From Planktomarina sp. (GTDB lineage Bacteria; Pseudomonadota; Alphaproteobacteria; Rhodobacterales; Rhodobacteraceae): a stretch of DNA of 63,363 bases. The stretch lies in the NCBI GenBank assembly GCA_020629235.1, contig JAHDDS010000005.1, positions 18,098-81,460 on the forward strand. Reading direction: 5' to 3'. Made by a program: the position numbers and the translations under genes. Numbering within the stretch: position 1 is the stretch's first letter; every line of letters begins with the position of its first letter. Below, in pieces: positions 1-63,363 of this stretch. A model generated the notes under the pieces. It made no database searches, had not been told where the DNA came from, and worked only from the letters and a program-made list of their open reading frames with translations.

Positions 1-2519
1 TCGGGTTCGGGCTTGGGTTCAGGTTTTGGTTCTGCGGCTGGTTTGGGTGCCGGTAACCCGCGCGGTCTGGTGGAGGGGCGCACAGCGGCCAAGGCCAGGT
101 TTTCTTCTTCTGTCCAATTGCTGTCGAACTGCACTTGGGGTGGCAACGCATCCGGGCGCACAAGGGGGCGCAGCGTGGCGATGGGTTCAGGGGCAGTCGG
201 GTCCGCCGACGCTGGGTCCAAGGCATCAGGGTCGGCCAGATTTGGGTCCACCAGATTTGGGTCTACGGCTGCAGACGCCTCTTCCTCAGCCAGGGGTGCC
301 TCGGGCGTGCCCGGACGCAACGACGGGGCCACAGCCAACAGTGGGGCTAAATCGGGATCAACTGGGTCAAGCGTTTCGTCTGCCAACCCAGGGGTTTGCG
401 CGGCAGGGTCCGCCGTGGCCAAATCGGTGATGGGCTGGGTTGGGTCTGCCGGGGCTTCTGGCGCCGGTGTGACGTTCGCCAAGGGGGACGTCGTGTCAGG
501 CAAAGTCGTGTCGGCTTCGCCGTCAGGTGCGGGCGTCGTCGATGTGACGACAGCCGCTGCGGTCACTTGCGCACCCGCCAAGGCACCGGGCCGCGATGGC
601 GGTTGGATCGGTGGGGCGGCGAAGGTGATGGTTTGGCCGTCGATGATCACCGTCATGCCGTCCAAATTGCGCGACGGGGGCACAACATCGGGCAGGCCCA
701 ACGTGAAGTCAGAGGTATCCAGGCTTGCAAGTTGGTCCGTATCGCCACCTGCTGCATTGTCCCCGATGGCAGGGGTTTGCGCGGGCTGTTGCGTCGTGCT
801 GGCAAAGGCCAATTGTGTCTGATCATCTGGCAATGCAGGGGCCGTGGCCGAATTTGTTTGCGGCAGTTCAGGCGCGGGGGTGTCAACAACGGGTGCTTGC
901 GATGCAGGGGCTGCGATGTTGGCGGCCCCCACTGCGACACCGGCCAGGCCCAGGGTTGTCTGCGCGATGAACCGATCCCCGACGCCGGGGGTAACACGGG
1001 GTGTGACGCTTGGGGTTGGGGCCTGCAAGACCGGGGCTTGGGCCGGCGGTGCGGCAAAAGTGCGAATGCCCGCCTCTAACGCGGGGGTGATGCCGTCCAG
1101 GCTGCGGGCCAGTTGGTCTGGGCTGGGGGCGATGGGCGGAATTGTCCACACCCCGGTAGAGGTATAGCGCCGCAAATCCCCATCAGCCGTGGACGCGTTG
1201 GAATTTTGATTGAACACATCGGCCAAAGCGGCCTCTAGCGCCAGATTGCGCCCGGCCAAGGGATCGTTCGGGGCCACCAGCCGAACTGCTTCGCCGCTGC
1301 CGCCATAAATCCGTGGCATCCCTTCGGGCAGGGCGCTGGACCGGGGCAGTCGCGACGGGAACTGAACGCTGGCGGGGCTGGCTGTGACGGTCAGATTGTC
1401 CGCCACCAGGGCGGATGGGTATTCTTCTGCCGATGTCAGGGTGCCATCCGCCAAGGCCGGGGTCGCCACGTCGACAGATGCCACAGGCTGCGGCGTGCGA
1501 TCGCCGAACCCAAGCCATGCCGCCACACGATCACGCCCTGCGGTTCCGGCCCAAGCGGCAATGGCAAACAGCAGCAACAGCAACACCGCCGTCAGCAAAA
1601 GCCCCACCAATTTTTTGCGGCGGTCACGTTTTGCGTTTTGCGCTTGCAGCGTTTCCAGGTCGGGGATCGGGGCCGTGGCGGTGCCAGTCGGGGCGGTGCC
1701 AGTCGCGGCGGGGGCTGCCTTTGGCGGTGCGGCAGGGGCCGGCGCTGCAGGTTTTGTTGCGGCTGTTTTGCCAATGGGCAACGGCTGCGCGACGGTTGCC
1801 GCCACGGGCGCCATTGGTGCCGCGTCAACGATGGGCGGCGTTTCCACTTTGGGGGCCGCTTTCGGTGCTGCGGCTGGGGCAGGTTTTGCCACGGCCGATT
1901 TGGCGTCACTTGCGGGTTTTGCCGGGGGCTGCGTTGCAGGCAGCGCCTTTTCCGCCGCCGGCTTGGATTTGACGGCGGGCGGTGCAATGGCCGCGATGGG
2001 GGCATGGCTGGCCAGGGGCAAGGGCGCTTTGGCCAGCATGGTTGGGAACGGTCCAAAGTCGGCAAAGTCCTGACCCCAAGCCCCGCCGGGCACGGCCACA
2101 AACCCCAAAATTTTGAAATCTTGCGCGGTCAGAAACTCTGTCGCTTCTTCCAAAGTTTCCAATGCAACGGCGGCCACTTGGGTGGTGCCGTCCACCACTT
2201 TGGTGTCAAAACTCAGCTGATCAACGGCATAGGGCGTGGCCCCGTCCAAGCTTTGGAGCACGGCGGCGTTGTCGGCATTTGCATCTGGCAGGGACAGCGT
2301 TTTCACCTGGTCCATGGGCAGGGCCACAAAGACGGCTGTCTTGGGCGCGCCTGGATCGGCTGCGGCGCGCATATCCGCCAAGGCCGCGCCCAGATCGGGC
2401 ACATCGAAGCCGACAGCGCCTTGGCGACACCAGCCCTGCGCGCCAGACGCGTCTTGGCCAAACTTTTCGAGGACGATTGTCGTGTCCGTCAAATTCAACA
2501 GGAACGTCGTTTCGGTCAC
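1..2519 (-). CDS. Large single-pass membrane protein with GspL/PilM-like N-terminus (partial, 3' end outside window)
   Basis: The reading frame is open on the minus strand from a GTG at 2519 to the window edge, about 839 residues with no stop. Residues 1-165 form a compact domain; the segment around residues 65-150 (LPMDQVKTLSLP..., TPYAVDQLSFD, then a hydrophobic ...VAAVALETLEEA) resembles the late part of the actin-like fold of GspL/PilM proteins. Residues 170-300 are Ala/Pro/Lys-rich, a basic RRKK stretch precedes one membrane helix at about 304-324, and the rest is a Pro/Asp/Ala-rich, presumably periplasmic tail. Start choice: GTG after a GGTGG-like site; no upstream ATG in frame. The gene diverges from the VOC gene at 2710. 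The fold assignment is inferred and no catalytic function is claimed. Confidence 0.75.
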   Translation of the reverse strand, partial: MTETTFLLNLTDTTIVLEKFGQDASGAQGWCRQGAVGFDVPDLGAALADMRAAADPGAPKTAVFVALPMDQVKTLSLPDANADNAAVLQSLDGATPYAVDQLSFDTKVVDGTTQVAAVALETLEEATEFLTAQDFKILGFVAVPGGAWGQDFADFGPFPTMLAKAPLPLASHAPIAAIAPPAVKSKPAAEKALPATQPPAKPASDAKSAVAKPAPAAAPKAAPKVETPPIVDAAPMAPVAATVAQPLPIGKTAATKPAAPAPAAPPKAAPAATGTAPTGTATAPIPDLETLQAQNAKRDRRKKLVGLLLTAVLLLLLFAIAAWAGTAGRDRVAAWLGFGDRTPQPVASVDVATPALADGTLTSAEEYPSALVADNLTVTASPASVQFPSRLPRSSALPEGMPRIYGGSGEAVRLVAPNDPLAGRNLALEAALADVFNQNSNASTADGDLRRYTSTGVWTIPPIAPSPDQLARSLDGITPALEAGIRTFAAPPAQAPVLQAPTPSVTPRVTPGVGDRFIAQTTLGLAGVAVGAANIAAPASQAPVVDTPAPELPQTNSATAPALPDDQTQLAFASTTQQPAQTPAIGDNAAGGDTDQLASLDTSDFTLGLPDVVPPSRNLDGMTVIIDGQTITFAAPPIQPPSRPGALAGAQVTAAAVVTSTTPAPDGEADTTLPDTTSPLANVTPAPEAPADPTQPITDLATADPAAQTPGLADETLDPVDPDLAPLLAVAPSLRPGTPEAPLAEEEASAAVDPNLVDPNLADPDALDPASADPTAPEPIATLRPLVRPDALPPQVQFDSNWTEEENLALAAVRPSTRPRGLPAPKPAAEPKPEPKPEP

Positions 2520-2709
2520 AATTCCACCACTGTTTGCCCGCCCCCGAAGATGTCTTACACCATTCGGGCGCTCCAACAAGATTTAAAGCCCTGTTTTTAC
2601 ACAGTTTTCGCCCTGGGGCTTGTGTCAGGCTTCGCTTGGGTCGCAAGATATGCCAATTCTTTGCAAAAGCCCATGGGCCGCAACACACACAAAGGTGAGA
2701 ATTTAGTCG

Positions 2710-3123
2710 ATGCTGACACCATTTCATTTGGCGCTGAACGTCGCAAATCTGGATCAAGCGCGGGCGTTTTACGGCACCATCTTGGGGGCCAAAGAAGGGC
2801 GCAGCACAGACACTTGGGTCGATTTCAGCTTTTTCGGGCACCAGCTGTCTTTGCACCTGGGGCCGATATTGCAGACCCAAGCGACCGGCAAAGTGGGGGA
2901 TCACACCGTCCCCATGCCGCATTTTGGCATTGTGCTGCACCTGCCGGATTGGCGCGCCTTGGCGGATCGGCTGAACGGCGCAAACACAGACTTCGTCATC
3001 CCCCCAACCGTGCGGTTTGAAGGGACGCCCGGTGAACAGTGGACGATGTTTTTTCTGGACCCGTTCGGCAACCCGATAGAGGTAAAGGGCTTTGCAAATC
3101 TGGACGCTGTCTTTGCGACTTAA
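2710..3123 (+). CDS. VOC (glyoxalase/bleomycin-resistance) family protein
   Basis: A 137-residue protein of one VOC length (paired beta-alpha-beta-beta-beta modules). It begins PFHLALNVANLDQARAFYGTILG, typical of the first module, and the second module carries HFGIVLHLPDW and ends FLDPFGNPIEVKGF, the usual C-terminal signature. His6, the second-module His and the Glu of IEVKG are candidate metal ligands of the VOC fold. ATG follows AAAGGTGAG at a good distance. Its stop overlaps the stop of the convergent gene at 3120. The substrate cannot be told from sequence. Confidence 0.9.
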   Translation: MLTPFHLALNVANLDQARAFYGTILGAKEGRSTDTWVDFSFFGHQLSLHLGPILQTQATGKVGDHTVPMPHFGIVLHLPDWRALADRLNGANTDFVIPPTVRFEGTPGEQWTMFFLDPFGNPIEVKGFANLDAVFAT

Positions 3124-4103
3124 CGCATCCAGAACCCTTCACGTTTGATGGTGTTGCGGATCTGGCGTTCTTTGCGCGGCAGGTTGTCTTGGTCGAACAG
3201 CGCCCGCACTTTGTGGCCGCGTTTTTGGTACACCATGCGCTTGATCGGGTCGTATTCTTTGGCCACTTTCTTGATTTTGTTGGGGGCCAGAACGGTTTCC
3301 AGCACCTCCACCACGCGGTCGGCTTCGCGCGCATACAGCATGGGCAACAGTCGATAGTGGCAGGTGACCGATCCGTCCAACAAGCCGTCAGGCAATGCGT
3401 CGCGCCGCCCGCCAAGCTTGTGGATCACTAAGGGCAGGGCGACTTGGTCCAACCACGGGTCCATGGATTGGCACACCAGCGGGGCCGGGGCGTCGTCGCG
3501 GATGGCGGTGGCGTATTCTGTGAACAAATCGCCAAAAACCTTGGGGCATTTGTAAAAGAAATAGCCCGCGTTGAAGTACAAATACCTGCGCCAGTATTCA
3601 TCGGGCTGGCCTTTGTCCAAGCTGCTGTCAAAGTCCAAACCGAACTTGTCATAGAGGCTTTTCCAAATTTCGGTATAGCCCGGACCGTACAGTTCCAATT
3701 CAGGCCAGGTGCCCGTCACCTTGTTGGATGCAGACGGCACGTTGAAATCGAATGGCACCTTTTCAATGTCGTCCAGCACCAGGGTGTCGGTGTCGAAAAA
3801 CACGAAGGGTTCGCCTTCGGGCAATACCTTCAGCGCTTCGATCTTGTTGCCATAGGGGTACGACGATCCAAAGTGCACCGAATCGAAGCTGACCAGTTCC
3901 GCGCCCAGGTCTTGTAACACGCCGCGCACGTCGGGGTTGGTGATGTCAGGGTCATTGTGCCAGCGGTCTGAATTGCGCGGGCTGGCCACAAAGATTTTGC
4001 CACTGAAATTCGGCGCGTTGGCCTTCAGCGACGCCATGAAAATGATGGCTTCATACTGCAGTCGTCCGGATTGACCGACGACGACGATGTTGAACTTCGT
4101 CAT
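3120..4103 (-). CDS. Glycosyltransferase-like (GT-A type) conserved protein
   Basis: A 327-residue protein. The N-terminus has alternating hydrophobic strands (FNIVVVGQSG, KIFVASPRNSD), followed by FVFFDTDTLVL with a DxD pair at Asp104 and Asp106, the nucleotide-sugar/metal site of GT-A folds. A later YLYFNAGYFFYKCP segment resembles the GT8-like acceptor region. The start at 4103 is chosen because GAGGG lies five bases upstream; a longer reading from 4151 has no such site. It converges on and overlaps the VOC gene by the stop codons. No signal peptide or membrane helix is seen. Donor and acceptor are unknown. Confidence 0.8.
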   Translation of the reverse strand: MTKFNIVVVGQSGRLQYEAIIFMASLKANAPNFSGKIFVASPRNSDRWHNDPDITNPDVRGVLQDLGAELVSFDSVHFGSSYPYGNKIEALKVLPEGEPFVFFDTDTLVLDDIEKVPFDFNVPSASNKVTGTWPELELYGPGYTEIWKSLYDKFGLDFDSSLDKGQPDEYWRRYLYFNAGYFFYKCPKVFGDLFTEYATAIRDDAPAPLVCQSMDPWLDQVALPLVIHKLGGRRDALPDGLLDGSVTCHYRLLPMLYAREADRVVEVLETVLAPNKIKKVAKEYDPIKRMVYQKRGHKVRALFDQDNLPRKERQIRNTIKREGFWMR

Positions 4104-4162
4104 GAAACCCTCGTGCTGGACCAGTGGTCTTTGAAATGTCCTCTGGTTCATCGTATCTGTTT

Positions 4163-4178
4163 TGACAACAATTTGTCA
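4163..4178. promoter_or_regulatory. Inverted repeat in the divergent gap upstream of tig
   Basis: TGACAA and TTGTCA are separated by four bases, giving a perfect 6-bp inverted repeat. It sits in the 246-base gap between the glycosyltransferase-like gene (minus) and tig (plus). The left arm overlaps a TTGACA that could be a -35 element. No convincing -10 was found, so the role (operator or promoter part) is open. Nothing else clear is seen in this gap. Confidence 0.3.
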
Positions 4179-4349
4179 CGGGAAATGAACCAATCAAGCT
4201 CCCCATTGGCGGTTTTCCCCGTTCCGATCAACCGGGCAATTTGGTCCAATCCCAAAACCGCTTGCGCCGCCCCCGCGCCGACCATATGAAGCACCGAAAT
4301 TTTCTGGTCATACGGCCGTCCAGGCCATGAATATCCGAAGGATGAAAAC

Positions 4350-5681
4350 ATGCAGGTTACCGAAACCCTGAACGACGGCCTGAAGCGCGGCTATGACATT
4401 GTGATTCCAGCGGGCGAGTTGGATGCAAAGGTCGACCAAAAGCTGAAAGAAGCCCAGCCAGACATCGAAATGAAGGGCTTTCGCAAAGGCAAAGTGCCCA
4501 TGCCGCTGCTGAAAAAGCAGTATGGCGAACGGCTTCTGGGCGAAGTGATGCAAGAAACCATCGACGGCGCGATGAACGAACATTTCGAAAAATCAGGCGA
4601 CCGTCCGGCGATGCAGCCCGATGTGAAGATGACCAACGAAGACTGGAAGGTAGGGGACGATGTGAACGTCGCCATGTCCTATGAAGCGCTGCCCGCCATC
4701 CCAGAAGTGGATCTGTCCGATCTGAAACTGGAAAAAATGGTGGTGAAGGCGGACGATGCTGCCGTCGACGAAGCCCTGGGCAATCTGGCCGAAAACGCCC
4801 AGAATTTTGAGGACCGCAAGAAGGGGTCCAAGGCCAAAGACGGTGACCAGGTGGTGATCGATTTTGTCGGCAGCGTGGACGGTGAAGAATTCGAAGGCGG
4901 CTCCGCCGAAGATTACCCGCTGGTGCTGGGGTCAAATTCGTTCATCCCCGGTTTTGAAGACCAGCTGGTGGGTGTGAAAGCGGACGAAGAAAAGTCTGTG
5001 AACGTAACCTTCCCCGCCGAATACGGCGCCGAAAACCTGGCTGGCAAAGACGCGGTGTTTGCGTGCAAGGTGAAAGCGGTCAAAGAACCCAAACCAGCCG
5101 AAATCGACGACGAACTGGCCAAGAAGTTCGGGGCCGAAGACTTGGCTGCGTTGAAAACCCAGATCACCGAACGGTTGGAAGCCGAATACGCCGGGGCGGC
5201 CCGCGCCGTGCAAAAGCGCAGCCTGCTGGATGCCCTGGACGGCAAAGTCAGCTTCGATCTGCCCCCATCCTTGGTGGACGCGGAAGCCGATCAAATTGCC
5301 CACCAACTGTGGCACGACGAAAACCCGGACGTGGAAGGGCACGATCACGACAAGATCGAACCCACCGACGAACACAAAGACCTGGCCGCCCGCCGGGTCC
5401 GTTTGGGGCTGCTGTTGGCTGAACTGGGCCAAAAGGCAGAGGTGGAAGTGACCGACGCTGAAATGACCCAAGCGATCATGAACCAAGCCCGCCAATACCC
5501 TGGCCAAGAACGCCAGTTCTTTGAATTCGTTCAACAAAATGCGCAAATGCAGCAACAACTGCGCGCGCCTTTGTTCGAAGATAAAGTGGTGGATTACGTG
5601 TTCGAATTGGCGAAAGTCACGGAAAAGACGGTCTCTAAAGACGACCTGCAAAAAGCCGTTGACGCGTTGGAAGAGGCGTAA
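4350..5681 (+). CDS. tig: Trigger factor, ribosome-associated chaperone
   Basis: 443 residues, a normal trigger factor length. The N-terminal ribosome-binding domain contains [19 protein letters not shown] near residues 46-64, the loop that docks on ribosomal protein L23. The middle FKBP-type prolyl isomerase domain (about residues 155-245) has [21 protein letters not shown], and the helical C-terminal arms follow to the end. It binds nascent chains at the exit tunnel and delays misfolding. ATG follows AAGGATG. A strong terminator lies directly downstream, so it is probably transcribed alone. Confidence 0.97.
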
Positions 5682-5707
5682 ACATACAACGCCACACAAG
5701 ATTATTG

Positions 5708-5737
5708 GGGCACTTGGGATTCCAAGTGCCCTTTTTT
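5708..5737 (+). terminator. Rho-independent terminator of tig
   Basis: A perfect 10-bp stem (GGGCACTTGG with CCAAGTGCCC) around a 4-base loop is followed by six T residues, 27 bases after the tig stop. Confidence 0.95.
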
Positions 5738-5787
5738 GTGGGAAATCGCTAAACTGTGCTTCGGGGGGTCCTTTTTGAGAGGGCGAG

Positions 5788-6552
5788 ATGAATTTAAAAC
5801 GAAGCGCAATTCGCGCGTTGGCGCGGTCCTTGGACGTGTATTTTTTCCCCAGGATCACGCCTGACACCAATTTGGCGGGCGGCCATCATGCCTTCGAGAA
5901 GTGCACTCAACATCCTTTTGCCGGGGTGATGCCCCTTGGGGCGTACAGTTACAGCCTGTCGTTTGACAACCGGTTCAAATCAATTGGGCGGTACTGTTCC
6001 ATTGGGGCGAATGTCAAAGTCATGGGCCATTCGCATCCCGTTGATTTTGTGTCGTCCCACCCGATATTTTATCGCCGGGAACGGTTTGAACAGTATTCGG
6101 ATATGGGCCCCCACGACAATTTCCCGGCCTTTGAAGAACGCCCTGATCCGGTGGTGGTGGGCAATGACGTGTGGATCGCAGATGATGTCACTTTGGCTGG
6201 GGGCATCAATATCGGCGATGGGGCAATTGTGGCAACCGGCGCTGTGGTGACAAAAGACGTGCCCCCCTATGCGGTTGTTGGGGGGGTGCCTGCGAAAGTC
6301 TTGAAATACCGGTTTTCAGAAACGCAGGTCCACCGGTTTTTGCGTCTACAATGGTGGCGCTTTCCTGTGGAATGCTTCTCCGATTTTCCAATGGATTCCC
6401 CTTCGGACTTTCTCAACCTTGTGGAACAGGCCGCGTCGGATTGGGACCAAATGCCCAGCAACCGGCACACCGTCGCAGGGTGGTTGGATGACATTTCGAA
6501 ACCCAGAGTGAAGATAAAGCCCACAAAAACAGCCGTTTCTAACCAAATGTAA
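5788..6552 (+). CDS. CatB-related (xenobiotic) hexapeptide O-acetyltransferase
   Basis: 254 residues with a left-handed beta-helix: hexapeptide turns run through [16 protein letters not shown] (about 70-85) and [55 protein letters not shown] (about 121-176). The insertion [15 protein letters not shown] between helix parts supplies the catalytic His of the CatB/XAT family. Proteins like this often acetylate surface polysaccharide sugars rather than antibiotics. A GAGGG-like site precedes the ATG. It follows the tig terminator and lies 43 bases before an unrecognised gene on the same strand. Acceptor unknown. Confidence 0.88.
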
Positions 6553-6595
6553 GGATATCGCTGCCAATCTGAACCCCTGCAGTACGGGGGCGAAG

Positions 6596-7366
6596 ATGGT
6601 TGGACTGAAAGCAAAGCCTTGGGTCGTGCGCCCCAATTGGGACGCGCCGCCGATCTTTTTTCTTGATGTAATGGGGGTGGACAACGCCCATGTTCTGTCG
6701 CGGCTTCGCCGGGGGTATGGCGCGGGGAATGCTGTGCGACTGACCGGGGCAGGGGGCGCTGAACGCGTGACCGCTGATCTGGTGGTGGGGACTTTGGACG
6801 GTTTGACTCCTGCGCACCGCCACGGGCTGCATGATTTTGCCTGGGTGACCCAGCTGTGTCATCCGTGGATGCGGCTGTGTCGGCACATCAATCTTTTGCG
6901 GGCCGCTGCGGTGGCCATCCCCCCAAACATGCCTGCCGCGCAACGGGCGTTTCTGGATCGTTTGGCCCTGGTGGATTTCAACGACATCGGTGCGCTGCGG
7001 GCCTTGCGCGATGACCCCGATGCCAAAGGCCGGGGCCTGAAAAACCACTTCAGCACTGTGTTCACTGTGCCCGGCGCGCCCATCACAGGGCAGGCGTCCC
7101 TGGCGAATTTTTGGCACATATCGCTGACCCCCAATGACCCGCACGTCCTGTTGTCTGCGGTGGGCATTCACACCGTCAACCGCCGCAAACTGGCCCCGCA
7201 ACCGCCGGAATTTTTACGCCCGGACAACGTTTTGGCGCGGGACGTTCTGTCGCCTTGGTACAATTTGGACCAGGTGGTGTGGGGGTATGCCCACGCGGTG
7301 TCGGACGCAAAAAAAGACCGCGCAGAAAGCGCGGCCTTTGGTCACTTTGATCGCTTGGCGTCCTGA
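6596..7366 (+). CDS. Conserved-looking protein of unknown function, 256 aa
   Basis: I do not recognise this family. The 256-residue protein has no signal peptide and no clear membrane helix. It is rich in Arg, His and Trp and has several aromatic/hydrophobic blocks (PPIFFLDVMGVDNAHVL, LHDFAWVTQLCHPWMRL, LANFWHISLTPNDPHVLL). Base composition and codon use look like the neighbours. It lies just after the acetyltransferase gene, with a small GC hairpin (CCCC...GGGG) in the 43-base gap. Its last codons overlap a terminator belonging to the convergent ribosomal operon. A real gene is likely; function unknown. Confidence 0.65.
   Translation: MVGLKAKPWVVRPNWDAPPIFFLDVMGVDNAHVLSRLRRGYGAGNAVRLTGAGGAERVTADLVVGTLDGLTPAHRHGLHDFAWVTQLCHPWMRLCRHINLLRAAAVAIPPNMPAAQRAFLDRLALVDFNDIGALRALRDDPDAKGRGLKNHFSTVFTVPGAPITGQASLANFWHISLTPNDPHVLLSAVGIHTVNRRKLAPQPPEFLRPDNVLARDVLSPWYNLDQVVWGYAHAVSDAKKDRAESAAFGHFDRLAS
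7309..7336 (-). terminator. Terminator of rpsF-rpsR-rplI, inside the 3' end of the convergent gene
   Basis: Read on the minus strand, an 8-bp stem (GGCCGCGC with GCGCGGTC, one G-U pair) around a five-base loop is followed by seven T residues, 47 bases past the rplI stop. It lies within the last 20 codons of the plus-strand gene ending at 7366. Confidence 0.88.
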
Positions 7367-7382
7367 CGGGCGCCAAGATGTG

Positions 7383-8024
7383 TCAGGACTGTTCGTCGTC
7401 TGATGCGTCTTCGGCATCAGCGGCGTCGTCTGCAGGCGCATCAGCCACCAGTTCGTCGTCGTCCATTTGGGCTGCGCCGATGTCATCGAACAGCTCTTGG
7501 ATTTCAAACTCGGCTGCGGCTTCTTCTTCCGCGGCCAGGTCTTGGATCGACTTGCCAGAGGCTTGAAGCTCCGCTTCTTCCACAGAACGGGCCACGTTCA
7601 AGGTGATGGACGCGTCCACTTCGGGGTGCAATTGCACTGTCACAGCGTGCAAACCCAGTTCTTTGATGGGCGCTTGCAGCACAACCTGCTTTTTGTCGAC
7701 GGTAAAGCCAGCTTCGGTCGCAGCGTCAGCGGCGTCACGGGTGGTGACCGACCCGTACAGCGCGCCAGCGTCGGACGCAGACCGGATCACGATGAACGAT
7801 TCGCCGTCCAAACGCCCGGCCATGGCTTCGGCCTCTTTCTTGGTTTCCAAGTTTTGGGCTTCCAGCTGTGCTTTTTGGGCGTCGAACATTTTGATGTTCG
7901 CGTCGGATGCACGCATGGCTTTGCCGGTGGGGATCAAGAAGTTGCGGGCGTACCCTTCCTTCACGTTCACCACGTCACCCATTTGGCCAAGCTTGGCCAC
8001 ACGTTCCATAAGGATAATTTGCAT
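7383..8024 (-). CDS. rplI: 50S ribosomal protein L9 (bL9)
   Basis: 213 residues. The N-terminal domain shows the L9 signature ([21 protein letters not shown], residues 16-36), then the connecting helix and the C-terminal rRNA-binding domain (to about residue 150). The last 55-60 residues form a strongly acidic, Ala/Asp/Glu-rich extension absent from E. coli L9 but usual in related alphaproteobacteria. It is third in the rpsF-rpsR-rplI operon, 12 bases after rpsR, with its own terminator. Confidence 0.97.
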
Positions 8025-8036
8025 GTGCTTAACTCC

Positions 8037-8264
8037 TTATTTCACGGCATAGGGCAGCAGGGCCAGGAACCGTGCGCGTTTGATTGCACGGGCCAGTTCA
8101 CGCTGCTTTTTGGCGGACACTGCGGTGATGCGCGATGGAACGATTTTGCCGCGTTCCGAGATATAGCGCTGCAGCAGCTTGGTGTCTTTGTAGTCGATCT
8201 TCGGGGCATTATCGCCCGAGAAAGGACATACTTTACGACGGCGGAAAAATGGTTTTGCAGCCAT
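8037..8264 (-). CDS. rpsR: 30S ribosomal protein S18 (bS18)
   Basis: 75 residues, the usual S18 length. It contains [19 protein letters not shown] and [14 protein letters not shown], the rRNA-binding signatures. It pairs with S6 on the small-subunit platform. It sits between rpsF (3-base gap) and rplI in the standard order, so translation is probably coupled. Confidence 0.97.
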
Positions 8265-8267
8265 GGA

Positions 8268-8624
8268 TTAATCCTCCCGACGGCGGCGTTCGCCGCGTTC
8301 TTCGCGTTTTTGCATTTGGATGGACGGGCCTTCGGCGTGTTCGTCCACTTTGATGGTCAGCACGCGCATCACATCGTCGTTCAACCGCATCAGGCGTTCC
8401 ATTTCTTGAATGGCCGCCGATGGGGCGTCTGTCTTCAAGAACGCATAGTGGCCTTTGCGATTCTTGTTGATTTTGTACGCCATGGTTTTGACGCCCCAAT
8501 ATTCATGTTCGACGACGGCGCCGCCGTTTTCAGAAAGGACGTTGGTGAATTCTTCGATCAGACCTTCGGCCTGGGCGCCGGACAGGTCCTGGCGCGAGAT
8601 GAAGACATGCTCATACAGGGGCAT
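8268..8624 (-). CDS. rpsF: 30S ribosomal protein S6 (bS6)
   Basis: 118 residues beginning MPLYEHVFISRQDLSGAQ, with WGVKTMAYKINKNRKGHYAFLK in the middle, both diagnostic of S6. The C-terminal tail is charged (RREERGERRRRED-type). First gene of the rpsF-rpsR-rplI operon. AGGAGA lies just before the start. S6 forms a heterodimer with S18. Confidence 0.97.
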   Translation of the reverse strand: MPLYEHVFISRQDLSGAQAEGLIEEFTNVLSENGGAVVEHEYWGVKTMAYKINKNRKGHYAFLKTDAPSAAIQEMERLMRLNDDVMRVLTIKVDEHAEGPSIQMQKREERGERRRRED

Positions 8625-8791
8625 GCGCTCTCCTATTTTTCAGGTGCCCTTCAAAGACCAAGCCGATACCGCAGGGCAGGTCACGAGAGGGTGCACGACA
8701 AAAGCGTTTTCTGCGGTCGCGCGTCACTGTCATGAAACGGTCCCGGGATCAAGTGTGCATCGGCGCACACAAGCTGTTGATGGCTGTGCAA

Positions 8792-8819
8792 TTGCCGGTT
8801 GGCGCGCGGTCTCTATGTT
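8792..8819 (+). promoter_or_regulatory. Candidate promoter of the secreted YceI gene
   Basis: TTGCCG and TATGTT are 16 bases apart, 31 bases before the start codon. A weak but reasonable housekeeping promoter match, assigned by eye. Confidence 0.35.
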
Positions 8820-8849
8820 TTGGGCCAATCAAACCAAAGGAAACGCCCC

Positions 8850-9425
8850 ATGAAACACTTGTTCGCCACCGCCGCCCTGGTCACATCCTTGGCACTGCCC
8901 GCCGTGGCCGCACCGGAAAAATACATGCTGGATGCCAGCCACAGCCAGATCATCTTCAGCTATAACCACCTTGGCTTTTCCACGACCTATGGCATGTTTT
9001 CAGGCTTTGAAGGTGAAATCATGTTCGACGCTGACGCCCCGGCTGCGTCCAGCGTGACGGTGTCGATGCCTGTGACATCCATGTTCACAGGTTGGGAAGC
9101 CCGCGACGGTCATTTCATGAGTGCGGATTTCTTTGGGGCCACAGACAAAGATATGGTCACGTTCACTTCCACCGGCATCGAAGTGACCGGCGAAAATACA
9201 GCGCTGATCACCGGCGATTTGTCGATGAACGACATCACAAAATCCGTGACCTTGGACGCCAAGCTGAACCAGGCGGGCGAACACCCCATGGCAGGCAAAC
9301 CGTGGTTGGGCTTTGACGCCACCACCACCATCAAGCGGTCCGATTTCGGCGTGGGCAACTTTGCCCCCTTTGTCAGCGACGACGTGGCGATCATCATTTC
9401 CATCGAAGCGCAAGCCGCGGAATAA
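8850..9425 (+). CDS. YceI family secreted lipocalin-like protein
   Basis: 191 residues. A signal peptide (MKHLFATAALVTSLALPAVAA, cleavage about residue 20) precedes a YceI domain that begins EKYMLDASHSQIIFSYNHLGFSTTYG and includes the SVTVSMPVTSM and DMVTFTSTGIEV strands. YceI proteins form a beta-barrel that holds polyprenoid or amphiphilic ligands in the periplasm. Start 8850 is chosen for AAAGGA upstream and because it gives a clean signal peptide. The convergent neighbour ends in a second YceI domain fused to cytochrome b561, which suggests a shared redox/quinone-related role. Confidence 0.93.
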   Translation: MKHLFATAALVTSLALPAVAAPEKYMLDASHSQIIFSYNHLGFSTTYGMFSGFEGEIMFDADAPAASSVTVSMPVTSMFTGWEARDGHFMSADFFGATDKDMVTFTSTGIEVTGENTALITGDLSMNDITKSVTLDAKLNQAGEHPMAGKPWLGFDATTTIKRSDFGVGNFAPFVSDDVAIIISIEAQAAE

Positions 9426-9433
9426 TGCTGTGC

Positions 9434-9467
9434 CTGACCCTGCCGTGCAGGCGGGGTCAGCTTTTTT
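9434..9467 (+). terminator. Terminator of the YceI gene
   Basis: An 11-bp stem (CTGACCCTGCC with GGCGGGGTCAG, one wobble) and a five-base loop are followed by C and six T residues. It overlaps the stop codon of the convergent gene ending at 9457. Confidence 0.9.
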
Positions 9468-10644
9468 GGGCCACCAGGTCGAAGGTGACCACCACCTCTA
9501 ACCCCAAAGTGCCCGCGTCCGGTTGATTTTCCCCGATCCCGAAGGGCAAGCGCAGGATTGTGGTTTGCCCTTTGGCCGTGGCGGTTTGTTGATCCACGGC
9601 AATGTCAGCGCGCAGTGTAAGGTCTTGGGTCACCCCCTTCAGCGTCAGTTTCCCTGGCACGGCATAGGTTCCGGGCGTGCTGGGTTGCGCGGTGATCACC
9701 CCTTCAAAAATGGCGGACGGATATTGGCCAGCGTCAAAGTAATCTGGGCCCATGGCCTGGTCCGTCACGGACCCCAAGGACAAGGACGCGATCGACACGT
9801 CCACCCGGATGGTGCCAGCGGGTCCGTCTTGCACGGTTGGGTCAAAGTCAATGTCGGCAGTCCAGGTGGCAAACTGACCTGAAACGGCACTGCCGAATTG
9901 CTGAATTTCAATGGACAAGTCGCCCGATTGCACCGCCCAGGCACCGCCGCCTGTGGCTTGGGTTTGCACTGCTGCATCCATATCTTGGCGGGCTTGGGCC
10001 AGAACGCCCGCCGCCACGATCCCAAAAATCCCGAAGGCCAGAACGGGCGCGGCCCAGCCCCGATGGGGGCGCGCGCCGTCGCCCGCGTCCACCCCGGACC
10101 ACATCCGGCGCAGCGTGGCGTCGCGGTCCCAAAAGTGGTGTTTCAACGCCCCCACCACGTGCAACACGATGGCGGCAGCCAAAATCTTTTCCCAGGCCAT
10201 ATGCAACGTCCCAGCTGTTTCCGCCAGCCAGGGCGATTTGGGAACAAACGGCAAATTCTGTCCAAACGGCCACCAAATGGGGGCGAAACCTTCGCTGGCG
10301 GCGTGGGTGATCCAGCCCATCAAAGGCACAACCACCAAGGATGCGTAAAGCGCCCAGTGCACCACCTCTGCCAGCAGGCTTTCAGCCCGTTTGTCCGCGT
10401 TCAGCAACACAGGTCGCGGTTGGCTGATGGCCCATAAAATCCGTGCCAGGGCCACAAAGAACGTGGCCAGACCCAGGGTTTTGTGCATTGAAAACAGCCA
10501 GGCCTTGCGGGCCAAGGCGTCGGCTGTGTCAAAACTTGCGTCGTGGGCGATCACCCCCAAAGCGATGGTGGCGATGATCAGCAGGGCGGTCAGCCAGTGA
10601 AAGGCGCGGGTGACGAAGCCGAAGCGCGTGGCGGTGTTGTGCAT
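9457..10644 (-). CDS. Cytochrome b561 - YceI fusion protein
   Basis: 395 residues. The N-terminal half (about 1-205) is a four-helix cytochrome b561/CybB-type domain with haem-ligand candidates in FHWLTALL, MHKTLGLATF, VHWALYASL and LHVVGALKHHFWDRD. A linker helix (about 208-228) follows, then a YceI domain (about 245-395; DLSIEIQQFGSAVSGQF, SVTDQAMGPDYFDAGQYPSAIFEG). It probably moves electrons from membrane quinol while the YceI part faces the periplasm. Start 10644 is supported by AAGGGA upstream; the frame is open much further but that part is antisense to fabD. Confidence 0.9.
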   Translation of the reverse strand: MHNTATRFGFVTRAFHWLTALLIIATIALGVIAHDASFDTADALARKAWLFSMHKTLGLATFFVALARILWAISQPRPVLLNADKRAESLLAEVVHWALYASLVVVPLMGWITHAASEGFAPIWWPFGQNLPFVPKSPWLAETAGTLHMAWEKILAAAIVLHVVGALKHHFWDRDATLRRMWSGVDAGDGARPHRGWAAPVLAFGIFGIVAAGVLAQARQDMDAAVQTQATGGGAWAVQSGDLSIEIQQFGSAVSGQFATWTADIDFDPTVQDGPAGTIRVDVSIASLSLGSVTDQAMGPDYFDAGQYPSAIFEGVITAQPSTPGTYAVPGKLTLKGVTQDLTLRADIAVDQQTATAKGQTTILRLPFGIGENQPDAGTLGLEVVVTFDLVAQKS

Positions 10645-10789
10645 AACGGGTCCCTTGGTGGTGTGCCCACAGCATACCGCAATTCGCGTGCCACCCAAGC
10701 CCTGGGACCTGTGCGCCATTGCACCCCGTCTGTGCGCATAGTATCCGGCCCCCACCAGCCGTAAAAGTGACGCAAAGGAAAGGGCCGCA

Positions 10790-11725
10790 ATGAAGGCGTT
10801 TGTATTTCCGGGCCAGGGGGCCCAAGCCATCGGGATGGGGCAGGCCCTTGCCCAACAGTACCCCACCGCCAAAGCCGTGTTCGAAGAAGTCGACGATGCA
10901 TTGGGCGAACGCCTGTCATCGCTGATTTGGGACGGCGATCTGGAAACGCTGACCCTGACCGCCAACGCCCAACCCGCTTTGATGGCCACATCCTTGGCCG
11001 CCCTGCGCGCCTTGGACGCCGAAGGGCTGGGTCTGGAAAACGCCAGTTTCGTGGCCGGCCATTCGCTGGGGGAATATTCCGCATTGGCGGCGGCGGGGGC
11101 CATTTCTGTGGCCGACACCGCGCGGCTGTTGCGCATTCGTGGCACCGCCATGCAAGACGCGGTGCCCGTTGGGGTGGGGGCCATGGCTGCCCTGCTGGGG
11201 TTGGATTTTGAAGCCGCCGCCGCCGTGGCACAGGACGCGGCCCAGGGCCAGGTGTGCCAAGCCGCCAACGACAATGACCCGGGCCAAGTGGTGGTGTCGG
11301 GCCACAAAGAAGCGGTGGAGCGGGCCGTGGATTTGGCCAAAGAACGGGGGGCCAAGCGGGCCGTTTTGTTGCCCGTCAGCGCGCCGTTTCACTGCGCCTT
11401 GATGGAACCTGCCGCCGCGAAAATGGCTGAAGCTTTGGGGGGCGTGGACATCCAAAAACCCGCCGTGCCCGTGGTGGCCAACGTTCGCGCCGACGCTGTC
11501 AGCGACCCCGCTTTGATCCGCAATCTGTTGGTGGAACAGGTCACGGGATCGGTGCGCTGGCGGGAAAGCGTGGGCTTTATGGCCGCCCAAGGGGTGGACC
11601 AGATTTGGGAAGTGGGCGCGGGCAAAGCCCTGTCCGGCATGATCCGCCGCATCGACCGGTCCATCGCCTGCGCACCCGTGGGTACGCCCGACGACATCGC
11701 GAAACTGACCGCTGCAAAGGATTGA
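10790..11725 (+). CDS. fabD: ACP S-malonyltransferase
   Basis: 311 residues, standard length. It transfers malonyl from malonyl-CoA to acyl carrier protein. The FPGQGAQ motif is at residues 5-11 and GHSLGEYSAL carries the nucleophile Ser92. LPVSAPFHCALM includes the catalytic His near residue 200. AAGGAAAGGG precedes the ATG. First gene of the fabD-fabG-acpP-fabF-mltG block; fabG starts four bases after its stop. Confidence 0.97.
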   Translation: MKAFVFPGQGAQAIGMGQALAQQYPTAKAVFEEVDDALGERLSSLIWDGDLETLTLTANAQPALMATSLAALRALDAEGLGLENASFVAGHSLGEYSALAAAGAISVADTARLLRIRGTAMQDAVPVGVGAMAALLGLDFEAAAAVAQDAAQGQVCQAANDNDPGQVVVSGHKEAVERAVDLAKERGAKRAVLLPVSAPFHCALMEPAAAKMAEALGGVDIQKPAVPVVANVRADAVSDPALIRNLLVEQVTGSVRWRESVGFMAAQGVDQIWEVGAGKALSGMIRRIDRSIACAPVGTPDDIAKLTAAKD

Positions 11726-11729
11726 CGAC

Positions 11730-12467
11730 ATGTTTGATTTGACTGGAAAAAATGCCTTGATCACCGGGGCGTCTGGCGGGATCGGTGGGGCCATCGCCAA
11801 ATCCCTGCACGCCGCAGGGGCCACCGTGGGCCTTTCGGGCACGCGGGTGGATCCGCTGCAGGCTTTGGCCGACGACCTGGGCGACCGGGCCCATGTTTTG
11901 CCGTGCAACCTGTCGGATGCAGACGCTGTCACTGCCCTGCCCAAAGACGCCGCTGCGGCCATGGGCAGCGTGGACATTTTGGTGAACAACGCAGGGGTGA
12001 CCAAGGACAACCTGTTTATGCGCATGTCCGATGAAGAATGGTCCACGGTGTTGGACATCAACCTGACCAGCACGATGCGGTTGTGCAAAGGCGTGATGCG
12101 CGGGATGATGAAGGCGCGGTGGGGCCGGATTGTGAACATCAGTTCCATCGTGGGGGCCACGGGCAACCCGGGCCAGGCGAATTATGCGGCCTCCAAAGCG
12201 GGGATGGTGGGGATGTCAAAATCCCTGGCCTATGAAGTGGCCAGTCGGGGCATCACGGTCAATTGCATCGCGCCGGGCTTCATCACCACAGCCATGACTG
12301 ACAAGCTGACGGACGATCAGAAATCGGGCATTTTGACCCAAGTGCCCGCCGGGCGCATGGGGGATGCCGATGAAATCGGTGCCGCCACGCTGTATCTGGC
12401 CAGCCCAGAAGCGGGGTACGTCACGGGCACCACGCTGCACGTAAACGGCGGCATGGCGATGCTGTAA
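11730..12467 (+). CDS. fabG: 3-oxoacyl-[ACP] reductase
   Basis: 245 residues of the short-chain dehydrogenase fold. The NADPH-binding TGASGGIGGAIA motif is at about 13-24, NNAGVTKDN at about 85-93, and the catalytic Ser139, Tyr152 and Lys156 lie in ISSIVGATGNPGQANYAASKAG. It reduces 3-oxoacyl-ACP in fatty acid elongation. It is almost fused to fabD (four-base gap) and precedes acpP, which fits FabG rather than a general SDR. Confidence 0.97.
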   Translation: MFDLTGKNALITGASGGIGGAIAKSLHAAGATVGLSGTRVDPLQALADDLGDRAHVLPCNLSDADAVTALPKDAAAAMGSVDILVNNAGVTKDNLFMRMSDEEWSTVLDINLTSTMRLCKGVMRGMMKARWGRIVNISSIVGATGNPGQANYAASKAGMVGMSKSLAYEVASRGITVNCIAPGFITTAMTDKLTDDQKSGILTQVPAGRMGDADEIGAATLYLASPEAGYVTGTTLHVNGGMAML

Positions 12468-12499
12468 ACCTTGGGGTTTCCAAACCGTGGACAAACCGT

Positions 12500-12527
12500 T
12501 TGCGGTTCCCAAACTTCGTGATATAGG
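12500..12527 (+). promoter_or_regulatory. Candidate acpP promoter
   Basis: TTGCGG and TATAGG lie 16 bases apart in the fabG-acpP gap, leaving a leader of about 110 bases before acpP. acpP is usually expressed far above its neighbours, so a separate promoter is expected. Confidence 0.45.
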
Positions 12528-12567
12528 CACCGCCAACGTCCGTGGGGCCTTGAAAAACCCTACGTCA

Positions 12568-12626
12568 GCCCCTTATTGGGGCACACCCTCCCCGAAGTTG
12601 GGGAACCCACTTGGGGCGCTGCCCCA
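12568..12626 (+). other. Triple hairpin in the acpP leader
   Basis: Three GC stems follow one another: GCCCC/GGGGC with a 5-base loop (12568-12582), TCCCC/GGGGA with a 6-base loop (12589-12604), and TGGGGC/GCCCCA with loop GCT (12612-12626). No T-run follows any of them, so they are not ordinary terminators. They end 21 bases before the acpP start and leave the ribosome site (GAGGA) free. Confidence 0.6.
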
Positions 12627-12646
12627 GAACGCATGAGGACCTTAAG

Positions 12647-12880
12647 ATGAGCGACGTCGCAGACCGCGTTAAGAAAATTGTTGTTGAGCACCTGAGCGTG
12701 GAAGAAGACAAAGTCACCGACAACGCCTCCTTCATTGACGATCTGGGCGCTGACAGCTTGGACACTGTTGAGCTGGTAATGGCCTTCGAAGAAGAGTTCG
12801 GCATCGAAATCCCCGATGACGCCGCCGAAACCATCCAAACCTTTGGCGACGCAGTGAAATTTATCTCTGAAGCCAGCTGA
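12647..12880 (+). CDS. acpP: Acyl carrier protein
   Basis: 77 residues, acidic, the standard size. GADSLD carries the phosphopantetheine attachment site Ser37, and the helix after it ([19 protein letters not shown]) is the partner-recognition helix. It carries the growing acyl chain for FabD, FabG and FabF, all encoded alongside. Start 12647 is taken from GAGGACC upstream and from the family N-terminus ([16 protein letters not shown]). Confidence 0.98.
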
Positions 12881-12907
12881 TCGCTTGCCGATTTTTTGCT
12901 GATTTTG

Positions 12908-12942
12908 ACGGCACCCCCATGCAGGGTGCCGTTTTCTGTTTT
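12908..12942 (+). terminator. Terminator of acpP
   Basis: A perfect 9-bp stem (ACGGCACCC with GGGTGCCGT), a 7-base loop and a T-rich tail (TTTCTGTTTT) lie 28 bases after the acpP stop. Confidence 0.9.
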
Positions 12943-13014
12943 AGCGACAGGCAAACCATTGTCTGGGCGGCAAGCGCCGCGTAAAACAGCCCAGAACAAC
13001 AAGGAAGGTCCGCC

Positions 13015-14274
13015 ATGCGTCGTGTCGTCGTCACCGGATTGGGAATGGTCAGCCCCTTGGCTGACGGGGTTGAAGCCACCTGGACCCGCCTTTTGGCGGG
13101 CGAATCGGGGGCGGGGCCCATCACCAAATTTGACGCCAGCCAGGTGGTGACCAAATACGCGTGCGAAGTGCCCTTGGGGGACGGGTCGGGCGATACGTTT
13201 GATGCGGGCAAGTACATGTCCCCCAAAGAACAACGCAAAGTGGACGACTTTATCGTGTTTGGCATCGCGGCAGCCCAGCAGGCGGTGGAAGACAGCGGTT
13301 GGATGCCCGAAGACGCCGAATCCCTGGAACGCACAGGGGTGATGATCGGGTCGGGCATCGGCGGGTTGCAGTCCATCGCGGACACGGCCCTGTTGATCAA
13401 AGAACGCGGCCCCAAACGGGTGTCTCCGTTCTTCATTCCGGGCGCATTGATCAACTTGGTGTCGGGCCAAGTCAGCATCAAATACGGCTTCAAAGGCCCC
13501 AACCATTCGGTCGTCACAGCCTGTTCCACAGGGGCCCACGCGATCGGCGACGCGGCGCGGTTCATCAAGTCGGGCGACGCCGATGTGATGGTGGCCGGCG
13601 GCGCAGAAAGTGCGATTTGCGAAATCGGCATCGCGGGCTTCAATGCCTGTAAAGCACTGTCAACAAAGCGGGAATCCGAACCCACCAAAGCCAGCCGCCC
13701 CTATGACGCGGACCGCGACGGGTTTGTCATGGGCGAAGGCGCGGGCATCGTGGTGCTGGAAGAATTGGAACACGCCAAGGCGCGCGGGGCCAAGATTTAT
13801 GCCGAAGTTTTGGGCTATGGCCTGTCGGGCGATGCCTATCACATCACCGCCCCGTCCGAGGACGGCGAAGGCGGTGAACGGTCCATGCGTGCGGCCCTGA
13901 AAAACGCGGGCCTGGCCCCATCGGACATCGACTATATCAACGCCCACGGCACATCCACCATGGCGGACACCATCGAATTGGGGGCCGTGGAACGGATGCT
14001 GGGGGACGCGGCCAAAGATGTCACCATGTCGTCCACCAAATCGGCCACGGGGCACCTTTTGGGGGCCGCAGGCGCGATCGAGGCGATCTTTTCCATCCTG
14101 GCGATTCGCGACCAAGTGGCCCCGCCCACCATCAATCTGGACACCCCAGCGGTGGACAGCCCCGTGGATTTGGCCCCCAACGCCAAGCGGGCGCGCAAAA
14201 TCGACGTGGCCCTGTCCAATTCCTTTGGCTTCGGGGGCACCAATGCTTCTGTGATTTTTGGAAAGCTGAACTGA
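13015..14274 (+). CDS. fabF: 3-oxoacyl-[ACP] synthase II
   Basis: 419 residues, a thiolase-fold condensing enzyme. The active-site triad is Cys170 (TACSTGAHA), His311 (NAHGTST) and His347 (SATGHLLGAAG), the FabF/FabB pattern. It elongates acyl-ACP with malonyl-ACP. AAGGA precedes the ATG. The mltG start lies one base after its stop, so the two are co-translated. Confidence 0.97.
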   Translation: MRRVVVTGLGMVSPLADGVEATWTRLLAGESGAGPITKFDASQVVTKYACEVPLGDGSGDTFDAGKYMSPKEQRKVDDFIVFGIAAAQQAVEDSGWMPEDAESLERTGVMIGSGIGGLQSIADTALLIKERGPKRVSPFFIPGALINLVSGQVSIKYGFKGPNHSVVTACSTGAHAIGDAARFIKSGDADVMVAGGAESAICEIGIAGFNACKALSTKRESEPTKASRPYDADRDGFVMGEGAGIVVLEELEHAKARGAKIYAEVLGYGLSGDAYHITAPSEDGEGGERSMRAALKNAGLAPSDIDYINAHGTSTMADTIELGAVERMLGDAAKDVTMSSTKSATGHLLGAAGAIEAIFSILAIRDQVAPPTINLDTPAVDSPVDLAPNAKRARKIDVALSNSFGFGGTNASVIFGKLN

Positions 14275-14275
14275 T

Positions 14276-15430
14276 ATGTGGAAGGCCGTTGCGTCCAACG
14301 CGTTAAGCCTGTTCGTGGTGCTGCTGTTCGTTTTGGGCGGCGTCGTTTTGGCGGGCCGCGACAGCTTTGTGGCCGAAGGGCCGCTGGACACGGCAATCTG
14401 CTTTCGCGTGGAAAGCGGGACGAATTTCACCCGCGTTTCCAATGGCTTAGAAAGCGAAGGCGCCATCAGCAACGCACGGATTTTCAACATCGGCGTGGAT
14501 TATTCCGGCAAGGGCCAAGACCTGAAAGCGGGCAGTTTTCTGATCCCCGCCGGTGCGTCCATGCTGGACATCAAAGAAAAGCTGACCGGCACGGGGCGGT
14601 CCACCTGCGGCACAGAAATCGTGTACCGGTTGGGGGTCACGCGCCTGTCGGTACAGGTGCGTGAATTGGACCCTGAAACCAATCGTTTCAAAGCCTTGGA
14701 AACATTCAATCCCGCCGAAGACGCGCTGCCCGAAACCTATACCCGGTTGCGCGACCAATCTGACACCAAGATTCGCATGGCCGTGGCCGAAGGGATCACC
14801 AGTTGGCAGGTGGTCAACCATCTGAAATCAATCGACTTTTTGGAAGGGACGGTGTCCGCCATCCCGCCTGAAGGCACTTTGGCACCCGACAGTTACGAAG
14901 TGAAACCCGGCGATGATCGCAACGATATTTTGGACCGCATGGCCGCATCGCAGGCGCGCTTGATTGCCGATGCTTGGGAAAATCGCGCATCCGACACGCC
15001 CGTGTCCACCCCAGAAGAGCTGGTGATTCTGGCGTCCATCATTGAAAAAGAAACCGCAGAAGCCGACGAACGCGGCGTGGTGGCTTCGGTCTTTGCCAAC
15101 CGCCTGAAACGCGGGATGAAACTGCAAACCGACCCCACTGTGATTTACGGGATCACCAAGGGCCAGGGCGTTCTGGGACGTGGTCTGCGGCGCAGTGAAT
15201 TGCGCGCGCCAACCCCTTGGAACACCTATGTTATTCCGGCCTTGCCGCCGACACCCATTGCCAATCCAGGCCGCGCTGCGCTGCGGGCCGCGGCTGACCC
15301 GGACACCACCGATTTCATCTTCTTTGTGGCCGATGGGACCGGCGGGCACGCCTTTGCCGAAACCCTGGAAGAACACAATCGCAATGTCGCCCGGTGGCGT
15401 CAGATCGAGGCAGAGCGGGCCGAAAACTAG
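14276..15430 (+). CDS. mltG: Endolytic murein transglycosylase MltG (YceG-like)
   Basis: 384 residues with one N-terminal membrane anchor (about 9-25, ALSLFVVLLFVLGGVVLAG) and a periplasmic YceG domain. ILASIIEKETAE contains the catalytic Glu257, and the FANRLKRGMKLQTDPTVIYGI and ELRAPTPWNTYVIPALPPTPIANPG blocks are diagnostic. It cuts nascent glycan strands and so limits their length. It is one base after fabF. The GTA cluster starts 156 bases downstream. Confidence 0.96.
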   Translation: MWKAVASNALSLFVVLLFVLGGVVLAGRDSFVAEGPLDTAICFRVESGTNFTRVSNGLESEGAISNARIFNIGVDYSGKGQDLKAGSFLIPAGASMLDIKEKLTGTGRSTCGTEIVYRLGVTRLSVQVRELDPETNRFKALETFNPAEDALPETYTRLRDQSDTKIRMAVAEGITSWQVVNHLKSIDFLEGTVSAIPPEGTLAPDSYEVKPGDDRNDILDRMAASQARLIADAWENRASDTPVSTPEELVILASIIEKETAEADERGVVASVFANRLKRGMKLQTDPTVIYGITKGQGVLGRGLRRSELRAPTPWNTYVIPALPPTPIANPGRAALRAAADPDTTDFIFFVADGTGGHAFAETLEEHNRNVARWRQIEAERAEN

Positions 15431-15454
15431 GCCCGCCCGCGCCCCAACCTTTTG

Positions 15455-15469
15455 TTAACAAACGGTTAA
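15455..15469. promoter_or_regulatory. Perfect CtrA-type site upstream of GTA g1
   Basis: TTAACAAACGGTTAA matches the full CtrA consensus TTAA-N7-TTAA. It lies 25 bases after the mltG stop and 118 bases before g1, in the only gap where the GTA promoter can sit. CtrA is a known activator of GTA expression in Rhodobacterales, largely through other regulators; direct binding here is inferred. Confidence 0.7.
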
Positions 15470-15586
15470 TCCACCGAACGCCCCGAAAACGAAACGCTTG
15501 CTTTTGGCCGCGACGCTTGGCACGTTGTTTGGGCTAGAGGTTGGCATTCCCAACCCTCGTGCGGTCAGCATGAGAGGCACGACCAT

Positions 15587-15934
15587 ATGACATCGCACAA
15601 TCCCGTCGAAGATGACGGGCGTGACGTTGCATTCGAATCCCACGCTCGGGATGCGTTGCTGCGCCACATAAACCGGATTTCCAACGTCATTTCCGCGTTG
15701 GAGGTCGAAGACCCCTTGTCCGTGGCGGCAGAACACGCCCGCCCGTTAACCAAAACGCTTGAGGATGCTGTGTCCCAGATCCTGAAGTTGGAGAAGACCT
15801 TTGCCAGCACATCCAAAGCCGCGCGGCCTGCGCAAGACCCCGCCCAAGCCCTTGACCTGGACGCCGTCCGGGCTTCGATCGGGGGCCAATTGGATAAGCT
15901 GCGCGCCGCCCAAAGTGCAAAGGGCGTTTCTTGA
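15587..15934 (+). CDS. GTA g1, small terminase subunit (TerS-like)
   Basis: 115 residues, largely helical and charged, with a heptad-like stretch (ALLRHINRISNVISALEVEDPLS). It occupies the g1 position of the RcGTA cluster, whose product is known to act as the GTA small terminase despite weak similarity to phage TerS. It would guide the large terminase for headful packaging. AGAGG lies about 10 bases before the ATG. It overlaps the predicted start of g2. Assignment rests mostly on position. Confidence 0.8.
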   Translation: MTSHNPVEDDGRDVAFESHARDALLRHINRISNVISALEVEDPLSVAAEHARPLTKTLEDAVSQILKLEKTFASTSKAARPAQDPAQALDLDAVRASIGGQLDKLRAAQSAKGVS

Positions 15935-17207
15935 CGGGCTCAGCCCGCAAGAAATCCGCGCGCTTCCCTATCTGTGGGAGTTCTGGGCCATGGATCACCA
16001 ACTGCCGCCAGCGGGGGACTGGCGCGCTTGGGTGGTGATCGGTGGGCGCGGGGCGGGCAAAACCCGCGCCGGGGCGGAATGGGTGCGCACCCAAGTCGAA
16101 GGCCCGCGCCCCACCGACGCAGGCGCGCGCACCCGCGTGGCCCTGGTGGCCGACACCATCGATCAGGCCCGCGCGGTGATGATCGAAGGCGAAAGCGGCA
16201 TCCTGGCCTGTTCGCCCCCCGACCGCCGCCCGGTGTGGCGCGCCAGCAAGAAGCAGTTGGAATGGCCCAATGGGGCCGTGGCGCAGGTGTTTTCGGCCCA
16301 AGACCCGGACGCCCTGCGCGGGCCCCAGTTCGACGCCGCGTGGGTCGATGAATTCGCCAAGTTTCGCCGCGCCGAAGACGCCTGGGACATGTTGCAGCTG
16401 TGCCTGCGCATCGGGTCAGACCCGCGGGTTGTGGTCACCACCACGCCCCAAGGTCTGCCCGCCTTGCGCAAGGTGCTGGACGATCCCAAAACCGTGCGCA
16501 CCCACGCCGCCACCCAGGCCAATGCCGCCAATTTGGCGGACAGTTTTCTGGCCGATGTCACGGCCAAATACGACGGCACCCGTTTGGGCCGCCAAGAATT
16601 GTCGGGCGAAATTTTGGACGGTGCGGACGGCGCGCTGTGGACCCGCGACATGTTTGATCGCCGCGCCGTGCCCGACGGGGTGTTCGACCGCGTGGTGGTG
16701 GCCGTGGACCCGCCGGTCAGTTCTGGGGCCCGCGCCGATGAATGCGGCATCGTGGTGGTGGGGGCCAACCTGGACGGGCCGCGCCAGATGTGGCGGGCCA
16801 CCGTGCTGGCCGATGTCAGCCACAAAACCAGCGGCCCCAACGACTGGGCGCGCCGCGCGCAACAGGCCATGCATGTGTTCCAGGCCGACCGCCTGGTGGT
16901 GGAGGTGAACCAAGGCGGCGACATGGTCAAACAAGTCATCCATTCGCGCGATCCCATGATCCCCGTCCGCGCGGTCCATGCGTCCAAGGGCAAGGGCGCG
17001 CGGGCGGAACCTGTGGCCGCCCTGTACGAACAAGGGCGCATCACCCATGTGCCGGGGCTGGACACGCTGGAAGACCAGATGTGCCTGATGACCCCCCAAG
17101 GGTTCCAAGGCCAAGGCAGCCCAGACCGGGTTGATGCCTTGGTGTGGGCCGTGACCGATCTGCTGCTGTCCACAGGGCCATCCACCCCCGGCGTGCGCCG
17201 CATCTGA
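15915..17207 (+). CDS. GTA g2, large terminase subunit
   Basis: 430 residues from a GTG that overlaps g1 by 20 bases; the frame is open upstream to an ATG at 15801 but that part is antisense-like in composition, and an internal ATG at 15990 would cut family-conserved sequence. ATPase: Walker A GGRGAGKT at 43-50, Walker B ending VDE at 144-146. The C-terminal RNase H-like nuclease begins VVVAVDPPVSS. The protein pumps DNA into the head and cuts it. It belongs to the phage terminase family used by GTAs. Confidence 0.94.
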   Translation: MQRAFLDGLSPQEIRALPYLWEFWAMDHQLPPAGDWRAWVVIGGRGAGKTRAGAEWVRTQVEGPRPTDAGARTRVALVADTIDQARAVMIEGESGILACSPPDRRPVWRASKKQLEWPNGAVAQVFSAQDPDALRGPQFDAAWVDEFAKFRRAEDAWDMLQLCLRIGSDPRVVVTTTPQGLPALRKVLDDPKTVRTHAATQANAANLADSFLADVTAKYDGTRLGRQELSGEILDGADGALWTRDMFDRRAVPDGVFDRVVVAVDPPVSSGARADECGIVVVGANLDGPRQMWRATVLADVSHKTSGPNDWARRAQQAMHVFQADRLVVEVNQGGDMVKQVIHSRDPMIPVRAVHASKGKGARAEPVAALYEQGRITHVPGLDTLEDQMCLMTPQGFQGQGSPDRVDALVWAVTDLLLSTGPSTPGVRRI

Positions 17208-17209
17208 CA

Positions 17210-17279
17210 CAATTTCTGTGACAGAAATTGGCCCAGAAACTCTGTGAGTTTCTGAGGCGGAAATCGTGTCGATTTCCGC
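17210..17279. repeat. Array of three perfect hairpins between g2 and g3
   Basis: Three consecutive perfect inverted repeats, each with a 3-base loop: CAATTTCTG/CAGAAATTG (17210-17230, loop TGA), CAGAAACTC/GAGTTTCTG (17234-17254, loop TGT), GCGGAAATCG/CGATTTCCGC (17257-17279, loop TGT). Spacers are three and two bases. Arms of the first two share AGAAA/TTTCT so alternative pairing is possible. No T-run follows. The array begins two bases after the g2 stop codon. Confidence 0.85.
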
Positions 17280-17293
17280 GCCTTTGGCCCCGG

Positions 17294-17331
17294 TTAACGC
17301 GGTCTTAAGCCCCCGGGCGGGCACTTATCGG
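17294..17331 (+). promoter_or_regulatory. Second perfect CtrA-type site with candidate promoter, upstream of g3
   Basis: TTAACGCGGTCTTAA (17294-17308) is again TTAA-N7-TTAA. Its right half overlaps a -35-like TCTTAA, and TATCGG lies 17 bases further on (17326-17331), the layout of CtrA-activated promoters where the box covers -35. GCGGGC and GCCCGC flank the -10. The g3 start follows at 17403 behind a very strong AGGAGGAG site. Direct activation is inferred. Confidence 0.65.
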
Positions 17332-17402
17332 CCCGCTCATCATTTTACGTCAATTTGTTTTCAACGACGCGCTGCAAGGCGCATTTTTCCAGGAGGAGCC
17401 CG

Positions 17403-18563
17403 ATGGTTCTGAAGTATTTCAAAGCGGCCGCGGCCCAACCGGAAGAGGTCAAAGCCTCGGCCGCGGGGCGGGTGATTTCTTACCATTCTTCGGGCCGCGT
17501 GGTGTGGTCGCCGCGCGATGCGGTGTCCATGGTGCGCAACGGCTTTCAGGGAAACCCCGTGGGTTTCCGTGCCGTGCGCCTGATCGCTGAAGCCGCGTCC
17601 AACCTGCCCGTGGTGCTGCAAGACGGCGCGCAACGCTTTGACAGCCATCCGGTGTTGCAAGTCCTGTCCGCGCCCAACCCGGCCCAGACCCAGTCCGATC
17701 TGCTGGACGCCATCGTGGGCCAGTTGGTGCTGTCGGGCAACGCCTATGTCGAACAGGTGGCCGACACCACCGGGGCCGTGGTGGAACTGCACGTGCTGCG
17801 GTCGGACCGCATGTCCGTGGTGCCCGGGACCGACGGCTGGCCCGTGGCGTATGAATACGCCGTGGGGGGGCGCAAGCACCGCTTTTCCATGGTGGACGCC
17901 GCCCCCATCTGCCACATCAAATCCTTCCACCCCCTGGATGATCATTACGGTTTGTCGCCGTTCCAAGCCGCCGCCCAAGCGGTGGATGTGCACAACGCGG
18001 CGTCCAGCTGGTCCAAAGCCCTGCTGGACAATGCCGCGCGGCCATCGGGCGCGATTGTCTACAAAGGTGCAGACGGGCAGGGCAGTCTGGCCCCCGATCA
18101 ATACGACCGCCTGGTGAACGAAATGGAAGCCCACCACCAAGGCGCGCGCAACGCAGGCCGGCCCATGTTGCTGGAAGGGGGCCTGGATTGGAAACCCATG
18201 GGCTTCAGCCCGTCCGATATGGAATTCCAGAAAACCAAAGAAGCCGCCGCGCGTGAAATCGCCACCGCCTTTGGCGTTCCGCCCATGTTGCTGGGGATCC
18301 CAGGCGACGCCACCTATGCCAACTATGCTGAAGCGAACCGGGCGTTTTACCGCCACACCGTGCTGCCCCTGGCGGACCGGGTGGTGGCCGCCCTGTCGAA
18401 CTGGCTGGTGGGGCCGGACGCACAGCTGAAAGTGGACCTGGACCGGGTGCCCGCCTTGGCCACCGAACGCGACGCGCAATGGGCGCGCATCACCGGCGCG
18501 GACTTCCTGTCAGAGGCTGAAAAACGCCAACTGTTGGGCCTGCCTGCAGGGGACGCAAAATGA
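17403..18563 (+). CDS. GTA g3, portal protein (HK97 type)
   Basis: 386 residues. Typical HK97-family portal features: early FRAVRLIAEAASNLPVVL, then LVLSGNAYVEQV, an aspartate-rich middle, and FGVPPMLLGIPGDATYANYAEANRAFYRHTVLPLADRV in the C-terminal third. The dodecameric ring at one capsid vertex is the DNA channel and the terminase docking site. Start 17403 has AGGAGGAG seven bases upstream, among the strongest sites in the window. It overlaps g3.5 by four bases. Confidence 0.96.
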   Translation: MVLKYFKAAAAQPEEVKASAAGRVISYHSSGRVVWSPRDAVSMVRNGFQGNPVGFRAVRLIAEAASNLPVVLQDGAQRFDSHPVLQVLSAPNPAQTQSDLLDAIVGQLVLSGNAYVEQVADTTGAVVELHVLRSDRMSVVPGTDGWPVAYEYAVGGRKHRFSMVDAAPICHIKSFHPLDDHYGLSPFQAAAQAVDVHNAASSWSKALLDNAARPSGAIVYKGADGQGSLAPDQYDRLVNEMEAHHQGARNAGRPMLLEGGLDWKPMGFSPSDMEFQKTKEAAAREIATAFGVPPMLLGIPGDATYANYAEANRAFYRHTVLPLADRVVAALSNWLVGPDAQLKVDLDRVPALATERDAQWARITGADFLSEAEKRQLLGLPAGDAK

Positions 18564-18796
18564 CAGAACACCCTGATTTCCGCCTGGGCTATGACCCCAA
18601 AATGTTCGACCCCGCCGTGCGGATCGAAGCCAACGAACGCCTGTCCGCCATGCAGTTCGAAATGCTGAACACCCGCTTGGACCGGATCGAAGAAGCCATG
18701 GAACGCTTGGAAAAACGCCTGTGGCTGACTGTCTTTGGCGTGGCCGGGGCGATCCTGACCCAGGCCTTCCAGTCTTTCATCACCGCCCCGCTGTAA
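18560..18796 (+). CDS. GTA g3.5, small coiled-coil/membrane protein
   Basis: 78 residues: a short polar N-terminus, a heptad-rich helix (FEMLNTRLDRIEEAMERLEKRL, about 32-53) and one C-terminal hydrophobic segment (WLTVFGVAGAILTQAFQSFI, about 55-74). It sits between portal and protease genes, as the unnumbered orf g3.5 of RcGTA does, and overlaps the g3 stop. No particle role is established for it that I know. It could be a membrane-linked assembly factor. Confidence 0.85.
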   Translation: MTEHPDFRLGYDPKMFDPAVRIEANERLSAMQFEMLNTRLDRIEEAMERLEKRLWLTVFGVAGAILTQAFQSFITAPL

Positions 18797-18807
18797 GGAA
18801 CCAGACC

Positions 18808-19407
18808 ATGACCCAAGCGTTTGATCTTGAACATAAATTCGCCCGCATCGACAGCGCAGTGGCCCAGGATGACACCATGGCCATCGAAGGCTATGCCAGC
18901 TTTTTCGGCACGCCCGATCAAAGCCGCGATGTGGTGGCCAAGGGGGCCTATGCCAAATCGCTGAAGGCGCTGGCCGACGCGGGCCGCACGGTGAAAATGC
19001 TGTGGCAACACGACCCGGCCCAACCCATTGGCGTGTGGGACACGGTGCGCGAAGACGACCGCGGTCTTTATGTCAAAGGTCGCCTGCTGCCCGGGGTGCC
19101 GCGCGCCAAAGAAGCCGCAAGCCTGTTGCAAGCGGGGGCCATGGACGGGTTGTCCATCGGATACCGCACCGTGCGGTCCCACAAGGACGCCCAAGGCCAG
19201 CGCGTGCTGGACGAATTGGACCTGTGGGAAGTGTCGCTGGTGACATTTCCGATGCTGCCGCAAGCGCGCGTCGGGGCCAAATCCGACGCCCTTGATCTGA
19301 CCCCTTATTCCGAAATTGCCCAGGCCTTTGACACGGCCCGGGCGATGTTGGCCACATCCCTGGCCCCAACCCCGTCAAAGCCAACCCAATCCAAGGATGA
19401 ATTTTGA
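18808..19407 (+). CDS. GTA g4, prohead protease (HK97 family)
   Basis: 199 residues. It contains EGYASFFGTPDQSRDVVAKGAY, LWQHDPAQPIG (catalytic His) and GLSIGYRT with the catalytic Ser, then LWEVSLVTFPMLPQARV, the conserved order of U35/HK97 maturation proteases. It trims the N-terminal region of the capsid protein during head maturation. AAGGA lies upstream of ATG 18808. The stop overlaps the g5 start (TGATG). Confidence 0.95.
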   Translation: MTQAFDLEHKFARIDSAVAQDDTMAIEGYASFFGTPDQSRDVVAKGAYAKSLKALADAGRTVKMLWQHDPAQPIGVWDTVREDDRGLYVKGRLLPGVPRAKEAASLLQAGAMDGLSIGYRTVRSHKDAQGQRVLDELDLWEVSLVTFPMLPQARVGAKSDALDLTPYSEIAQAFDTARAMLATSLAPTPSKPTQSKDEF

Positions 19408-20594
19408 TGACACCACCTGAGACCAAAGCTCAGGCCGGGGGCGCACCGTCGCCGGCGGCTGAGATGAAAACGGCCCTGGCCGGGTTCGTCACGGATCTGA
19501 GCCATTTCAAAACTGACATTCAAACCCAACTTACAAAACAGGAAGAGCGACTGATGATGCTGGATCGCAAATCTGCAGCCCTGGCCCGTCCGGCCTTGGC
19601 CACCACTGCCGGGGCCGACGCCCCCCACCAAAAAGCCTTCAACGCCTATGTGCGGTCGGGCGACGACGACGCCCTGCGCGGCTTGGAACTGGACGGCAAA
19701 GCCATGTCCACCGCTGTGGCGGGCGACGGCGGGTATCTGGTGGACCCAGAAACCGCAGCGTCCATCCAGTCCGTTCTGTCGGGCACAGCCTCCATTCGCG
19801 CCATCGCCAATGTGGTGAACGTGGAAGCCACATCTTACGATGTGTTGGTGGACAATTCTGACGTGGGCACCGGCTGGGCCACAGAAACGGGCGGCCAAGC
19901 TGAAACCGGCACCCCAAATGTGGACCGGATCACCATTCCTTTGCACGAACTGTCGGCATTGCCCAAAGCGTCCCAGCGGTTGCTGGACGACAGCGCGTTC
20001 GACGTGGAAACCTGGTTGGCGGGCAAAATCGCCGACAAATTCGCCCGGGCCGAGGCTGCGGCTTTTGTGAACGGCGACGGCGTGGACAAGCCCAAAGGGT
20101 TCTTGACCTATGCCACAGCCGACAACGGGTCCGAGGTGTGGGGCGAATTGGGCCACATCAAATCGGGCGCAGACGGTGCGTTTGACGCGGCCAATCCTGC
20201 CGATGCGATCATCGACCTGGTCTATGCCCTGGGGGCAGATTACCGCGCCAATGCGTCCTTTGTGATGAATTCCAAAACAGCAGGCGAAGTGCGCAAGCTG
20301 AAAGACGCGGACGGGCGTTTCTTGTGGGCCGACAGCCTGGCCGACGGTCAGCCGCCGCGCCTGATGGGATACCCTGTGTTGACGGCCGAAGACATGCCCG
20401 ACATCGACACATGGGCGCCCGCCATTGCGTTCGGTGATTTTTCCAAAGGCTACACCGTGGCCGAACGCCCAGACACGCGCATCCTGCGCGATCCGTTCAG
20501 CGCGAAACCCCATGTCCTGTTTTACGCCACCAAGCGCGTGGGCGGGGACGTGACGGATTTTTCCGCCATCAAACTGCTGAAATTCGCGGCCTAA
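19407..20594 (+). CDS. GTA g5, major capsid protein (HK97 fold)
   Basis: 395 residues. The first ~100 form a scaffold-like delta domain with a coiled-coil stretch (LAGFVTDLSHFKTDIQTQLTKQEERLMMLD) removed by g4. The mature part contains GGYLVDPETAASIQSVL, ATETGGQAETGTPNVDRITIPLHELSALPKASQRLL and DPFSAKPHVLFYATKRVGGDV, typical of HK97-like capsids. The ATG at 19407 is preferred over the TTG one codon earlier because AAGGA is spaced for it. A 177-base structured gap follows. Confidence 0.97.
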   Translation: MTPPETKAQAGGAPSPAAEMKTALAGFVTDLSHFKTDIQTQLTKQEERLMMLDRKSAALARPALATTAGADAPHQKAFNAYVRSGDDDALRGLELDGKAMSTAVAGDGGYLVDPETAASIQSVLSGTASIRAIANVVNVEATSYDVLVDNSDVGTGWATETGGQAETGTPNVDRITIPLHELSALPKASQRLLDDSAFDVETWLAGKIADKFARAEAAAFVNGDGVDKPKGFLTYATADNGSEVWGELGHIKSGADGAFDAANPADAIIDLVYALGADYRANASFVMNSKTAGEVRKLKDADGRFLWADSLADGQPPRLMGYPVLTAEDMPDIDTWAPAIAFGDFSKGYTVAERPDTRILRDPFSAKPHVLFYATKRVGGDVTDFSAIKLLKFAA

Positions 20595-20607
20595 CGGCTT
20601 TGCGATA

Positions 20608-20721
20608 GGGGTGGGGGCCTTCCTTTCCTGTCCCCACCCCGGCGGACGCGCACCATACCAAACCAAAGTGTTGTCTAGCTGCTCCCCCTCCGTCCGAGCA
20701 ACGCTTTGGGGGCGCGTCCGC
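20608..20721 (+). other. Structured segment between capsid (g5) and connector (g6) genes
   Basis: First a 9-bp hairpin, GGGGTGGGG/CCCCACCCC, with a 15-base loop (20608-20640). Then a two-storey hairpin: outer arms GCGGACGCGC (20642-20651) and GCGCGTCCGC (20712-20721) pair perfectly, and inside them CCAAAGTGTTG (20663-20673) pairs with CAACGCTTTGG (20699-20709) with one wobble. There is no T-run. The segment ends 50 bases before g6. Attenuation or mRNA processing that lowers expression after the capsid gene is a reasonable guess. Confidence 0.75.
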
Positions 20722-20771
20722 TTCCCATCCACCCCAACCAGGGGGCCCGCATTTTTCGGAGCCTGTGAAAC

Positions 20772-21371
20772 ATGATGTTAGTCGAAGAGACCACGATCCC
20801 CGCCGCCGCCCTGCCGGTGGACGCGTTCAAGGATCACCTGCGCCTGGGCACAGGCTTTGCCGATGACGGGGTGCAAGATGCCGTGCTGGACAGCTTCCTG
20901 CGGGCGGCCTTGGCCGCGATCGAAGCGCGCACGGGCAAAATCCTGCTGACCCGCGAATTTTCTTGGGCCTTAAGCGATTGGCGCGACCGCTGTTCGCAGC
21001 CCTTGCCCGTGGCCCCCATCACCGGCCTGGTGTCGGTGACGGTGCTGGACCGCGCGGGCAGTGCCACGCCCCAGCCCCTGACCGATTTTGTGCTGGAACA
21101 AGACCACCAGCGCCCCCGGTTGACGGCGGCGGGCCCGCTGCTGCCAGCGATTCCCACGCGGGGGTCCGTGTCGGTGCGCTTTGTGGCAGGGTTTGCCACC
21201 ACCTTCGCAGGGCTGCCTGCCGATCTGGCGCAAGCGGTGCTGATGCTGGCCAGCCATTACTATGACAACCGCAACGCGCTGGGCATTCCGGACACGTCGC
21301 TGCCCTTTGGCGTGGCGGTGCTGGTGGAACGGTACAAGACCGTGCGCATCCTGGGGGGGGCACGCCCATGA
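20772..21371 (+). CDS. GTA g6, head-tail connector
   Basis: 199 residues with the gp6-like connector N-terminus (ALPVDAFKDHLRLGTG..., AVLDSFLRAALAAIEARTGKILL), a beta-rich middle and a C-terminal helix (ADLAQAVLMLASHYYDNRNALG) seen in phage HK97 gp6 proteins. It binds under the portal in the neck. Its stop overlaps the g7 start. Confidence 0.92.
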   Translation: MMLVEETTIPAAALPVDAFKDHLRLGTGFADDGVQDAVLDSFLRAALAAIEARTGKILLTREFSWALSDWRDRCSQPLPVAPITGLVSVTVLDRAGSATPQPLTDFVLEQDHQRPRLTAAGPLLPAIPTRGSVSVRFVAGFATTFAGLPADLAQAVLMLASHYYDNRNALGIPDTSLPFGVAVLVERYKTVRILGGARP

Positions 21372-21706
21372 CTGGCCCCCGTCTGACCCGCCGCTTGGTG
21401 TTGGAAGAAAAGGTCCAGACCGCCGATGGGGCGGGGGGCTTTGTGGAAACTTGGCACGCCCTGGGCACGCTGTGGGGCGACGTGCGGTCGCGCGGCGGCG
21501 GCGAAGGCGAAGTGGACCATTTGCGCCAATCGAAAACAGCGCTGACCGTGTCGATCCGGTCGGCGGGCTTTGGCGCCCCATCGCGCCCCAAGCCGGGCCA
21601 ACGCTTCACCGAAGGGGCGCGGGTCTTTGACATTCACGCCGTGGTGGAACGCGATCCGTCGGCGCGGTTTTTGGACTGTCTGTGCACAGAGGAGGTGCTG
21701 ACATGA
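21368..21706 (+). CDS. GTA g7, head-tail adaptor/stopper
   Basis: 112 residues of the phage head-tail joining family (SPP1 gp16-like): LTRRLVLEEKVQTADGAGGFVETWHALGTLWGDVRSR and the closing KPGQRFTEGARVFDIHAVVERD. A small beta-barrel that closes the neck below the connector. It overlaps both g6 and g8 by four bases. Confidence 0.92.
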   Translation: MTGPRLTRRLVLEEKVQTADGAGGFVETWHALGTLWGDVRSRGGGEGEVDHLRQSKTALTVSIRSAGFGAPSRPKPGQRFTEGARVFDIHAVVERDPSARFLDCLCTEEVLT

Positions 21707-22113
21707 CCTATGCCCTGGGCAGCGCGTTGCAGGCTGCCGTGTACCAATGCCTGACCAATGATGCGCCCCTGACCGCCTTGGTGGGCAGCGATATCTTTGA
21801 CGCGACCCCGCCCGGCACGCCCCCCAGCACCTACGTCAGCTTGGGCCCGGAAGAGGTGAAGGACGCGTCGGATGTGTGTTCTGACGGGGCGTTCCATGAA
21901 TTCACCGTGTCCGTGGTGACGGACCAAGCGGGATTCCAATCCGCCAAGGACATCGCGGCGGCAATTTGTGATGCGCTGGTGGGGGCCGATCTGGTGCTGA
22001 CGCGCGGGGCATTGATTGCCCTGTGGTTTTTGCGCGCCAAGGCCGCACGGTCCGACAATGGCACCACCCGGCGGGTGGACCTGATGTTTCGGGCGCGGGT
22101 TCAAGACGACTGA
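21703..22113 (+). CDS. GTA g8, tail terminator (DUF3168)
   Basis: 136 residues starting at the ATG that overlaps the g7 stop. TYALGSALQAAVYQCLTNDAPLTALVG and YVSLGPEEVKDASD...FHEFTVSVVTDQAGFQ are the DUF3168 pattern. It caps the tail tube and joins it to the neck. The gap to g9 is 53 bases with a clear AAGGAG and nothing else. Confidence 0.9.
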   Translation: MTYALGSALQAAVYQCLTNDAPLTALVGSDIFDATPPGTPPSTYVSLGPEEVKDASDVCSDGAFHEFTVSVVTDQAGFQSAKDIAAAICDALVGADLVLTRGALIALWFLRAKAARSDNGTTRRVDLMFRARVQDD

Positions 22114-22166
22114 CCCACGATCCCTGATTTTCTTTCTGAAATTTAGATGTTTAAGGAGACAACGAC

Positions 22167-22580
22167 ATGGCTGCTCAAAACGGGCGCGACCTGCTGCTGA
22201 AGGTCGATATGGATGGGAACGGACTGTTCCAAACGGTGGCGGGCCTGCGGGCCACGCGCATCAGCTTTAACGCCGAAACGGTGGATGTCACCAACCTGGA
22301 CAGCCAAGGCGGCTGGCGCGAATTGCTGGCGGGGGCTGGCATCAAATCGGCGTCCATTTCCGGCGCTGGCGTCTTCAAGGACGAACTAACCGATGGCCGC
22401 ATCCGCGAAATTTTCTTCGACGGTGCGCATCCGCAGTTTGAAATCATCGTGCCTGATTTTGGCGTCATCGAAGGCCCGTTCCAAGTGGCGGGGCTGGAAT
22501 ATGCCGGCACCCACAATGGCGAGGCGACCTATGACATGTCGCTGGCGTCTGCCGGGCTTTTGGACTTCACGGCCCTGTAA
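22167..22580 (+). CDS. GTA g9, major tail (tube) protein
   Basis: 137 residues. GRDLLLKVDMDGNGLFQTVAGLRATRISFNAETVDVTN and WRELLAGAGIKSASISGAGVF match the phage major tail protein (TP901-1-like) family. It polymerises into the short GTA tail tube. AAGGAG stands upstream. The stop overlaps the g10 start by one base. Confidence 0.93.
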   Translation: MAAQNGRDLLLKVDMDGNGLFQTVAGLRATRISFNAETVDVTNLDSQGGWRELLAGAGIKSASISGAGVFKDELTDGRIREIFFDGAHPQFEIIVPDFGVIEGPFQVAGLEYAGTHNGEATYDMSLASAGLLDFTAL

Positions 22581-22903
22581 TGGCGAACCCGTTTGCAGGC
22601 GAAGTCACGGTGGTGATCGACGGGACCCCCCGGGTGGGCAAGCTGACCCTGGGGGCCTTGGCCGAACTGGAAGCCGCCATGGACGGCGACACCCTGTTTG
22701 CCTTGATCGAACGCTTTGACAGCCAAGGCTTTTCCGCGCGCGACGTGTTGGCGGTGCTGGCGGCCGGACTGCGCGGCGGCGGCTGGCAGGGCAGGGTGTC
22801 TGATCTGCTGACGGCGGACATCGGCGGTGGCCCCGTCGGCGCAGGGCGGGCCGCGGCGCAAATGCTGGCGCTGGCCTTTGCCCCGCCCCAGGACGCGCCC
22901 TGA
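22580..22903 (+). CDS. GTA g10, tail assembly chaperone (GTA_gp10 family)
   Basis: 107 residues with FAGEVTVVIDGTPRVGKLTLGALAELEAAMDG and ARDVLAVLAAGLRGGG, the GTA_gp10 domain. It sits between tail tube and tape-measure genes, where tailed phages encode the tail chaperone pair, here as two separate genes (g10, g10.1) with no frameshift needed. ATGA-type overlaps link it to both neighbours. Confidence 0.92.
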   Translation: MANPFAGEVTVVIDGTPRVGKLTLGALAELEAAMDGDTLFALIERFDSQGFSARDVLAVLAAGLRGGGWQGRVSDLLTADIGGGPVGAGRAAAQMLALAFAPPQDAP

Positions 22904-23115
22904 TGCTGGCCTGGGCGGCGATGCACCGGGCGGGCCTGGCGCGCTTGAAGCTGACACCCGCCCAATTTTGGGCCCTGACGCCCCACGATCTGTTGGTGAT
23001 GCTGGGCCTGGACCAAGGCCCTGCCGCCATGACCCGGGACCGCCTGACCACCTTGATGGACGCGTTCCCAGACACGGACCGCGACAGCGAAGACAAAGGA
23101 CACGACAATGGCTGA
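22903..23115 (+). CDS. GTA g10.1, small tail chaperone partner
   Basis: 70 residues, ending in an acidic tail. The GLARLKLTPAQFWALTPHDLLVMLG core is the phage tail assembly chaperone (rcc01693-type) domain. It overlaps g10 at the start and g11 at the end (eight bases). It probably acts with g10 on the tape-measure protein. Confidence 0.9.
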   Translation: MLAWAAMHRAGLARLKLTPAQFWALTPHDLLVMLGLDQGPAAMTRDRLTTLMDAFPDTDRDSEDKGHDNG

Positions 23116-23743
23116 TTTTGACGATTTCGACGGCCTTCTGGACGGGCTTAGCAGCAGCACCGATGTGATTGCCGCTTTCACCGCCGAACTGGAACGCCTG
23201 CAAACCACCACGGATCAGACCAAGGCCAACGTCAGCGCCTTGGACCGGTCCATGTCGGGGGGCTTGCGCAAAGCCTTCGACGGGTTGGTTTTTGACGGGT
23301 ATCGCCTGTCGGACGCCCTGGGGGTGGTGGCAAAATCAGTGGCCAACACCGCCTATAACGCGGCACTGAAACCCGTGACCGACCACTTCGGCGGGCTGAT
23401 CGGCGGGGCCATGAACGGTCTGTTCGGTGGCAAATTCGCCGACGGCGGGGTCTTCAGCCAGGGCCGGGTGCACGCCTTTGCCAAGGGCGGGGTCATCGAC
23501 GGCCCGGCCACATTTCCCATGCAGGGGGGCTTGGGGCTGATGGGCGAAGCGGGGCCAGAAGCGATCATGCCGCTGACGCGCGGGGCCGACGGCAAGCTGG
23601 GGGTCAAAGCCCAAGGCGGGGCACAGCACGTGCAGGTGACCATGAACATCACCACCCCCGATGTGGGGGGCTTCCAGCGCAGCCAAAGCCAAATCGCCGC
23701 CAACATGTCGCGCGCCTTGTCGCGCGGCCAACGCAATTCCTGA
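23108..23743 (+). CDS. GTA g11, tape-measure protein
   Basis: 211 residues, short as expected for the short GTA tail. The N-terminal half is helical (DVIAAFTAELERLQTTTDQTKANVSALDRSMSGGLRKAF) and the C-terminal half is Gly-rich with FADGGVFSQG, FAKGGVIDGPATFPMQGGLGLMGEAGPEAIMPLTRG, the usual tail-end motif of lambda-like tape measures. It sets tail length. GGAGGG after its stop serves g12. Confidence 0.93.
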   Translation: MADFDDFDGLLDGLSSSTDVIAAFTAELERLQTTTDQTKANVSALDRSMSGGLRKAFDGLVFDGYRLSDALGVVAKSVANTAYNAALKPVTDHFGGLIGGAMNGLFGGKFADGGVFSQGRVHAFAKGGVIDGPATFPMQGGLGLMGEAGPEAIMPLTRGADGKLGVKAQGGAQHVQVTMNITTPDVGGFQRSQSQIAANMSRALSRGQRNS

Positions 23744-23756
23744 CGGAGGGTTCCCC

Positions 23757-24389
23757 ATGGCGTTTCACGACCTTCAATTCCCCACCAATTTGTCTTTTGG
23801 ATCCTCGGGCGGGCCCGAGCGGCGCACCGAGATTGTGACCCTGGCCAACGGCTTTGAAGAACGCAACACGCCGTGGGAACATTCGCGCCGCCGCTATGAC
23901 GCGGGCGCGGCCCTGCGGTCTTTGACCGATGTGGAAGACGTGCTGCATTTCTTTGAAGCCCGCCGTGGCCCGCTGCACGCGTTTCGCTGGAAAGACTGGG
24001 CGGATTACAAATCCAAAGCTGCCGACCGCCAAGTGGACCCCACCGACCAAGTGCTGGGCACGGGCGACGGGGTGGTGACCGAATTTCAACTGATCAAGCG
24101 GTACGGCGCGGGGGATGCGGTTTATGACCGGCCCATCCGCAAGCCGGTGCCGGGTTCGGTGCAAGTGGCCGTCGGCGGCGTGGTGCAGGTGGATACGGTG
24201 GATTTCACTGTGGATTATGCCACTGGGATCGTCAGCTTTGCGCACCCGGTCGATGAATTTGCAGACGTGACTGCGGGGTTCGAATTCGACGTGCCCGTGC
24301 GCTTTGACACCGACCACATCGTCACATCTGTCGACACGTTCAACGCGGGCCAAGTCCCCAACATTCCAGTGGTGGAGGTGCGGGTATGA
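23757..24389 (+). CDS. GTA g12, distal tail protein (DUF2460)
   Basis: 210 residues. Start MAFHDLQFP is set by GGAGGG upstream. FGSSGGPERRTEIVTLANGFEERNTPWEHSRRRYDAG, then FFEARRGPLHAFRWKDWADYKS, are the DUF2460 hallmarks. It links tail tube and hub. It overlaps g13 by four bases. Confidence 0.93.
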   Translation: MAFHDLQFPTNLSFGSSGGPERRTEIVTLANGFEERNTPWEHSRRRYDAGAALRSLTDVEDVLHFFEARRGPLHAFRWKDWADYKSKAADRQVDPTDQVLGTGDGVVTEFQLIKRYGAGDAVYDRPIRKPVPGSVQVAVGGVVQVDTVDFTVDYATGIVSFAHPVDEFADVTAGFEFDVPVRFDTDHIVTSVDTFNAGQVPNIPVVEVRV

Positions 24390-25282
24390 CCGCCGCCAAT
24401 GCAGCCACCGACGCGCTTCACGCGCACTTGAAGACCGGCGTCACCACCGTGGCGCGGGCCTGGGTCATTGAACGCAAAGACGGCACCGTGCTGGGGTTCA
24501 CCGATCACGATATGGACCTGGTGGTGGACGGATACGATTGCACCGCCCAAACCGGCATGACCGCCAAAGCCCTGATCCAAACCACGGGCCTGGCGGTGGA
24601 CAACACCGAAGCCCAAGGGGCCTTGTCCGACGCGCGCATCACAGAGGCGGATATCAACGCGGGCCTCTATGACCACGCGGCGGTGAAAACCTGGCTGGTG
24701 AACTGGCGCAACGTGGCCGACGCCAAGCTGACATTTCAGGGCACGCTTGGGGAAATCCGGCGCAACGGCGGCGCGTTTGAAGTGGAACTGCGGGGCCTGA
24801 CCGAAGACCTGAACACCCAGCAGGGGCGGGTGTATCAAAAGACCTGTCCCCACGTGATGGGCGACGCGGGCTGCCGGGTGGATATGACCGACCCCGCCCA
24901 CCACCTGCGCGCGGCCCTGCTGGGCATCGAAGACCGCAAGCGCCTGCGCCTTGCCCACGACGGGACGTTCCCCGAAGGCTGGTTTTTGCGCGGCAAGCTG
25001 GTGGTGGAAAGCGGGGCGGGCCAACACTATGTCAGTTGGATTGCCAGCGACACGGTGGAAGACGGCGTCCGCGTGTTGGAAACCTGGGAACCCATCCGCG
25101 CCGATCTGCAGGCCGGCGATGTCGTGTTGGTCTGGGCGGGCTGCGACGGGCGGTTGTCCACCTGCCGTGACCGGTTCCACAACGTGGTGAACTTCGGCGG
25201 CTTTCCCCACATCCCGGGCGAAGACTGGATGATGTCTGTGCCCGTGCGCAGCGGCGACAATTCCGGCGGCAGCCTGTCATGA
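24386..25282 (+). CDS. GTA g13, tail hub protein (DUF2163/BR0599), possible Fe-S site
   Basis: 298 residues of the DUF2163 plus phage BR0599 type. TVARAWVIERKDGTVLGFTDHDMDL opens the protein. Four cysteines are placed as two pairs, Cys154/Cys163 (TCPHVMGDAGC) and Cys253/Cys260 (GCDGRLSTC), fitting the iron-sulfur cluster reported for the RcGTA hub. It is the junction between tube and baseplate. Overlaps g12 and g14. Confidence 0.93.
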   Translation: MTAANAATDALHAHLKTGVTTVARAWVIERKDGTVLGFTDHDMDLVVDGYDCTAQTGMTAKALIQTTGLAVDNTEAQGALSDARITEADINAGLYDHAAVKTWLVNWRNVADAKLTFQGTLGEIRRNGGAFEVELRGLTEDLNTQQGRVYQKTCPHVMGDAGCRVDMTDPAHHLRAALLGIEDRKRLRLAHDGTFPEGWFLRGKLVVESGAGQHYVSWIASDTVEDGVRVLETWEPIRADLQAGDVVLVWAGCDGRLSTCRDRFHNVVNFGGFPHIPGEDWMMSVPVRSGDNSGGSLS

Positions 25283-25713
25283 CCCAAGCCGTGGTGGACG
25301 CCGCGCGCGCCTGGATCGGCACGCCCTATCTGCACCAGGCCAGCACCAAAGGCGCGGGCAGCGATTGTTTGGGCCTGGTGCGCGGTGTGTGGCGCGACCT
25401 GCTGGGGGCCGAGCCCGCCCAGGTCCCGGTTTATTCCCGCGACTGGGACGAGGTGGACCGCGCAGAACGGCTGTGGCGGGCCACCGCGCGGTATCTGCTG
25501 GCCAAGCCCCTGGCCCACGCCGCCCCAGGCGACGTGATATTGTTTCGGATGCGCACCGGCTGTGTGGCCAAGCATTTGGGCATTCAATCTGCCGTGGGGG
25601 ACGCGGCGCAATTTATTCACGCCTATGGCGGGTATGCGGTGACGGAAAGTCCCCTCAGCCAGCCGTGGCAGCGCCGGATTGTGGCGCGGTTTGCATTTCC
25701 GTTGAAGGGATAA
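25279..25713 (+). CDS. GTA g14, NlpC/P60-type cell-wall peptidase
   Basis: 144 residues. Catalytic Cys30 is in GSDCLGLVRGVWRDLLG, His99 in VAKHLGIQS, and the third residue is likely in the FIHAYGGYAV stretch. This papain-like fold cuts peptidoglycan so DNA can cross the recipient wall. It sits between hub and megatron genes and ends four bases before g15 (AAGGG in the junction). Confidence 0.94.
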   Translation: MTQAVVDAARAWIGTPYLHQASTKGAGSDCLGLVRGVWRDLLGAEPAQVPVYSRDWDEVDRAERLWRATARYLLAKPLAHAAPGDVILFRMRTGCVAKHLGIQSAVGDAAQFIHAYGGYAVTESPLSQPWQRRIVARFAFPLKG

Positions 25714-25717
25714 ACCC

Positions 25718-28700
25718 ATGGCAACTTTGGTTCTTTCGGCCGCCGGTATGGCGCTTGGCGGCGCAATCAACGGCACCGTGGCGGGCTTGGCCACCGCCAC
25801 CATCGGCCGGGCCGCTGGCGCCATGGTGGGGCGCGTCATTGACCAGCGCTTGATGGGCGGGGGCAGCGCGTCTGTGGAAACGGGACGGGTGGACCGCTTC
25901 CGTTTGACCGGGGCCAGCGAAGGGGCCCCCGTGGGGCAAGTTTACGGCCGTATGCGCGTCGGGGGCCAAGTGATCTGGGCCACCCGGTTCCAAGAACGCG
26001 CCACCGCCACGCGCCAGGGCGGCAAAGGTGCGCCGCGCCCCACCACGACAGAATATTCCTACAGCGTCAGCCTGGCCATCGCGCTGTGCGAAGGCACCAT
26101 CACCAGCGTGGGGCGGGTCTGGGCGGACGGGGCCGAAATTGCAGTCAATGACTATACCATGCGGGTTTATTCAGGCGCAGACGATCAGATGCCTGACCCC
26201 AAGATCGTGGCGGTGGAAGGGGCCGGGCAGGCCCCTGCGTTTCGCGGCACGGCCTATGTCGTGTTTGAAGACCTGCCGCTTGGGGCCTTTGGCAACCGCA
26301 TTCCCCAGTTCAGTTTCGAGGTGACCCGCCCGTCGGACCCCAAAGACGGCCCCGTGGTGCAAGACCTAAGCCATGCCATCGGTGCTGTGGCGCTGATGCC
26401 GGGGTCGGGTGAATACACCCTGGCCACGACGCCGGTGTTCTTTGATCGCGGTTTCGGCAAGACCGAGGCCGCCAATGTGCACACCGCATCGGGCCTGACG
26501 GATGTGGCCACATCGCTGGAAACCCTGACCGACGAATTGCCCAATTGCCGGTCCACATCTTTGATCGTGTCTTGGTTCGGCAATGACCTGCGCGCGGGCG
26601 ACTGCCAATTGATGCCCAAGGTGGAACAAGCGGATGAAGACGGCGCGCAAATGCCTTGGGTCGTGTCCGGCCAACCGCGCGCCACTGCCACCGTGATTGC
26701 CCAAGAAGACGACCGGCCCGTCTATGGCGGCACCCCTGCGGATGCGTCCGTGATCGAAGCCATTCAGGCCATCCAAGGCAGCGGCCAAGACGTTCTGTTT
26801 TACCCCTTCATCTTGATGGACCAACTGCGCGGAAACGGCTTGCCCAATCCGTGGGACGCCAGCGGCGAACAACCCCATTTGCCTTGGCGGGGGCGCATCA
26901 CCACATCGCGCGCGCCGGGCCAACCAGACAGCACCGATCAAACGGCTGCCGCAGCGGCAGAAGTGGACGCGTTTTTTGGCACAGCCCAAGCCACGGACTT
27001 CAGCCCCAACGGCACCACCGTCGACTACACCGGCCCGCAAGAATGGTCGTACCGTCGGTTCATCTTGCACTATGCCCACCTGTGCGCTTTGGCCGGCGGG
27101 GTCGAGGCATTTTGCATCGGGTCCGAAATGCGCAGCCTGACGCAAATCAGGGACGGCAATGGCACCTTTGTCGCGGTGCAAAAAATGGTGGAACTGGCCG
27201 CAGACGTGCGCAGTATTTTGGGGCCAGACACCAAGATTTCCTATGCCGCGGATTGGTCCGAATACTTCGGATATCAGCCCCAGGACGGCACAGGGGACCG
27301 GTATTTTCACCTGGACCCGCTGTGGGCAGACGACAATATCGACTTCATCGGCATCGACAATTACATGCCGCTGTCGGATTGGCGGGACGGGTGTGATCAC
27401 AAAGACATCGGCGCCAAGTCGATTTATAATCTGGACTATCTGCAGGCCAACGTGGAAGGCGGCGAAGGGTACGACTGGTACTATGAAACGCCCGAAGCGC
27501 GCGAAGCCCAAAACCGCACCCCCATCCAAGACGGCAGTGAATCAGAGCCTTGGGCGTTTCGGTATAAGGACATTCGCGGCTGGTGGACAAACCCGCACTA
27601 TGAACGCGTGGGGGGCGTGCGGTCCCTGCAGCAGACGGCCTGGGTGCCGCAGTCAAAACCCGTCTGGTTCACGGAAATCGGATGCGCGGCCATAGATAAA
27701 GGCACCAATCAACCCAACAAGTTTTTGGATCCCAAAAGCTCTGAAAGTTCGGTGCCGCGTTATTCCAACGGGCGGCGCGATGAACTGATCCAGATGCAAT
27801 ATTTGCGGGCGATGTATTCCCACTGGGGGCAGGGGGCCAACAATCCGGTGTCCGATGTATACGGCGGTGCGATGCTGGATATGTCGCGGGCCCATGTGTG
27901 GGCTTGGGATGCACGGCCGTTCCCGACATTCCCGAACCGGTCTGACGTATGGTCGGACGCCGCAAACTATGCCCAAGGCCACTGGATTTCGGGGCGCACG
28001 TCGGCCCGGCCCTTGGATTCCGTCGTGCGCGAGATTTGTGAAAGATCGGGCGTCACCCGCATCGATACCCGCGAACTTTACGGCTATGTCCGGGGGTACG
28101 GCGTGGGGGCCGTGGGCAGTGCGCGCCAAGCGCTGCAGCCGCTTATGACCGCCTTTGGCTTTGACGCAGTGGAACGCGATGGCGTTTTGATCTTCAAAAA
28201 CCGCACCACGAAATGGGCCAGTGATCTGCATGATCCTTCGTTGGTGGTGGAAGGCGATCAGGTGTTTCCTGTGTCCTATGTCCGTGACCCGCAGGCCGAA
28301 CTGGCTGATCGCGTGCGGCTGTCGTTCATTGATGCCGACGGCAGTTTTGAAGTGGCCGCCAGCGAATCCATCTTCCCCAGCGACACCACGCAAGATGTGG
28401 CCCAATCCGAATTGAACCTGATGCTGACCCGGGCCGAAGCGCGCCAGATCACCGACAGGTGGTTGGCCGAAAGCCGGTCCGCGCGCGACCGGGCCGAATT
28501 TGTTTTGCCCCCGTCAGATGCCCCCATCGGCGCGGGCGACGTGGTGACGCTGCAAGAACCCGGCGGGCGGGCCAAATACCGGATTGATCGGTTGGAACAT
28601 TCCGGCCCGCGCCGGGCCGAAGCGGTGCGGGTGGACGGGTCTTGGGACTTGCCCATTGCCGCGCAAGATGACCCGGCGGTGGTGGCGCAGGCGGCGGTGG

Positions 28701-29635
28701 CCCACCCGGTCTTTGCCACGTTCCTGGATTTGCCGCTGCTGTCGGGGGACGAAGTGCCCCACGCCCCCCACGCCGCTGTGTCGTCCGATCCGTGGCCCGG
28801 TCAAGCCGCAGTTTATGCGTCCGCCACAGGGCAGGATTATGCGCTGAACACGGTCTTTTCGACCCCGGCGACGCTTGGGTTCACCACCACGCCCCTGGAC
28901 GCAGGCCGCCCCGGCGTTTTGGACCACGGCCCCGCATTGGGGGTGCAGCTGACCCAAGGGGCACTGGACACCACCACCCATGCTGCGCTTTTGGCCGGGG
29001 CGAACTTGGCCGCCATCGGCGACGGGTCCCCCGACAATTGGGAGGTGTTTCAATTTGAAACCGCCCAAGTGACCGGGCCAGACAGCTTTGCCATCAGCCG
29101 CCGTTTGCGTGGGCAGTTTGGGACGGATGCGTTCATGCCCAGCCAATGGCCCGCAGGCAGTCATTTTGTGCTGTTGAACGGCAGCGTCGATCAAATCACC
29201 CTGGCCCAAGCAGCCCGCAACGTGGCCCAGCATTTCCGGGTGGGACCGGGCAGCCGTCCATACAGCGATCCGATGTTCAATGCCGTCAGCTTGGCGTTCA
29301 AGGGCAACGGCCTGCGCCCCTATGCCCCGGCGTTCTTGCGCGCTGCGGCCAGGTCCGGGGGGCTGGAAATCGCTTGGGTGCGCCGCAGCCGCAGTGGCAA
29401 TGACAGTTGGGACAGCGTTGATGTTCCGCTGTTTGAAGCCGCCGAACAGTACCGCGTGGAAATTTGGCAGGCCGATGCGTTGGTGCGGCAAGTGGATGTG
29501 ACCGCGCCCCATTGGACATACACAGCTGCCGATGCCGCCAGCGACGGTGTGGCGGGATCGGTCTATGTTCAAGTGGCGCAAGTGTCGGCTGACTATGGGC
29601 CAGGGCCCTTCACGGGAATTTCAGCAGCCCTTTGA
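25718..29635 (+). CDS. GTA g15, megatron/host-specificity baseplate protein with TIM-barrel domain
   Basis: 1305 residues, the longest gene here. It begins with a Gly/Ala-rich hydrophobic segment (about 7-40). A middle GTA_TIM glycosidase-like barrel runs over about residues 430-740, with FCIGSEMRSL (Glu near 469), ISYAADWSEYFGYQP, IDFIGIDNYMPLSDWRDG and KPVWFTEIGC (Glu near 652), so both acid positions seem present. Phage-tail-type beta domains (VVEGDQVFPVSYVRDPQ...) follow, and a C-terminal receptor-side region. It contacts the recipient surface. Confidence 0.95.
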   Translation: MATLVLSAAGMALGGAINGTVAGLATATIGRAAGAMVGRVIDQRLMGGGSASVETGRVDRFRLTGASEGAPVGQVYGRMRVGGQVIWATRFQERATATRQGGKGAPRPTTTEYSYSVSLAIALCEGTITSVGRVWADGAEIAVNDYTMRVYSGADDQMPDPKIVAVEGAGQAPAFRGTAYVVFEDLPLGAFGNRIPQFSFEVTRPSDPKDGPVVQDLSHAIGAVALMPGSGEYTLATTPVFFDRGFGKTEAANVHTASGLTDVATSLETLTDELPNCRSTSLIVSWFGNDLRAGDCQLMPKVEQADEDGAQMPWVVSGQPRATATVIAQEDDRPVYGGTPADASVIEAIQAIQGSGQDVLFYPFILMDQLRGNGLPNPWDASGEQPHLPWRGRITTSRAPGQPDSTDQTAAAAAEVDAFFGTAQATDFSPNGTTVDYTGPQEWSYRRFILHYAHLCALAGGVEAFCIGSEMRSLTQIRDGNGTFVAVQKMVELAADVRSILGPDTKISYAADWSEYFGYQPQDGTGDRYFHLDPLWADDNIDFIGIDNYMPLSDWRDGCDHKDIGAKSIYNLDYLQANVEGGEGYDWYYETPEAREAQNRTPIQDGSESEPWAFRYKDIRGWWTNPHYERVGGVRSLQQTAWVPQSKPVWFTEIGCAAIDKGTNQPNKFLDPKSSESSVPRYSNGRRDELIQMQYLRAMYSHWGQGANNPVSDVYGGAMLDMSRAHVWAWDARPFPTFPNRSDVWSDAANYAQGHWISGRTSARPLDSVVREICERSGVTRIDTRELYGYVRGYGVGAVGSARQALQPLMTAFGFDAVERDGVLIFKNRTTKWASDLHDPSLVVEGDQVFPVSYVRDPQAELADRVRLSFIDADGSFEVAASESIFPSDTTQDVAQSELNLMLTRAEARQITDRWLAESRSARDRAEFVLPPSDAPIGAGDVVTLQEPGGRAKYRIDRLEHSGPRRAEAVRVDGSWDLPIAAQDDPAVVAQAAVAHPVFATFLDLPLLSGDEVPHAPHAAVSSDPWPGQAAVYASATGQDYALNTVFSTPATLGFTTTPLDAGRPGVLDHGPALGVQLTQGALDTTTHAALLAGANLAAIGDGSPDNWEVFQFETAQVTGPDSFAISRRLRGQFGTDAFMPSQWPAGSHFVLLNGSVDQITLAQAARNVAQHFRVGPGSRPYSDPMFNAVSLAFKGNGLRPYAPAFLRAAARSGGLEIAWVRRSRSGNDSWDSVDVPLFEAAEQYRVEIWQADALVRQVDVTAPHWTYTAADAASDGVAGSVYVQVAQVSADYGPGPFTGISAAL

Positions 29636-29656
29636 AGCGCTTTGCGTTTTCGGCGG

Positions 29657-29682
29657 TGCTTGTGGTAATACGCCCACAAGCA
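29657..29682 (+). other. Perfect hairpin between g15 and cysE
   Basis: TGCTTGTGG and CCACAAGCA pair over 9 bp around an 8-base loop, 22 bases after the g15 stop and 16 before cysE. There is no T-run, so it is more likely a processing or regulatory structure (or operator) than a simple terminator. Confidence 0.6.
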
Positions 29683-29698
29683 TTGTTGAGGGTTCCCC

Positions 29699-30502
29699 AT
29701 GGCACAGTCCGCATCCAGCATATCCGCCTTTGATCCTGTTTGGGATCAGGTGGTCAAAGACGCCGAAGCGACCGTCCACGATGAACCGGCCTTGGGCGGT
29801 TTGGTACATTCCAACATCTTGCACCACGCGTCTTTGCAGGCGGCACTGGCCTATCGCACGGCAACGAAGCTGGCGTCTGACGGAATGCCCGAACAAATCC
29901 TGCGGGAAGTCAGCAACGCGGCCTTTGGCGATATGGACCTTGTGGGTGCTGCGCGGGCCGATTTGGTGGCAGTGTTTGACCGCGATCCCGCGTGCCACCG
30001 GATGATCCAACCGATCCTGTTTTTCAAAGGCTATCAGGCAATCCAAGCCTATCGCGTGGCCCATTGGCTGTGGCGGCAAGACCGCAAGGACATGGCGTAT
30101 TACGTGCAGTCCCGCGCGTCCGAGGTTTTTGGCGTGGACATCCACCCCGCTGCGCGCGTGGGTCAAGGCATCATGATTGATCACGCCCATTCCATTGTCA
30201 TCGGCGAGACGGCCGTGGTGGGGGACAATGTGTCCATGCTGCATTCGGTGACTTTGGGGGGCACAGGCAAAGAAGACGACGACCGCCACCCCAAGATTGG
30301 CGATGGGGTGCTGATCGGGGCTGGGGCCAAAGTGCTGGGCAACATCAAAGTGGGGCATTGCAGCCGCATCGCGGCGGGGTCTGTTGTGTTGCACGAAGTG
30401 CCGCCGTGCAAAACCGTGGCAGGGGTGCCCGCCAAAATCGTGGGCGAAGCAGGCTGTGATCAACCGTCCATGACCATGAACCAACTTTTGGGCTTGGGGT
30501 AA
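29699..30502 (+). CDS. cysE: Serine O-acetyltransferase
   Basis: 267 residues. The N-terminal helical half (DPVWDQVVKDAEATVHDEPALGGLVHSNILHHASL) and hexapeptide beta-helix (VDIHPAARVGQGIMIDHAHSIVIGETAVVGDNVSMLHSVTLGG, then ...IGAGAKVLGNIKVGHCSRIAAGSVV) are CysE. It makes O-acetylserine for cysteine synthesis and is normally feedback-inhibited by cysteine. GAGGG precedes the ATG. This gene follows the GTA cluster in many Rhodobacterales, so its position supports the cluster being at its ancestral site. Confidence 0.96.
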   Translation: MAQSASSISAFDPVWDQVVKDAEATVHDEPALGGLVHSNILHHASLQAALAYRTATKLASDGMPEQILREVSNAAFGDMDLVGAARADLVAVFDRDPACHRMIQPILFFKGYQAIQAYRVAHWLWRQDRKDMAYYVQSRASEVFGVDIHPAARVGQGIMIDHAHSIVIGETAVVGDNVSMLHSVTLGGTGKEDDDRHPKIGDGVLIGAGAKVLGNIKVGHCSRIAAGSVVLHEVPPCKTVAGVPAKIVGEAGCDQPSMTMNQLLGLG

Positions 30503-30515
30503 CTGCACAAAAGGA

Positions 30516-30546
30516 AAGCGGCCCCGTCGGGCCGCTTGCTGTTTTT
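30516..30546. terminator. Bidirectional terminator of cysE
   Basis: A perfect 9-bp stem (AAGCGGCCC with GGGCCGCTT) around CGTC, followed by GCTGTTTTT on the plus strand and by TTTCCTTTT on the minus strand. It can serve cysE and the convergent pdh operon. Confidence 0.85.
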
Positions 30547-30556
30547 GGTGTTGTTT

Positions 30557-30585
30557 AGGGCGCTGCCCTCTGACCCTGCGGGTCA
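30557..30585. repeat. Two adjacent tight hairpins, GGGCGCTGCCC-type intergenic element
   Basis: AGGGC-GCT-GCCCT (30557-30569) is followed after one base by TGACCC-TGC-GGGTCA (30571-30585). The core GGGCGCTGCCC occurs also in the acpP leader (12613-12625). From memory, similar strings ending in CCCGAGGTATTT, as here, are frequent between genes in Rhodobacteraceae. Confidence 0.6.
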
Positions 30586-30618
30586 TTCACCCGAGGTATT
30601 TGCCCTCAAAGTGAAGGG

Positions 30619-31905
30619 TCAGGCCAACATCCCCATGGGGTTTTCCAAGTTGTCCACGATGGCGCCCAGCAGTTCGGCCCCCAAGGCGCCGTCGATCACC
30701 CGGTGGTCCACAGACAGGGTCACGGACATGACGGTGGCCACGCTGATCTGATCGCCATCCACCACCGGTTTTTTCACGCCGCTGCCCACAGCCAGAATGG
30801 CCCCGTGGGGCGGGTTGATCACCGCGTCGAAGTTTTCGATGCCCATCATCCCAAGGTTCGAGATTGCAAAGCTGCCGCCCTGGTATTCATGGGGGGCCAA
30901 TTTGCGGTCGCGGGCGCGGGTGGCCATGTCTTTCATTTGCGCGCTGAGTGTGGACAGCGACTTTGTGTCAGCGTCCTGCAGCACGGGCGTGAAAAGCCCG
31001 CCTTCGATGGCCACTGCCACCGCCACATCGCTGGCCTGCATTTTCAACACCCGATCGCCGGCCCAAACAGCGTTGGCATCGGGCACCTGTTGCAGCGCCA
31101 AGGCGCAGGCTTTGATGATGAAGTCGTTGATGGACAGCTTCACGCCGCGTGGTTCCAGCTGTTTGTTGATTTGGCTGCGAAACGCCAGCAAGTTGTCCAA
31201 CTTGATATCGCGCCGCAGATAGAAGTGCGGGATGGTTTGCTTGGCTTCGGTCAGCCGGGCCGCGATGGTTTTGCGCATACCGTCCAAAGGCACCGCCTCA
31301 AAAATGCGGTCTTGGTACATCGCTTCGATGGTGCCGGGGTTGACGGCTGGGGGCGGGCCCGTAGTCGCGGCCGTGGACGATCCAGCACTGGCCGTTTTGG
31401 GTGCGGCAGAGGCCCCTTCCACGTCGGCCTTTACGATGCGGCCGCGTGGGCCTGATCCACTGATGCTGCCCAAATCGAGACCCTTGTCCGCCGCGATGCG
31501 TCGCGCCAGGGGGGATGCGAAGACCCGGTCGCCTTTGGCTTGCGGTGCAGTCGGGGCCGATGGGGCCGGTGCGATTGCGGGGGCGGGGGCCTTTGCAGCT
31601 GCGTCGTCTTGCGCTTTGGTTTCAGCTTTTGGGGCGGCGGCGGATGCGTCGTCCATGCTTTCGCCGTCTTCCAACAGCACGGCGATGGCGGTGTTCACCT
31701 TCACCCCTTCGCTGCCTTCCGCCACCAGGATTTTGCCCACGATGCCGTCATCCACGGCTTCGAATTCCATGGTGGCTTTGTCGGTTTCAATCTCGGCCAG
31801 CAGGTCGCCGGATGCGACGGTGTCGCCTTCCTTCACCAGCCATTTGGCCAGGGTGCCTTCCTCCATCGTGGGGGACAGGGCGGGCATAAGAATTTCTATG
31901 GCCAT
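30619..31905 (-). CDS. pdhC: Pyruvate dehydrogenase E2, dihydrolipoyllysine acetyltransferase
   Basis: 428 residues. One lipoyl domain (1-78) with lipoyl-Lys43 in ETDKATMEF, an Ala/Pro linker, the E1/E3-binding domain (about 127-165, [21 protein letters not shown]), and the catalytic core with [10 protein letters not shown] (His401, Asp405). It transfers acetyl groups to CoA in the pyruvate dehydrogenase complex. Last gene of pdhA-VOC-pdhB-pdhC, 13 bases after pdhB. Its lipoyl domain is nearly identical to that at the pdhB N-terminus. Confidence 0.97.
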
Positions 31906-31918
31906 GGTCAGTCCTCCC

Positions 31919-33280
31919 TCAGCGGTACAAAACGGAATTGGCGGCGTCCATCACTTCGTCCGTGGTGACAAGCGCCAGCTTTTCCAGGTTCGCGGCATAG
32001 GGCATGGGCACGTCCTTGCCGGTGCAGTTGATGACGGGTGCATCCAGATAATCGAACGCTTGCTGCATCAACACGGCAGAGATGTGGTTGCCGATAGAGC
32101 AGACCGGGAACCCTTCTTCGATGGTTACACAGCGGTTGGTTTTCATCACCGAATTGATCACCGTTTCCGTGTCCAAGGGGCGCAGGCTGCGCAGGTCGAT
32201 CACCTCGGCCGATACGCCGGCTTCTGCCAGGCGGTCTGCGGCTTCCAGCGCGTATTTCATCCCGATCCCGAAGCTGACCAGGGTGATGTCATCGCCTTCG
32301 CGCCAGATGCGGGCCTTGCCCAAGGGCACGGTGTAATCCGGCAGATCAGGCACGTCGAAGGTTTGGCCGTATAAGATCTCGTTTTCCAGGAAGATCACCG
32401 GGTTTGGATCGCGGATGGCGGACTTCAACAGTCCCTTGGCATCGGCCGCAGAATAGGGCTGCACCACTTTCAGGCCGGGGATATGCGCGTACCACGCGGC
32501 GTAATCCTGGCTGTGTTGCGCGCCCACGCGGGCGGCGGCCCCATTGGGACCCCGGAACACCATGGGTGCGCCCATCTGGCCACCGGACATATACAGGGTT
32601 TTTGCCGCTGAATTGATAATCTGATCAATGGCTTGCATGGCGAAGTTAAACGTCATGAATTCCACAATCGGTTTCAACCCGCCGAACGCGGCCCCCACGG
32701 CGATGCCGGTGAACCCGTGTTCAGTGATGGGCGTGTCGATCACGCGTTTGGCGCCGAATTCGTCCAGCAAGCCTTGGGACACTTTGTAAGCGCCCTGATA
32801 TTCGGCCACTTCTTCGCCCATCAGATACACGTCTTCATCGATGCGCATTTCTTCGGCCATGGCGTCGCGCAACGCTTCGCGGACGGTTTGGGTCTTCATT
32901 TTGGTGCCTTCGGGCAGCGCTTCTTCCACCACTTTCACAGGTGCGGGCACCGCAGCGGCGGGGGCGGACACAGCCGGTTCATCGCTGTCGATCTGGGCCG
33001 CGGCGGGTTTGGCATCGGCGATGTCATCGGCACTTTCGCCGTCTTCCAACAGCACGGCGATGGGGGTGTTCACTTTCACCCCTTCGCTGCCTTCTGCCAC
33101 CAGGATTTTGCCCATGGTGCCTTCGTCCACGGCTTCAAATTCCATGGTGGCTTTGTCGGTTTCGATTTCCGCGATGATGTCGCCCGATGCGACGGTATCG
33201 CCTTCTTTCACCAGCCATTTGGCCAGGGTGCCTTCTTCCATCGTGGGGGACAGGGCGGGCATAAGGATTTCGGTTGCCAT
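31919..33280 (-). CDS. pdhB: Pyruvate dehydrogenase E1 beta with N-terminal lipoyl domain
   Basis: 453 residues. Residues 1-78 are a lipoyl domain (Lys43 in ETDKATMEF), followed by an Ala/Pro-rich linker, then the transketolase-like E1 beta core ([39 protein letters not shown]) and C-terminal domain. The extra lipoyl domain is a known trait of alphaproteobacterial PdhB. It works with PdhA. TAGGAGA stands upstream of ATG 33280, one base after the stop of the VOC gene. Confidence 0.97.
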
Positions 33281-33281
33281 G

Positions 33282-33668
33282 TTAAGCGTCTCCTACCGGA
33301 GTGATCATTCCAACGACATTGCCTTGCCCATCTTCGACATAGGCGCATCGTCCAATTCCAGGGTAATCCATCGGGGGCAGGGCTTCGGCCCCGCCGTTGG
33401 CCAGGGCCCATGCGTATCGGTCGTCGCAGTCTGCCACTTCGAACGTCATGGTGCCGCCGCGAATTGCGGTTCCCGCAGGGTGGGCCGTGTCGGGGCGGGC
33501 CAAGATGCCCACGGTGCAGTCTTTGTCGCCGCCCACATCATGGCCCGTGGCCAGATGGTATTGCACATCTTCTGCGCCGGGCATGGCGTCAAACGTCCAA
33601 CCGAACAGGCCGCCATAGTACGCTTTGGCCTGTTCCACGTCGCCTGCATGAATTTCAAAATGCGGCAT
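33282..33668 (-). CDS. VOC family protein inside the pdh operon
   Basis: 128 residues: [27 protein letters not shown] opens the first VOC module and [15 protein letters not shown] closes the second. His6 of HFEIHA and a C-terminal acidic position are typical ligand sites, though the usual Glu of the last strand is not obvious. Start ATG shares its A with the pdhA stop (TGATG), and pdhB starts one base after its stop, so translation is probably coupled to both subunits. Function in the complex is unknown. Confidence 0.9.
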
Positions 33669-34660
33669 CAGCCTGCCTCCGCGTAAATATCTGTCCACAG
33701 TTCGGACAGCGCGGGTTCGGGGCTTTCTTTGGAAAATTCTGCCGCTTCGTTCACCACCGCCTTGATATCTTTGTCGATGGCTTTCAATTCGTCGTCGGTG
33801 ACGTGCTTGCCGGTCAACAGCATGTCGCGCACGCGGTCGATGCAATCGCGTTCTTCGCGCATTTTCTGCACCTCTTCGCGGGTGCGGTATTTGGCCGGGT
33901 CGGACATGGAATGCCCCCGATACCGGTATGTTTTCACTTCCAAGATGTAGGGGCCTTTGCCGCTGCGGCAGTGGGCCACGGCTTTTTCGCCGGCTTCGCG
34001 CACGGCCAAAACATCCATCCCGTCCACCGCTTCGCCCGGAATGCCGAAGGCTTTGCCCCGTTCCCAAATTTCCGCGCTGGACGTGGACCGCTGCTGCGCG
34101 GTGCCCATGGCGTATTGGTTGTTTTCAATGACAAAAATCACCGGCAGGTCCCACAGGGCCGCCATGTTGAAGGTTTCATAGACCTGGCCCTGGTTCGCAG
34201 CCCCATCCCCGAAATAGGCGAACGACACCCGCCCGTTGCCCTTGTATTTGTCAGCAAAGGCAAGCCCGGCCCCGATGGGCACCTGCGCGCCCACGATGCC
34301 GTGACCGCCATAAAAGTGCTTTTCCTTGGAAAACATGTGCATAGAGCCACCCTTGCCCTTGGAATACCCCCCTTCGCGTCCGGTCAGTTCCGCCATAACG
34401 CCTTTGGGGTCCATGCCGCAGGCCAACATGTGGCCGTGGTCGCGGTACGATGTGACGCGCTTGTCGCCGTCTTCTGCCGCAGCTTCCAGGCCCACCACCA
34501 CGGCTTCTTGACCGATATAAAGGTGGCAAAAACCGCCGATCAGACCCATCCCGTACAGTTGGCCCGCTTTTTCTTCAAACCGGCGGATCAACAACATCTC
34601 TTTGTAATAGTGCAAAAGCTCATCTTTAGAGGTGTTGGACTTTGCCTTTTTGGCGGCCAT
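33668..34660 (-). CDS. pdhA: Pyruvate dehydrogenase E1 alpha
   Basis: 330 residues. LLIRRFEEKAGQLYGMGLIGGFCHLYIGQEAVVVG opens the protein; the thiamine-diphosphate motif runs GDGAANQGQVYETFNMAALWDLPVIFVIENNQYAMG; the regulated-loop segment YRYRGHSMSDPAKYRTREEV is present. It decarboxylates pyruvate with PdhB. First gene of the operon; promoter and a palindrome sit just upstream (34681-34729). Confidence 0.97.
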   Translation of the reverse strand: MAAKKAKSNTSKDELLHYYKEMLLIRRFEEKAGQLYGMGLIGGFCHLYIGQEAVVVGLEAAAEDGDKRVTSYRDHGHMLACGMDPKGVMAELTGREGGYSKGKGGSMHMFSKEKHFYGGHGIVGAQVPIGAGLAFADKYKGNGRVSFAYFGDGAANQGQVYETFNMAALWDLPVIFVIENNQYAMGTAQQRSTSSAEIWERGKAFGIPGEAVDGMDVLAVREAGEKAVAHCRSGKGPYILEVKTYRYRGHSMSDPAKYRTREEVQKMREERDCIDRVRDMLLTGKHVTDDELKAIDKDIKAVVNEAAEFSKESPEPALSELWTDIYAEAG

Positions 34661-34680
34661 GGGCGGGGCCCTCCCGAAAA

Positions 34681-34700
34681 ATAGTTTAGTGTTAAACTAT
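34681..34700. promoter_or_regulatory. Candidate operator at the pdhA transcription start
   Basis: ATAGTTTA and TAAACTAT are a perfect 8-bp inverted repeat with spacer GTGT, directly downstream of the pdhA -10 element and 20 bases before the start codon. An A/T palindrome of this kind in GC-rich DNA over the start region is a classic repressor site. The regulator is unknown; the spacing would suit a MarR-type dimer. Confidence 0.65.
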
Positions 34701-34729
34701 CTTCTAGCACAGCCTATGCGAAAGGTGAA
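34701..34729 (-). promoter_or_regulatory. Candidate pdhA promoter
   Basis: On the minus strand TTCACC (34729-34724), a 17-base spacer, then TAGAAG (34706-34701). The palindrome at 34681-34700 begins immediately after the -10. Confidence 0.55.
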
Positions 34730-34798
34730 TTGCTTTCTTGCACACACAGGTATGCAGACCGCGAAGTGGGAAAATAGAAAGCGGAAAGGGGGGGGGCG

Positions 34799-35101
34799 TC
34801 AGCGGATAACGATTTCATCCGGACGGATCAGCCCCAGAACATCGCGCGCGCGTTCATCCAGCAAATCCAAATCCAGGAAATCATCGGACAGGCGGCGGGT
34901 TTTGTTTTCCAGCTGCGCGATTTGCGCGTCCAGACTGTCCAATTCGGCCTGCAGGGCGCGGGCTTCAGCGTCCACTTCTGCCCGGCGCATCACCCCAAAA
35001 TCGCCGTTGATGGCCGCAAAGCAGAAATAGGCCGCCAACGTGAGCGACACCAAAACGATGACCAACGGGCCAATCGCAATGCGTGGGGACTGCAAAGTCA
35101 T
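34799..35101 (-). CDS. FtsB/DivIC-like septum formation initiator
   Basis: 100 residues: a short cytoplasmic end, one membrane helix (about 11-32, GPLVIVLVSLTLAAYFCFAAI), then a coiled coil (AEARALQAELDSLDAQIAQLENKTRRLSDD) and a short C-terminus ending in RPDEIVIR. This is the FtsB-type architecture of the divisome. Start 35101 is chosen to keep the family N-terminus; the frame is open further upstream into fba. It lies downstream of the aldolase gene on the same strand and upstream of the pdh promoter. Confidence 0.85.
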   Translation of the reverse strand: MTLQSPRIAIGPLVIVLVSLTLAAYFCFAAINGDFGVMRRAEVDAEARALQAELDSLDAQIAQLENKTRRLSDDFLDLDLLDERARDVLGLIRPDEIVIR

Positions 35102-35189
35102 TCTGCCCGCGTATCCAGGATGTCGGGCAAGAATGTGGCAAAGACTTGGAATCTTTGACTCATTTTGCCAAAAATTCCCCGTCAGGTTG

Positions 35190-36077
35190 TCAGCCCGCGA
35201 TGGATGCGCGGTAAATGCTGTCGATCGTGTCGCCCAAAGCGGCGTCGAAATCACTGTCTGACTGCCCGGCACTTAACCCTTCGGTCAGGGCGCGGCTGAA
35301 GCTGGCGATCATGCCGGTGTTCTGCGACAAACGGGCGTTGGCTTCGGCGCGCGAATACCCCCCCGACAGGGCCACGACCGACAAAACCTTGGGGTGATCC
35401 ACCAGGGCTTTGTAATGGTTTGCCGCCTCTGGCAGGGTCAGTTTCAACATGATTGGTTGGTCCATGCCGTCCAGTTCGGCCAGAATGGCGTCGCGCACCA
35501 TGGCCTCAGCCTCTGACTTGTCCGCGATGGAAATCGTCACTTCGGGTTCCAAAATCGGGACCAAGCCGTGGGACAGGATCTGGCGGCCAAATTCGAACTG
35601 TTGGGCCACCACGGCGGTTACCCCGGCTTGATTCGCAGCCCCCACCACGGATCGCATCTTGGTGCCGAACACATCCAACGATTTGGCGCGCTGGCACAAA
35701 GCGTCCAGATTGCCGATGGGTTTCATCACCTGGGCGCCGTTTTCCGCGTCCGCCAGGCCCTTGTCCACTTTCAAGAAGGGGACAACGCCGCGTTCGTTCC
35801 ACAGATATTGCGACGACGGGATGCCGTCGATGTGGCGTTCCATGGTGTTTTCAAACAGGATCGCGCCCACGACTTTTTCGCCGGTGAAGCTGGGGGATTT
35901 GATGATCCGGGTGCGCATGGCGTGGATCAGGTCAAACATTTCGTCGTCGTTGGCATAGGCGCTGTCGTCCACGCCATACAGTTTCAACGCTTTGGGGGTC
36001 GACCCGCCGCTTTGATCCAGCGCTGCAATGAAGCCTTGACCGCCTTTGATTTTTTCTGCCTGGACTGCGCTGCTCAT
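35190..36077 (-). CDS. Fructose-bisphosphate aldolase, class I
   Basis: 295 residues of the bacterial class I aldolase type: GFIAALDQSGGSTPKALKLYG near the N-terminus, FTGEKVVGAILFENTMER, then GLVPILEPEVTI and PIMLKLTLPEA with the Schiff-base lysine candidate, and SGGYSRAEAN as the phosphate loop. It interconverts fructose-1,6-bisphosphate and triose phosphates without a metal. It lies between pgk and the ftsB-like gene. Confidence 0.95.
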   Translation of the reverse strand: MSSAVQAEKIKGGQGFIAALDQSGGSTPKALKLYGVDDSAYANDDEMFDLIHAMRTRIIKSPSFTGEKVVGAILFENTMERHIDGIPSSQYLWNERGVVPFLKVDKGLADAENGAQVMKPIGNLDALCQRAKSLDVFGTKMRSVVGAANQAGVTAVVAQQFEFGRQILSHGLVPILEPEVTISIADKSEAEAMVRDAILAELDGMDQPIMLKLTLPEAANHYKALVDHPKVLSVVALSGGYSRAEANARLSQNTGMIASFSRALTEGLSAGQSDSDFDAALGDTIDSIYRASIAG

Positions 36078-36170
36078 GGGGGACCCTCGTGATTTGGTTG
36101 GTTTTCCGCCTTATAGAGACGCCTGCCTTAAGGTTTCAACAACGGTGGCGCTAACGGTGGGGCGGGGCGG

Positions 36171-37352
36171 CTATTTCCCGCCCAAGGCCGCCACACCGGG
36201 CAGGGTTTTGCCTTCCATCCACTCCAAAAACGCGCCACCCGCGGTGGAAATATAGGTGAAATCATCCGCCGCCCCCGCTTGGTTCAGCGCGGCCACGGTG
36301 TCGCCGCCGCCCGCCACAGAGGTCAGCTTGCCCATTTTCGTCAGGGTTGCGGCGGCCTGGGCTGCGGCGTTGGTGGCTTTGTCGAAGGGTTCAATTTCAA
36401 AAGCGCCAAGCGGGCCGTTCCAGATCACGGTTTTGGCGGCGGCAAACACTTCGCCGATTTTGGCCACGCTTTCGGCACCTGCATCCAGGATCATCGCGTC
36501 GTCGGGGCAGGCGGTGGCGGCCACGGTTTCATTGGCGGCCCCTGCAGCAAATTCGCGGGCCACCACCACGTCTGTGGGCAAGATGATCTCGCACCCGGCG
36601 TCAGCCGCTTTGCCCAGAATGTCGCGCGCCGTGTCGGCCAAATCGTGTTCGCACAAGGATGTGCCCACGCCGTGGCCCTGGGCCGCCAAAAACGTGTTGG
36701 CCATGCCGCCGCCGATCACCAGATGGTCCACTTTGCCCACCAGATTGCCCAGCAAATCCAGCTTGGTGGACACTTTTGCGCCCCCCACCACGGCCACAAC
36801 GGGGCGCTTGGGGTCGCCCAAGGCCGCTTCCAGCGCGCCAAGTTCCGCCGCCATCAACCGCCCCGCACAGGCCGGGCGCAGCTGCGCCAACCCGGTGGTG
36901 GACGCGTGGGCCCGGTGCGCGGCTGAAAACGCATCGTTGCAGTAAACATCGCCCAACTCCGCCAAACGCGCGGCCAGGGCGGGGTCGTTCGTTTCTTCGC
37001 CAGGCTCGAACCGGATGTTTTCGATCAGCACCACTTGGTTTTTGGCAAAGGCAATGGCGTCTGCCGCGTCGTCCAGGGTTGTGAATTTCACCGGCTGGCC
37101 GAAGGCTGCTTCCAAGGCGGGCAGGGTGATGGCCAAAGACATCTCTGGCACCACTTGGCCCTTGGGTCGGCCGAAATGCGCGATCAGAATGGGCGTGCCG
37201 CCTGCGGCCAGAATGTCTTGGACCGTGGGCACAATGCGGTCGATGCGGGTGGTGTCGGTGACCCGGCCGTCTTCCACGGGCACGTTGATGTCCACGCGGG
37301 TCAACACGCGCTTTCCGTTAAGGTCCATTTGATCCAGGGTCTTCCACGCCAT
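36171..37352 (-). CDS. pgk: Phosphoglycerate kinase
   Basis: 393 residues, normal length. [21 protein letters not shown] at the N-terminus, HFGRPKG, the hinge region [17 protein letters not shown], and the C-terminal GGGDTVAAL nucleotide site are all present. It makes ATP from 1,3-bisphosphoglycerate. It precedes the aldolase gene by 93 bases. Divergent from the cyclophilin gene at 37473. Confidence 0.97.
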
Positions 37353-37472
37353 CTTTGCATCTCCGCTTGGGTGACGGTTCTGTGACCTGTGGCGCGCGGC
37401 GCGTCAACCGTGCGGACTTTTCATTGCGGGCCTTGGGCGCTATGTCCCATCCCAACCAAGCAGGAGGGCCCC

Positions 37473-37979
37473 ATGGCCGACATCAAAGATCCCGAAAACA
37501 CCATCCTGGTGGAACTGAAAAACGGCACGGTCACGATCGAGCTGTTGCCCGACATCGCCCCCAAACACTGCGACCGCATCAAAGAATTGGCCCGCGCGGG
37601 CGAATACGACAACGTGGCCTTTCACCGCGTGATTGACGGGTTCATGGCCCAAACAGGCGACGTGGAACACGGCGATATGGAAGACGGCTTTGATCTGCGC
37701 CGGGCCGGCACTGGCGGGTCCAGCTTGCCCGATCTGCCGGCTGAATTTTCCGGCATCCCCCACGACCGGGGCACGTTGGGGGCGGCGCGGTCGCAAAACC
37801 CTGATTCCGCCAACAGCCAGTTCTTCATCAACTTTTCCGACAACCACTTCCTGAACCGCCAATACACCGTCTATGGCCGGGTGATTTCGGGCATGGACCA
37901 CGTGGATGCCATCCAGCGCGGCGAACCGCCTGCGACGCCGGACCGGATGATCAGCATGAAAGTGGCCGCCGATGCGTAA
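37473..37979 (+). CDS. Cytoplasmic cyclophilin-type peptidyl-prolyl isomerase
   Basis: 168 residues. VAFHRVIDGFMAQTGDVEHG (catalytic Arg in FHRV), then LGAARSQNPDSANSQFFINFSDNHFLNRQYTVYGRVISGMD are the cyclophilin signature. No signal peptide. GGAGG precedes ATG 37473. It overlaps the next cyclophilin gene by eight bases, giving a cytoplasmic/periplasmic pair. Confidence 0.95.
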   Translation: MADIKDPENTILVELKNGTVTIELLPDIAPKHCDRIKELARAGEYDNVAFHRVIDGFMAQTGDVEHGDMEDGFDLRRAGTGGSSLPDLPAEFSGIPHDRGTLGAARSQNPDSANSQFFINFSDNHFLNRQYTVYGRVISGMDHVDAIQRGEPPATPDRMISMKVAADA

Positions 37980-38520
37980 GCTTGCAGTTCTTTTTGCCCT
38001 GATGGCTGGACCTGCGTTTTCTGCGGGTCTGGAAATTCAAGTGGCGGGGGAAGGGGCCAATGGCACCATCCAGATTGACCTGCTGGAAGATGTGGCCCCC
38101 GGTCACGTCGCCCAAATCACCGAACTTGCGTCGGCGGGTGCCTATGACGGGGTGGTGTTTCACCGGGTGATCAACGGGTTCATGGCCCAAACCGGCGACG
38201 TGCAGTTCGGCAAAGACCCGTCCAACATGCGCCGTGCTGGGATGGGCGGGTCCGAATTGCCCGACCTGGCGGCTGAATTTTCCGAAGTGCCGTTTGATCG
38301 CGGCATCGTCGGCATGGCCCGGTCGCAAGACCCCAACAGCGCCAACAGCCAGTTCTTCATCATGTTCGCCCCGGGCCATTTCTTGAACGGCCAGTACACC
38401 GTGGTGGGGCGCGTGACATCCGGCATGGATGTGGTGGACGCCATCAAACGCGGCGACCAACGCACCGGGGCCATCGACGGGGCGCCGGATGTGATGCAGA
38501 CGGTCAAAGTCACCGATTGA
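37972..38520 (+). CDS. Periplasmic cyclophilin-type peptidyl-prolyl isomerase
   Basis: 182 residues. A signal peptide (MRKLAVLFALMAGPAFSAG, cleavage about residue 18) is followed by a full cyclophilin domain (VVFHRVINGFMAQTGDVQFG, ARSQDPNSANSQFFIMFAPGHFLNGQYTVVGRVTSGMD). It is clearly a duplicate of the upstream gene with an export signal added, and it overlaps that gene by eight bases. Confidence 0.95.
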   Translation: MRKLAVLFALMAGPAFSAGLEIQVAGEGANGTIQIDLLEDVAPGHVAQITELASAGAYDGVVFHRVINGFMAQTGDVQFGKDPSNMRRAGMGGSELPDLAAEFSEVPFDRGIVGMARSQDPNSANSQFFIMFAPGHFLNGQYTVVGRVTSGMDVVDAIKRGDQRTGAIDGAPDVMQTVKVTD

Positions 38521-38526
38521 TCTTTC

Positions 38527-38554
38527 AGGGCGGCCCACGGGTCGCCCTTTTTTT
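38527..38554 (+). terminator. Terminator after the cyclophilin pair
   Basis: A 9-bp stem (AGGGCGGCC with GGTCGCCCT, one wobble) around CACG, followed by a run of T residues. Confidence 0.85.
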
Positions 38555-38658
38555 GCCGGGCCAACATTTGACAGTCCAACACGTTTGCGTGTGGGGGCTG
38601 GCGCGACGGGCCATTGCATCCGAAGGTTCTGCCCATCTTATATCGCGGAGGGGACCCT

Positions 38659-39633
38659 ATGATTTTAAGGACTTTGGCAGTGGTGGCCGGGATGGCCCTG
38701 GCATCGGGCAGCGTGCACGCAGATCCAAATTTTTGGAAATACGAATGGCCCAACACGGATTTTGAAAAAACCAGCGTCGACAACTGGGCGGAAATCTTGT
38801 CGGGTGGCCCGCCCAAGGATGGGATCCCTGCGCTGTCCAATCCCAGCTTCATCAGCGCCATCGACGAAACCCGCATCGGGGACCGTGAACCCGTCATCGC
38901 GGTGGAATTCGATGGGCAAGTGCCGCGCGCCTATCCCATTCGGTATTTGACGTGGCATGAAATCGTGAACGACGATGTGGGCCCCCACAAGGTTGCCGTC
39001 ACCTTCTGCCCTTTGTGCAATTCTGGCATCACCTTTGACCGCAACGTGGGCGGCAAAATCTTGACCTTTGGTGTGTCGGGCAAGCTGCGAAATTCGGACA
39101 TGGTGATGTACGACCGCGAAACCGAAAGCTGGTGGCAACAGGCCATCGGCGAAGCCATCGTGGGGGAATTGACCGGCACCAAGCTGACCGCGCTGCCCAC
39201 CTGGATGGAAAGCTGGGGGCAATTCAAAGCCCGCAATCCCAACGGCCTGGTGATGGACCAGCCCAACTTTGGCCGCCAATACGGGCGCAATCCTTACGTC
39301 AGCTATGACAGCAGCACCCGACCGTTTCTGTACAACGGCGAAAACCCGCCCCACGGGATCGAACCCTTGGCCCGTGTCGTGCGCATCGGCGACCGCGCGT
39401 GGCCGTTGACCCGCCTGTCAAAAGAAGGCGAGGTGACGGAAAAAGGCGTGCGCATTTCTTGGCAATCGGGCCAAGCGTCGGCCCTGGATGGGCGCGTGAT
39501 CGCCCAAAGCCGCGACGTGGGCACCGTGCGGGTGCGCGACGCCAAGACCGGCAAAGACGTGCCCCACGACGTGATGTTCGCCTTTGCCTTCCACGCGTTC
39601 TGGCCCGACGGCACCTGGATGTTGGGCAGCTGA
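38659..39633 (+). CDS. DUF3179 domain secreted protein
   Basis: 324 residues with a signal peptide (MILRTLAVVAGMALASGSVHA). The DUF3179 core includes VIAVEFDGQVPRAYPIRYLTWHEIVND, VAVTFCPLCNSGITFDR (two cysteines three apart), SDMVMYDRETESWWQQAIGEAI and the ending AFHAFWPDGTWM. The family function is not established. Start 38659 has GGAGGGG upstream. It stands alone between two terminators. Confidence 0.92.
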   Translation: MILRTLAVVAGMALASGSVHADPNFWKYEWPNTDFEKTSVDNWAEILSGGPPKDGIPALSNPSFISAIDETRIGDREPVIAVEFDGQVPRAYPIRYLTWHEIVNDDVGPHKVAVTFCPLCNSGITFDRNVGGKILTFGVSGKLRNSDMVMYDRETESWWQQAIGEAIVGELTGTKLTALPTWMESWGQFKARNPNGLVMDQPNFGRQYGRNPYVSYDSSTRPFLYNGENPPHGIEPLARVVRIGDRAWPLTRLSKEGEVTEKGVRISWQSGQASALDGRVIAQSRDVGTVRVRDAKTGKDVPHDVMFAFAFHAFWPDGTWMLGS

Positions 39634-39640
39634 CACGCGA

Positions 39641-39672
39641 AAAGGGCGGCCCATGGGACCGCCCTTTCTTTT
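39641..39672 (+). terminator. Terminator of the DUF3179 gene
   Basis: A perfect 9-bp stem (AAAGGGCGG with CCGCCCTTT) around a 9-base loop, followed by CTTTT. Confidence 0.88.
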
Positions 39673-39691
39673 ATTGCGGGATTGGAAAGAC

Positions 39692-40702
39692 TTACCCGTC
39701 GTAGTCTGCCACTTCCGTTAACCGCAAGGCGGCGGGGCGCAGCTTGGCGATGTCCATCAGGTTTACGGCGTCCGCTTCAAAATCGCCCCAGCTTTTCACC
39801 AGGTCCACCGCTTGGGTGCCCGGTGCAATGGGGTATTCGAAGTTCGCCGCGGCATAGATTTCTTGGGCTGCGGGGGATGTCAGATATTCCATCAACTTGA
39901 TGGCGTTGTCTTTGTTGGGGGCAGATTTGGTCAGCGCCACGCCCGAAATGTTCACATGGGTGCCGCCGTCTTCAAACGTGGGGAAGACGATCTTGGCCGA
40001 TGCCGCCCATTCCTTTTGTTCGTCGTTGGTCAGCATCTTGCCCATGTAATACGTGTTGCCCAGCGAAATATCACATTCGCCCGCCCAGATCGCCTTCACT
40101 TGGGCGCGGTCGTTGCCTTGGGGTTTGCGCGCCAAGTTGGCTTTCAACCCCTGCAACCAGTCCAAGGTGGCCGCTTCACCGTGGTGGTGCAGGTGGGCCG
40201 ACGTCAGGGCCACCATGTACGGGTGCGTGCCGGACCGTGTGCAAATGCGGCCCTTCCACTTGGGGTCAGCCAGGTCTTCATATGTGGTGATCTCCCCTGG
40301 CTGGACCCGTTCCACGGATGCATAGACGATGCGCGCCCGGGTCGTCAGGCCGAACCAGTGGTGGTCGGGGTCGCGGTAATCGGCAGGCACATTGTCGGTG
40401 ATGGTCTCAGATACAACCGGTTGGGTCAGCCCTTCGTTTACCACCGCCGACAAGCGCGAAATATCCACGGTGAACACCAGATCAGCGGGGGACCGCGCGC
40501 CTTCGGCCTTCAGCCGTTCCACCATGCCTTTGTTCAAAAAGGCCACGTTCACCTTGATGCCGGTCTGTTCTGTGAAGGCGTCCATCAACGGCTGCAGCAG
40601 TTCGGGTTGGCGGTAAGAATAGACGTTCACTTCGTCCGCCAAAACGGGGGCGGCGATGGCGGTGGTCAGGGTGGCGAAGGTGGCGGTGCGGATGAAGGAC
40701 AT
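39692..40702 (-). CDS. Periplasmic Fe(3+)-binding protein of an ABC transporter (FbpA/AfuA type)
   Basis: 336 residues. A signal peptide (to about residue 22, ...IAAPVLA) precedes a class of iron-binding fold: DEVNVYSYRQPELLQPLMDAF, then LADPKWKGRICTRSGTHPYMVAL and GNTYYMG, where the adjacent tyrosines (about 216-217) are the usual ferric iron ligands. It captures ferric iron for import. The permease and ATPase genes are not adjacent. CAGGAGA stands before the ATG. Two iron-box-like repeats lie at its promoter. Confidence 0.92.
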   Translation of the reverse strand: MSFIRTATFATLTTAIAAPVLADEVNVYSYRQPELLQPLMDAFTEQTGIKVNVAFLNKGMVERLKAEGARSPADLVFTVDISRLSAVVNEGLTQPVVSETITDNVPADYRDPDHHWFGLTTRARIVYASVERVQPGEITTYEDLADPKWKGRICTRSGTHPYMVALTSAHLHHHGEAATLDWLQGLKANLARKPQGNDRAQVKAIWAGECDISLGNTYYMGKMLTNDEQKEWAASAKIVFPTFEDGGTHVNISGVALTKSAPNKDNAIKLMEYLTSPAAQEIYAAANFEYPIAPGTQAVDLVKSWGDFEADAVNLMDIAKLRPAALRLTEVADYDG

Positions 40703-40739
40703 CGAAGATTCTCCTGGTTTCGATGGCCTGCTTATTTCC

Positions 40740-40777
40740 GACTAAAATGGTCAGGTCAATACCCGATTAAATCAGTC
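40740..40777. promoter_or_regulatory. Two iron-box-like repeats at the fbpA-type promoter
   Basis: GACTAAAATGGTC (40740-40752) and GATTAAATCAGTC (40765-40777) agree at 9 of 13 positions and share GA-TTAAA/GTC ends; their centres are 25 bases apart. The first falls between a -35 (TTGACC) and a -10 (AATAAG) read on the minus strand. The form recalls iron-responsive elements described in Rhodobacterales, but the exact consensus is from memory. The second overlaps the mazG stop. Confidence 0.5.
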
Positions 40778-41584
40778 GGATAACTTTTCTTCCCGCTTCA
40801 CCGCGTCCCACAGCGCGTCCATTTCCGCCAGGTCGGACTGTGCAGGTTCTTTTCCCATCGCTTTCAATTTGTCTTCTATGCCATTGAAACGCCGTGTAAA
40901 TTTTCCATTGGCATCGCGCAGGGCCGCCTCTGGATCAATCCCCATGTGCCGGGCCACATTGGCCATCACGAACATCAAGTCGCCGAATTCTTCGTGGCGG
41001 TGGTCTTGGGTTTTGGCGTCCTTCAGTTCTGCCAATTCTTCTGCCACCTTGTCCAAAACCTGGTCCATGTCGGGCCAATCAAATCCCACCCGGGCCGCGC
41101 GTTTTTGCAGTTTTACCGCCCGCATCAAGGCAGGCAGCCCCAACGCCACGCCGTCCAACGTGCGCGATTGTTGCGCTGCGGCACGTTCAGCGGCTTTGAC
41201 GGTTTCCCAATCCCGGGTCTGCTGTTCTGCCGATTTGTCCCGATTTTCATCGCCGAACACATGGGGGTGGCGGGCCACCATTTTGTCGCTGATGGCGTCG
41301 GCCACGGTGTGAAAAGTGAACAGGCCCGCTTCTTCGCCGATGGCCGCGTGGTACACGGTCTGCAACAGCAGATCGCCCAGTTCGCCTTTCAGCTCTCCCA
41401 TGTCGCCCCGGTCGATGGCATCCGCCACCTCATACGCCTCCTCAATTGTATAGGGGGCGATGGTTTCAAAGGTTTGTTCGATGTCCCAGGGGCAGCCGGT
41501 GTCCGGATCGCGCAGGCGGCGCATGATGTGCAGCAGGCGTTCGATGCCCCCATCGGCTTTGTGCACCAATTCGTCGTTCTTCAT
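40772..41584 (-). CDS. mazG: Nucleoside triphosphate pyrophosphohydrolase MazG
   Basis: 270 residues with two MazG modules. The first has GCPWDIEQTFETIAPYTIEEAYEVADAI and GELGDLLLQTVYHA; the second has KVAEELAELKDAKTQDHRHEEFGDLMFVMANVARH. EExxE and ExxD motifs bind magnesium. It hydrolyses NTPs to NMPs and so affects ppGpp-related stress and nucleotide pool cleaning. Start 41584 is preferred because AAGGGG is just upstream; a longer form from 41620 is possible. Divergent from the M20 gene. Confidence 0.94.
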   Translation of the reverse strand: MKNDELVHKADGGIERLLHIMRRLRDPDTGCPWDIEQTFETIAPYTIEEAYEVADAIDRGDMGELKGELGDLLLQTVYHAAIGEEAGLFTFHTVADAISDKMVARHPHVFGDENRDKSAEQQTRDWETVKAAERAAAQQSRTLDGVALGLPALMRAVKLQKRAARVGFDWPDMDQVLDKVAEELAELKDAKTQDHRHEEFGDLMFVMANVARHMGIDPEAALRDANGKFTRRFNGIEDKLKAMGKEPAQSDLAEMDALWDAVKREEKLSD

Positions 41585-41636
41585 TGCGCGCCCCTTCGCT
41601 TTGCGATTGTCTTGGCCCAACTATGGGGGCCAGGAC

Positions 41637-42803
41637 ATGCCGATCGTCAACCGGATAGCAGAGTTTGCGGACGATATGACCGCTTGGCGCAGGCATCTGC
41701 ACCAGATCCCGGAACTGCGCTTTGACTGCCCCAAAACGGCCGCCTTCATCGCGGACCGGTTGCGGGACATGGGTGTGGACGAAATCCACGAAGGCATCGC
41801 CACCACGGGCATCGTGGCCATCATCAACGGGCAGGCCGGGGGCCCCACTGTTGCGCTGCGGGCGGATTTTGACGCCTTGCCGTTGCAGGAAGCGACGGGC
41901 GTTGACTATGCGTCCACCCACCCAGGGGCGATGCACGCCTGCGGGCACGACGGGCACACCACCATGCTGTTGGGGGCGGCGCGGTATCTGGCGGAGACGC
42001 GCAATTTCAAAGGCAGGGTCGCCTTGATGTTCCAACCGGCCGAAGAAGACGGCGGCGGGGCCAAGGTGATGCTGGACGAAGGCATCCTGGACCGTTTCAA
42101 CATCACCCAAGCGTACGCCCTGCACACCGATCCGGGCGCGCCTGCAGGCACATTTGCCACCACGCCGGGGCCGATCATGGCGGGCGTGGACAGCTTTCGC
42201 GTGATGGTGCGCGGGGCAGGGGGGCACGGCGCGTATCCGCACGAAACCAAAGACCCGGTGGTGGCCCTGTTGGCCGCAGCCCAGGCGTTTCAAACCATCA
42301 AAAGCCGCAGCGTGGATCCGGTGGCGGACCTGGCCCTGTCCATCACGGAAATCCACGGCGGGACGGCGGAAAACATCGTGCCGGAAGACATCTGGTTCGG
42401 CGGAACAATTCGGACATTTTCCCAAGACGTGCGCCAGGTGGTGTTGGACCGCATGGCCGCGATTTGCACCGGAATTTCTGCAGCATACGACGTGCAGGCC
42501 GACCTGATCCACACCCCGTCGTACCCGCCCACGATCAACCATGCCACCCAAACGGATTTCGCAGCGAACGTCGCATCTGATGTGGTGGGGGCTGCCAATG
42601 TGCGCACCGACCGCACCCAGGAAATGGGGGCGGAAGATTTCGCCTATGTCCTGGAAAAAGTGCCGGGCAGTTATCTGTTTATTGGCCAGGGCGAAGGGCC
42701 TGCGCTGCACAATCCAGGGTTCAACTTCAACGACGATATCGCGCCCATCGGCGCGTCTTTCTTTGCGCGTTTGGTGGAACGCGCCCTGCCCACGGAGGGG
42801 TAA
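41637..42803 (+). CDS. M20 family amidohydrolase (hippurate hydrolase-like)
   Basis: 388 residues. Metal ligands sit in HACGHDGHTTMLLGAARYL and FQPAEEDGGGAKVM; the dimerisation domain contains GAGGHGAYPHETKDPV and the C-terminal ligand region is TEIHGGTAENIVPEDIWFGGTIRTF. Such enzymes cleave N-acyl amino acids or related amides. The first ureohydrolase gene starts one base after its stop, suggesting a shared catabolic task for guanidino or acyl-amino compounds. Confidence 0.93.
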   Translation: MPIVNRIAEFADDMTAWRRHLHQIPELRFDCPKTAAFIADRLRDMGVDEIHEGIATTGIVAIINGQAGGPTVALRADFDALPLQEATGVDYASTHPGAMHACGHDGHTTMLLGAARYLAETRNFKGRVALMFQPAEEDGGGAKVMLDEGILDRFNITQAYALHTDPGAPAGTFATTPGPIMAGVDSFRVMVRGAGGHGAYPHETKDPVVALLAAAQAFQTIKSRSVDPVADLALSITEIHGGTAENIVPEDIWFGGTIRTFSQDVRQVVLDRMAAICTGISAAYDVQADLIHTPSYPPTINHATQTDFAANVASDVVGAANVRTDRTQEMGAEDFAYVLEKVPGSYLFIGQGEGPALHNPGFNFNDDIAPIGASFFARLVERALPTEG

Positions 42804-42804
42804 A

Positions 42805-43773
42805 ATGGCTTTAAGTGATGCTGCAAACGATGTCGATAACGCCCTGACGCGTAAGGGTTTTAGGGGCATGAGCTATGAAAACGCCTTCGGGGGTGTGCTG
42901 TCATTTATGCGCCGCACCTATACCAAGGACTTGGCGGGCGTTGATCTGGCCGTCACCGGCGTGCCCTTTGACCAGGCGGTCACCAACCGCCCCGGAACGC
43001 GCCTGGGGCCGCGCGCCATCCGGGAAGCCAGCACCCTGCAGCCGTGCGACCCGCCCTTTGGCTGGGACATCAACCCGTTCACAGATTACAACGTCGCAGA
43101 TTTCGGCGATGTCGCGTTTGATTATGCCGACACCCGCAGCTTTCCAGGCGCCCTGAAGGCCCATATCGCGGGCATTTTGGCGGCGGGTGCGGGGTCGCTG
43201 ACGCTGGGGGGGGATCACTACATCACCTTCCCGATTTTGCAGGCGTATTACGACACATACGGGCCCATATCCTTGATCCAATTCGATGCCCATTCCGACA
43301 CGTGGGAAGACGACGACATGGACCGGATCGACCACGGCACGATGTTTTACAAGGCGCTGAAAATGGGGCTGATCGATGCGAAACATTCGGTCCAGGTGGG
43401 CATCCGCACGGTGAACGAATATGACGCGGGCGTGCCGGTGATCGACGCGCCGACGCTGCACGAACAGGGGGTTGCGGCCACGGTGGATCAGATCAAATCC
43501 ATCGTGGGCGACCGCCCGGCATATGTCACCTTCGACATTGATTTCCTGGACCCGGCCTTTGCCCCTGGCACGGGGACGCCCGTGTGGGGCGGGGCGTCGT
43601 CGGCCCAGGCGGCGGCGATCTTGCGCGGCCTGCGGGGCATCAACATGGTGGGGGGCGACGTGGTGGAAGTGTCCCCGCCGTTTGATGCATCGGGGGCCAC
43701 AGCTGTGGCGGGGGCCCACGCGGCGTGCGAATTGATGTGCCTGTACTGCTGGAACTTGCGCGCCAGGGGCTGA
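42805..43773 (+). CDS. Agmatinase/ureohydrolase family protein (first copy)
   Basis: 322 residues. Manganese ligands are in TLGGDHYITFPIL, QFDAHSDTWE and TFDIDFLDPAFAPGTGTPVWGG, the ureohydrolase signature. GTRLGPRAIREAS lies near the N-terminus. It hydrolyses a guanidino group to urea; substrate (agmatine, guanidinobutyrate or other) is not certain. It is joined to the M20 gene (ACGGAGGGG overlaps that gene's end). A second ureohydrolase gene follows. Confidence 0.92.
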   Translation: MALSDAANDVDNALTRKGFRGMSYENAFGGVLSFMRRTYTKDLAGVDLAVTGVPFDQAVTNRPGTRLGPRAIREASTLQPCDPPFGWDINPFTDYNVADFGDVAFDYADTRSFPGALKAHIAGILAAGAGSLTLGGDHYITFPILQAYYDTYGPISLIQFDAHSDTWEDDDMDRIDHGTMFYKALKMGLIDAKHSVQVGIRTVNEYDAGVPVIDAPTLHEQGVAATVDQIKSIVGDRPAYVTFDIDFLDPAFAPGTGTPVWGGASSAQAAAILRGLRGINMVGGDVVEVSPPFDASGATAVAGAHAACELMCLYCWNLRARG

Positions 43774-43781
43774 AATTCAAA

Positions 43782-43799
43782 TGTTTCGCACGCGAAACA
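43782..43799. promoter_or_regulatory. Palindrome between the ureohydrolase genes
   Basis: TGTTTCGC and GCGAAACA form a perfect 8-bp inverted repeat with a 2-base centre, nine bases after the first ureohydrolase stop. The near-zero spacer favours a protein operator over an RNA hairpin. Confidence 0.55.
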
Positions 43800-43822
43800 A
43801 ATTCGCGTAAGTGGCTGAAAAG

Positions 43823-43895
43823 GCGCGCAGATTCGGCCAATTTTACGGAAAGTAAACCCTGCGCGCGGTGCGTTAACCCGCGCCCTTTGTTAACG
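43823..43895. other. Nested hairpin and long-spaced inverted repeat before the second ureohydrolase
   Basis: GCGCGCAG (43823-43830) pairs with CTGCGCGC (43859-43866); inside them TTTAC and GTAAA pair around GGAAA. Then CGTTAAC (43871-43877) and GTTAACG (43889-43895) form a perfect 7-bp inverted repeat with an 11-base spacer. No T-run. The start codon of the second gene is 71 bases further on. Confidence 0.6.
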
Positions 43896-43966
43896 TTTGG
43901 CCGTGTTTGCCCCCTTGCGCCCGCCCGCCCGCTGGGCAAGCCTGGGGCAAAACAGGGGACACACCT

Positions 43967-44908
43967 ATGCCAAACCAACCGATTTCCGGCAACGACCTGG
44001 CCCGCTTTGCCGGCCCGCAAACATTCATGCGCCTGCCAGAGGCGGACAGCCCCGCGGGCCTGGACGTGGTGTTCATGGGCATTCCCATGGACATCGGCAC
44101 ATCTTGGCGGTCGGGCACGCGGTTCGGACCCAAACAAATCCGCCAAGAAAGCGCGATGATCCGCCCCTATAACATCCAAACGGGGGCGGCCCCCTTTGAC
44201 AGTTTGCAGATGGCGGACATGGGGGATGTGTCGATCAACACGTTTTCCCTGGCCGACAGTTTGAAGATCATCGAGGCGGCCTATGACCGGTTGCACGACT
44301 TCACCGTGATCCCCGCCACCCTGGGGGGCGACCATTCCCTGACGCTGCCGATCTTGCGATCCATCGCGAAAAAGCACGGGCCCGTGGCGCTGGTGCACGT
44401 GGACGCCCACGCCGATGTGAATGACGAAATGTTCGGCGAACGCGAAACCCACGGCACGGTGTTTCGCCGCGCGTATGAAGAAGGGTTGATCGTGCCGGAA
44501 CTGGTGTTCCAAATCGGCCTGCGCGGCACGGGCTATACGGCGGAAGACTTCACCGAGGCCCAAGGCTGGGGGTTCAACGTGATCCAAGCGCACGAGTTGT
44601 GGCACCAGCCCCTGACCGGTTTGGGCGAAGACATTGTCAAGCGCATCGGGGACCATCCGGTGTATCTGACATATGACATCGACAGCCTGGATCCGGCCTA
44701 TGCCCCCGGCACAGGCACGCCCGAAATCGGCGGTCTGACCACGCCCCAAGCCATGCAGTTGATCCGCGCGTTGCGGGGGCTGTCCATCGTGGGCTTTGAC
44801 ATGGTGGAAGTCAGCCCCATGTACGACACCAGCGGCAATACGGCCCTGACGGCGGCGAATTTGATGTTTGAAATTCTCAGCATTTTGCCCGGTGTGAAGG
44901 TGCGATAG
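43967..44908 (+). CDS. Agmatinase/ureohydrolase family protein (second copy)
   Basis: 313 residues. Ligand motifs: TLGGDHSLTLPIL, HVDAHADVNDEMFGE and TYDIDSLDPAYAPGTGTPEIGGLT. It is nearer to classical agmatinase/guanidinobutyrase than the first copy, which has Trp and other changes in the same loops. Both likely act in guanidino-compound breakdown. Start 43967 has AGGGGA upstream. A structured 193-base gap separates the two, so they may be regulated apart. Confidence 0.93.
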   Translation: MPNQPISGNDLARFAGPQTFMRLPEADSPAGLDVVFMGIPMDIGTSWRSGTRFGPKQIRQESAMIRPYNIQTGAAPFDSLQMADMGDVSINTFSLADSLKIIEAAYDRLHDFTVIPATLGGDHSLTLPILRSIAKKHGPVALVHVDAHADVNDEMFGERETHGTVFRRAYEEGLIVPELVFQIGLRGTGYTAEDFTEAQGWGFNVIQAHELWHQPLTGLGEDIVKRIGDHPVYLTYDIDSLDPAYAPGTGTPEIGGLTTPQAMQLIRALRGLSIVGFDMVEVSPMYDTSGNTALTAANLMFEILSILPGVKVR

Positions 44909-44951
44909 GGGCTGATACGTTGACATTATCGAACATATTGGGGGTTTGGCG

Positions 44952-45374
44952 GTGAAACTTATCTTGGGGCTGATCTTTTGCTTTGTGATCTTGCAAATCG
45001 CGGTGCGTCTGTGGCCGGTTGCCACAAACCACAGCTTTTTCGCCCGGGCGCAGGACGCGTTGGGGTGCGGGGCCGGGGCGGACACCAGCTTGGTGGTGCC
45101 GGGTGGATACGCGCAAAGCCAACCCATGGATGACGCCGCCTTCCAGGACTTGGTGCAAGCAGCGGCCGCATTGCCACGGGCCAAGGTCATCCGCCAATCG
45201 CCCGGTGCAGCAACGCTGGTGGTGCGGTCACGGGTGTGGGGGTTTCCCGATGTTTTGAATTTGACCCACGCCGACGGCTGCACCGTGGCCGCAGGTCATC
45301 TGACGCTGGGGCACAGCGATATGGGCGTCAACCGCGCCCGCATTACGTCGCTTCTGTCGCCGTTATCCCCGTAG
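44952..45374 (+). CDS. DUF1499 family protein
   Basis: About 140 residues: one N-terminal hydrophobic segment (LILGLIFCFVILQIAVRLWP) and a DUF1499-like body (FQDLVQAAAALPRAKVIRQSPGAATLVVRSRVWGFPDVLNL). It may be a membrane-anchored periplasmic protein. Start GTG 44952 is chosen; a TTG two codons earlier is equally spaced from the GGGGG site. It overlaps the convergent small gene by 12 bases. Confidence 0.75.
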   Translation: MKLILGLIFCFVILQIAVRLWPVATNHSFFARAQDALGCGAGADTSLVVPGGYAQSQPMDDAAFQDLVQAAAALPRAKVIRQSPGAATLVVRSRVWGFPDVLNLTHADGCTVAAGHLTLGHSDMGVNRARITSLLSPLSP

Positions 45375-45662
45375 GGCCGTGATCCGGTCCGCCACGCTGG
45401 GATGCGTTGGGGGCGGGGTCGGGGATTGCGATTGCGACAGGGGACAGATTTCGTCCTCTAACTCCCGCCAGGATGGGACGTTTTGAAACATCTGGCATTC
45501 GGCCATGAAGCTTCGCCCATCGACGGTCAGGCACACCTGGTCGCCCACAGCAAACCGGTCTTTGTGTTTGTCTGTGCAGTAACAGGCGGGCCATTGCAGG
45601 GTTTGACCCGTGTCGGCAACGGCGGGGACAGCGAACATTATCAAAAGGAAAAATACACGCAT
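45363..45662 (-). CDS. Small secreted cysteine-containing protein, unknown function
   Basis: 99 residues with a signal peptide (MRVFFLLIMFAVPAVA, cleavage about residue 16). The mature part has cysteines in PACYCTDK, VGDQVCLTV, AECQMF and EICPL, suggesting disulfides, and a Pro/Gln/Ser tail. I do not recognise the family. The frame is open far upstream but that part is antisense to prfA. Divergent from prfA (60-base gap). Confidence 0.75.
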   Translation of the reverse strand: MRVFFLLIMFAVPAVADTGQTLQWPACYCTDKHKDRFAVGDQVCLTVDGRSFMAECQMFQNVPSWRELEDEICPLSQSQSPTPPPTHPSVADRITALRG

Positions 45663-45722
45663 GGGCAGAGCATACCCCAAAACCGCCCTTGACCAAATGC
45701 AGCACATCGGCGACCCACCCCC

Positions 45723-46772
45723 ATGATCGCTGAACACACGCTGCTGCAGATTACCCAACGTTTCGAATTCCTGGAGGCGCAGATGGCCGAAGGGACGGGC
45801 GATATCGCGGTTTTGGCCAAGGAATATTCCGACCTGAAGCCCGTGGTGGACCAGGTGCGGGCCTATCAAACGGTGGTGGCTGATATCGCGGAAGCGCGCG
45901 CCATGTTGGATGATCCCGATATGGCCGAACTGGCGCAAGAAGAGCTGCCAGCCCTGGAAGCGGCCTTGCCCGAACTGGAACACGCGCTGCAATTGGCGCT
46001 GTTGCCCAAGGATGCCGCCGACGCGCGGCCCGCGATGCTGGAAATTCGCCCCGGCACCGGCGGGGACGAAGCGGCGCTGTTTGCGGGCGATTTGCTGCGG
46101 ATGTACCAGCGGTATGCTGAAACCATGGGGTGGACGTTTGACTTGATCGAACAACAGGCCACCGAATTGGGCGGCATCAAAGAGGTGACGGCCCACATCA
46201 AGGGCGACAATGTCTTTGCGCGGTTGAAATACGAATCCGGCGTCCACCGGGTGCAGCGGGTCCCCACCACCGAAAGCGGCGGGCGGGTGCATACATCTGC
46301 CGCCACTGTGGCGGTGTTGCCAGAAGCGGAAGACGTGGACATTCAGATTGATCCAGGCGACATCCGCATCGACACCATGCGCGCCAGCGGGGCGGGCGGC
46401 CAGCACGTGAACACCACGGATTCGGCGGTGCGCATCACCCATTTGCCCACGGGGCTGGTGGTGACAAGTTCCGAAAAATCCCAGCACCGGAACCGTGAAA
46501 TCGCCATGCAGGTCCTGAAAACGCGGCTTTACGATCTGGAACGCGACCGGGTGGACAGCGAACGATCCGCCGACCGCAAAGCCCAGGTGGGCAGCGGGGA
46601 TCGGTCCGAACGCATCCGCACCTATAACTTTCCGCAAGGGCGCATGACGGACCACCGTATTAATCTGACGCTCTATAAATTGGACGCGGTGATGGCCGGG
46701 GATTTGGCCGATATCGTGGACGCCCTGACCGCCGCCGATCAGGCGGAAAAGCTGGCGGCCATGAACGGCTGA
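45723..46772 (+). CDS. prfA: Peptide chain release factor 1
   Basis: 349 residues. The catalytic GGQ is at 225-227 ([18 protein letters not shown]). The stop-recognition domain before it and the C-terminal helix are normal for RF1 (reads UAA/UAG). No programmed frameshift, as expected for RF1 and unlike RF2. It overlaps prmC by one base; PrmC methylates the GGQ glutamine. Confidence 0.97.
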
Positions 46773-47632
46773 TGCTTGTGCGCCTGGCCCTTATGGACGC
46801 GTCCAAGACCCTGCGGGATGCGGGGCTGACCGGCGGCGAACGGGACGCGCGGTTGATTTTCGCCTTTGTGGACGGATCGCCCGTGGGGCGGCTTTCGCTG
46901 AAGCTGGATCACGTCACGGGGTGGACGGACGGGCAACGGGCTGCCTTCGATGACATGATTGCCTTGCGGGCCACCGGCGTGCCTGTGGCCAAGATCATCG
47001 GCACCAAATCCTTTTGGAAAGGCGAATTTGCGGTAAATTTCCATGTCCTGGACCCGCGCCCCGAAACAGAAACCCTGGTGGAACTGGCCTTGCAGCACCC
47101 ATTCCAGCGGGTTTTGGATTTGGGCACCGGGTCGGGGTGCATCCTTGTGTCGCTTTTGTCCGAACGGCGCGGCGCCACAGGGGTGGGGGTCGATATTTCG
47201 AACGACGCCCTGGATGTGGCGCGGCGCAATGCTGCTTTGAATGGGGCAGATGAAGCGGCTGAGTTTCACACATCCGACTGGTTTTCCGAAGTGACCGGCA
47301 CCTTCGATTTGATCGTGTCCAACCCCCCTTACATTTCCGCCGCCGAAATGAACGACATTTCGCACCAGGTGCGTGACTTTGAACCGCGCGTTGCCCTGAC
47401 CGACGGGGCCGATGGTTTGACCGCCTATGGCCAGATCACCGCGCGGGTCATGGACTTTCTGGACCCCGGCGGGCGGCTGCTGGTGGAAATCGGCCCCACC
47501 CAAGGCGATGCCGTGGCGCGCATGTTTGAAAACGCAGGCCTGGGGGGCGTGACGGTGCACCCAGATTTGGACGGGCGGCCCCGGGTTGTGGCGGGGCGAA
47601 AACCAGCGCCAGGGGCGGCACCTGCCCATTAA
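46772..47632 (+). CDS. prmC: Release factor glutamine methyltransferase
   Basis: 286 residues. A helical N-terminal domain (DASKTLRDAGLTGGERDARLIFAFV) is followed by the methyltransferase: VLDLGTGSGCILVSLLSERRGATGVGVDIS binds AdoMet and NPPY is at 184-187. The GTKSFWKGEF block replaces the usual G...FYG before the fold. It modifies Gln227 of RF1, encoded just upstream. Confidence 0.95.
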   Translation: MLVRLALMDASKTLRDAGLTGGERDARLIFAFVDGSPVGRLSLKLDHVTGWTDGQRAAFDDMIALRATGVPVAKIIGTKSFWKGEFAVNFHVLDPRPETETLVELALQHPFQRVLDLGTGSGCILVSLLSERRGATGVGVDISNDALDVARRNAALNGADEAAEFHTSDWFSEVTGTFDLIVSNPPYISAAEMNDISHQVRDFEPRVALTDGADGLTAYGQITARVMDFLDPGGRLLVEIGPTQGDAVARMFENAGLGGVTVHPDLDGRPRVVAGRKPAPGAAPAH

Positions 47633-47734
47633 AGTGACATTTGGCCTTGTCTCAGGCGCGGTTTCGTGCTTTTTGACCCGCAGCGCGTGGTGCAGTGCAC
47701 CCCGCTGGGTAATCCGAAAATCGTGATCCTTCGG

Positions 47735-47753
47735 CCCGAATGGGCAATTCGGG
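47735..47753. promoter_or_regulatory. Perfect inverted repeat in the prmC-DUF4167 gap
   Basis: CCCGAAT and ATTCGGG, 7 bp, around GGGCA. No T-run follows. Either an operator or a leader hairpin for the DUF4167 gene. Confidence 0.4.
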
Positions 47754-47785
47754 TCCGCTGCCAAACATGGGCCACCATAAATCAC

Positions 47786-48355
47786 ATGAGAAACTCTAAA
47801 TCGCGCAACCGCTCGAAGAATAACCGCAACCGTTCCGTGGGGAACGTGATCAACCGGGTGTTCGACAGCTCGGGGCCCGAAGGCAAAGTGCGCGGCACAC
47901 CGCAACAGATCATCGACAAATACAACCAACTGGCCCGTGACGCGCAGCTGTCCGGCGACCGGGTGGCGGTGGAAAATTTCCAGCAGCATTCCGAACATTA
48001 TATGCGCCTGTTGGCCGAAGCGCAGCGCGAACAAGATGCCCGGCGCGAACAGCAGGAAAAAGAAAACCGCGACCGCCAAGCACAGCGGGACCAAGACCGG
48101 GCGGACCGCAAAGACACAGACGGCGGCAGCCAAGACCCGTCAGACATGCCCCAACCCGATGCGTTGGCCGTGGACGGCGGGGACAGTTCCCCGCTGGTGG
48201 CAACGCCAGAACAGGCCGACGATCAGCCCAAGCCAAAACCGCGCCGCAAACGTGCGCCCAAGCCCAAATCGGATGAGGGTGCGGATGGCGCACCGACCCC
48301 GGACGCAGCCCCTGACGCAGCCCCTGACGCTGCACCCGACACAGCAGCTGAATAA
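47786..48355 (+). CDS. DUF4167 domain protein
   Basis: 189 residues. The basic, Asn/Arg-rich start (MRNSKSRNRSKNNRNRSVG) and QQIIDKYNQLARDAQLSGDRVAVENFQQHSEHYMRLLAEAQREQ are the DUF4167 hallmark. The rest is disordered: a charged QREQDARREQQEKEN stretch, then Lys/Pro and a tandem PDAA repeat near the C-terminus. Possibly RNA-binding, judging only by composition. Start 47786 fits the family N-terminus. Confidence 0.92.
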   Translation: MRNSKSRNRSKNNRNRSVGNVINRVFDSSGPEGKVRGTPQQIIDKYNQLARDAQLSGDRVAVENFQQHSEHYMRLLAEAQREQDARREQQEKENRDRQAQRDQDRADRKDTDGGSQDPSDMPQPDALAVDGGDSSPLVATPEQADDQPKPKPRRKRAPKPKSDEGADGAPTPDAAPDAAPDAAPDTAAE

Positions 48356-48378
48356 ACCAATGCGCCTGCTTTGATGGG

Positions 48379-49218
48379 TCAGCCCGCGTCCAAGGCGCGG
48401 GCCAATGCGCAAAACCCTTCGATGGAAATTTCTTCCGCCCGGGCCGTTGGGGCAATACCTGCGTCCTGTAAGATGCCTTCAGGCGCGGGGTGGATCTTCT
48501 TCAAACTGGACCGCAGCATTTTACGCCGCTGATTGAAGGCCGCCGCCACCACGCGTTCCAGCGTTTTCTGGCGCGCGGGATATTTCGGTTCCGCCCGGGC
48601 CGTGATGTGCACCACGGCGGAATGGACCTTGGGGGCAGGGGTGAATGCTTCGGGCGGTATGGCCATGGCCAGGGCTGTGTCGCAGCGCCAATTCGCCAAA
48701 ATCGCCAAGCGGCCATAGTGTTTGTCGCCCGGTGCTGCCACGATCCTTTGGGCCACTTCGCGTTGGAACATCAAGGTCAGGCTGTCCCAAAACGGGGGCC
48801 AGGCTTGCGGGGTCAGCCAGCGGATCAGAAGTTCTGTGCCCACGTTATAGGGCAGGTTTGCCACCACCTTCACCGGACCGTTCAGATGGGCGCCTGCGTC
48901 AAAGGCCAGGGCGTCGGCGTTTTCCACGTGCAATTGACCGGGGTAGGCGGCGGCCACTTCTGCCAAAGCGGGCAAGCAGCGGTCGTCCTTTTCCAAAGCC
49001 ACCACCCGGCGCGCGCCTTCGGCCAGCAAGCCCCGGGTCAATCCCCCAGGCCCGGGGCCGATTTCCAGCACGTCGTGGCCGGTCAAATCCCCGGCTTGGC
49101 GGGCGATCTTGGCGGTCAGGTTTAAGTCCAGCAGGAAGTTCTGCCCCAGCGATTTGCGCGCGCGCAGATCATGGCGGGCGATCACATCGCGCAGGGGGGG
49201 CAGGGCGTCAATCGCCAT
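48379..49218 (-). CDS. rsmA: 16S rRNA dimethyladenosine transferase (KsgA)
   Basis: 279 residues. [42 protein letters not shown] binds AdoMet and the catalytic [12 protein letters not shown] follows. It dimethylates two adenosines near the 16S 3' end. It overlaps pdxA by 11 bases. Last gene of the lptF-lptG-lptD-surA-pdxA-rsmA block, an arrangement shared with E. coli from lptD on. Confidence 0.96.
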
Positions 49219-50182
49219 GGGTCGCGTGTCCAGATTGCGCCATATCCCACGCCATGCGCAGGGCCGCGATCATCGACGCAGGATCGGCCTGGCCTGTGCC
49301 CGCAATGTCAAATGCTGTGCCGTGATCGGGGGATGTGCGGACAAACGGCAGCCCCAAGGTCACGTTGACGCCGCCCGAAAAATCAAGCGTTTTCAGAGGG
49401 ATCAGGGCTTGGTCGTGGTACATGCACAGCGCCACATCGTATGTCGCCCGCGCGGCGGGGTGAAACATCGTATCCGCCGACACAGGCCCCCAGATGGTAA
49501 CGCCGTCTTGGGCCAGGGCCTGCACTGTGGGGGCGACGATGTCCAAATCTTCGCGCCCGATCTTACCCCCTTCGGAGGCATGGGGGTTCAGCCCCGCCAC
49601 GCAAATGCGCGGGTCGGACAGGCCAAATTTTGCCCCCATGTCGGCGCGGATGATGTCCACGGTTTGCCGGATCAATTCGGGGGTGATGGCGCGGGGCACG
49701 TCCTTGATGGGGATGTGGATCGTCAAGGGCACAACCCGCAAATCGGGGCTGGCCAGCATCATCACGGGCTGGATGTCTTTGCCCGCCAGATCGGCCAGGA
49801 ATTCGGTGTGGCCCGGGTGCTGAAACGCCGCCCCGTCCGCCAGGATTTGCTTGTGGATCGGGGCTGTGCAGATGCCGCAAAACGTGCCCGCTTGGGTGCC
49901 CGCCACAGCCGCCTTGATGGCCGCCACAACGCCCGGCGCGTTGGCCAGGCTGGGTGTTCCAGGGGTGCTGGCATCTGCAAAGTCCAAGGCCATCACCGGC
50001 AGGCTGTCCGCCGCGCCTGGTTGGCTGAAATCGTGGCAGGGGGTGCCGGGTGGCAAGTGGCGCGGATCGCCAATCCAGACGCAGGGTATGTCGCCGCGCA
50101 CCGCGCGCCAGGCCGCAACGCTGATTTCAGGCCCCACGCCTGCAGGGTCGCCACAGGTGATGGCGATGGGGGCGTGGGTCAT
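49208..50182 (-). CDS. pdxA: 4-hydroxythreonine-4-phosphate dehydrogenase
   Basis: 324 residues. [13 protein letters not shown] at the N-terminus, [11 protein letters not shown] and [22 protein letters not shown] are PdxA signatures with the metal-binding histidines. It serves pyridoxal phosphate synthesis. Overlaps surA by four bases (ATGA type) and rsmA at the other end. Confidence 0.96.
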
Positions 50183-51402
50183 GGGCGAACGATGGTGGCT
50201 TTGGCGCGCAGTTCTTGCAAATACCCGTCGGCCAGGCTGGACAGGCGGCGCTGGCGCAACTGTTCGGCGATCTGGGCGCGGCGGGCTTCTTCGCCTTCGT
50301 CGCCGGTGGCCAGTTCAAAACTGCGCCCGCACAGCATCACGATGCGCGTCATGCCCGCAGGACCGGGCAGGATGGTCAGTTCATCCGCGTCCAAGTTTGC
50401 CAGTTGCAGGGCCACTTCCTGATCGATCTGGGACGGTTTCAGGGTGTCGCGTTCCAGGTCTTTGCCCCCCAAACGCTTGGCCACGCCGTACAGATCGTCG
50501 CACACGTCGATGCGGTTCATGATGTCGGCGGCCCGGCTTTCCGGCACGTTGATGGTGGCAAATTCCAGGGCTGCGGTTTTGCGGCGCTTGGGTTTGATCT
50601 CTTCAATCTCGCGCAGTTGGAACAGCAAAATGGCGTTGGGCACTTCCAGCGGTTCCGTGACTTCCCCGGGTTTCAGGCCCAAGATGATGGGCCGCAGCGG
50701 TGCGGGCAATTCGTTCAGATCCATCCAATTCAGACGCCCGCCTTTGTTGCGGGTGGCGGCGAAGGAATGGCGGCGCGCTTCGGCGGAAAAGGCCGATGCG
50801 GACCGGATGCGCGAAATGCGGTCGGCCAGGCGTTTGGCCCGGCGCGCTTCCCCGCCGCGGGGCCGCGCGGGCAGCACGATTTCAGAGATCAGCACCCGCA
50901 AGCCGCCCCGTCCGCCGCTGTTGGCCAAGGCGCGGTCGATTTCCGCTTCTGTGACTTCACCGCGCCCGGCAAAGCGCGCGCGCACCACTTCGCGCCAGGT
51001 GACGTTGGCTTCGACAAAGTCGCTGGCGGTTTGCAAATCCACGCCGCGCGAGCGCAGGAATTGTTCAAACTGGCGCAAATCCAAATCGGCGCGGCCGGCG
51101 AAGTTTTCCAATTCTTGGGTCAGCGCTTCTTGCGTCAGTTGCAGGCCCATATTGCGGGCGGCTTGCATGCGCAGGCGGTCTTCGATCAGGTCGTTTTCCG
51201 TCTTCTTGGCCAGGTTGCCGCGCTGGCCAATGGCTTTGTAGAAGTTTTGCCGTTGGTCAATTTCGTACCGGGTGATGGCCATGTTGTTGACCTGGATCAC
51301 CACGTCGAATTTCTTTTGCGCGGCGGCGGGGGTGGGGGCCACAAAGGACAGGGCCATCGCCACCAGGGCGAAAAGACTTAATGGGGCAAAGACGCGGGAC
51401 AT
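50179..51402 (-). CDS. surA: SurA-like periplasmic peptidyl-prolyl isomerase/chaperone
   Basis: 407 residues with a signal peptide (SRVFAPLSLFALVAMALSFVAPTPAAAQ). A SurA N domain starts FDVVIQVNNMAITRYEIDQRQNF, helices follow, and a parvulin-like module spans SEIVLPARPRGGEARRAKRLADRI to KPGEVTEPLEVPNAILLFQLREIEE. It escorts outer-membrane proteins such as LptD, encoded next to it. Start 51402 has GGAGG upstream; the frame is open further. Confidence 0.93.
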   Translation of the reverse strand: MSRVFAPLSLFALVAMALSFVAPTPAAAQKKFDVVIQVNNMAITRYEIDQRQNFYKAIGQRGNLAKKTENDLIEDRLRMQAARNMGLQLTQEALTQELENFAGRADLDLRQFEQFLRSRGVDLQTASDFVEANVTWREVVRARFAGRGEVTEAEIDRALANSGGRGGLRVLISEIVLPARPRGGEARRAKRLADRISRIRSASAFSAEARRHSFAATRNKGGRLNWMDLNELPAPLRPIILGLKPGEVTEPLEVPNAILLFQLREIEEIKPKRRKTAALEFATINVPESRAADIMNRIDVCDDLYGVAKRLGGKDLERDTLKPSQIDQEVALQLANLDADELTILPGPAGMTRIVMLCGRSFELATGDEGEEARRAQIAEQLRQRRLSSLADGYLQELRAKATIVRP

Positions 51403-51403
51403 A

Positions 51404-53527
51404 TCATCCTCCACATTTCTTGACGGGCGGCGCATCGGCAGGTCCTGTGCCAAAGCCGCGCAATCCGATACTGAGGCCATAATCGGTGTTTTGTACACCT
51501 GTGAAGGTCCGAGATGCCGAAAACTTCACTTCGATACATTCATTTTGATATTGTGCGCCGATATTTGCCTCTGACAAGGTGCCAGCTTCGAAATCATAGC
51601 GCGCCCCGGTGGACAAGGTCCAATGGTCCCCGATGCGCCGCGATGCGTCCAAGGACAGTTCGCTGACATCGAAAAACCGCTGTTCGCTGGGGTCCGCTTC
51701 CAGCCAGGTGTGGGTGGCGGCCACTTTGGTGCGGTCTTGGGTGAAGGCCAGGCGGGTGTCGCTTTTGCGCAGTTGGCCCGCGTCCGACAGGATGGACCGG
51801 TTCAAGACTTCCAGCCCCGATTGGTTTTGATAGCCCGCTTCCACCACCCAATCCGACTGCGTGCTGCCCAGGCCGGACGACGGCGAAAACGTCGTGGCCC
51901 CATTGGTGCGGAAAATGCGGCCCACGTTCCACGCCAGTTGGTTGCCATTGGCAAAATCGTGCTGGGCTTTGACGCCGAAGGTCAGGCGGGTGCCAAAGTC
52001 TTTGGCGTCGTGCCCCGGCGCGCGGGACGGGGCCAGCAGATTGCCGAAGTCCAACTCAACCCGGGTTGAATCCTGGTTCGGGGTGGCGTTGCCCGTGCCA
52101 TCGGTGTGCGACAGTTGCACAATCGGTTCCAGCTGCATCATGCCGCCCCCCGCCGTGGCGCGCATCAGCGGCCAGCGCAGCGTCGCGGACACAGCGCCCG
52201 TCACGTTGTTCACATTGGGCCCCAGCGTTCCGTGCTGGCGGATGTGATATGCATCGACGTCCGCTTGCCCGTGCCAGTCAAAAATCAGCCCCTGGGACAG
52301 CACATGGCGGCCCGTCCAGGTGCCTTGCAGCGTGAACCGGGCCAGGTCAAATCCGTCCGGGTCGGTATCTGTGTCCAGGGCTGTGTCCAGGGGGTTGGAC
52401 GACGCCCGGCGGCTGCCAAAGAAGCTGAGCGTATATCCCGCTTCGCCCCACCCCTGCGCCAGGGGCGCGCGTTCTTCCATGATGCCTTCCACCACGATCC
52501 CGGGCAGGATGGAATTCACATCCGTGGGCCGCAGCGAATGATAGGCCGACAGGCGCAGTTCCACGTTCTTGTTGCGCTGCGCCCGGCTAAGTTCGATGCG
52601 CGACCGCAGCCGGTCCGCCGTAGAATAGCGGTATTCCTTCAGATAGGTGTTGTCCGACGTGGCCTGGATTTCAAAAGTCAGCTTATAGTCGCGGGCCAGA
52701 TCAAACGCCCCGGACCCGAAGACATATCCGCGCGCAGCACCCGGCAAGAAGGTGTCGTCCGACACAGCCCCATTGAATTCAAACCGCCCCAACCGCGTGG
52801 CCTGGCGGTATCGCAGTTCCAGCGTGTTGCTTTTGGACGTGATATAGGGCGTGATCGTCAGATCTTTGTGATCGCCCAAGGTGATGAAATAGGGCAGGCG
52901 CACCCCGAAACCCAACTGGCTGTTGTTGTGAAAGCGCGGGATCAAAAACCCATTGGCGCGTTTCAGCGATGGGTCGGGCAGGCGGATGCGTGGGAAGTAC
53001 AGCACCGGCACGTTAAAGAACCGAAGCTGGGCGTTTTCGAAATAGATCTGTTGTTCTTGTTTGTCGTGCACCATCCGTTCGGCGCGGATCTGCCAGATGG
53101 GGGTGCGCCCATTGCAGATGTGGCACGACGTGGCGGCGACTTTGAAGGCTTGGGTGTAGCGGTCATTGTCCACCGACAATTCCGCTGACGCCACTTGCAA
53201 CCGCTGGTCCAACACAAATCGCGCGTCGCGCAGCACGCCGGTGCGCAGGGTGTTGTCCATCTCGGCCTCGCTGGCCAGGATGGTGACCCGGTCGCCGTCT
53301 TGCACGACGATGGGGCCCTTGATGGACAGGCTGTCGGTGGTGCGGTCATAGCGCACCTCGTGGGCGGAAATCACCACCGTGCCCTGCCAGATTTGCACGT
53401 TGCCGCGCGCGATGATCACGCCTTCGCGTTCCACCACCACTTGGTCAGCAATCAGCGTCGGCCCGCTTTGGGCGGTGGCGGCCATGGGCATCACTGCCAA
53501 GAACAGCGCCAGAACGATCCGCAACAT
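51404..53527 (-). CDS. lptD: LPS-assembly outer membrane protein LptD
   Basis: 707 residues with a signal peptide (LRIVLALFLAVMPMAATA). The N-terminal OstA/jellyroll (LIADQVVVEREGVIIARGNVQIWQGTVVISAHEVRYDR) is followed by a long beta-barrel with alternating strands and an aromatic ending pattern. It inserts lipopolysaccharide into the outer leaflet with LptE. It overlaps lptG by one base and precedes surA by one base. Confidence 0.94.
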   Translation of the reverse strand: MLRIVLALFLAVMPMAATAQSGPTLIADQVVVEREGVIIARGNVQIWQGTVVISAHEVRYDRTTDSLSIKGPIVVQDGDRVTILASEAEMDNTLRTGVLRDARFVLDQRLQVASAELSVDNDRYTQAFKVAATSCHICNGRTPIWQIRAERMVHDKQEQQIYFENAQLRFFNVPVLYFPRIRLPDPSLKRANGFLIPRFHNNSQLGFGVRLPYFITLGDHKDLTITPYITSKSNTLELRYRQATRLGRFEFNGAVSDDTFLPGAARGYVFGSGAFDLARDYKLTFEIQATSDNTYLKEYRYSTADRLRSRIELSRAQRNKNVELRLSAYHSLRPTDVNSILPGIVVEGIMEERAPLAQGWGEAGYTLSFFGSRRASSNPLDTALDTDTDPDGFDLARFTLQGTWTGRHVLSQGLIFDWHGQADVDAYHIRQHGTLGPNVNNVTGAVSATLRWPLMRATAGGGMMQLEPIVQLSHTDGTGNATPNQDSTRVELDFGNLLAPSRAPGHDAKDFGTRLTFGVKAQHDFANGNQLAWNVGRIFRTNGATTFSPSSGLGSTQSDWVVEAGYQNQSGLEVLNRSILSDAGQLRKSDTRLAFTQDRTKVAATHTWLEADPSEQRFFDVSELSLDASRRIGDHWTLSTGARYDFEAGTLSEANIGAQYQNECIEVKFSASRTFTGVQNTDYGLSIGLRGFGTGPADAPPVKKCGG

Positions 53528-54624
53528 TATCCGTCCTCCGTGTGCAGCAGCAAGCTTAGCGCCAATCCAAAGGCCACAATATTGGGAACCCAGGCGGCCA
53601 AAAGGGGGTTAATCTGACCGTTTTCCCCCAAAATCTGGCCGAAGTTTCGCGTGAAATAGAGACCAAAGCCCATCAACACTGCAAACAGCACCATCAACGA
53701 CGTTTGCTGCACCCGCGAATGGTGCACGGTGAACGCGGCCCCAATCAAAACGATGCCGGCCAAAAACACGGGCAGCGCCAATTCCATGTGCAGCCAAACG
53801 ATGTGGCGTTGGGCAGAAAAGCCCGCGTTTTCCAGCCGGTTGATGAAGGTGGGCAGTTGCCAGATCGGGATGGATGCAGGGGTGCCAAAACTGTCAGAGA
53901 TATGGTCGCGCGTCAGGTCTGTGGGTACCTTCAGGGTGGCTTCTTGCACCGCCCCGCGTTCGGGGTTGAACAACCGGTCCAGGGGCCATGTTTTGGCGTT
54001 GGACAATTGCCAGTATCCGCTTTGCAGGCTGGCGGTGGCGGATGTGGTGCGGTCGATGGCTTTGCCGTCCAGATCGAAGCTGTAAAGTGTTACGTCAAAC
54101 AGTTGCGTGCCGTCCAGATTGGCCCGTTTGGCGTGGATCACGGTTTGGCGTTCGCCGTCGCCTTGGCGCAACCAAAACCCCGTAGATGACACCGAAAGGG
54201 AGCTGACTTCGTCCCCGTTCAGGGCGGCGGCGCGGGCTTCGTATTCTTTTTCGGTGATGGCCACGATGGGGTTCAAAATACCCACTGCCAAGACCCCCAG
54301 GCTAAGGGCTGTGAACAGGGGCGGCAGGGTGCTGCGGAACGCCGATCGCCCCGCCGCGCGGGCCACCACCAGTTCGCTGCTGCGCGCCAATCCCAAGAAC
54401 AAAGCGATGGAGCTGAGAACCATGATCAGCGGCATAATCTGGTAATACCGCGCCGGGGCAGACAGGGCCACCAGGCCCACAATCCGGCCCATGCCCAAGT
54501 CTTGACCGCCGAATTTGCGCACCTGTTCCAGGAAATCCAGCAGCAAGATCAACGTCAGAAACGCCAAGCTGATCACCAGAAAGACAGAAATAAAGCGTCG
54601 CGCGAAATACAGGTTCAAGATCAT
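53527..54624 (-). CDS. lptG: LPS export permease LptG
   Basis: 365 residues: three N-terminal and three C-terminal membrane helices around a periplasmic beta-jellyroll (about 110-260). Starts ILNLYFARRFISVFLVISLAFLTLILLLDFLEQ. Start 54624 overlaps the lptF stop (ATGA), which supports it over the longer reading. It forms the LptB2FG complex with LptF. Confidence 0.95.
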   Translation of the reverse strand: MILNLYFARRFISVFLVISLAFLTLILLLDFLEQVRKFGGQDLGMGRIVGLVALSAPARYYQIMPLIMVLSSIALFLGLARSSELVVARAAGRSAFRSTLPPLFTALSLGVLAVGILNPIVAITEKEYEARAAALNGDEVSSLSVSSTGFWLRQGDGERQTVIHAKRANLDGTQLFDVTLYSFDLDGKAIDRTTSATASLQSGYWQLSNAKTWPLDRLFNPERGAVQEATLKVPTDLTRDHISDSFGTPASIPIWQLPTFINRLENAGFSAQRHIVWLHMELALPVFLAGIVLIGAAFTVHHSRVQQTSLMVLFAVLMGFGLYFTRNFGQILGENGQINPLLAAWVPNIVAFGLALSLLLHTEDG

Positions 54625-55724
54625 GCCAGCCCCTTCACCCGCCGCACCCAAACGCGGTCTTTGCGCATCAGATACAGCGTCCCCAAAAGAAGCCCCAGGG
54701 CCACGGGGGTGTACAACGCCCAAACCCGTCCGGGCTGTTCCAGAACAAAATCCGTGGCGGCACTTTCAAAGACCTTCACGATCACCAGCATGATGGTGGC
54801 CACAAAGACTTGGGGCCATATGCCAAAGCGGCTGAAGTTGGCGGACACCAGCACCGCAAACCCGATGAAGCCCGCCACCAAGGACAACAACGCAGCCAAG
54901 GTGCGGTTGTGCAATTCAAAGCTGACCAGGTCCGGGGCAAAGCTGTTGGCCTGGCCCCCCAGCAGATCGGGGCTGGTCCAGAAATCCACATTGTCGTTGC
55001 GCACCTTCGGCGGGCCCACCATGGCGCCCACGTCGAAGACAAAATCGTTGAAGCGGGTCACGGACAGTTGGTTGGTGGTGTCATTGGAAATCTGCACCAG
55101 CCCGTCGATCATCACCAATTTCGGGCCTGTGTCTGATTTGACCAAAAACGCCCGCCCCGCAGAATAGGTCAGGTGCTGCGCGGGATCGCGGGCATCGTCC
55201 AAAAAGACGTTCAGCAATTCGCCTTCGGGCGAAATGTCACGCAAGTAAAACGTGACCCCGTCGGTGGGGGACAAAAACTGGCCTTCCACCAGCAGCCGGG
55301 CGGTCAGGTTTTCGGCGACTTCGGCCTGGCGGATGTTCAGCTGTTCTTTGGCCACCGGCACGATCAGATGGGTCAGACCCATCATCAAAACCGACACGAT
55401 CACACCGAAGACCAGCACGGGTCGCGCCAACCGCCGGGCGCTGAACCCGGTGGCGTGAAACACCGCCAATTCGCTGTCGGTGGCCATGCGGTTGGTGACA
55501 TACACTGCCGCGGCGAAGGCGGCGATGGGGCTGACCGTGGCGATGATGGCGGGCAGGGTCATCAAGGTGAATTCTAAAAACACCAGGGCCGATTGGCCGT
55601 CCGAAATCAGCTGATCGAACAGCCGCACCGCCCGGTTGATCCAATAGACCAGCACCAAGATAAGGGCAAAGAAGCCGAAGGTGGCAAGCATTTGCCCCAA
55701 GATATAGCGATCAAGGCGTCCCAC
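54621..55724 (-). CDS. lptF: LPS export permease LptF
   Basis: 367 residues from GTG 55724, which has GGGGGGA upstream and gives the family start (V)GRLDRYILGQMLATFGFFALILVLVYWI. The longer reading from 55895 runs into the divergent promoter region. Six membrane helices with a periplasmic domain (GQFLSPTDGVTFYLRDISPEGELLNVFLDD). First gene of the lptF-lptG-lptD-surA-pdxA-rsmA block. Confidence 0.94.
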   Translation of the reverse strand: MGRLDRYILGQMLATFGFFALILVLVYWINRAVRLFDQLISDGQSALVFLEFTLMTLPAIIATVSPIAAFAAAVYVTNRMATDSELAVFHATGFSARRLARPVLVFGVIVSVLMMGLTHLIVPVAKEQLNIRQAEVAENLTARLLVEGQFLSPTDGVTFYLRDISPEGELLNVFLDDARDPAQHLTYSAGRAFLVKSDTGPKLVMIDGLVQISNDTTNQLSVTRFNDFVFDVGAMVGPPKVRNDNVDFWTSPDLLGGQANSFAPDLVSFELHNRTLAALLSLVAGFIGFAVLVSANFSRFGIWPQVFVATIMLVIVKVFESAATDFVLEQPGRVWALYTPVALGLLLGTLYLMRKDRVWVRRVKGLA

Positions 55725-55797
55725 TGTCCCCCCACGGCCCGCCAACAGGCAAGGTAACAAAGAATTAAACGATTCCGTGGGAAAGCTAAACTGCATT

Positions 55798-55815
55798 CTG
55801 GCCATTGGCGGCCAG
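55798..55815. promoter_or_regulatory. Inverted repeat in the lptF-pepA divergent region
   Basis: CTGGCC and GGCCAG, perfect over 6 bp, with a 6-base spacer, in the 136-base gap between lptF (minus) and pepA (plus). A possible operator shared by both promoters; neither promoter is clear. Confidence 0.35.
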
Positions 55816-55860
55816 GACCGATAGCACCTATGTCGTAGGTTCAACCAAAGGAGATACCCC

Positions 55861-57339
55861 ATGACAGAACTCGCCCAATTTGATGTGATCGCCACCGATT
55901 TGGATCAACTGGCAACCGTCGAAGGGGACCTGACTGTCGTGGTGGACGCAGAAGGGAAAATGGACCCCGCCGCACGACGCGTGAACCGGCTGACAAAGGG
56001 CGCCTTGGCGCGGTTTTTGGAAAGCAAGGCCTTCGCCGATCAAAAGCCGGGGGCGGCCAGCGCGTTGCGCTTTCCCGCCGGATTGGCGGCAACGGCGGTG
56101 ATCGTGTCCAAGCTGGACCGCAAATGCACCCCGGCAGAGGCGCGCGACGCGGGCGTTGCCATCGCCAAATCGGCAGGTGCCGCGCTGACGCTTCTGGCGG
56201 GCAATCATCCCAAAGCAGACGTGATCTGCGAAGGCATCGCGCTTCGGGCCTATGACTATCGCGACCAGAAAACGGGCGATGCGCCGGACCGGGCCAAAGT
56301 GACCGTGATGTGCAGCAAGCCCGACGATATCAGCGCTGATCTGGCCCCCCGATTGGCGGTGGCAGAAGGGGTGTTTTTCACCCGCGATCTGGTAAACGCC
56401 CCGGCGAACGTCTTGACCACCACCGAATTCGCCAACCAACTGACGGCCCTGTCCGATCTGGGCCTGCGGGTGGAAGTGTTGGAAGAAGACGATCTGGAAC
56501 GCCTGGGCATGCGCACGCTGTTGTCTGTGGGCCAAGGGTCCGACAGCCCGTCCAAAGTGGTGACGATGGAATGGCAGGGCGGCGGCGATGAAGCGCCGTT
56601 CGCCTTGGTGGGCAAGGGCGTGGTGTTCGACACGGGCGGCATTTCTTTGAAACCCGCAGGCGGCATGGAAGACATGACCATGGATATGGGCGGCGCGGGC
56701 GTTGTGGCCGGTGCCATGATGGCCATCGCGAAACGCAAAGCCAAAGCCAATGTCGTGGGCCTGGTGGGGCTGGTGGAAAACATGCCGTCGGGCAATGCCA
56801 CGCGTCCAGGCGACGTGGTGACATCCATGAAGGGCGACACCGTGGAAATCATCAACACCGACGCCGAAGGCCGTTTGGTGCTGGCAGACGTGCTGTGGTA
56901 CGCCCAAGAAAAGTTCAACCCATCAGGCATGATCGACCTGGCCACGCTGACGGGGGCCATCATCATCGGGCTGGGCCACGACAAAGCGGGCGTCTTTTCC
57001 AATGACGATGCCCTGGCCAATCAGTTCATCCGCTGCGCCGAAGACGAAGGCGAAGGGGCGTGGCGCATGCCACTGGGGGCCAGCTATGACAAACAGTTGG
57101 AAAGCCGCATTGCCGACATGAAAAACGTGGGCGGCCGTCCGGCCGGGTCCATCACAGCGGCGCAATTCCTGCAGCGGTTTGTCAAAGACGGCGTGCCTTG
57201 GGCGCATTTGGACATCGCCGGTGTGGCCAGCTTGAAGGGCGAAGGTGACTTTTCCCCCAAAGGGGCCACGGGCTGGGGGGTCCGTGCCCTGAACCGATTG
57301 GTGGCCGAACAGTACGAAGTGGGCGATGACACCGCGTGA
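55861..57339 (+). CDS. pepA: Leucyl aminopeptidase (M17)
   Basis: 492 residues. The M17 signature NTDAEGRLVLAD, and VGKGVVFDTGGISLKPAGGMEDMTMDMGGAGVV, supply the two-zinc site and catalytic residues. It removes N-terminal amino acids; in some bacteria PepA is also a DNA-binding regulator. AAGGAG precedes the ATG. It overlaps holC by four bases. Confidence 0.96.
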   Translation: MTELAQFDVIATDLDQLATVEGDLTVVVDAEGKMDPAARRVNRLTKGALARFLESKAFADQKPGAASALRFPAGLAATAVIVSKLDRKCTPAEARDAGVAIAKSAGAALTLLAGNHPKADVICEGIALRAYDYRDQKTGDAPDRAKVTVMCSKPDDISADLAPRLAVAEGVFFTRDLVNAPANVLTTTEFANQLTALSDLGLRVEVLEEDDLERLGMRTLLSVGQGSDSPSKVVTMEWQGGGDEAPFALVGKGVVFDTGGISLKPAGGMEDMTMDMGGAGVVAGAMMAIAKRKAKANVVGLVGLVENMPSGNATRPGDVVTSMKGDTVEIINTDAEGRLVLADVLWYAQEKFNPSGMIDLATLTGAIIIGLGHDKAGVFSNDDALANQFIRCAEDEGEGAWRMPLGASYDKQLESRIADMKNVGGRPAGSITAAQFLQRFVKDGVPWAHLDIAGVASLKGEGDFSPKGATGWGVRALNRLVAEQYEVGDDTA

Positions 57340-57797
57340 GTGAAGTTTTCTTTTACCACCTGACGCGCCAATCCGTGGACCAGGCGTTGCAGCCCCTGTT
57401 GACCAAATGCGGCCAACAGGGGTGGCGCGTGGCGGTGCAGGGGACGTCGGCCGATTATATGCAGTGGTTGGACGACAAGCTGTGGCTTGGCCCGGACGAT
57501 GGATTTTTGGCCCATGGGCTGAAAGGGGGCGCGCACGATGCCCACCAGCCGGTGCTGTTGTCGGACACGCCCTTGGGCGAAGGCTTCGATTGCCTGATCA
57601 GCGTCGACATGGCTGAAGTGCCCGCCGATGCTGTGGCCCGCCACAAACGGGTCTGCATCTTGTTTGACGCATCCGACGATGCAGCGATGGCCGTGGCCCG
57701 GGGCCAATGGGCGCGCCTGACCGACGCGGGCTGCGTGGCCAAATACTGGTCAGAAGAAAGCGGGCGGTGGGAATTGAAGGTGGAAAAGAACACCTGA
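57336..57797 (+). CDS. holC: DNA polymerase III chi subunit
   Basis: 153 residues. FFYHLTRQSVDQALQPLLTKCGQQGWRVAVQGTS and WLDDKLWLGPDDGFLAHGLKGG...QPVLLSD are the HolC pattern. It links the clamp loader to single-strand binding protein. It follows pepA, a pairing seen in many proteobacteria, and converges on the protease gene. Confidence 0.95.
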   Translation: MSEVFFYHLTRQSVDQALQPLLTKCGQQGWRVAVQGTSADYMQWLDDKLWLGPDDGFLAHGLKGGAHDAHQPVLLSDTPLGEGFDCLISVDMAEVPADAVARHKRVCILFDASDDAAMAVARGQWARLTDAGCVAKYWSEESGRWELKVEKNT

Positions 57798-57807
57798 TCC
57801 CAGGACG

Positions 57808-58398
57808 TTACCGGCGCAGCGTCAACTGGTCCTGGCCGATTTCGATGCTGTCGAACCGCCCCAGATACGTCATGCCCAGCAAAGACCCGAACATGGGCCC
57901 GCCGTTCACGCTGGCCAAAACGTTGCGATCGGTGAATTCCCCCAGTTTCACCACGTCCAAGGTGGTGCGGGCGATGGCCACTTGCCCGTTGGCGGTGTTG
58001 GCGCGGCCCAAAAATGCCAAGCGGTCCACGTCGATGCCCACCCGGGCGGCATCTTCCTTGGTTAACACCAAGTCGGTGGCCCCTGTATCCACCAAAAATT
58101 CGATGTCTTGCCCGTTGATTTCCACTGTCAGGTAAAAATGCCCGTCGCGTTGGCGTTGCACGGTGATTTCAGTGTCGGACACTTGGGCGGTTTTGCCCAT
58201 CAGCTGGTCCTCTAGCTGTTCCCACATGCCGTAAATCGCCACTGCGCCCAGGAAGATCATCGCCCACACCAACGCCGACTGCAGGGTCTGGCCCAGGTTC
58301 ATGCGGTTGTAGAAAAAGAACGACCCGGCGATGGCGATCAACAGCACAAGGGGATAGAGGACGGTGCCGGTCCCGGCCAGGTCTTCGAAATTTTCCAT
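57808..58398 (-). CDS. Membrane-anchored retropepsin-like aspartic protease (TIGR02281 type)
   Basis: 196 residues. Two membrane helices (about 13-30 and 41-57) precede a single retropepsin domain: DIEFLVDTGATDLVLTKEDA carries catalytic Asp104, then NVLASVNGGPMFGSLLGMTYLGRFDSIEI. One active-site Asp implies a dimer, as in retroviral proteases. It follows marC by 21 bases. The natural substrate is unknown. Confidence 0.93.
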   Translation of the reverse strand: MENFEDLAGTGTVLYPLVLLIAIAGSFFFYNRMNLGQTLQSALVWAMIFLGAVAIYGMWEQLEDQLMGKTAQVSDTEITVQRQRDGHFYLTVEINGQDIEFLVDTGATDLVLTKEDAARVGIDVDRLAFLGRANTANGQVAIARTTLDVVKLGEFTDRNVLASVNGGPMFGSLLGMTYLGRFDSIEIGQDQLTLRR

Positions 58399-58419
58399 GC
58401 GTCAGATATGGGTGCAGGG

Positions 58420-59043
58420 TTACCCGCTGGCAAGGCCAAAGCCGCGCAACCCGTCCAAGACAAACTGCACCGCCAAAGCGGCCAGCAACATCCCAAACAG
58501 CCGGGTCAACACCACGATGCCGGTTTGACCGATCAGCCGTTCCAAAAAGCCGCCCAACAGGAACAGGGCGGCCACCACCGCCACAACGCTGACCATCACA
58601 GCAACCACCAGGGCGCTGGCCAAGATATCGCCCTGCACGTCGCCCATCAAAAGGATGATGGACGCAATGGCCCCAGGCCCTGCAATCAACGGAATGGCCA
58701 AAGGAAATACGGAAGGGTCATCGGCGGGGTCTTCACTGCGCCCTTGGCGGCGCTTGGTGCGAAATTCAAACAGCATTTCCAAGGCTGTCAGGAACAACAA
58801 CAGCCCGCCCGCAATGCGAAACGCGGGCATCGAAATTCCCAGAAAACCCAAGACGGCTTCCCCAGACAGGGCAAACAGCAACAGCACGGCGGCAGCGATC
58901 AGGCACGACCGCACCGCGACAGCCCGGCGCTTGGCGGGCGACATGCCCTGGGTCAGGGCCACAAAAATGGGGGTCATACCAATGGGGTCGATCACCACGA
59001 ACAGCGTGGCAAAGGCGGAAATCAAAAAGGCAGTGTCGATCAT
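58420..59043 (-). CDS. MarC family integral membrane protein
   Basis: 207 residues with six predicted membrane helices. LISAFATLFVVIDPIGMTPIFVALTQG and AIPLIAGPGAIASIILL are MarC/NAAT signatures. Start 59043 overlaps the ABC-F stop by four bases, so translation is likely coupled. Function is unresolved in this family. Confidence 0.92.
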   Translation of the reverse strand: MIDTAFLISAFATLFVVIDPIGMTPIFVALTQGMSPAKRRAVAVRSCLIAAAVLLLFALSGEAVLGFLGISMPAFRIAGGLLLFLTALEMLFEFRTKRRQGRSEDPADDPSVFPLAIPLIAGPGAIASIILLMGDVQGDILASALVVAVMVSVVAVVAALFLLGGFLERLIGQTGIVVLTRLFGMLLAALAVQFVLDGLRGFGLASG

Positions 59044-60908
59044 ATGTGCCCTTCCAGGGTTTCCAATGCTTCGCCGGCGGACAACCACAACGCTTCTGCG
59101 CGCATCAGGGCCTCCTCCACTTCGGCGTATTTGGCTTGCCAGGTTTCGCGTTCGCCGCGCCGTGCATCTTCATAGATGTCTGGGTCCGCCAGTTTCTTTT
59201 GAAGTTTTTCAGACATTTCCGTCAACTTCTCTAACCGCGCTTCACATTTGCGCACATCTGCCCGTGCGGCCAGGATCTGGTCGCGGCTGGGTTTGGGGGC
59301 CTTGGGCGTCGCGTCGGTCTTTGCCTTCGCTTTGCCTTTGCTGGCCCCCTTGCCAGACGTTTCCAAAATCAACGCGCGATAGCTGGTCAAATCTTCCTCA
59401 AACGGGCGGACCGCGCCGTCTTTCACCAACCACAGCCGGTCGGCCACCAGGGACAGAATGTGTTCGTCGTGGCTGACCAGGATCACCGCCCCTTCAAAGG
59501 TGTTCAAGGCTGCCACCAAGGCTTCGCGGCTTTCCATATCCAAGTGGTTGGTGGGTTCGTCCAAAATCAGCAGATGCGGCGCGTCCAACGTGGCCAGCAG
59601 CAACGACAACCGCGCCTTTTGCCCGCCAGACAGTTTGCCCACCACCACGTCCGCTTGGTCTGCCCCCAGACCGAAGCCCGCCAGCTTCGCGCGCAGGTCC
59701 TTTGGGGCCGTGCTTGGGCGTTCGGCCTGCAAATGTTCCAGGGGCGTTTGATCGGCGTGCAGGTCATCCAATTGGTGCTGCGCAAAATACCCGATCTTCA
59801 GCTTCTTGGCCGTCACCATGCGGCCTTCCATCGCGGCCAGGCGGCCCGAAATCAGCTTGGTTAACGTGGATTTGCCTTCGCCGTTCTTGCCCAGCAAAGC
59901 GATCCGGTCGTCCTGGTCGATCCGCAGGTTCAGCTTGCGCAGCACCGGCGCATCCCCGTACCCCACAGCCCCGTTTTCGATGTTGACGATGGGCGGGGAC
60001 AAGGGCCCGGGTTGGGGAAACGTGAAGCGGCGCTTGGCGGTTTCTTCGGGCGGGGTGATGATTTCCATCTTTTCCAAGGCCTTAACCCGCGATTGGGCCT
60101 GCTTGGCTTTGGTGGCTTTGGCCTTGAACCGCCGCACGAAACTTTCCAAATGGGCGCGCTGGTCGGCCTGCTTTTTCGCCGCTGCCGCCTGCACGGCCCG
60201 CTGGGCCACGCGGGCTTTGGCAAAATCATCGTACCCGCCTGTGTACAGCTTCAGCTGCTTGGCTTCCAAATGCAGGATGGACCCCACCGCCCGGTTCAAA
60301 AGCCCCCGGTCGTGGGAAATGATCAAAACCGTGTGGGGATACCGCGCAAGATAGCTTTCCAGCCAAACCGCGCCTTCCAAATCAAGATAGTTGGTCGGTT
60401 CGTCCAGCAACAAAAGATCGGGCGCGGAAAACAAAACCGCCGCCAGGGCCACACGCATGCGCCAGCCGCCCGAAAAATCTGAACACGGCCGGGCCTGGGC
60501 TGCACTGTCAAAGCCAAGCCCCTTCAAAATTGTGGCCGCCCGCGCTTCGGCAGACCACGCATCAATGTCCGCCAACCGGGCCTGGACGTCTGCGATGCGG
60601 GCCGGATCGGTGGATGTGTCGGCCAGCAAGGCGGCGCGTTCTGTGTCGGCCTCTAACACCGTGTCCAAAAGCGACGTGGCAGAGGCGGGAACTTCCTGCG
60701 CCACACCACCGATACGGGCGCGATTGGGCAGCGTGATGGTCCCGCTTTCCAAGGGCATTTCTTCGCGGATCAGTTTGAACAGCGTGGTTTTGCCCGCGCC
60801 GTTTGGCCCCACAAAGCCCACCTTGTGGCCCGCCGGAATGGTGGCGGATGCCCCTTCAAACAACCGACGGCCGTCGATGGCAAATGTGATGTCTTCAATG
60901 CGCAGCAT
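59040..60908 (-). CDS. ABC-F family ribosome-associated ATPase (Uup/YheS-like)
   Basis: 622 residues with two nucleotide-binding domains and no membrane part. Walker A motifs GPNGAGKT and GKNGEGKS, signatures FSGGWRMRVALA and LSGGQKARLSLL, and Walker B ...LLLDEPTN / LILDEPTN. A C-terminal coiled-coil tail (VRKCEARLEKLTEMSEKLQKKL). ABC-F proteins act on the ribosome E site. ATG 60908 is chosen over GTG 60914 for its spacing from AAGG. Confidence 0.93.
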   Translation of the reverse strand: MLRIEDITFAIDGRRLFEGASATIPAGHKVGFVGPNGAGKTTLFKLIREEMPLESGTITLPNRARIGGVAQEVPASATSLLDTVLEADTERAALLADTSTDPARIADVQARLADIDAWSAEARAATILKGLGFDSAAQARPCSDFSGGWRMRVALAAVLFSAPDLLLLDEPTNYLDLEGAVWLESYLARYPHTVLIISHDRGLLNRAVGSILHLEAKQLKLYTGGYDDFAKARVAQRAVQAAAAKKQADQRAHLESFVRRFKAKATKAKQAQSRVKALEKMEIITPPEETAKRRFTFPQPGPLSPPIVNIENGAVGYGDAPVLRKLNLRIDQDDRIALLGKNGEGKSTLTKLISGRLAAMEGRMVTAKKLKIGYFAQHQLDDLHADQTPLEHLQAERPSTAPKDLRAKLAGFGLGADQADVVVGKLSGGQKARLSLLLATLDAPHLLILDEPTNHLDMESREALVAALNTFEGAVILVSHDEHILSLVADRLWLVKDGAVRPFEEDLTSYRALILETSGKGASKGKAKAKTDATPKAPKPSRDQILAARADVRKCEARLEKLTEMSEKLQKKLADPDIYEDARRGERETWQAKYAEVEEALMRAEALWLSAGEALETLEGHI

Positions 60909-60921
60909 GGACACGCCTTAA

Positions 60922-60940
60922 CCCTTGTGTGGAACAAGGG
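60922..60940. promoter_or_regulatory. Inverted repeat just before the ABC-F gene
   Basis: CCCTTGT and ACAAGGG, 7 bp, around GTGGA, 14 bases before the ABC-F start. As RNA it would form a hairpin close to the ribosome site. Confidence 0.45.
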
Positions 60941-61016
60941 GAAGGTCTGCATTTCTTCGGTTTGTTTTGGTGGTCCCGTCGTTGCATACTGCGACCTGAA
61001 AATGCGAGGCGGGCCG

Positions 61017-61328
61017 ATGATCGAACACTGTGTTTTTTGCAATCTGAAAAGCGACGTACCTTTTGAACGCTTTTGGGATTTGGCCTGCGAACTTGAAAAA
61101 CTTGCGATGACGTTGCCGGGCGTTTTGGGCTTCACCAAGGGCAAAAATCTGGACGTTGAGCGCAAAAGCCAGGACTTTCCCGTGGGCTTCATCGTTCGCT
61201 TCGACACAATGGCGGCCCTGCAAGGATATGCGGACCACCCTGATCACAAACGATTGGGGGCGGCACTGTGCGAATTATGTGTTGGCGGGGCTGACGGAAT
61301 TGTTGTGTTTGATCTGAAGTCAGATTGA
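61017..61328 (+). CDS. Dabb (stress-response alpha/beta barrel) family protein
   Basis: 103 residues. [48 protein letters not shown] and [24 protein letters not shown] match the Dabb ferredoxin-like domain. Start 61017 is chosen from the family N-terminus; the longer reading is antisense to the ABC-F leader. Function unknown. Confidence 0.85.
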
Positions 61329-61402
61329 CAGGATTGCTTCGCGTCTTTTCAACCCCGATCACCCATGCTAACGCGCCGCCAGGACTTATATCGGAGGCCA
61401 CA

Positions 61403-61825
61403 ATGGCACTGGAACGCACATTCTCTATCATCAAACCTGACGCCACCAAGCGCGACTTGACTGGCAAGATCGTTGCCAAATTCGAAGAGGCGGGCCTGCG
61501 CGTGGTTGCGTCCAAGCGCATTCACCTGACCAAAGCCCAGGCGGGTGAATTTTACGCTGTCCACAAAGAACGCCCGTTCTATGACGAACTGTGTGAATTC
61601 ATGGCATCTGCCCCCATCGTGGCGCAGGTTCTGGAAGGCGAAAATGCCATCGCGAAAAACCGCGAAGTCATGGGCGCCACCAACCCCGCAGACGCAGCGC
61701 CCGGCACCATCCGCGCCGAATTCGCCGAAAGCGTCGGTGAAAATTCGGTCCACGGGTCGGACGCGCCAGAAACGGCAGCGGTTGAAATCGCTTATTTCTT
61801 CTCCGGTTTGGAATTGGTGGGCTGA
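61403..61825 (+). CDS. ndk: Nucleoside diphosphate kinase
   Basis: 140 residues, the standard length. The phospho-acceptor His117 lies in [12 protein letters not shown], and [16 protein letters not shown] opens the protein. It balances NTP pools by transferring phosphate among nucleotides. GGAGG precedes ATG 61403. A good terminator follows. Confidence 0.97.
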
Positions 61826-61850
61826 TCCACCGCAAGGTCTGCAAAATTTA

Positions 61851-61882
61851 AGGCCGCGCCTTCGGGGGCGGCCTTTTCTTTT
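61851..61882 (+). terminator. Terminator of ndk
   Basis: AGGCCGC and GCGGCCT form the main stem, with inner CC/GG pairs, followed by TTTTCTTTT. Confidence 0.85.
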
Positions 61883-61916
61883 GGGCCACTGGGGCGGGGG
61901 CCATGGACCGCACCGA

Positions 61917-62243
61917 TCAGCGCCGCGCGCCTGTGCCGATGGTGTTCAGGATTTTCTCAAGCCCCTGATCCCCTTGGGGTTTATTTTCCGCCACCAACAG
62001 GTCGAATTTTACGCGAAGGTCGTCCTTTTCGCGGCCCTTGCAATCGTTCCAGGGCCGCCCTTGCAGCCCCATGTGGATCACATAGTACCCGATGAAATGG
62101 GGCCTGTGGCCCGCGCGCAAAAGTGTGGCATAGGCGGCATCGGCCCCCATATCGCGCAACTGTTCCGCGCTGGTGATCCCGGCGTTTTCAAAGGCCACCT
62201 CCATCGCGGGGCCAAGGTTGCGGACAGAGGATATTTTCGCCAA
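61917..62243 (-). CDS. TfoX C-terminal domain protein
   Basis: 108 residues from a TTG at 62243. ISSVRNLGPAMEVAFENAGITSAEQLRDMGADAAYATLLRAGHRPHFIGYYVIHMGLQGRPWNDC is the TfoX/Sxy C-terminal domain, alone and without the N-terminal domain. Related TfoX proteins regulate competence, but single-domain forms are of unknown role. The frame continues upstream through one TGA into a 29-codon ORF (62256-62345), so the true start is open. Confidence 0.82.
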   Translation of the reverse strand: MAKISSVRNLGPAMEVAFENAGITSAEQLRDMGADAAYATLLRAGHRPHFIGYYVIHMGLQGRPWNDCKGREKDDLRVKFDLLVAENKPQGDQGLEKILNTIGTGARR

Positions 62244-62255
62244 GGCGCCGCAGCG

Positions 62256-62345
62256 TCAGATGGACGCCCAGTCTGTAAAACGCTGCACCGGTTTGGGTGG
62301 CGTTTGAATCGGCTGTTTCGGTTGTGGTGTTTGAAGTTTGCTCAT
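62256..62345 (-). CDS. 29-codon ORF in frame upstream of the TfoX-C gene
   Basis: It starts ATG AGC with a strong AAGGAGAG seven bases before it, ends at TGA, and is in the same frame as the TfoX-C gene, 12 bases upstream. The peptide is Pro/Gln/Lys-rich (MSKLQTPQPKQP...) and ends in FTDWASI. It may be a leader peptide whose translation feeds the TTG start, or the start of a longer TfoX gene broken by one stop. No match is recognised. Confidence 0.5.
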   Translation of the reverse strand: MSKLQTPQPKQPIQTPPKPVQRFTDWASI

Positions 62346-62482
62346 TGTCACTCTCCTTTTGTCCACCCCAACGGCCAGGATGGGGGCGCATTGCGTCAAA
62401 AGGTGGGCAAAAGCTGGTGAATTTCAGGGTTTTCTGTCGCGGGTGTGACGGGTCGTGAAGCCGCCCCACAGCACCCTGGGCG

Positions 62483-63121
62483 CTATCCGTCGCCGGGCAG
62501 GGCCTGCAGGCGGTGGTCCAGGGCCGTTTGCATATGAACCGCCATGGCCCGCCGCGCGGCTTTGGGGTCCTTGGCGCGCAGGGCCGCGATGATGTCGCTG
62601 TGCTGGCGCACCACCGTGTCCACGCGTTCTGGGCTTTCCAGCGTCGTCTTGCCCAACAGCAGCAGGGCATGGGCGATGCTTTCGGAACACTGCATCAGAT
62701 ACCGATTGCGGCTGGCGTTCAAAATGCAGCGGTGAAAGGCGCGATTCAGCACAGCCACTTGGCCGGTGTCGCCTTCGTGGTCCAAGATTTGCCCATTGAG
62801 GTTGTCCAACTGGCGCAGTTCCGCCTCGGACGCGTGTTGCGCGGCTGAACTGACAGCCGTGCATTCCAAGACCTGGCGCATTTCGTACAGTTCCACCACT
62901 TCGGATTGGGTGATGGTGCGCACCACAGCGCCGATCCGGGGTTTGTGTTCCACGATCCCGTCGCCTTCCAAACGGCGAATGGCCTCGCGCACCGGGGTGC
63001 GGCTGACCCCCAAAAGATCGGCCAGCTCAGATTCGCGCAGCCTGTCGCCTGGGGCGATCTGCCCGCTGGTGATGGCGCGGTACAATTGATCATAGGCGGT
63101 GGGCGGGGCAGTGTCAGACAT
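62483..63121 (-). CDS. GntR-family transcriptional regulator with FCD domain
   Basis: 212 residues. A winged helix (YDQLYRAITSGQIAPGDRLRESELADLLGVSRTPVREAIRRLEGDGIVEHKPRIGAVV) is followed by an all-helical FCD ligand domain (LYEMRQVLECTAVSSAAQHA..., FHRCILNASRNRYL) with several metal-site histidines. This FadR/GntR subgroup usually senses carboxylic acids. Start 63121 gives the family N-terminus; the longer reading is low-complexity. Target unknown. Confidence 0.93.
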   Translation of the reverse strand: MSDTAPPTAYDQLYRAITSGQIAPGDRLRESELADLLGVSRTPVREAIRRLEGDGIVEHKPRIGAVVRTITQSEVVELYEMRQVLECTAVSSAAQHASEAELRQLDNLNGQILDHEGDTGQVAVLNRAFHRCILNASRNRYLMQCSESIAHALLLLGKTTLESPERVDTVVRQHSDIIAALRAKDPKAARRAMAVHMQTALDHRLQALPGDG

Positions 63122-63180
63122 GGTGGGGCCTTTGTTATCTGGTGGGACCCTAGGCCCAGGGCACGACCCGGGCAAGCCCG

Positions 63181-63212
63181 CAGTGGCCGTGGCAGTGGCA
63201 GTGGAAGTGGCG
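63181..63212. repeat. Short GTGGCA-type tandem repeat
   Basis: About four imperfect copies of a six-base CAGTGG/CCGTGG unit between the GntR gene and the tRNA. Probably replication slippage; the rest of this 197-base gap shows no clear signal. Confidence 0.4.
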
Positions 63213-63318
63213 CGCGGCGGGCAGGGGGCATGCCCCGCCATGGGCCCCGCGCAAGAAACCAAGCCCACACCGCCTTAAGCCCTTGCCCTTGGTGCAGCAC
63301 CCCATTATGCGGGTCAGC

Positions 63319-63363
63319 GGAGACGTGGCCGAGTGGTCGAAGGCGCTCCCCTGCTAAGGGAGT
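63319..63363 (+). tRNA. tRNA-Ser(GCU), 5' half only
   Basis: GGAGACGTGGCCGAGTGG is the acceptor/D-arm start of serine tRNAs, and the anticodon arm CTGCTAAG places anticodon GCT at 63353-63355. The window ends in the anticodon stem, so the variable arm, T-arm and 3' end are not seen. Confidence 0.9.

Follow-up and report, generated by a model that had tools for sequence, protein, structure and literature searches.

The GTA cluster of the Planktomarina genome described here probably possesses two promoters, each with a GafA-type and a CtrA input. A GTA is a tamed virus that ferries host DNA from cell to cell, and CtrA is a cell-cycle regulator. The two candidate CtrA sites of the cluster look like real ones, one for each putative transcription block, and their arrangement suggests that CtrA acts directly on GTA genes instead of solely via another regulator.

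Results

The GTA locus and its source genome

The window, that is, the whole stretch of 63,363 nucleotides that was analysed, comes from a Planktomarina sp. genome of 2.59 Mb (124 contigs, completeness 86.9%). Profile searches confirmed the identities of MltG, terminase, portal, protease, capsid, and the GTA 'megatron'. The cluster is of the RcGTA type, runs from the terminase to the megatron (NF048004, 1866.6 bits), and adjoins cysE (Table 1). No match was obtained for g1 in Pfam, NCBIfam or PHROG profile searches, and no known RNA family was found in the window at gathering scores. Among the best 80 of 101 matches, the closest named locus was that of Planktomarina sp. MAG-137 (L025), with a terminase that is 85% identical. 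The source genome encodes both of the regulators discussed below: CtrA (74% identity over 202 amino acids to the C. crescentus protein) and GafA (PF20057).

Table 1. Features of the GTA locus, in window coordinates
Feature	Position	Strand	Remarks
mltG (endolytic transglycosylase)	14276..15430	+	TIGR00247 E 1.9e-66, PF02618; upstream of the GTA cluster
CtrA-type site 1, TTAACAAACGGTTAA	15455-15469	+	Exact pattern; between the mltG stop (15430) and g1 (15587)
P1 core	15498..15540	+	−35-like TTGCTT (15498-15503), poor −10 CACGTT (15521-15526), GCTAGAGG (15533-15540)
Leader hairpin, CCTCGTGC-GGTCA-GCATGAGAGG	15555..15577	+	Includes the g1 ribosome site; also in L025, L112, L113
g1, probable small terminase by position	15587..15934	+	ORF; tblastn relatives in L106, L112, L113
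g2, large terminase	15915..17207	+	GTG start proposed; PF03237 E 5.2e-26, PF17289 E 9.2e-16
Three tandem perfect hairpins	17210..17279	+	Stems 9, 9, 10 bp; loops 3 nt
CtrA-type site 2, TTAACGCGGTCTTAA	17294-17308	+	Exact pattern; between the g2 stop (17207) and the g3 ATG (17403)
P2 composite element	17310..17363	+	Common to g2–g3 gaps of other genera, possibly similar to gafA promoters
Ribosome-binding site, AGGAGGAG	17391-17398	+	Strong, before g3
g3, portal, head/tail block gene 1	17403..18563	+	ATG 17403; PF04860 E 5.1e-92
Remaining structural block: protease, capsid, connectors, tail proteins, megatron	18721..29635	+	Profile searches
Serine acetyltransferase (cysE)	29699-30502		Profile search

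Two exact sites in the window and their kind in the genome

The initial annotation had placed TTAA-N7-TTAA at two positions, one before the terminase genes and one before the portal gene, had found no further pair with this spacing, and had put the chance expectation below one. All of this was borne out. The pattern occurs exactly twice in the window, at sites 1 and 2, each consisting of perfect TTAA half-sites 7 bp apart. When the window was shuffled 100 times with its dinucleotides preserved, the mean number of occurrences was 0.06, and in none of the shuffles did two appear. The CtrA consensus is given as TTAA-N7-TTAAC in PMC4046655.

The same pattern was counted over the source genome. N7 sites made up 27 of the 55 places found with all spacings from N4 to N10, so that N7 is about as frequent as the six other spacings taken together. 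By a crude gene call, 19 of the 25 N7 sites outside the GTA cluster lie outside an ORF and 6 within one. Their neighbours include genes for a CckA-like kinase (a gene cut by the contig end, with a score under the family cut-off), RpoH, an autoinducer-binding LuxR-type regulator and a PAS-domain protein; for D. shibae, PMC4046655 lists CtrA sites at cckA, divL, rpoH1 and luxR2. Other neighbours are DnaB, RadC, a MerR-type regulator and a CheB/CheR protein, which the portion of PMC4046655 drawn on here does not name as D. shibae targets.

The regulatory genes themselves carry related sites. In the source genome, GTAAC-N6-TTAA lies upstream of ctrA and TTAAC-N6-GTAA upstream of gafA, and both forms match those given in section 11 of PMC6363796. 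Within the genus, GTAA-N7-TTAA was found 58–64 nt before the ctrA start in all six upstream regions examined, and TTAAC-N6-GTAA before or at the frame start in all seven gafA loci examined (L204–L210). With up to one mismatch allowed, an N7 site was present in 28 of 33 gafA regions from genus and family (L219, which has no open frame, was dropped).

The site before g1 and promoter P1 in the family

Two sets of loci were compared. Set A consisted of named loci, namely the top 80 among 101 matches; L025, from the same genus, is one of them, and 77 of the 80 had the full upstream region. For set B, a family-wide search was carried out, in which the terminase was found in 290 of 325 genomes. Eighty genomes were taken as the first 86 places after the source genome itself, best matches first, minus four in which the start lay near a contig end (G060, G230, G107, G079) and two that were left out for no good reason (G040, G074). 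Dropping the 10 of the 80 loci that contained DNA of earlier ones left 70. Set B was thus drawn from the top of a ranked list, and the loci share ancestry, so the counts below are not independent.

In the region 300–650 nt before g2, which is just before g1, an N7 site with no more than one mismatch was observed in 39 of the 77 set A loci and, with the whole 15-mer required to lie inside the region, in 43 of the 70 set B loci. Taken over all 80 set A loci the count is likewise 39, and without the 15-mer condition set B gives 44. Shuffled upstream regions gave means of 6.3 and 5.6 such loci, respectively, with maxima of 12. Perfect N7 sites were found in 10 (set A) and 16 (set B) loci, compared with 0.4 and 0.3 after shuffling. 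When both sets were pooled, 82 of 147 family loci kept a CtrA-type site within one mismatch at the GTA promoter itself, about 12 being expected from the shuffles.

Upstream of g1, the N7 spacing was specific, and almost all perfect sites had it. Allowing one mismatch, set A had 43 N7 sites before g1, against 12, 13, 9 and 9 for N5, N6, N8 and N9; the corresponding perfect sites numbered 11 against 0, 1, 0 and 0. Set B contained 49 N7 sites within one mismatch, against 4 to 19 for the other spacings (N11 being highest), and 17 perfect ones, against 0, 0, 0, 0, 1, 0 and 1 for N4, N5, N6, N8, N9, N10 and N11. These spacing controls, together with the shuffles, rule out AT-richness by chance as the source of the sites. 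The 28 perfect sites lean to GTTAAC-N5-GTTAA, a form quoted for CtrA of D. shibae in PMC7232146.

A family matrix for P1 (TTGACT-N17-TATAAC followed by GGCATGCTAGAAGA), seeded from 54 loci matched by a hand-made pattern, fitted 95 of the 147 usable loci. Near the −35 box of these aligned promoters, an N7 site with up to one mismatch was found in 65 of 95 loci and none in the remaining 30. The perfect sites here were 22 for N7 and 0 for N3–N6 and N8–N11; with one mismatch, the N7 sites numbered 71, against 5 to 20 for the other spacings (20 for N11). Relative to the −35 box, the N7 sites started at −68 to −66 (5 sites), −59 to −53 (41, of which 26 at −56), −47 to −44 (7) and −26/−25 (14), with single sites at −37, −29, −15 and +18. 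The clusters near −67, −56, −45 and −26 are thus separated by steps of about one or two helical turns. For the 20 distinct start positions, phasing at 10.5 bp gave a vector length of 0.60; none of 20,000 uniform draws was as large, a control in which 19 positions were used and the +18 site was omitted. The phasing is only suggestive, since the positions −37 and −29 fit poorly, −15 is a single site, and neighbouring positions are not independent.

The P1 core of the window was aligned by eye and is interpreted as a diverged variant of the family's GTA promoter; the family matrix gave no scoring match in the window, L025, L112, L111 or L113. From the start of site 1 to the −35-like hexamer downstream of it is 43 bp; L025 has two overlapping perfect sites, with starts 54 and 43 bp ahead of its −35-like box. 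Within the genus the site before g1 was perfect in two of five genomes, the window and G007 (apparently the genome of L025), and in G008, G009 and G019 no site within one mismatch was seen before g1. The genus result for site 1 is thus mixed, but the wider family supports the site. It appears to belong to the conserved promoter P1, and a site before g1 is widespread in the family and not special to the window. The leader hairpin that follows was also considered as a family feature and ruled out, the pattern used being found at g1 in Planktomarina-type loci only.

Site 2 in the g2–g3 gap

Twenty genomes of the genus were searched; the terminase was found in five, and the g2–g3 gap could be read in four, namely the window, G007 (L025), G009 (L112) and G019 (L111), the contig of G008 ending inside g2. 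The initial annotation had held that absence of the site from close relatives with the same gap would speak against it. A perfect N7 site was present in all four readable gaps, and its start lay at a nearly fixed distance from the g3 ATG (109 nt in the window; 107, 110 and 107 nt in the others), its distance from the g2 stop varying from a few nt to 97 nt. Between the window and G009 the terminase identity is only 59%, which makes bare descent improbable as the cause of this conservation.

Outside the genus, a perfect N7 site was found in the g2–g3 gap of none of 149 loci (L070 is cut short there), which ruled out site 2 as a family-wide CtrA site. Near sites in set A gaps numbered 12, 10, 12, 1 and 11 for N5 to N9, i.e., without preference for N7. 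Set B gaps had 13 near sites with N7 and 16 with N6; perfect sites were seen with N6 in 6, N8 in 2, N10 in 1, and N7 in none. Judged by the gaps compared, site 2 is specific to Planktomarina. The gap of L136 has a one-mismatch N7 site, and no composite element of the kind described below was seen beside it.

The initial annotation had also described a −35-like element overlapping site 2, with a −10 box about 17 bases on. At the −10 position the four Planktomarina-type sequences read TTATCG, TTTTCT, TTGAGA and GTTCGC; the box is not conserved, and this particular promoter reading is unsupported. The strong ribosome site that it had noted before g3 is present (Table 1).

Between the g2 stop and site 2 lie the tandem hairpins, which may insulate P2 from P1. 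L025 has three hairpins too, both arms being changed relative to the window as compared by eye; none were seen in the gaps of L112 or L111.

A composite element in the gap that may resemble gafA promoters

A motif search over the gaps of sets A and B yielded a composite consensus, GCGCACGGTGgg ... TTTTAA ... TT ... g.CAtAAc, whose 54-column form starts 2–3 nt after site 2. Each set was then scored with a matrix trained on the other. The set A matrix was trained on 74 gaps without Planktomarina (L025 excluded), and the threshold was the 99th percentile of shuffled gaps. Of the 67 set B gaps it picked 18 on the forward strand and 3 on the reverse; the forward score was the higher one in 37 of the 67 (p 0.014). 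The set B matrix, which is shifted downstream, picked 27 of 74 set A gaps (reverse, 4). Taken together, the cross-trained matrices found the composite in 45 of 141 gaps, against 7 on the reverse strand, i.e., in about a third at a strict threshold. In the four Planktomarina-type gaps the match lay 19, 19, 19 and 20 nt after the start of the CtrA site by the set A matrix, and 37, 37, 37 and 38 nt after it by the set B matrix.

In the window, P2 scored 9.8 with a matrix trained without Planktomarina, and was outscored at three positions on the forward strand (in two places) and at one on the reverse. In L025, L112 and L111 the composite was the top forward-strand match of the whole locus.

When the set A matrix was applied to gafA upstream regions, 22 of 33 were picked (reverse, 4). 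The set B matrix failed to pick gafA promoters (7 versus 8 on the reverse strand; forward above reverse in 17 of 33, p 0.8). A further matrix was built from 56 gaps without Planktomarina, out of 78 that scored above 9 among 151. On the 33 gafA regions it gave a mean forward score of 10.6, compared with 1.5 for the reverse strand (p 4e-7) and 0.1 for permuted columns (p 3e-9). The converse test, a gafA-derived matrix on the gaps, favoured the forward strand only slightly (81 of 137, p 0.018).

P1 also shares an element with the gap. In the gap, the element TTGCGCACGGTCT, which lies between −35 and −10 of P1, had a better forward than reverse score at 108 of 149 loci (p 6e-9); it also scored better there than in DNA that codes for the terminase. 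Of 18 perfect forward-strand copies of GCGCACGGT, 6 were at P1 and 11 fell into the bins that cover the g2 end and the gap. As a shared word, GCGCACGGT was not retained: just 8 of these 11 copies lie 6–19 nt past the g2 stop, and several come from close relatives.

The right half of the composite, GTTTANNATTTNGAAACAAT, was found with up to three mismatches at 14 places of the source genome on both strands, some of them one inverted repeat counted twice; the backward control gave 1. It was rejected as a marker of a GafA regulon. Among the copies whose sequences were viewed, only the one at gafA is accompanied by the left half, and a check by eye recognised no GTA gene near the remaining ones; the GTTTANNATTTNGAAACAAT half may therefore belong to another regulator.

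In R. capsulatus, the C-terminal part of GafA binds the P1 core and a gafA promoter fragment with the predicted −35 (PMC9638019, section 14). The elements that P1, P2 and gafA appear to share are therefore good candidates for GafA sites.

Discussion

A two-promoter model and its alternatives

In the arrangement that we favour, P1, before g1, would drive the terminase genes, and P2, in the g2–g3 gap, would drive the portal, capsid and tail genes. Both would be of a GafA-responsive type, and in this lineage a CtrA dimer site would stand directly upstream of each, where bound CtrA would recruit or stabilise RNA polymerase. Full GTA expression would require GafA, itself under CtrA and GafA control, plus CtrA at the cluster. 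The outcome would be a coherent feed-forward, AND-type switch, with packaging and particle genes timed apart. The GafA-type elements of this scheme are the candidates at P1 (in other genera), P2 and gafA, and the putative CtrA sites are those at gafA, at P2 of this lineage, and partly at P1. Direct, split control by CtrA, which the initial annotation had proposed, stands as the best reading of the DNA; that proposal had left out the gafA-promoter-like composite of the gap and the family-wide site before g1.

Site 2 could in principle act in the opposite sense, CtrA at P2 restraining the head and tail genes during growth, until its release by dephosphorylation or proteolysis lets GafA fire P2. 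We consider this unlikely. Steric exclusion is possible, as site 2 lies directly upstream of the composite, and gafA transcription in R. capsulatus needs unphosphorylated CtrA according to the part of PMC9638019 used here. But the P1 sites of relatives stand upstream of the −35 box, mostly about a helical turn apart, as is usual for activators, and in R. capsulatus and D. shibae GTA expression is reduced or abolished when CtrA is lost (PMC6363796, PMC4046655, as far as the portions used here report).

An activating CtrA at a true P2 promoter is also to be weighed against a scheme in which P1 is the sole driver, the gap element is a loading or processing element for anti-termination, and the tandem hairpins form a terminator that is passed with the help of GafA. 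There is a precedent in Caulobacter, where GafZ is described as an anti-terminator that works at repeats behind the first gene of the GTA (PMC11150451, in part). Three hairpins precede P2 in the window and L025, and a GCGCACGGT-type element lies between the −35 and −10 of P1, the place reported for the GafZ element. What makes the scheme improbable is that the hairpins are without a U-tract and were not seen in L112 or L111, that the composite appears to resemble the gafA upstream region (a likeness for which the set B cross-check failed), and that the distance of site 2 is constant to g3, not to g2.

It is very improbable that another regulator with a TTAAC half-site, e.g., a Dnr/Fnr protein, binds the sites: PMC7232146, in the part cited, gives the same half-site in the D. 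shibae site TTAAC-N4-GTCAA and locates FnrL of R. capsulatus close to the RcGTA capsid gene and CrtJ close to the first gene of the GTA, but the quoted spacer has one base fewer, set A shows a single perfect N6 site before g1 and set B none, and N7 sites of the source genome lie by the cckA-like gene, rpoH and the luxR-type gene, which correspond to D. shibae CtrA targets (PMC4046655).

Beyond this lineage, the two-promoter model may be extended tentatively, with somewhat more doubt than belief on our part. Many Rhodobacteraceae RcGTA-type clusters might have two promoters, P1, before the terminase genes, with a direct CtrA input on one helix face, and P2, before the portal gene, built on the same logic as the gafA promoter. 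R. capsulatus, the source of the indirect, single-promoter model, would be the exception. Lineages would then shift the CtrA input among P1, P2 and gafA, and Planktomarina would have fixed it at P2.

The work on R. capsulatus gave a different picture. There, CtrA caused no shift of a 633-bp RcGTA promoter probe in vitro (PMC6363796, section 13), GafA raised RcGTA transcripts without ctrA, and the conclusion drawn in that source was that CtrA control of RcGTA is indirect. Indirect control of GTA production, via GafA, is thus a conclusion from one species. Besides the family loci that keep a CtrA-type site at the GTA promoter, a good part of the loci have a second conserved element between the packaging and particle genes. 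This pattern could explain the timing of DNA packaging relative to particle assembly, and the link of lethal GTA production to the cell cycle.

Comparison with known systems

The literature covered, in part and chiefly open-access, comprised PMC6473078, PMC6363796, PMC9437464, PMC9638019, PMC11150451, PMC4046655, PMC3692519, PMC2877005, PMC7232146, PMC11655674 and PMC10675870; within it we found no report of a CtrA site at the g1 promoter of a GTA or of a second promoter before g3. CtrA sites in phages of Alphaproteobacteria (PMC9437464) offer a likeness in that phage genes come under host CtrA. Those are infecting phages, however, and the portion of that paper used here mentions GTAs only as generally CtrA-controlled. 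The Caulobacter CcGTA, with GafY, IHF and GafZ (PMC11150451), resembles the present locus in having a dedicated activator and a barrier after the first gene. It differs in that the partner named is IHF, and that anti-termination and no second promoter is described in the sections cited.

The RcGTA promoter (PMC6363796, PMC9638019) belongs to the same kind of cluster, lies before g1, and has GafA at the −10/transcription start region; it differs in that CtrA was unbound in vitro and in that the cited parts of these papers describe no second promoter before g3. Lastly, the Rhodobacterales gafA promoter, with its CtrA site and GafA autoregulation, is a known GafA/CtrA target (PMC6363796, in part). 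The element upstream of its CtrA site may resemble the composite of the g2–g3 gap. The order is reversed, however: at gafA the CtrA site lies downstream of the composite, whereas in the Planktomarina gap it lies upstream.

Results

When 20 genomes of the genus Planktomarina were searched, a terminase was found in five, and each of these five also carried unbroken matches to CtrA (the cell-cycle regulator) and GafA (the GTA activator). Among the 15 terminase-less genomes, a full-length unbroken CtrA match (>70% identity) was present in two and an unbroken GafA match in one, and several retained broken or partial remnants. GTA, GafA, and CtrA thus seem to have been lost jointly within the genus, a reading limited by the draft state of the genomes.

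Two hairpin features were recorded around g1 (probable small terminase) and in the gap between g2 (large terminase) and g3 (portal).

Hairpin features of the GTA locus (window coordinates)
Feature	Position	Description
Leader hairpin CCTCGTGC...GCATGAGAGG	15555-15577	g1 ribosome site inside
Three tandem hairpins	17210-17279	stems 9-10 bp, loops 3-nt

The tandem hairpins are the only ones within the window having a stem of at least 9 and a loop of 3. Their counterpart in L025 (Planktomarina sp. MAG-137) lies at about 5295-5385; by eye, both arms are changed there and pairing is retained. The leader hairpin is conserved in four Planktomarina-type loci, and translational control of g1 through it is possible.

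The large terminase of L111 (genome G019, one 3,288,122-base contig) is read in two frames, and a perfect site 2, the CtrA-type TTAA-N7-TTAA of the g2-g3 gap, adjoins it nonetheless. In six of the 70 further family GTA loci (L135, L138, L148, L175, L180, and L181), a perfect TTAA-N6-TTAA lies in the g2-g3 gap close to the g2 stop, its spacing differing from that of CtrA.

Outside gafA, repeats of the form GTTT...GAAACAAT were listed at 13 places in the own genome (L250-L262), some being one repeat counted on both strands. These repeats may belong to a regulator other than GafA.

Discussion

In several loci (e.g., L027, L029, and L136), inspection of the g1 leader by eye showed a GC-rich hairpin with a run of T after it, directly downstream of P1, the promoter upstream of g1. 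This arrangement resembles an intrinsic terminator and would be consistent with GafA acting by anti-termination, as in Caulobacter.

Window positions 15587-29635 hold a GTA structural cluster that looks full. According to PMC10675870, whose RCA set may include this genome, a complete GTA is absent from every RCA genome, whereas the cluster described here belongs to a Planktomarina-group genome.
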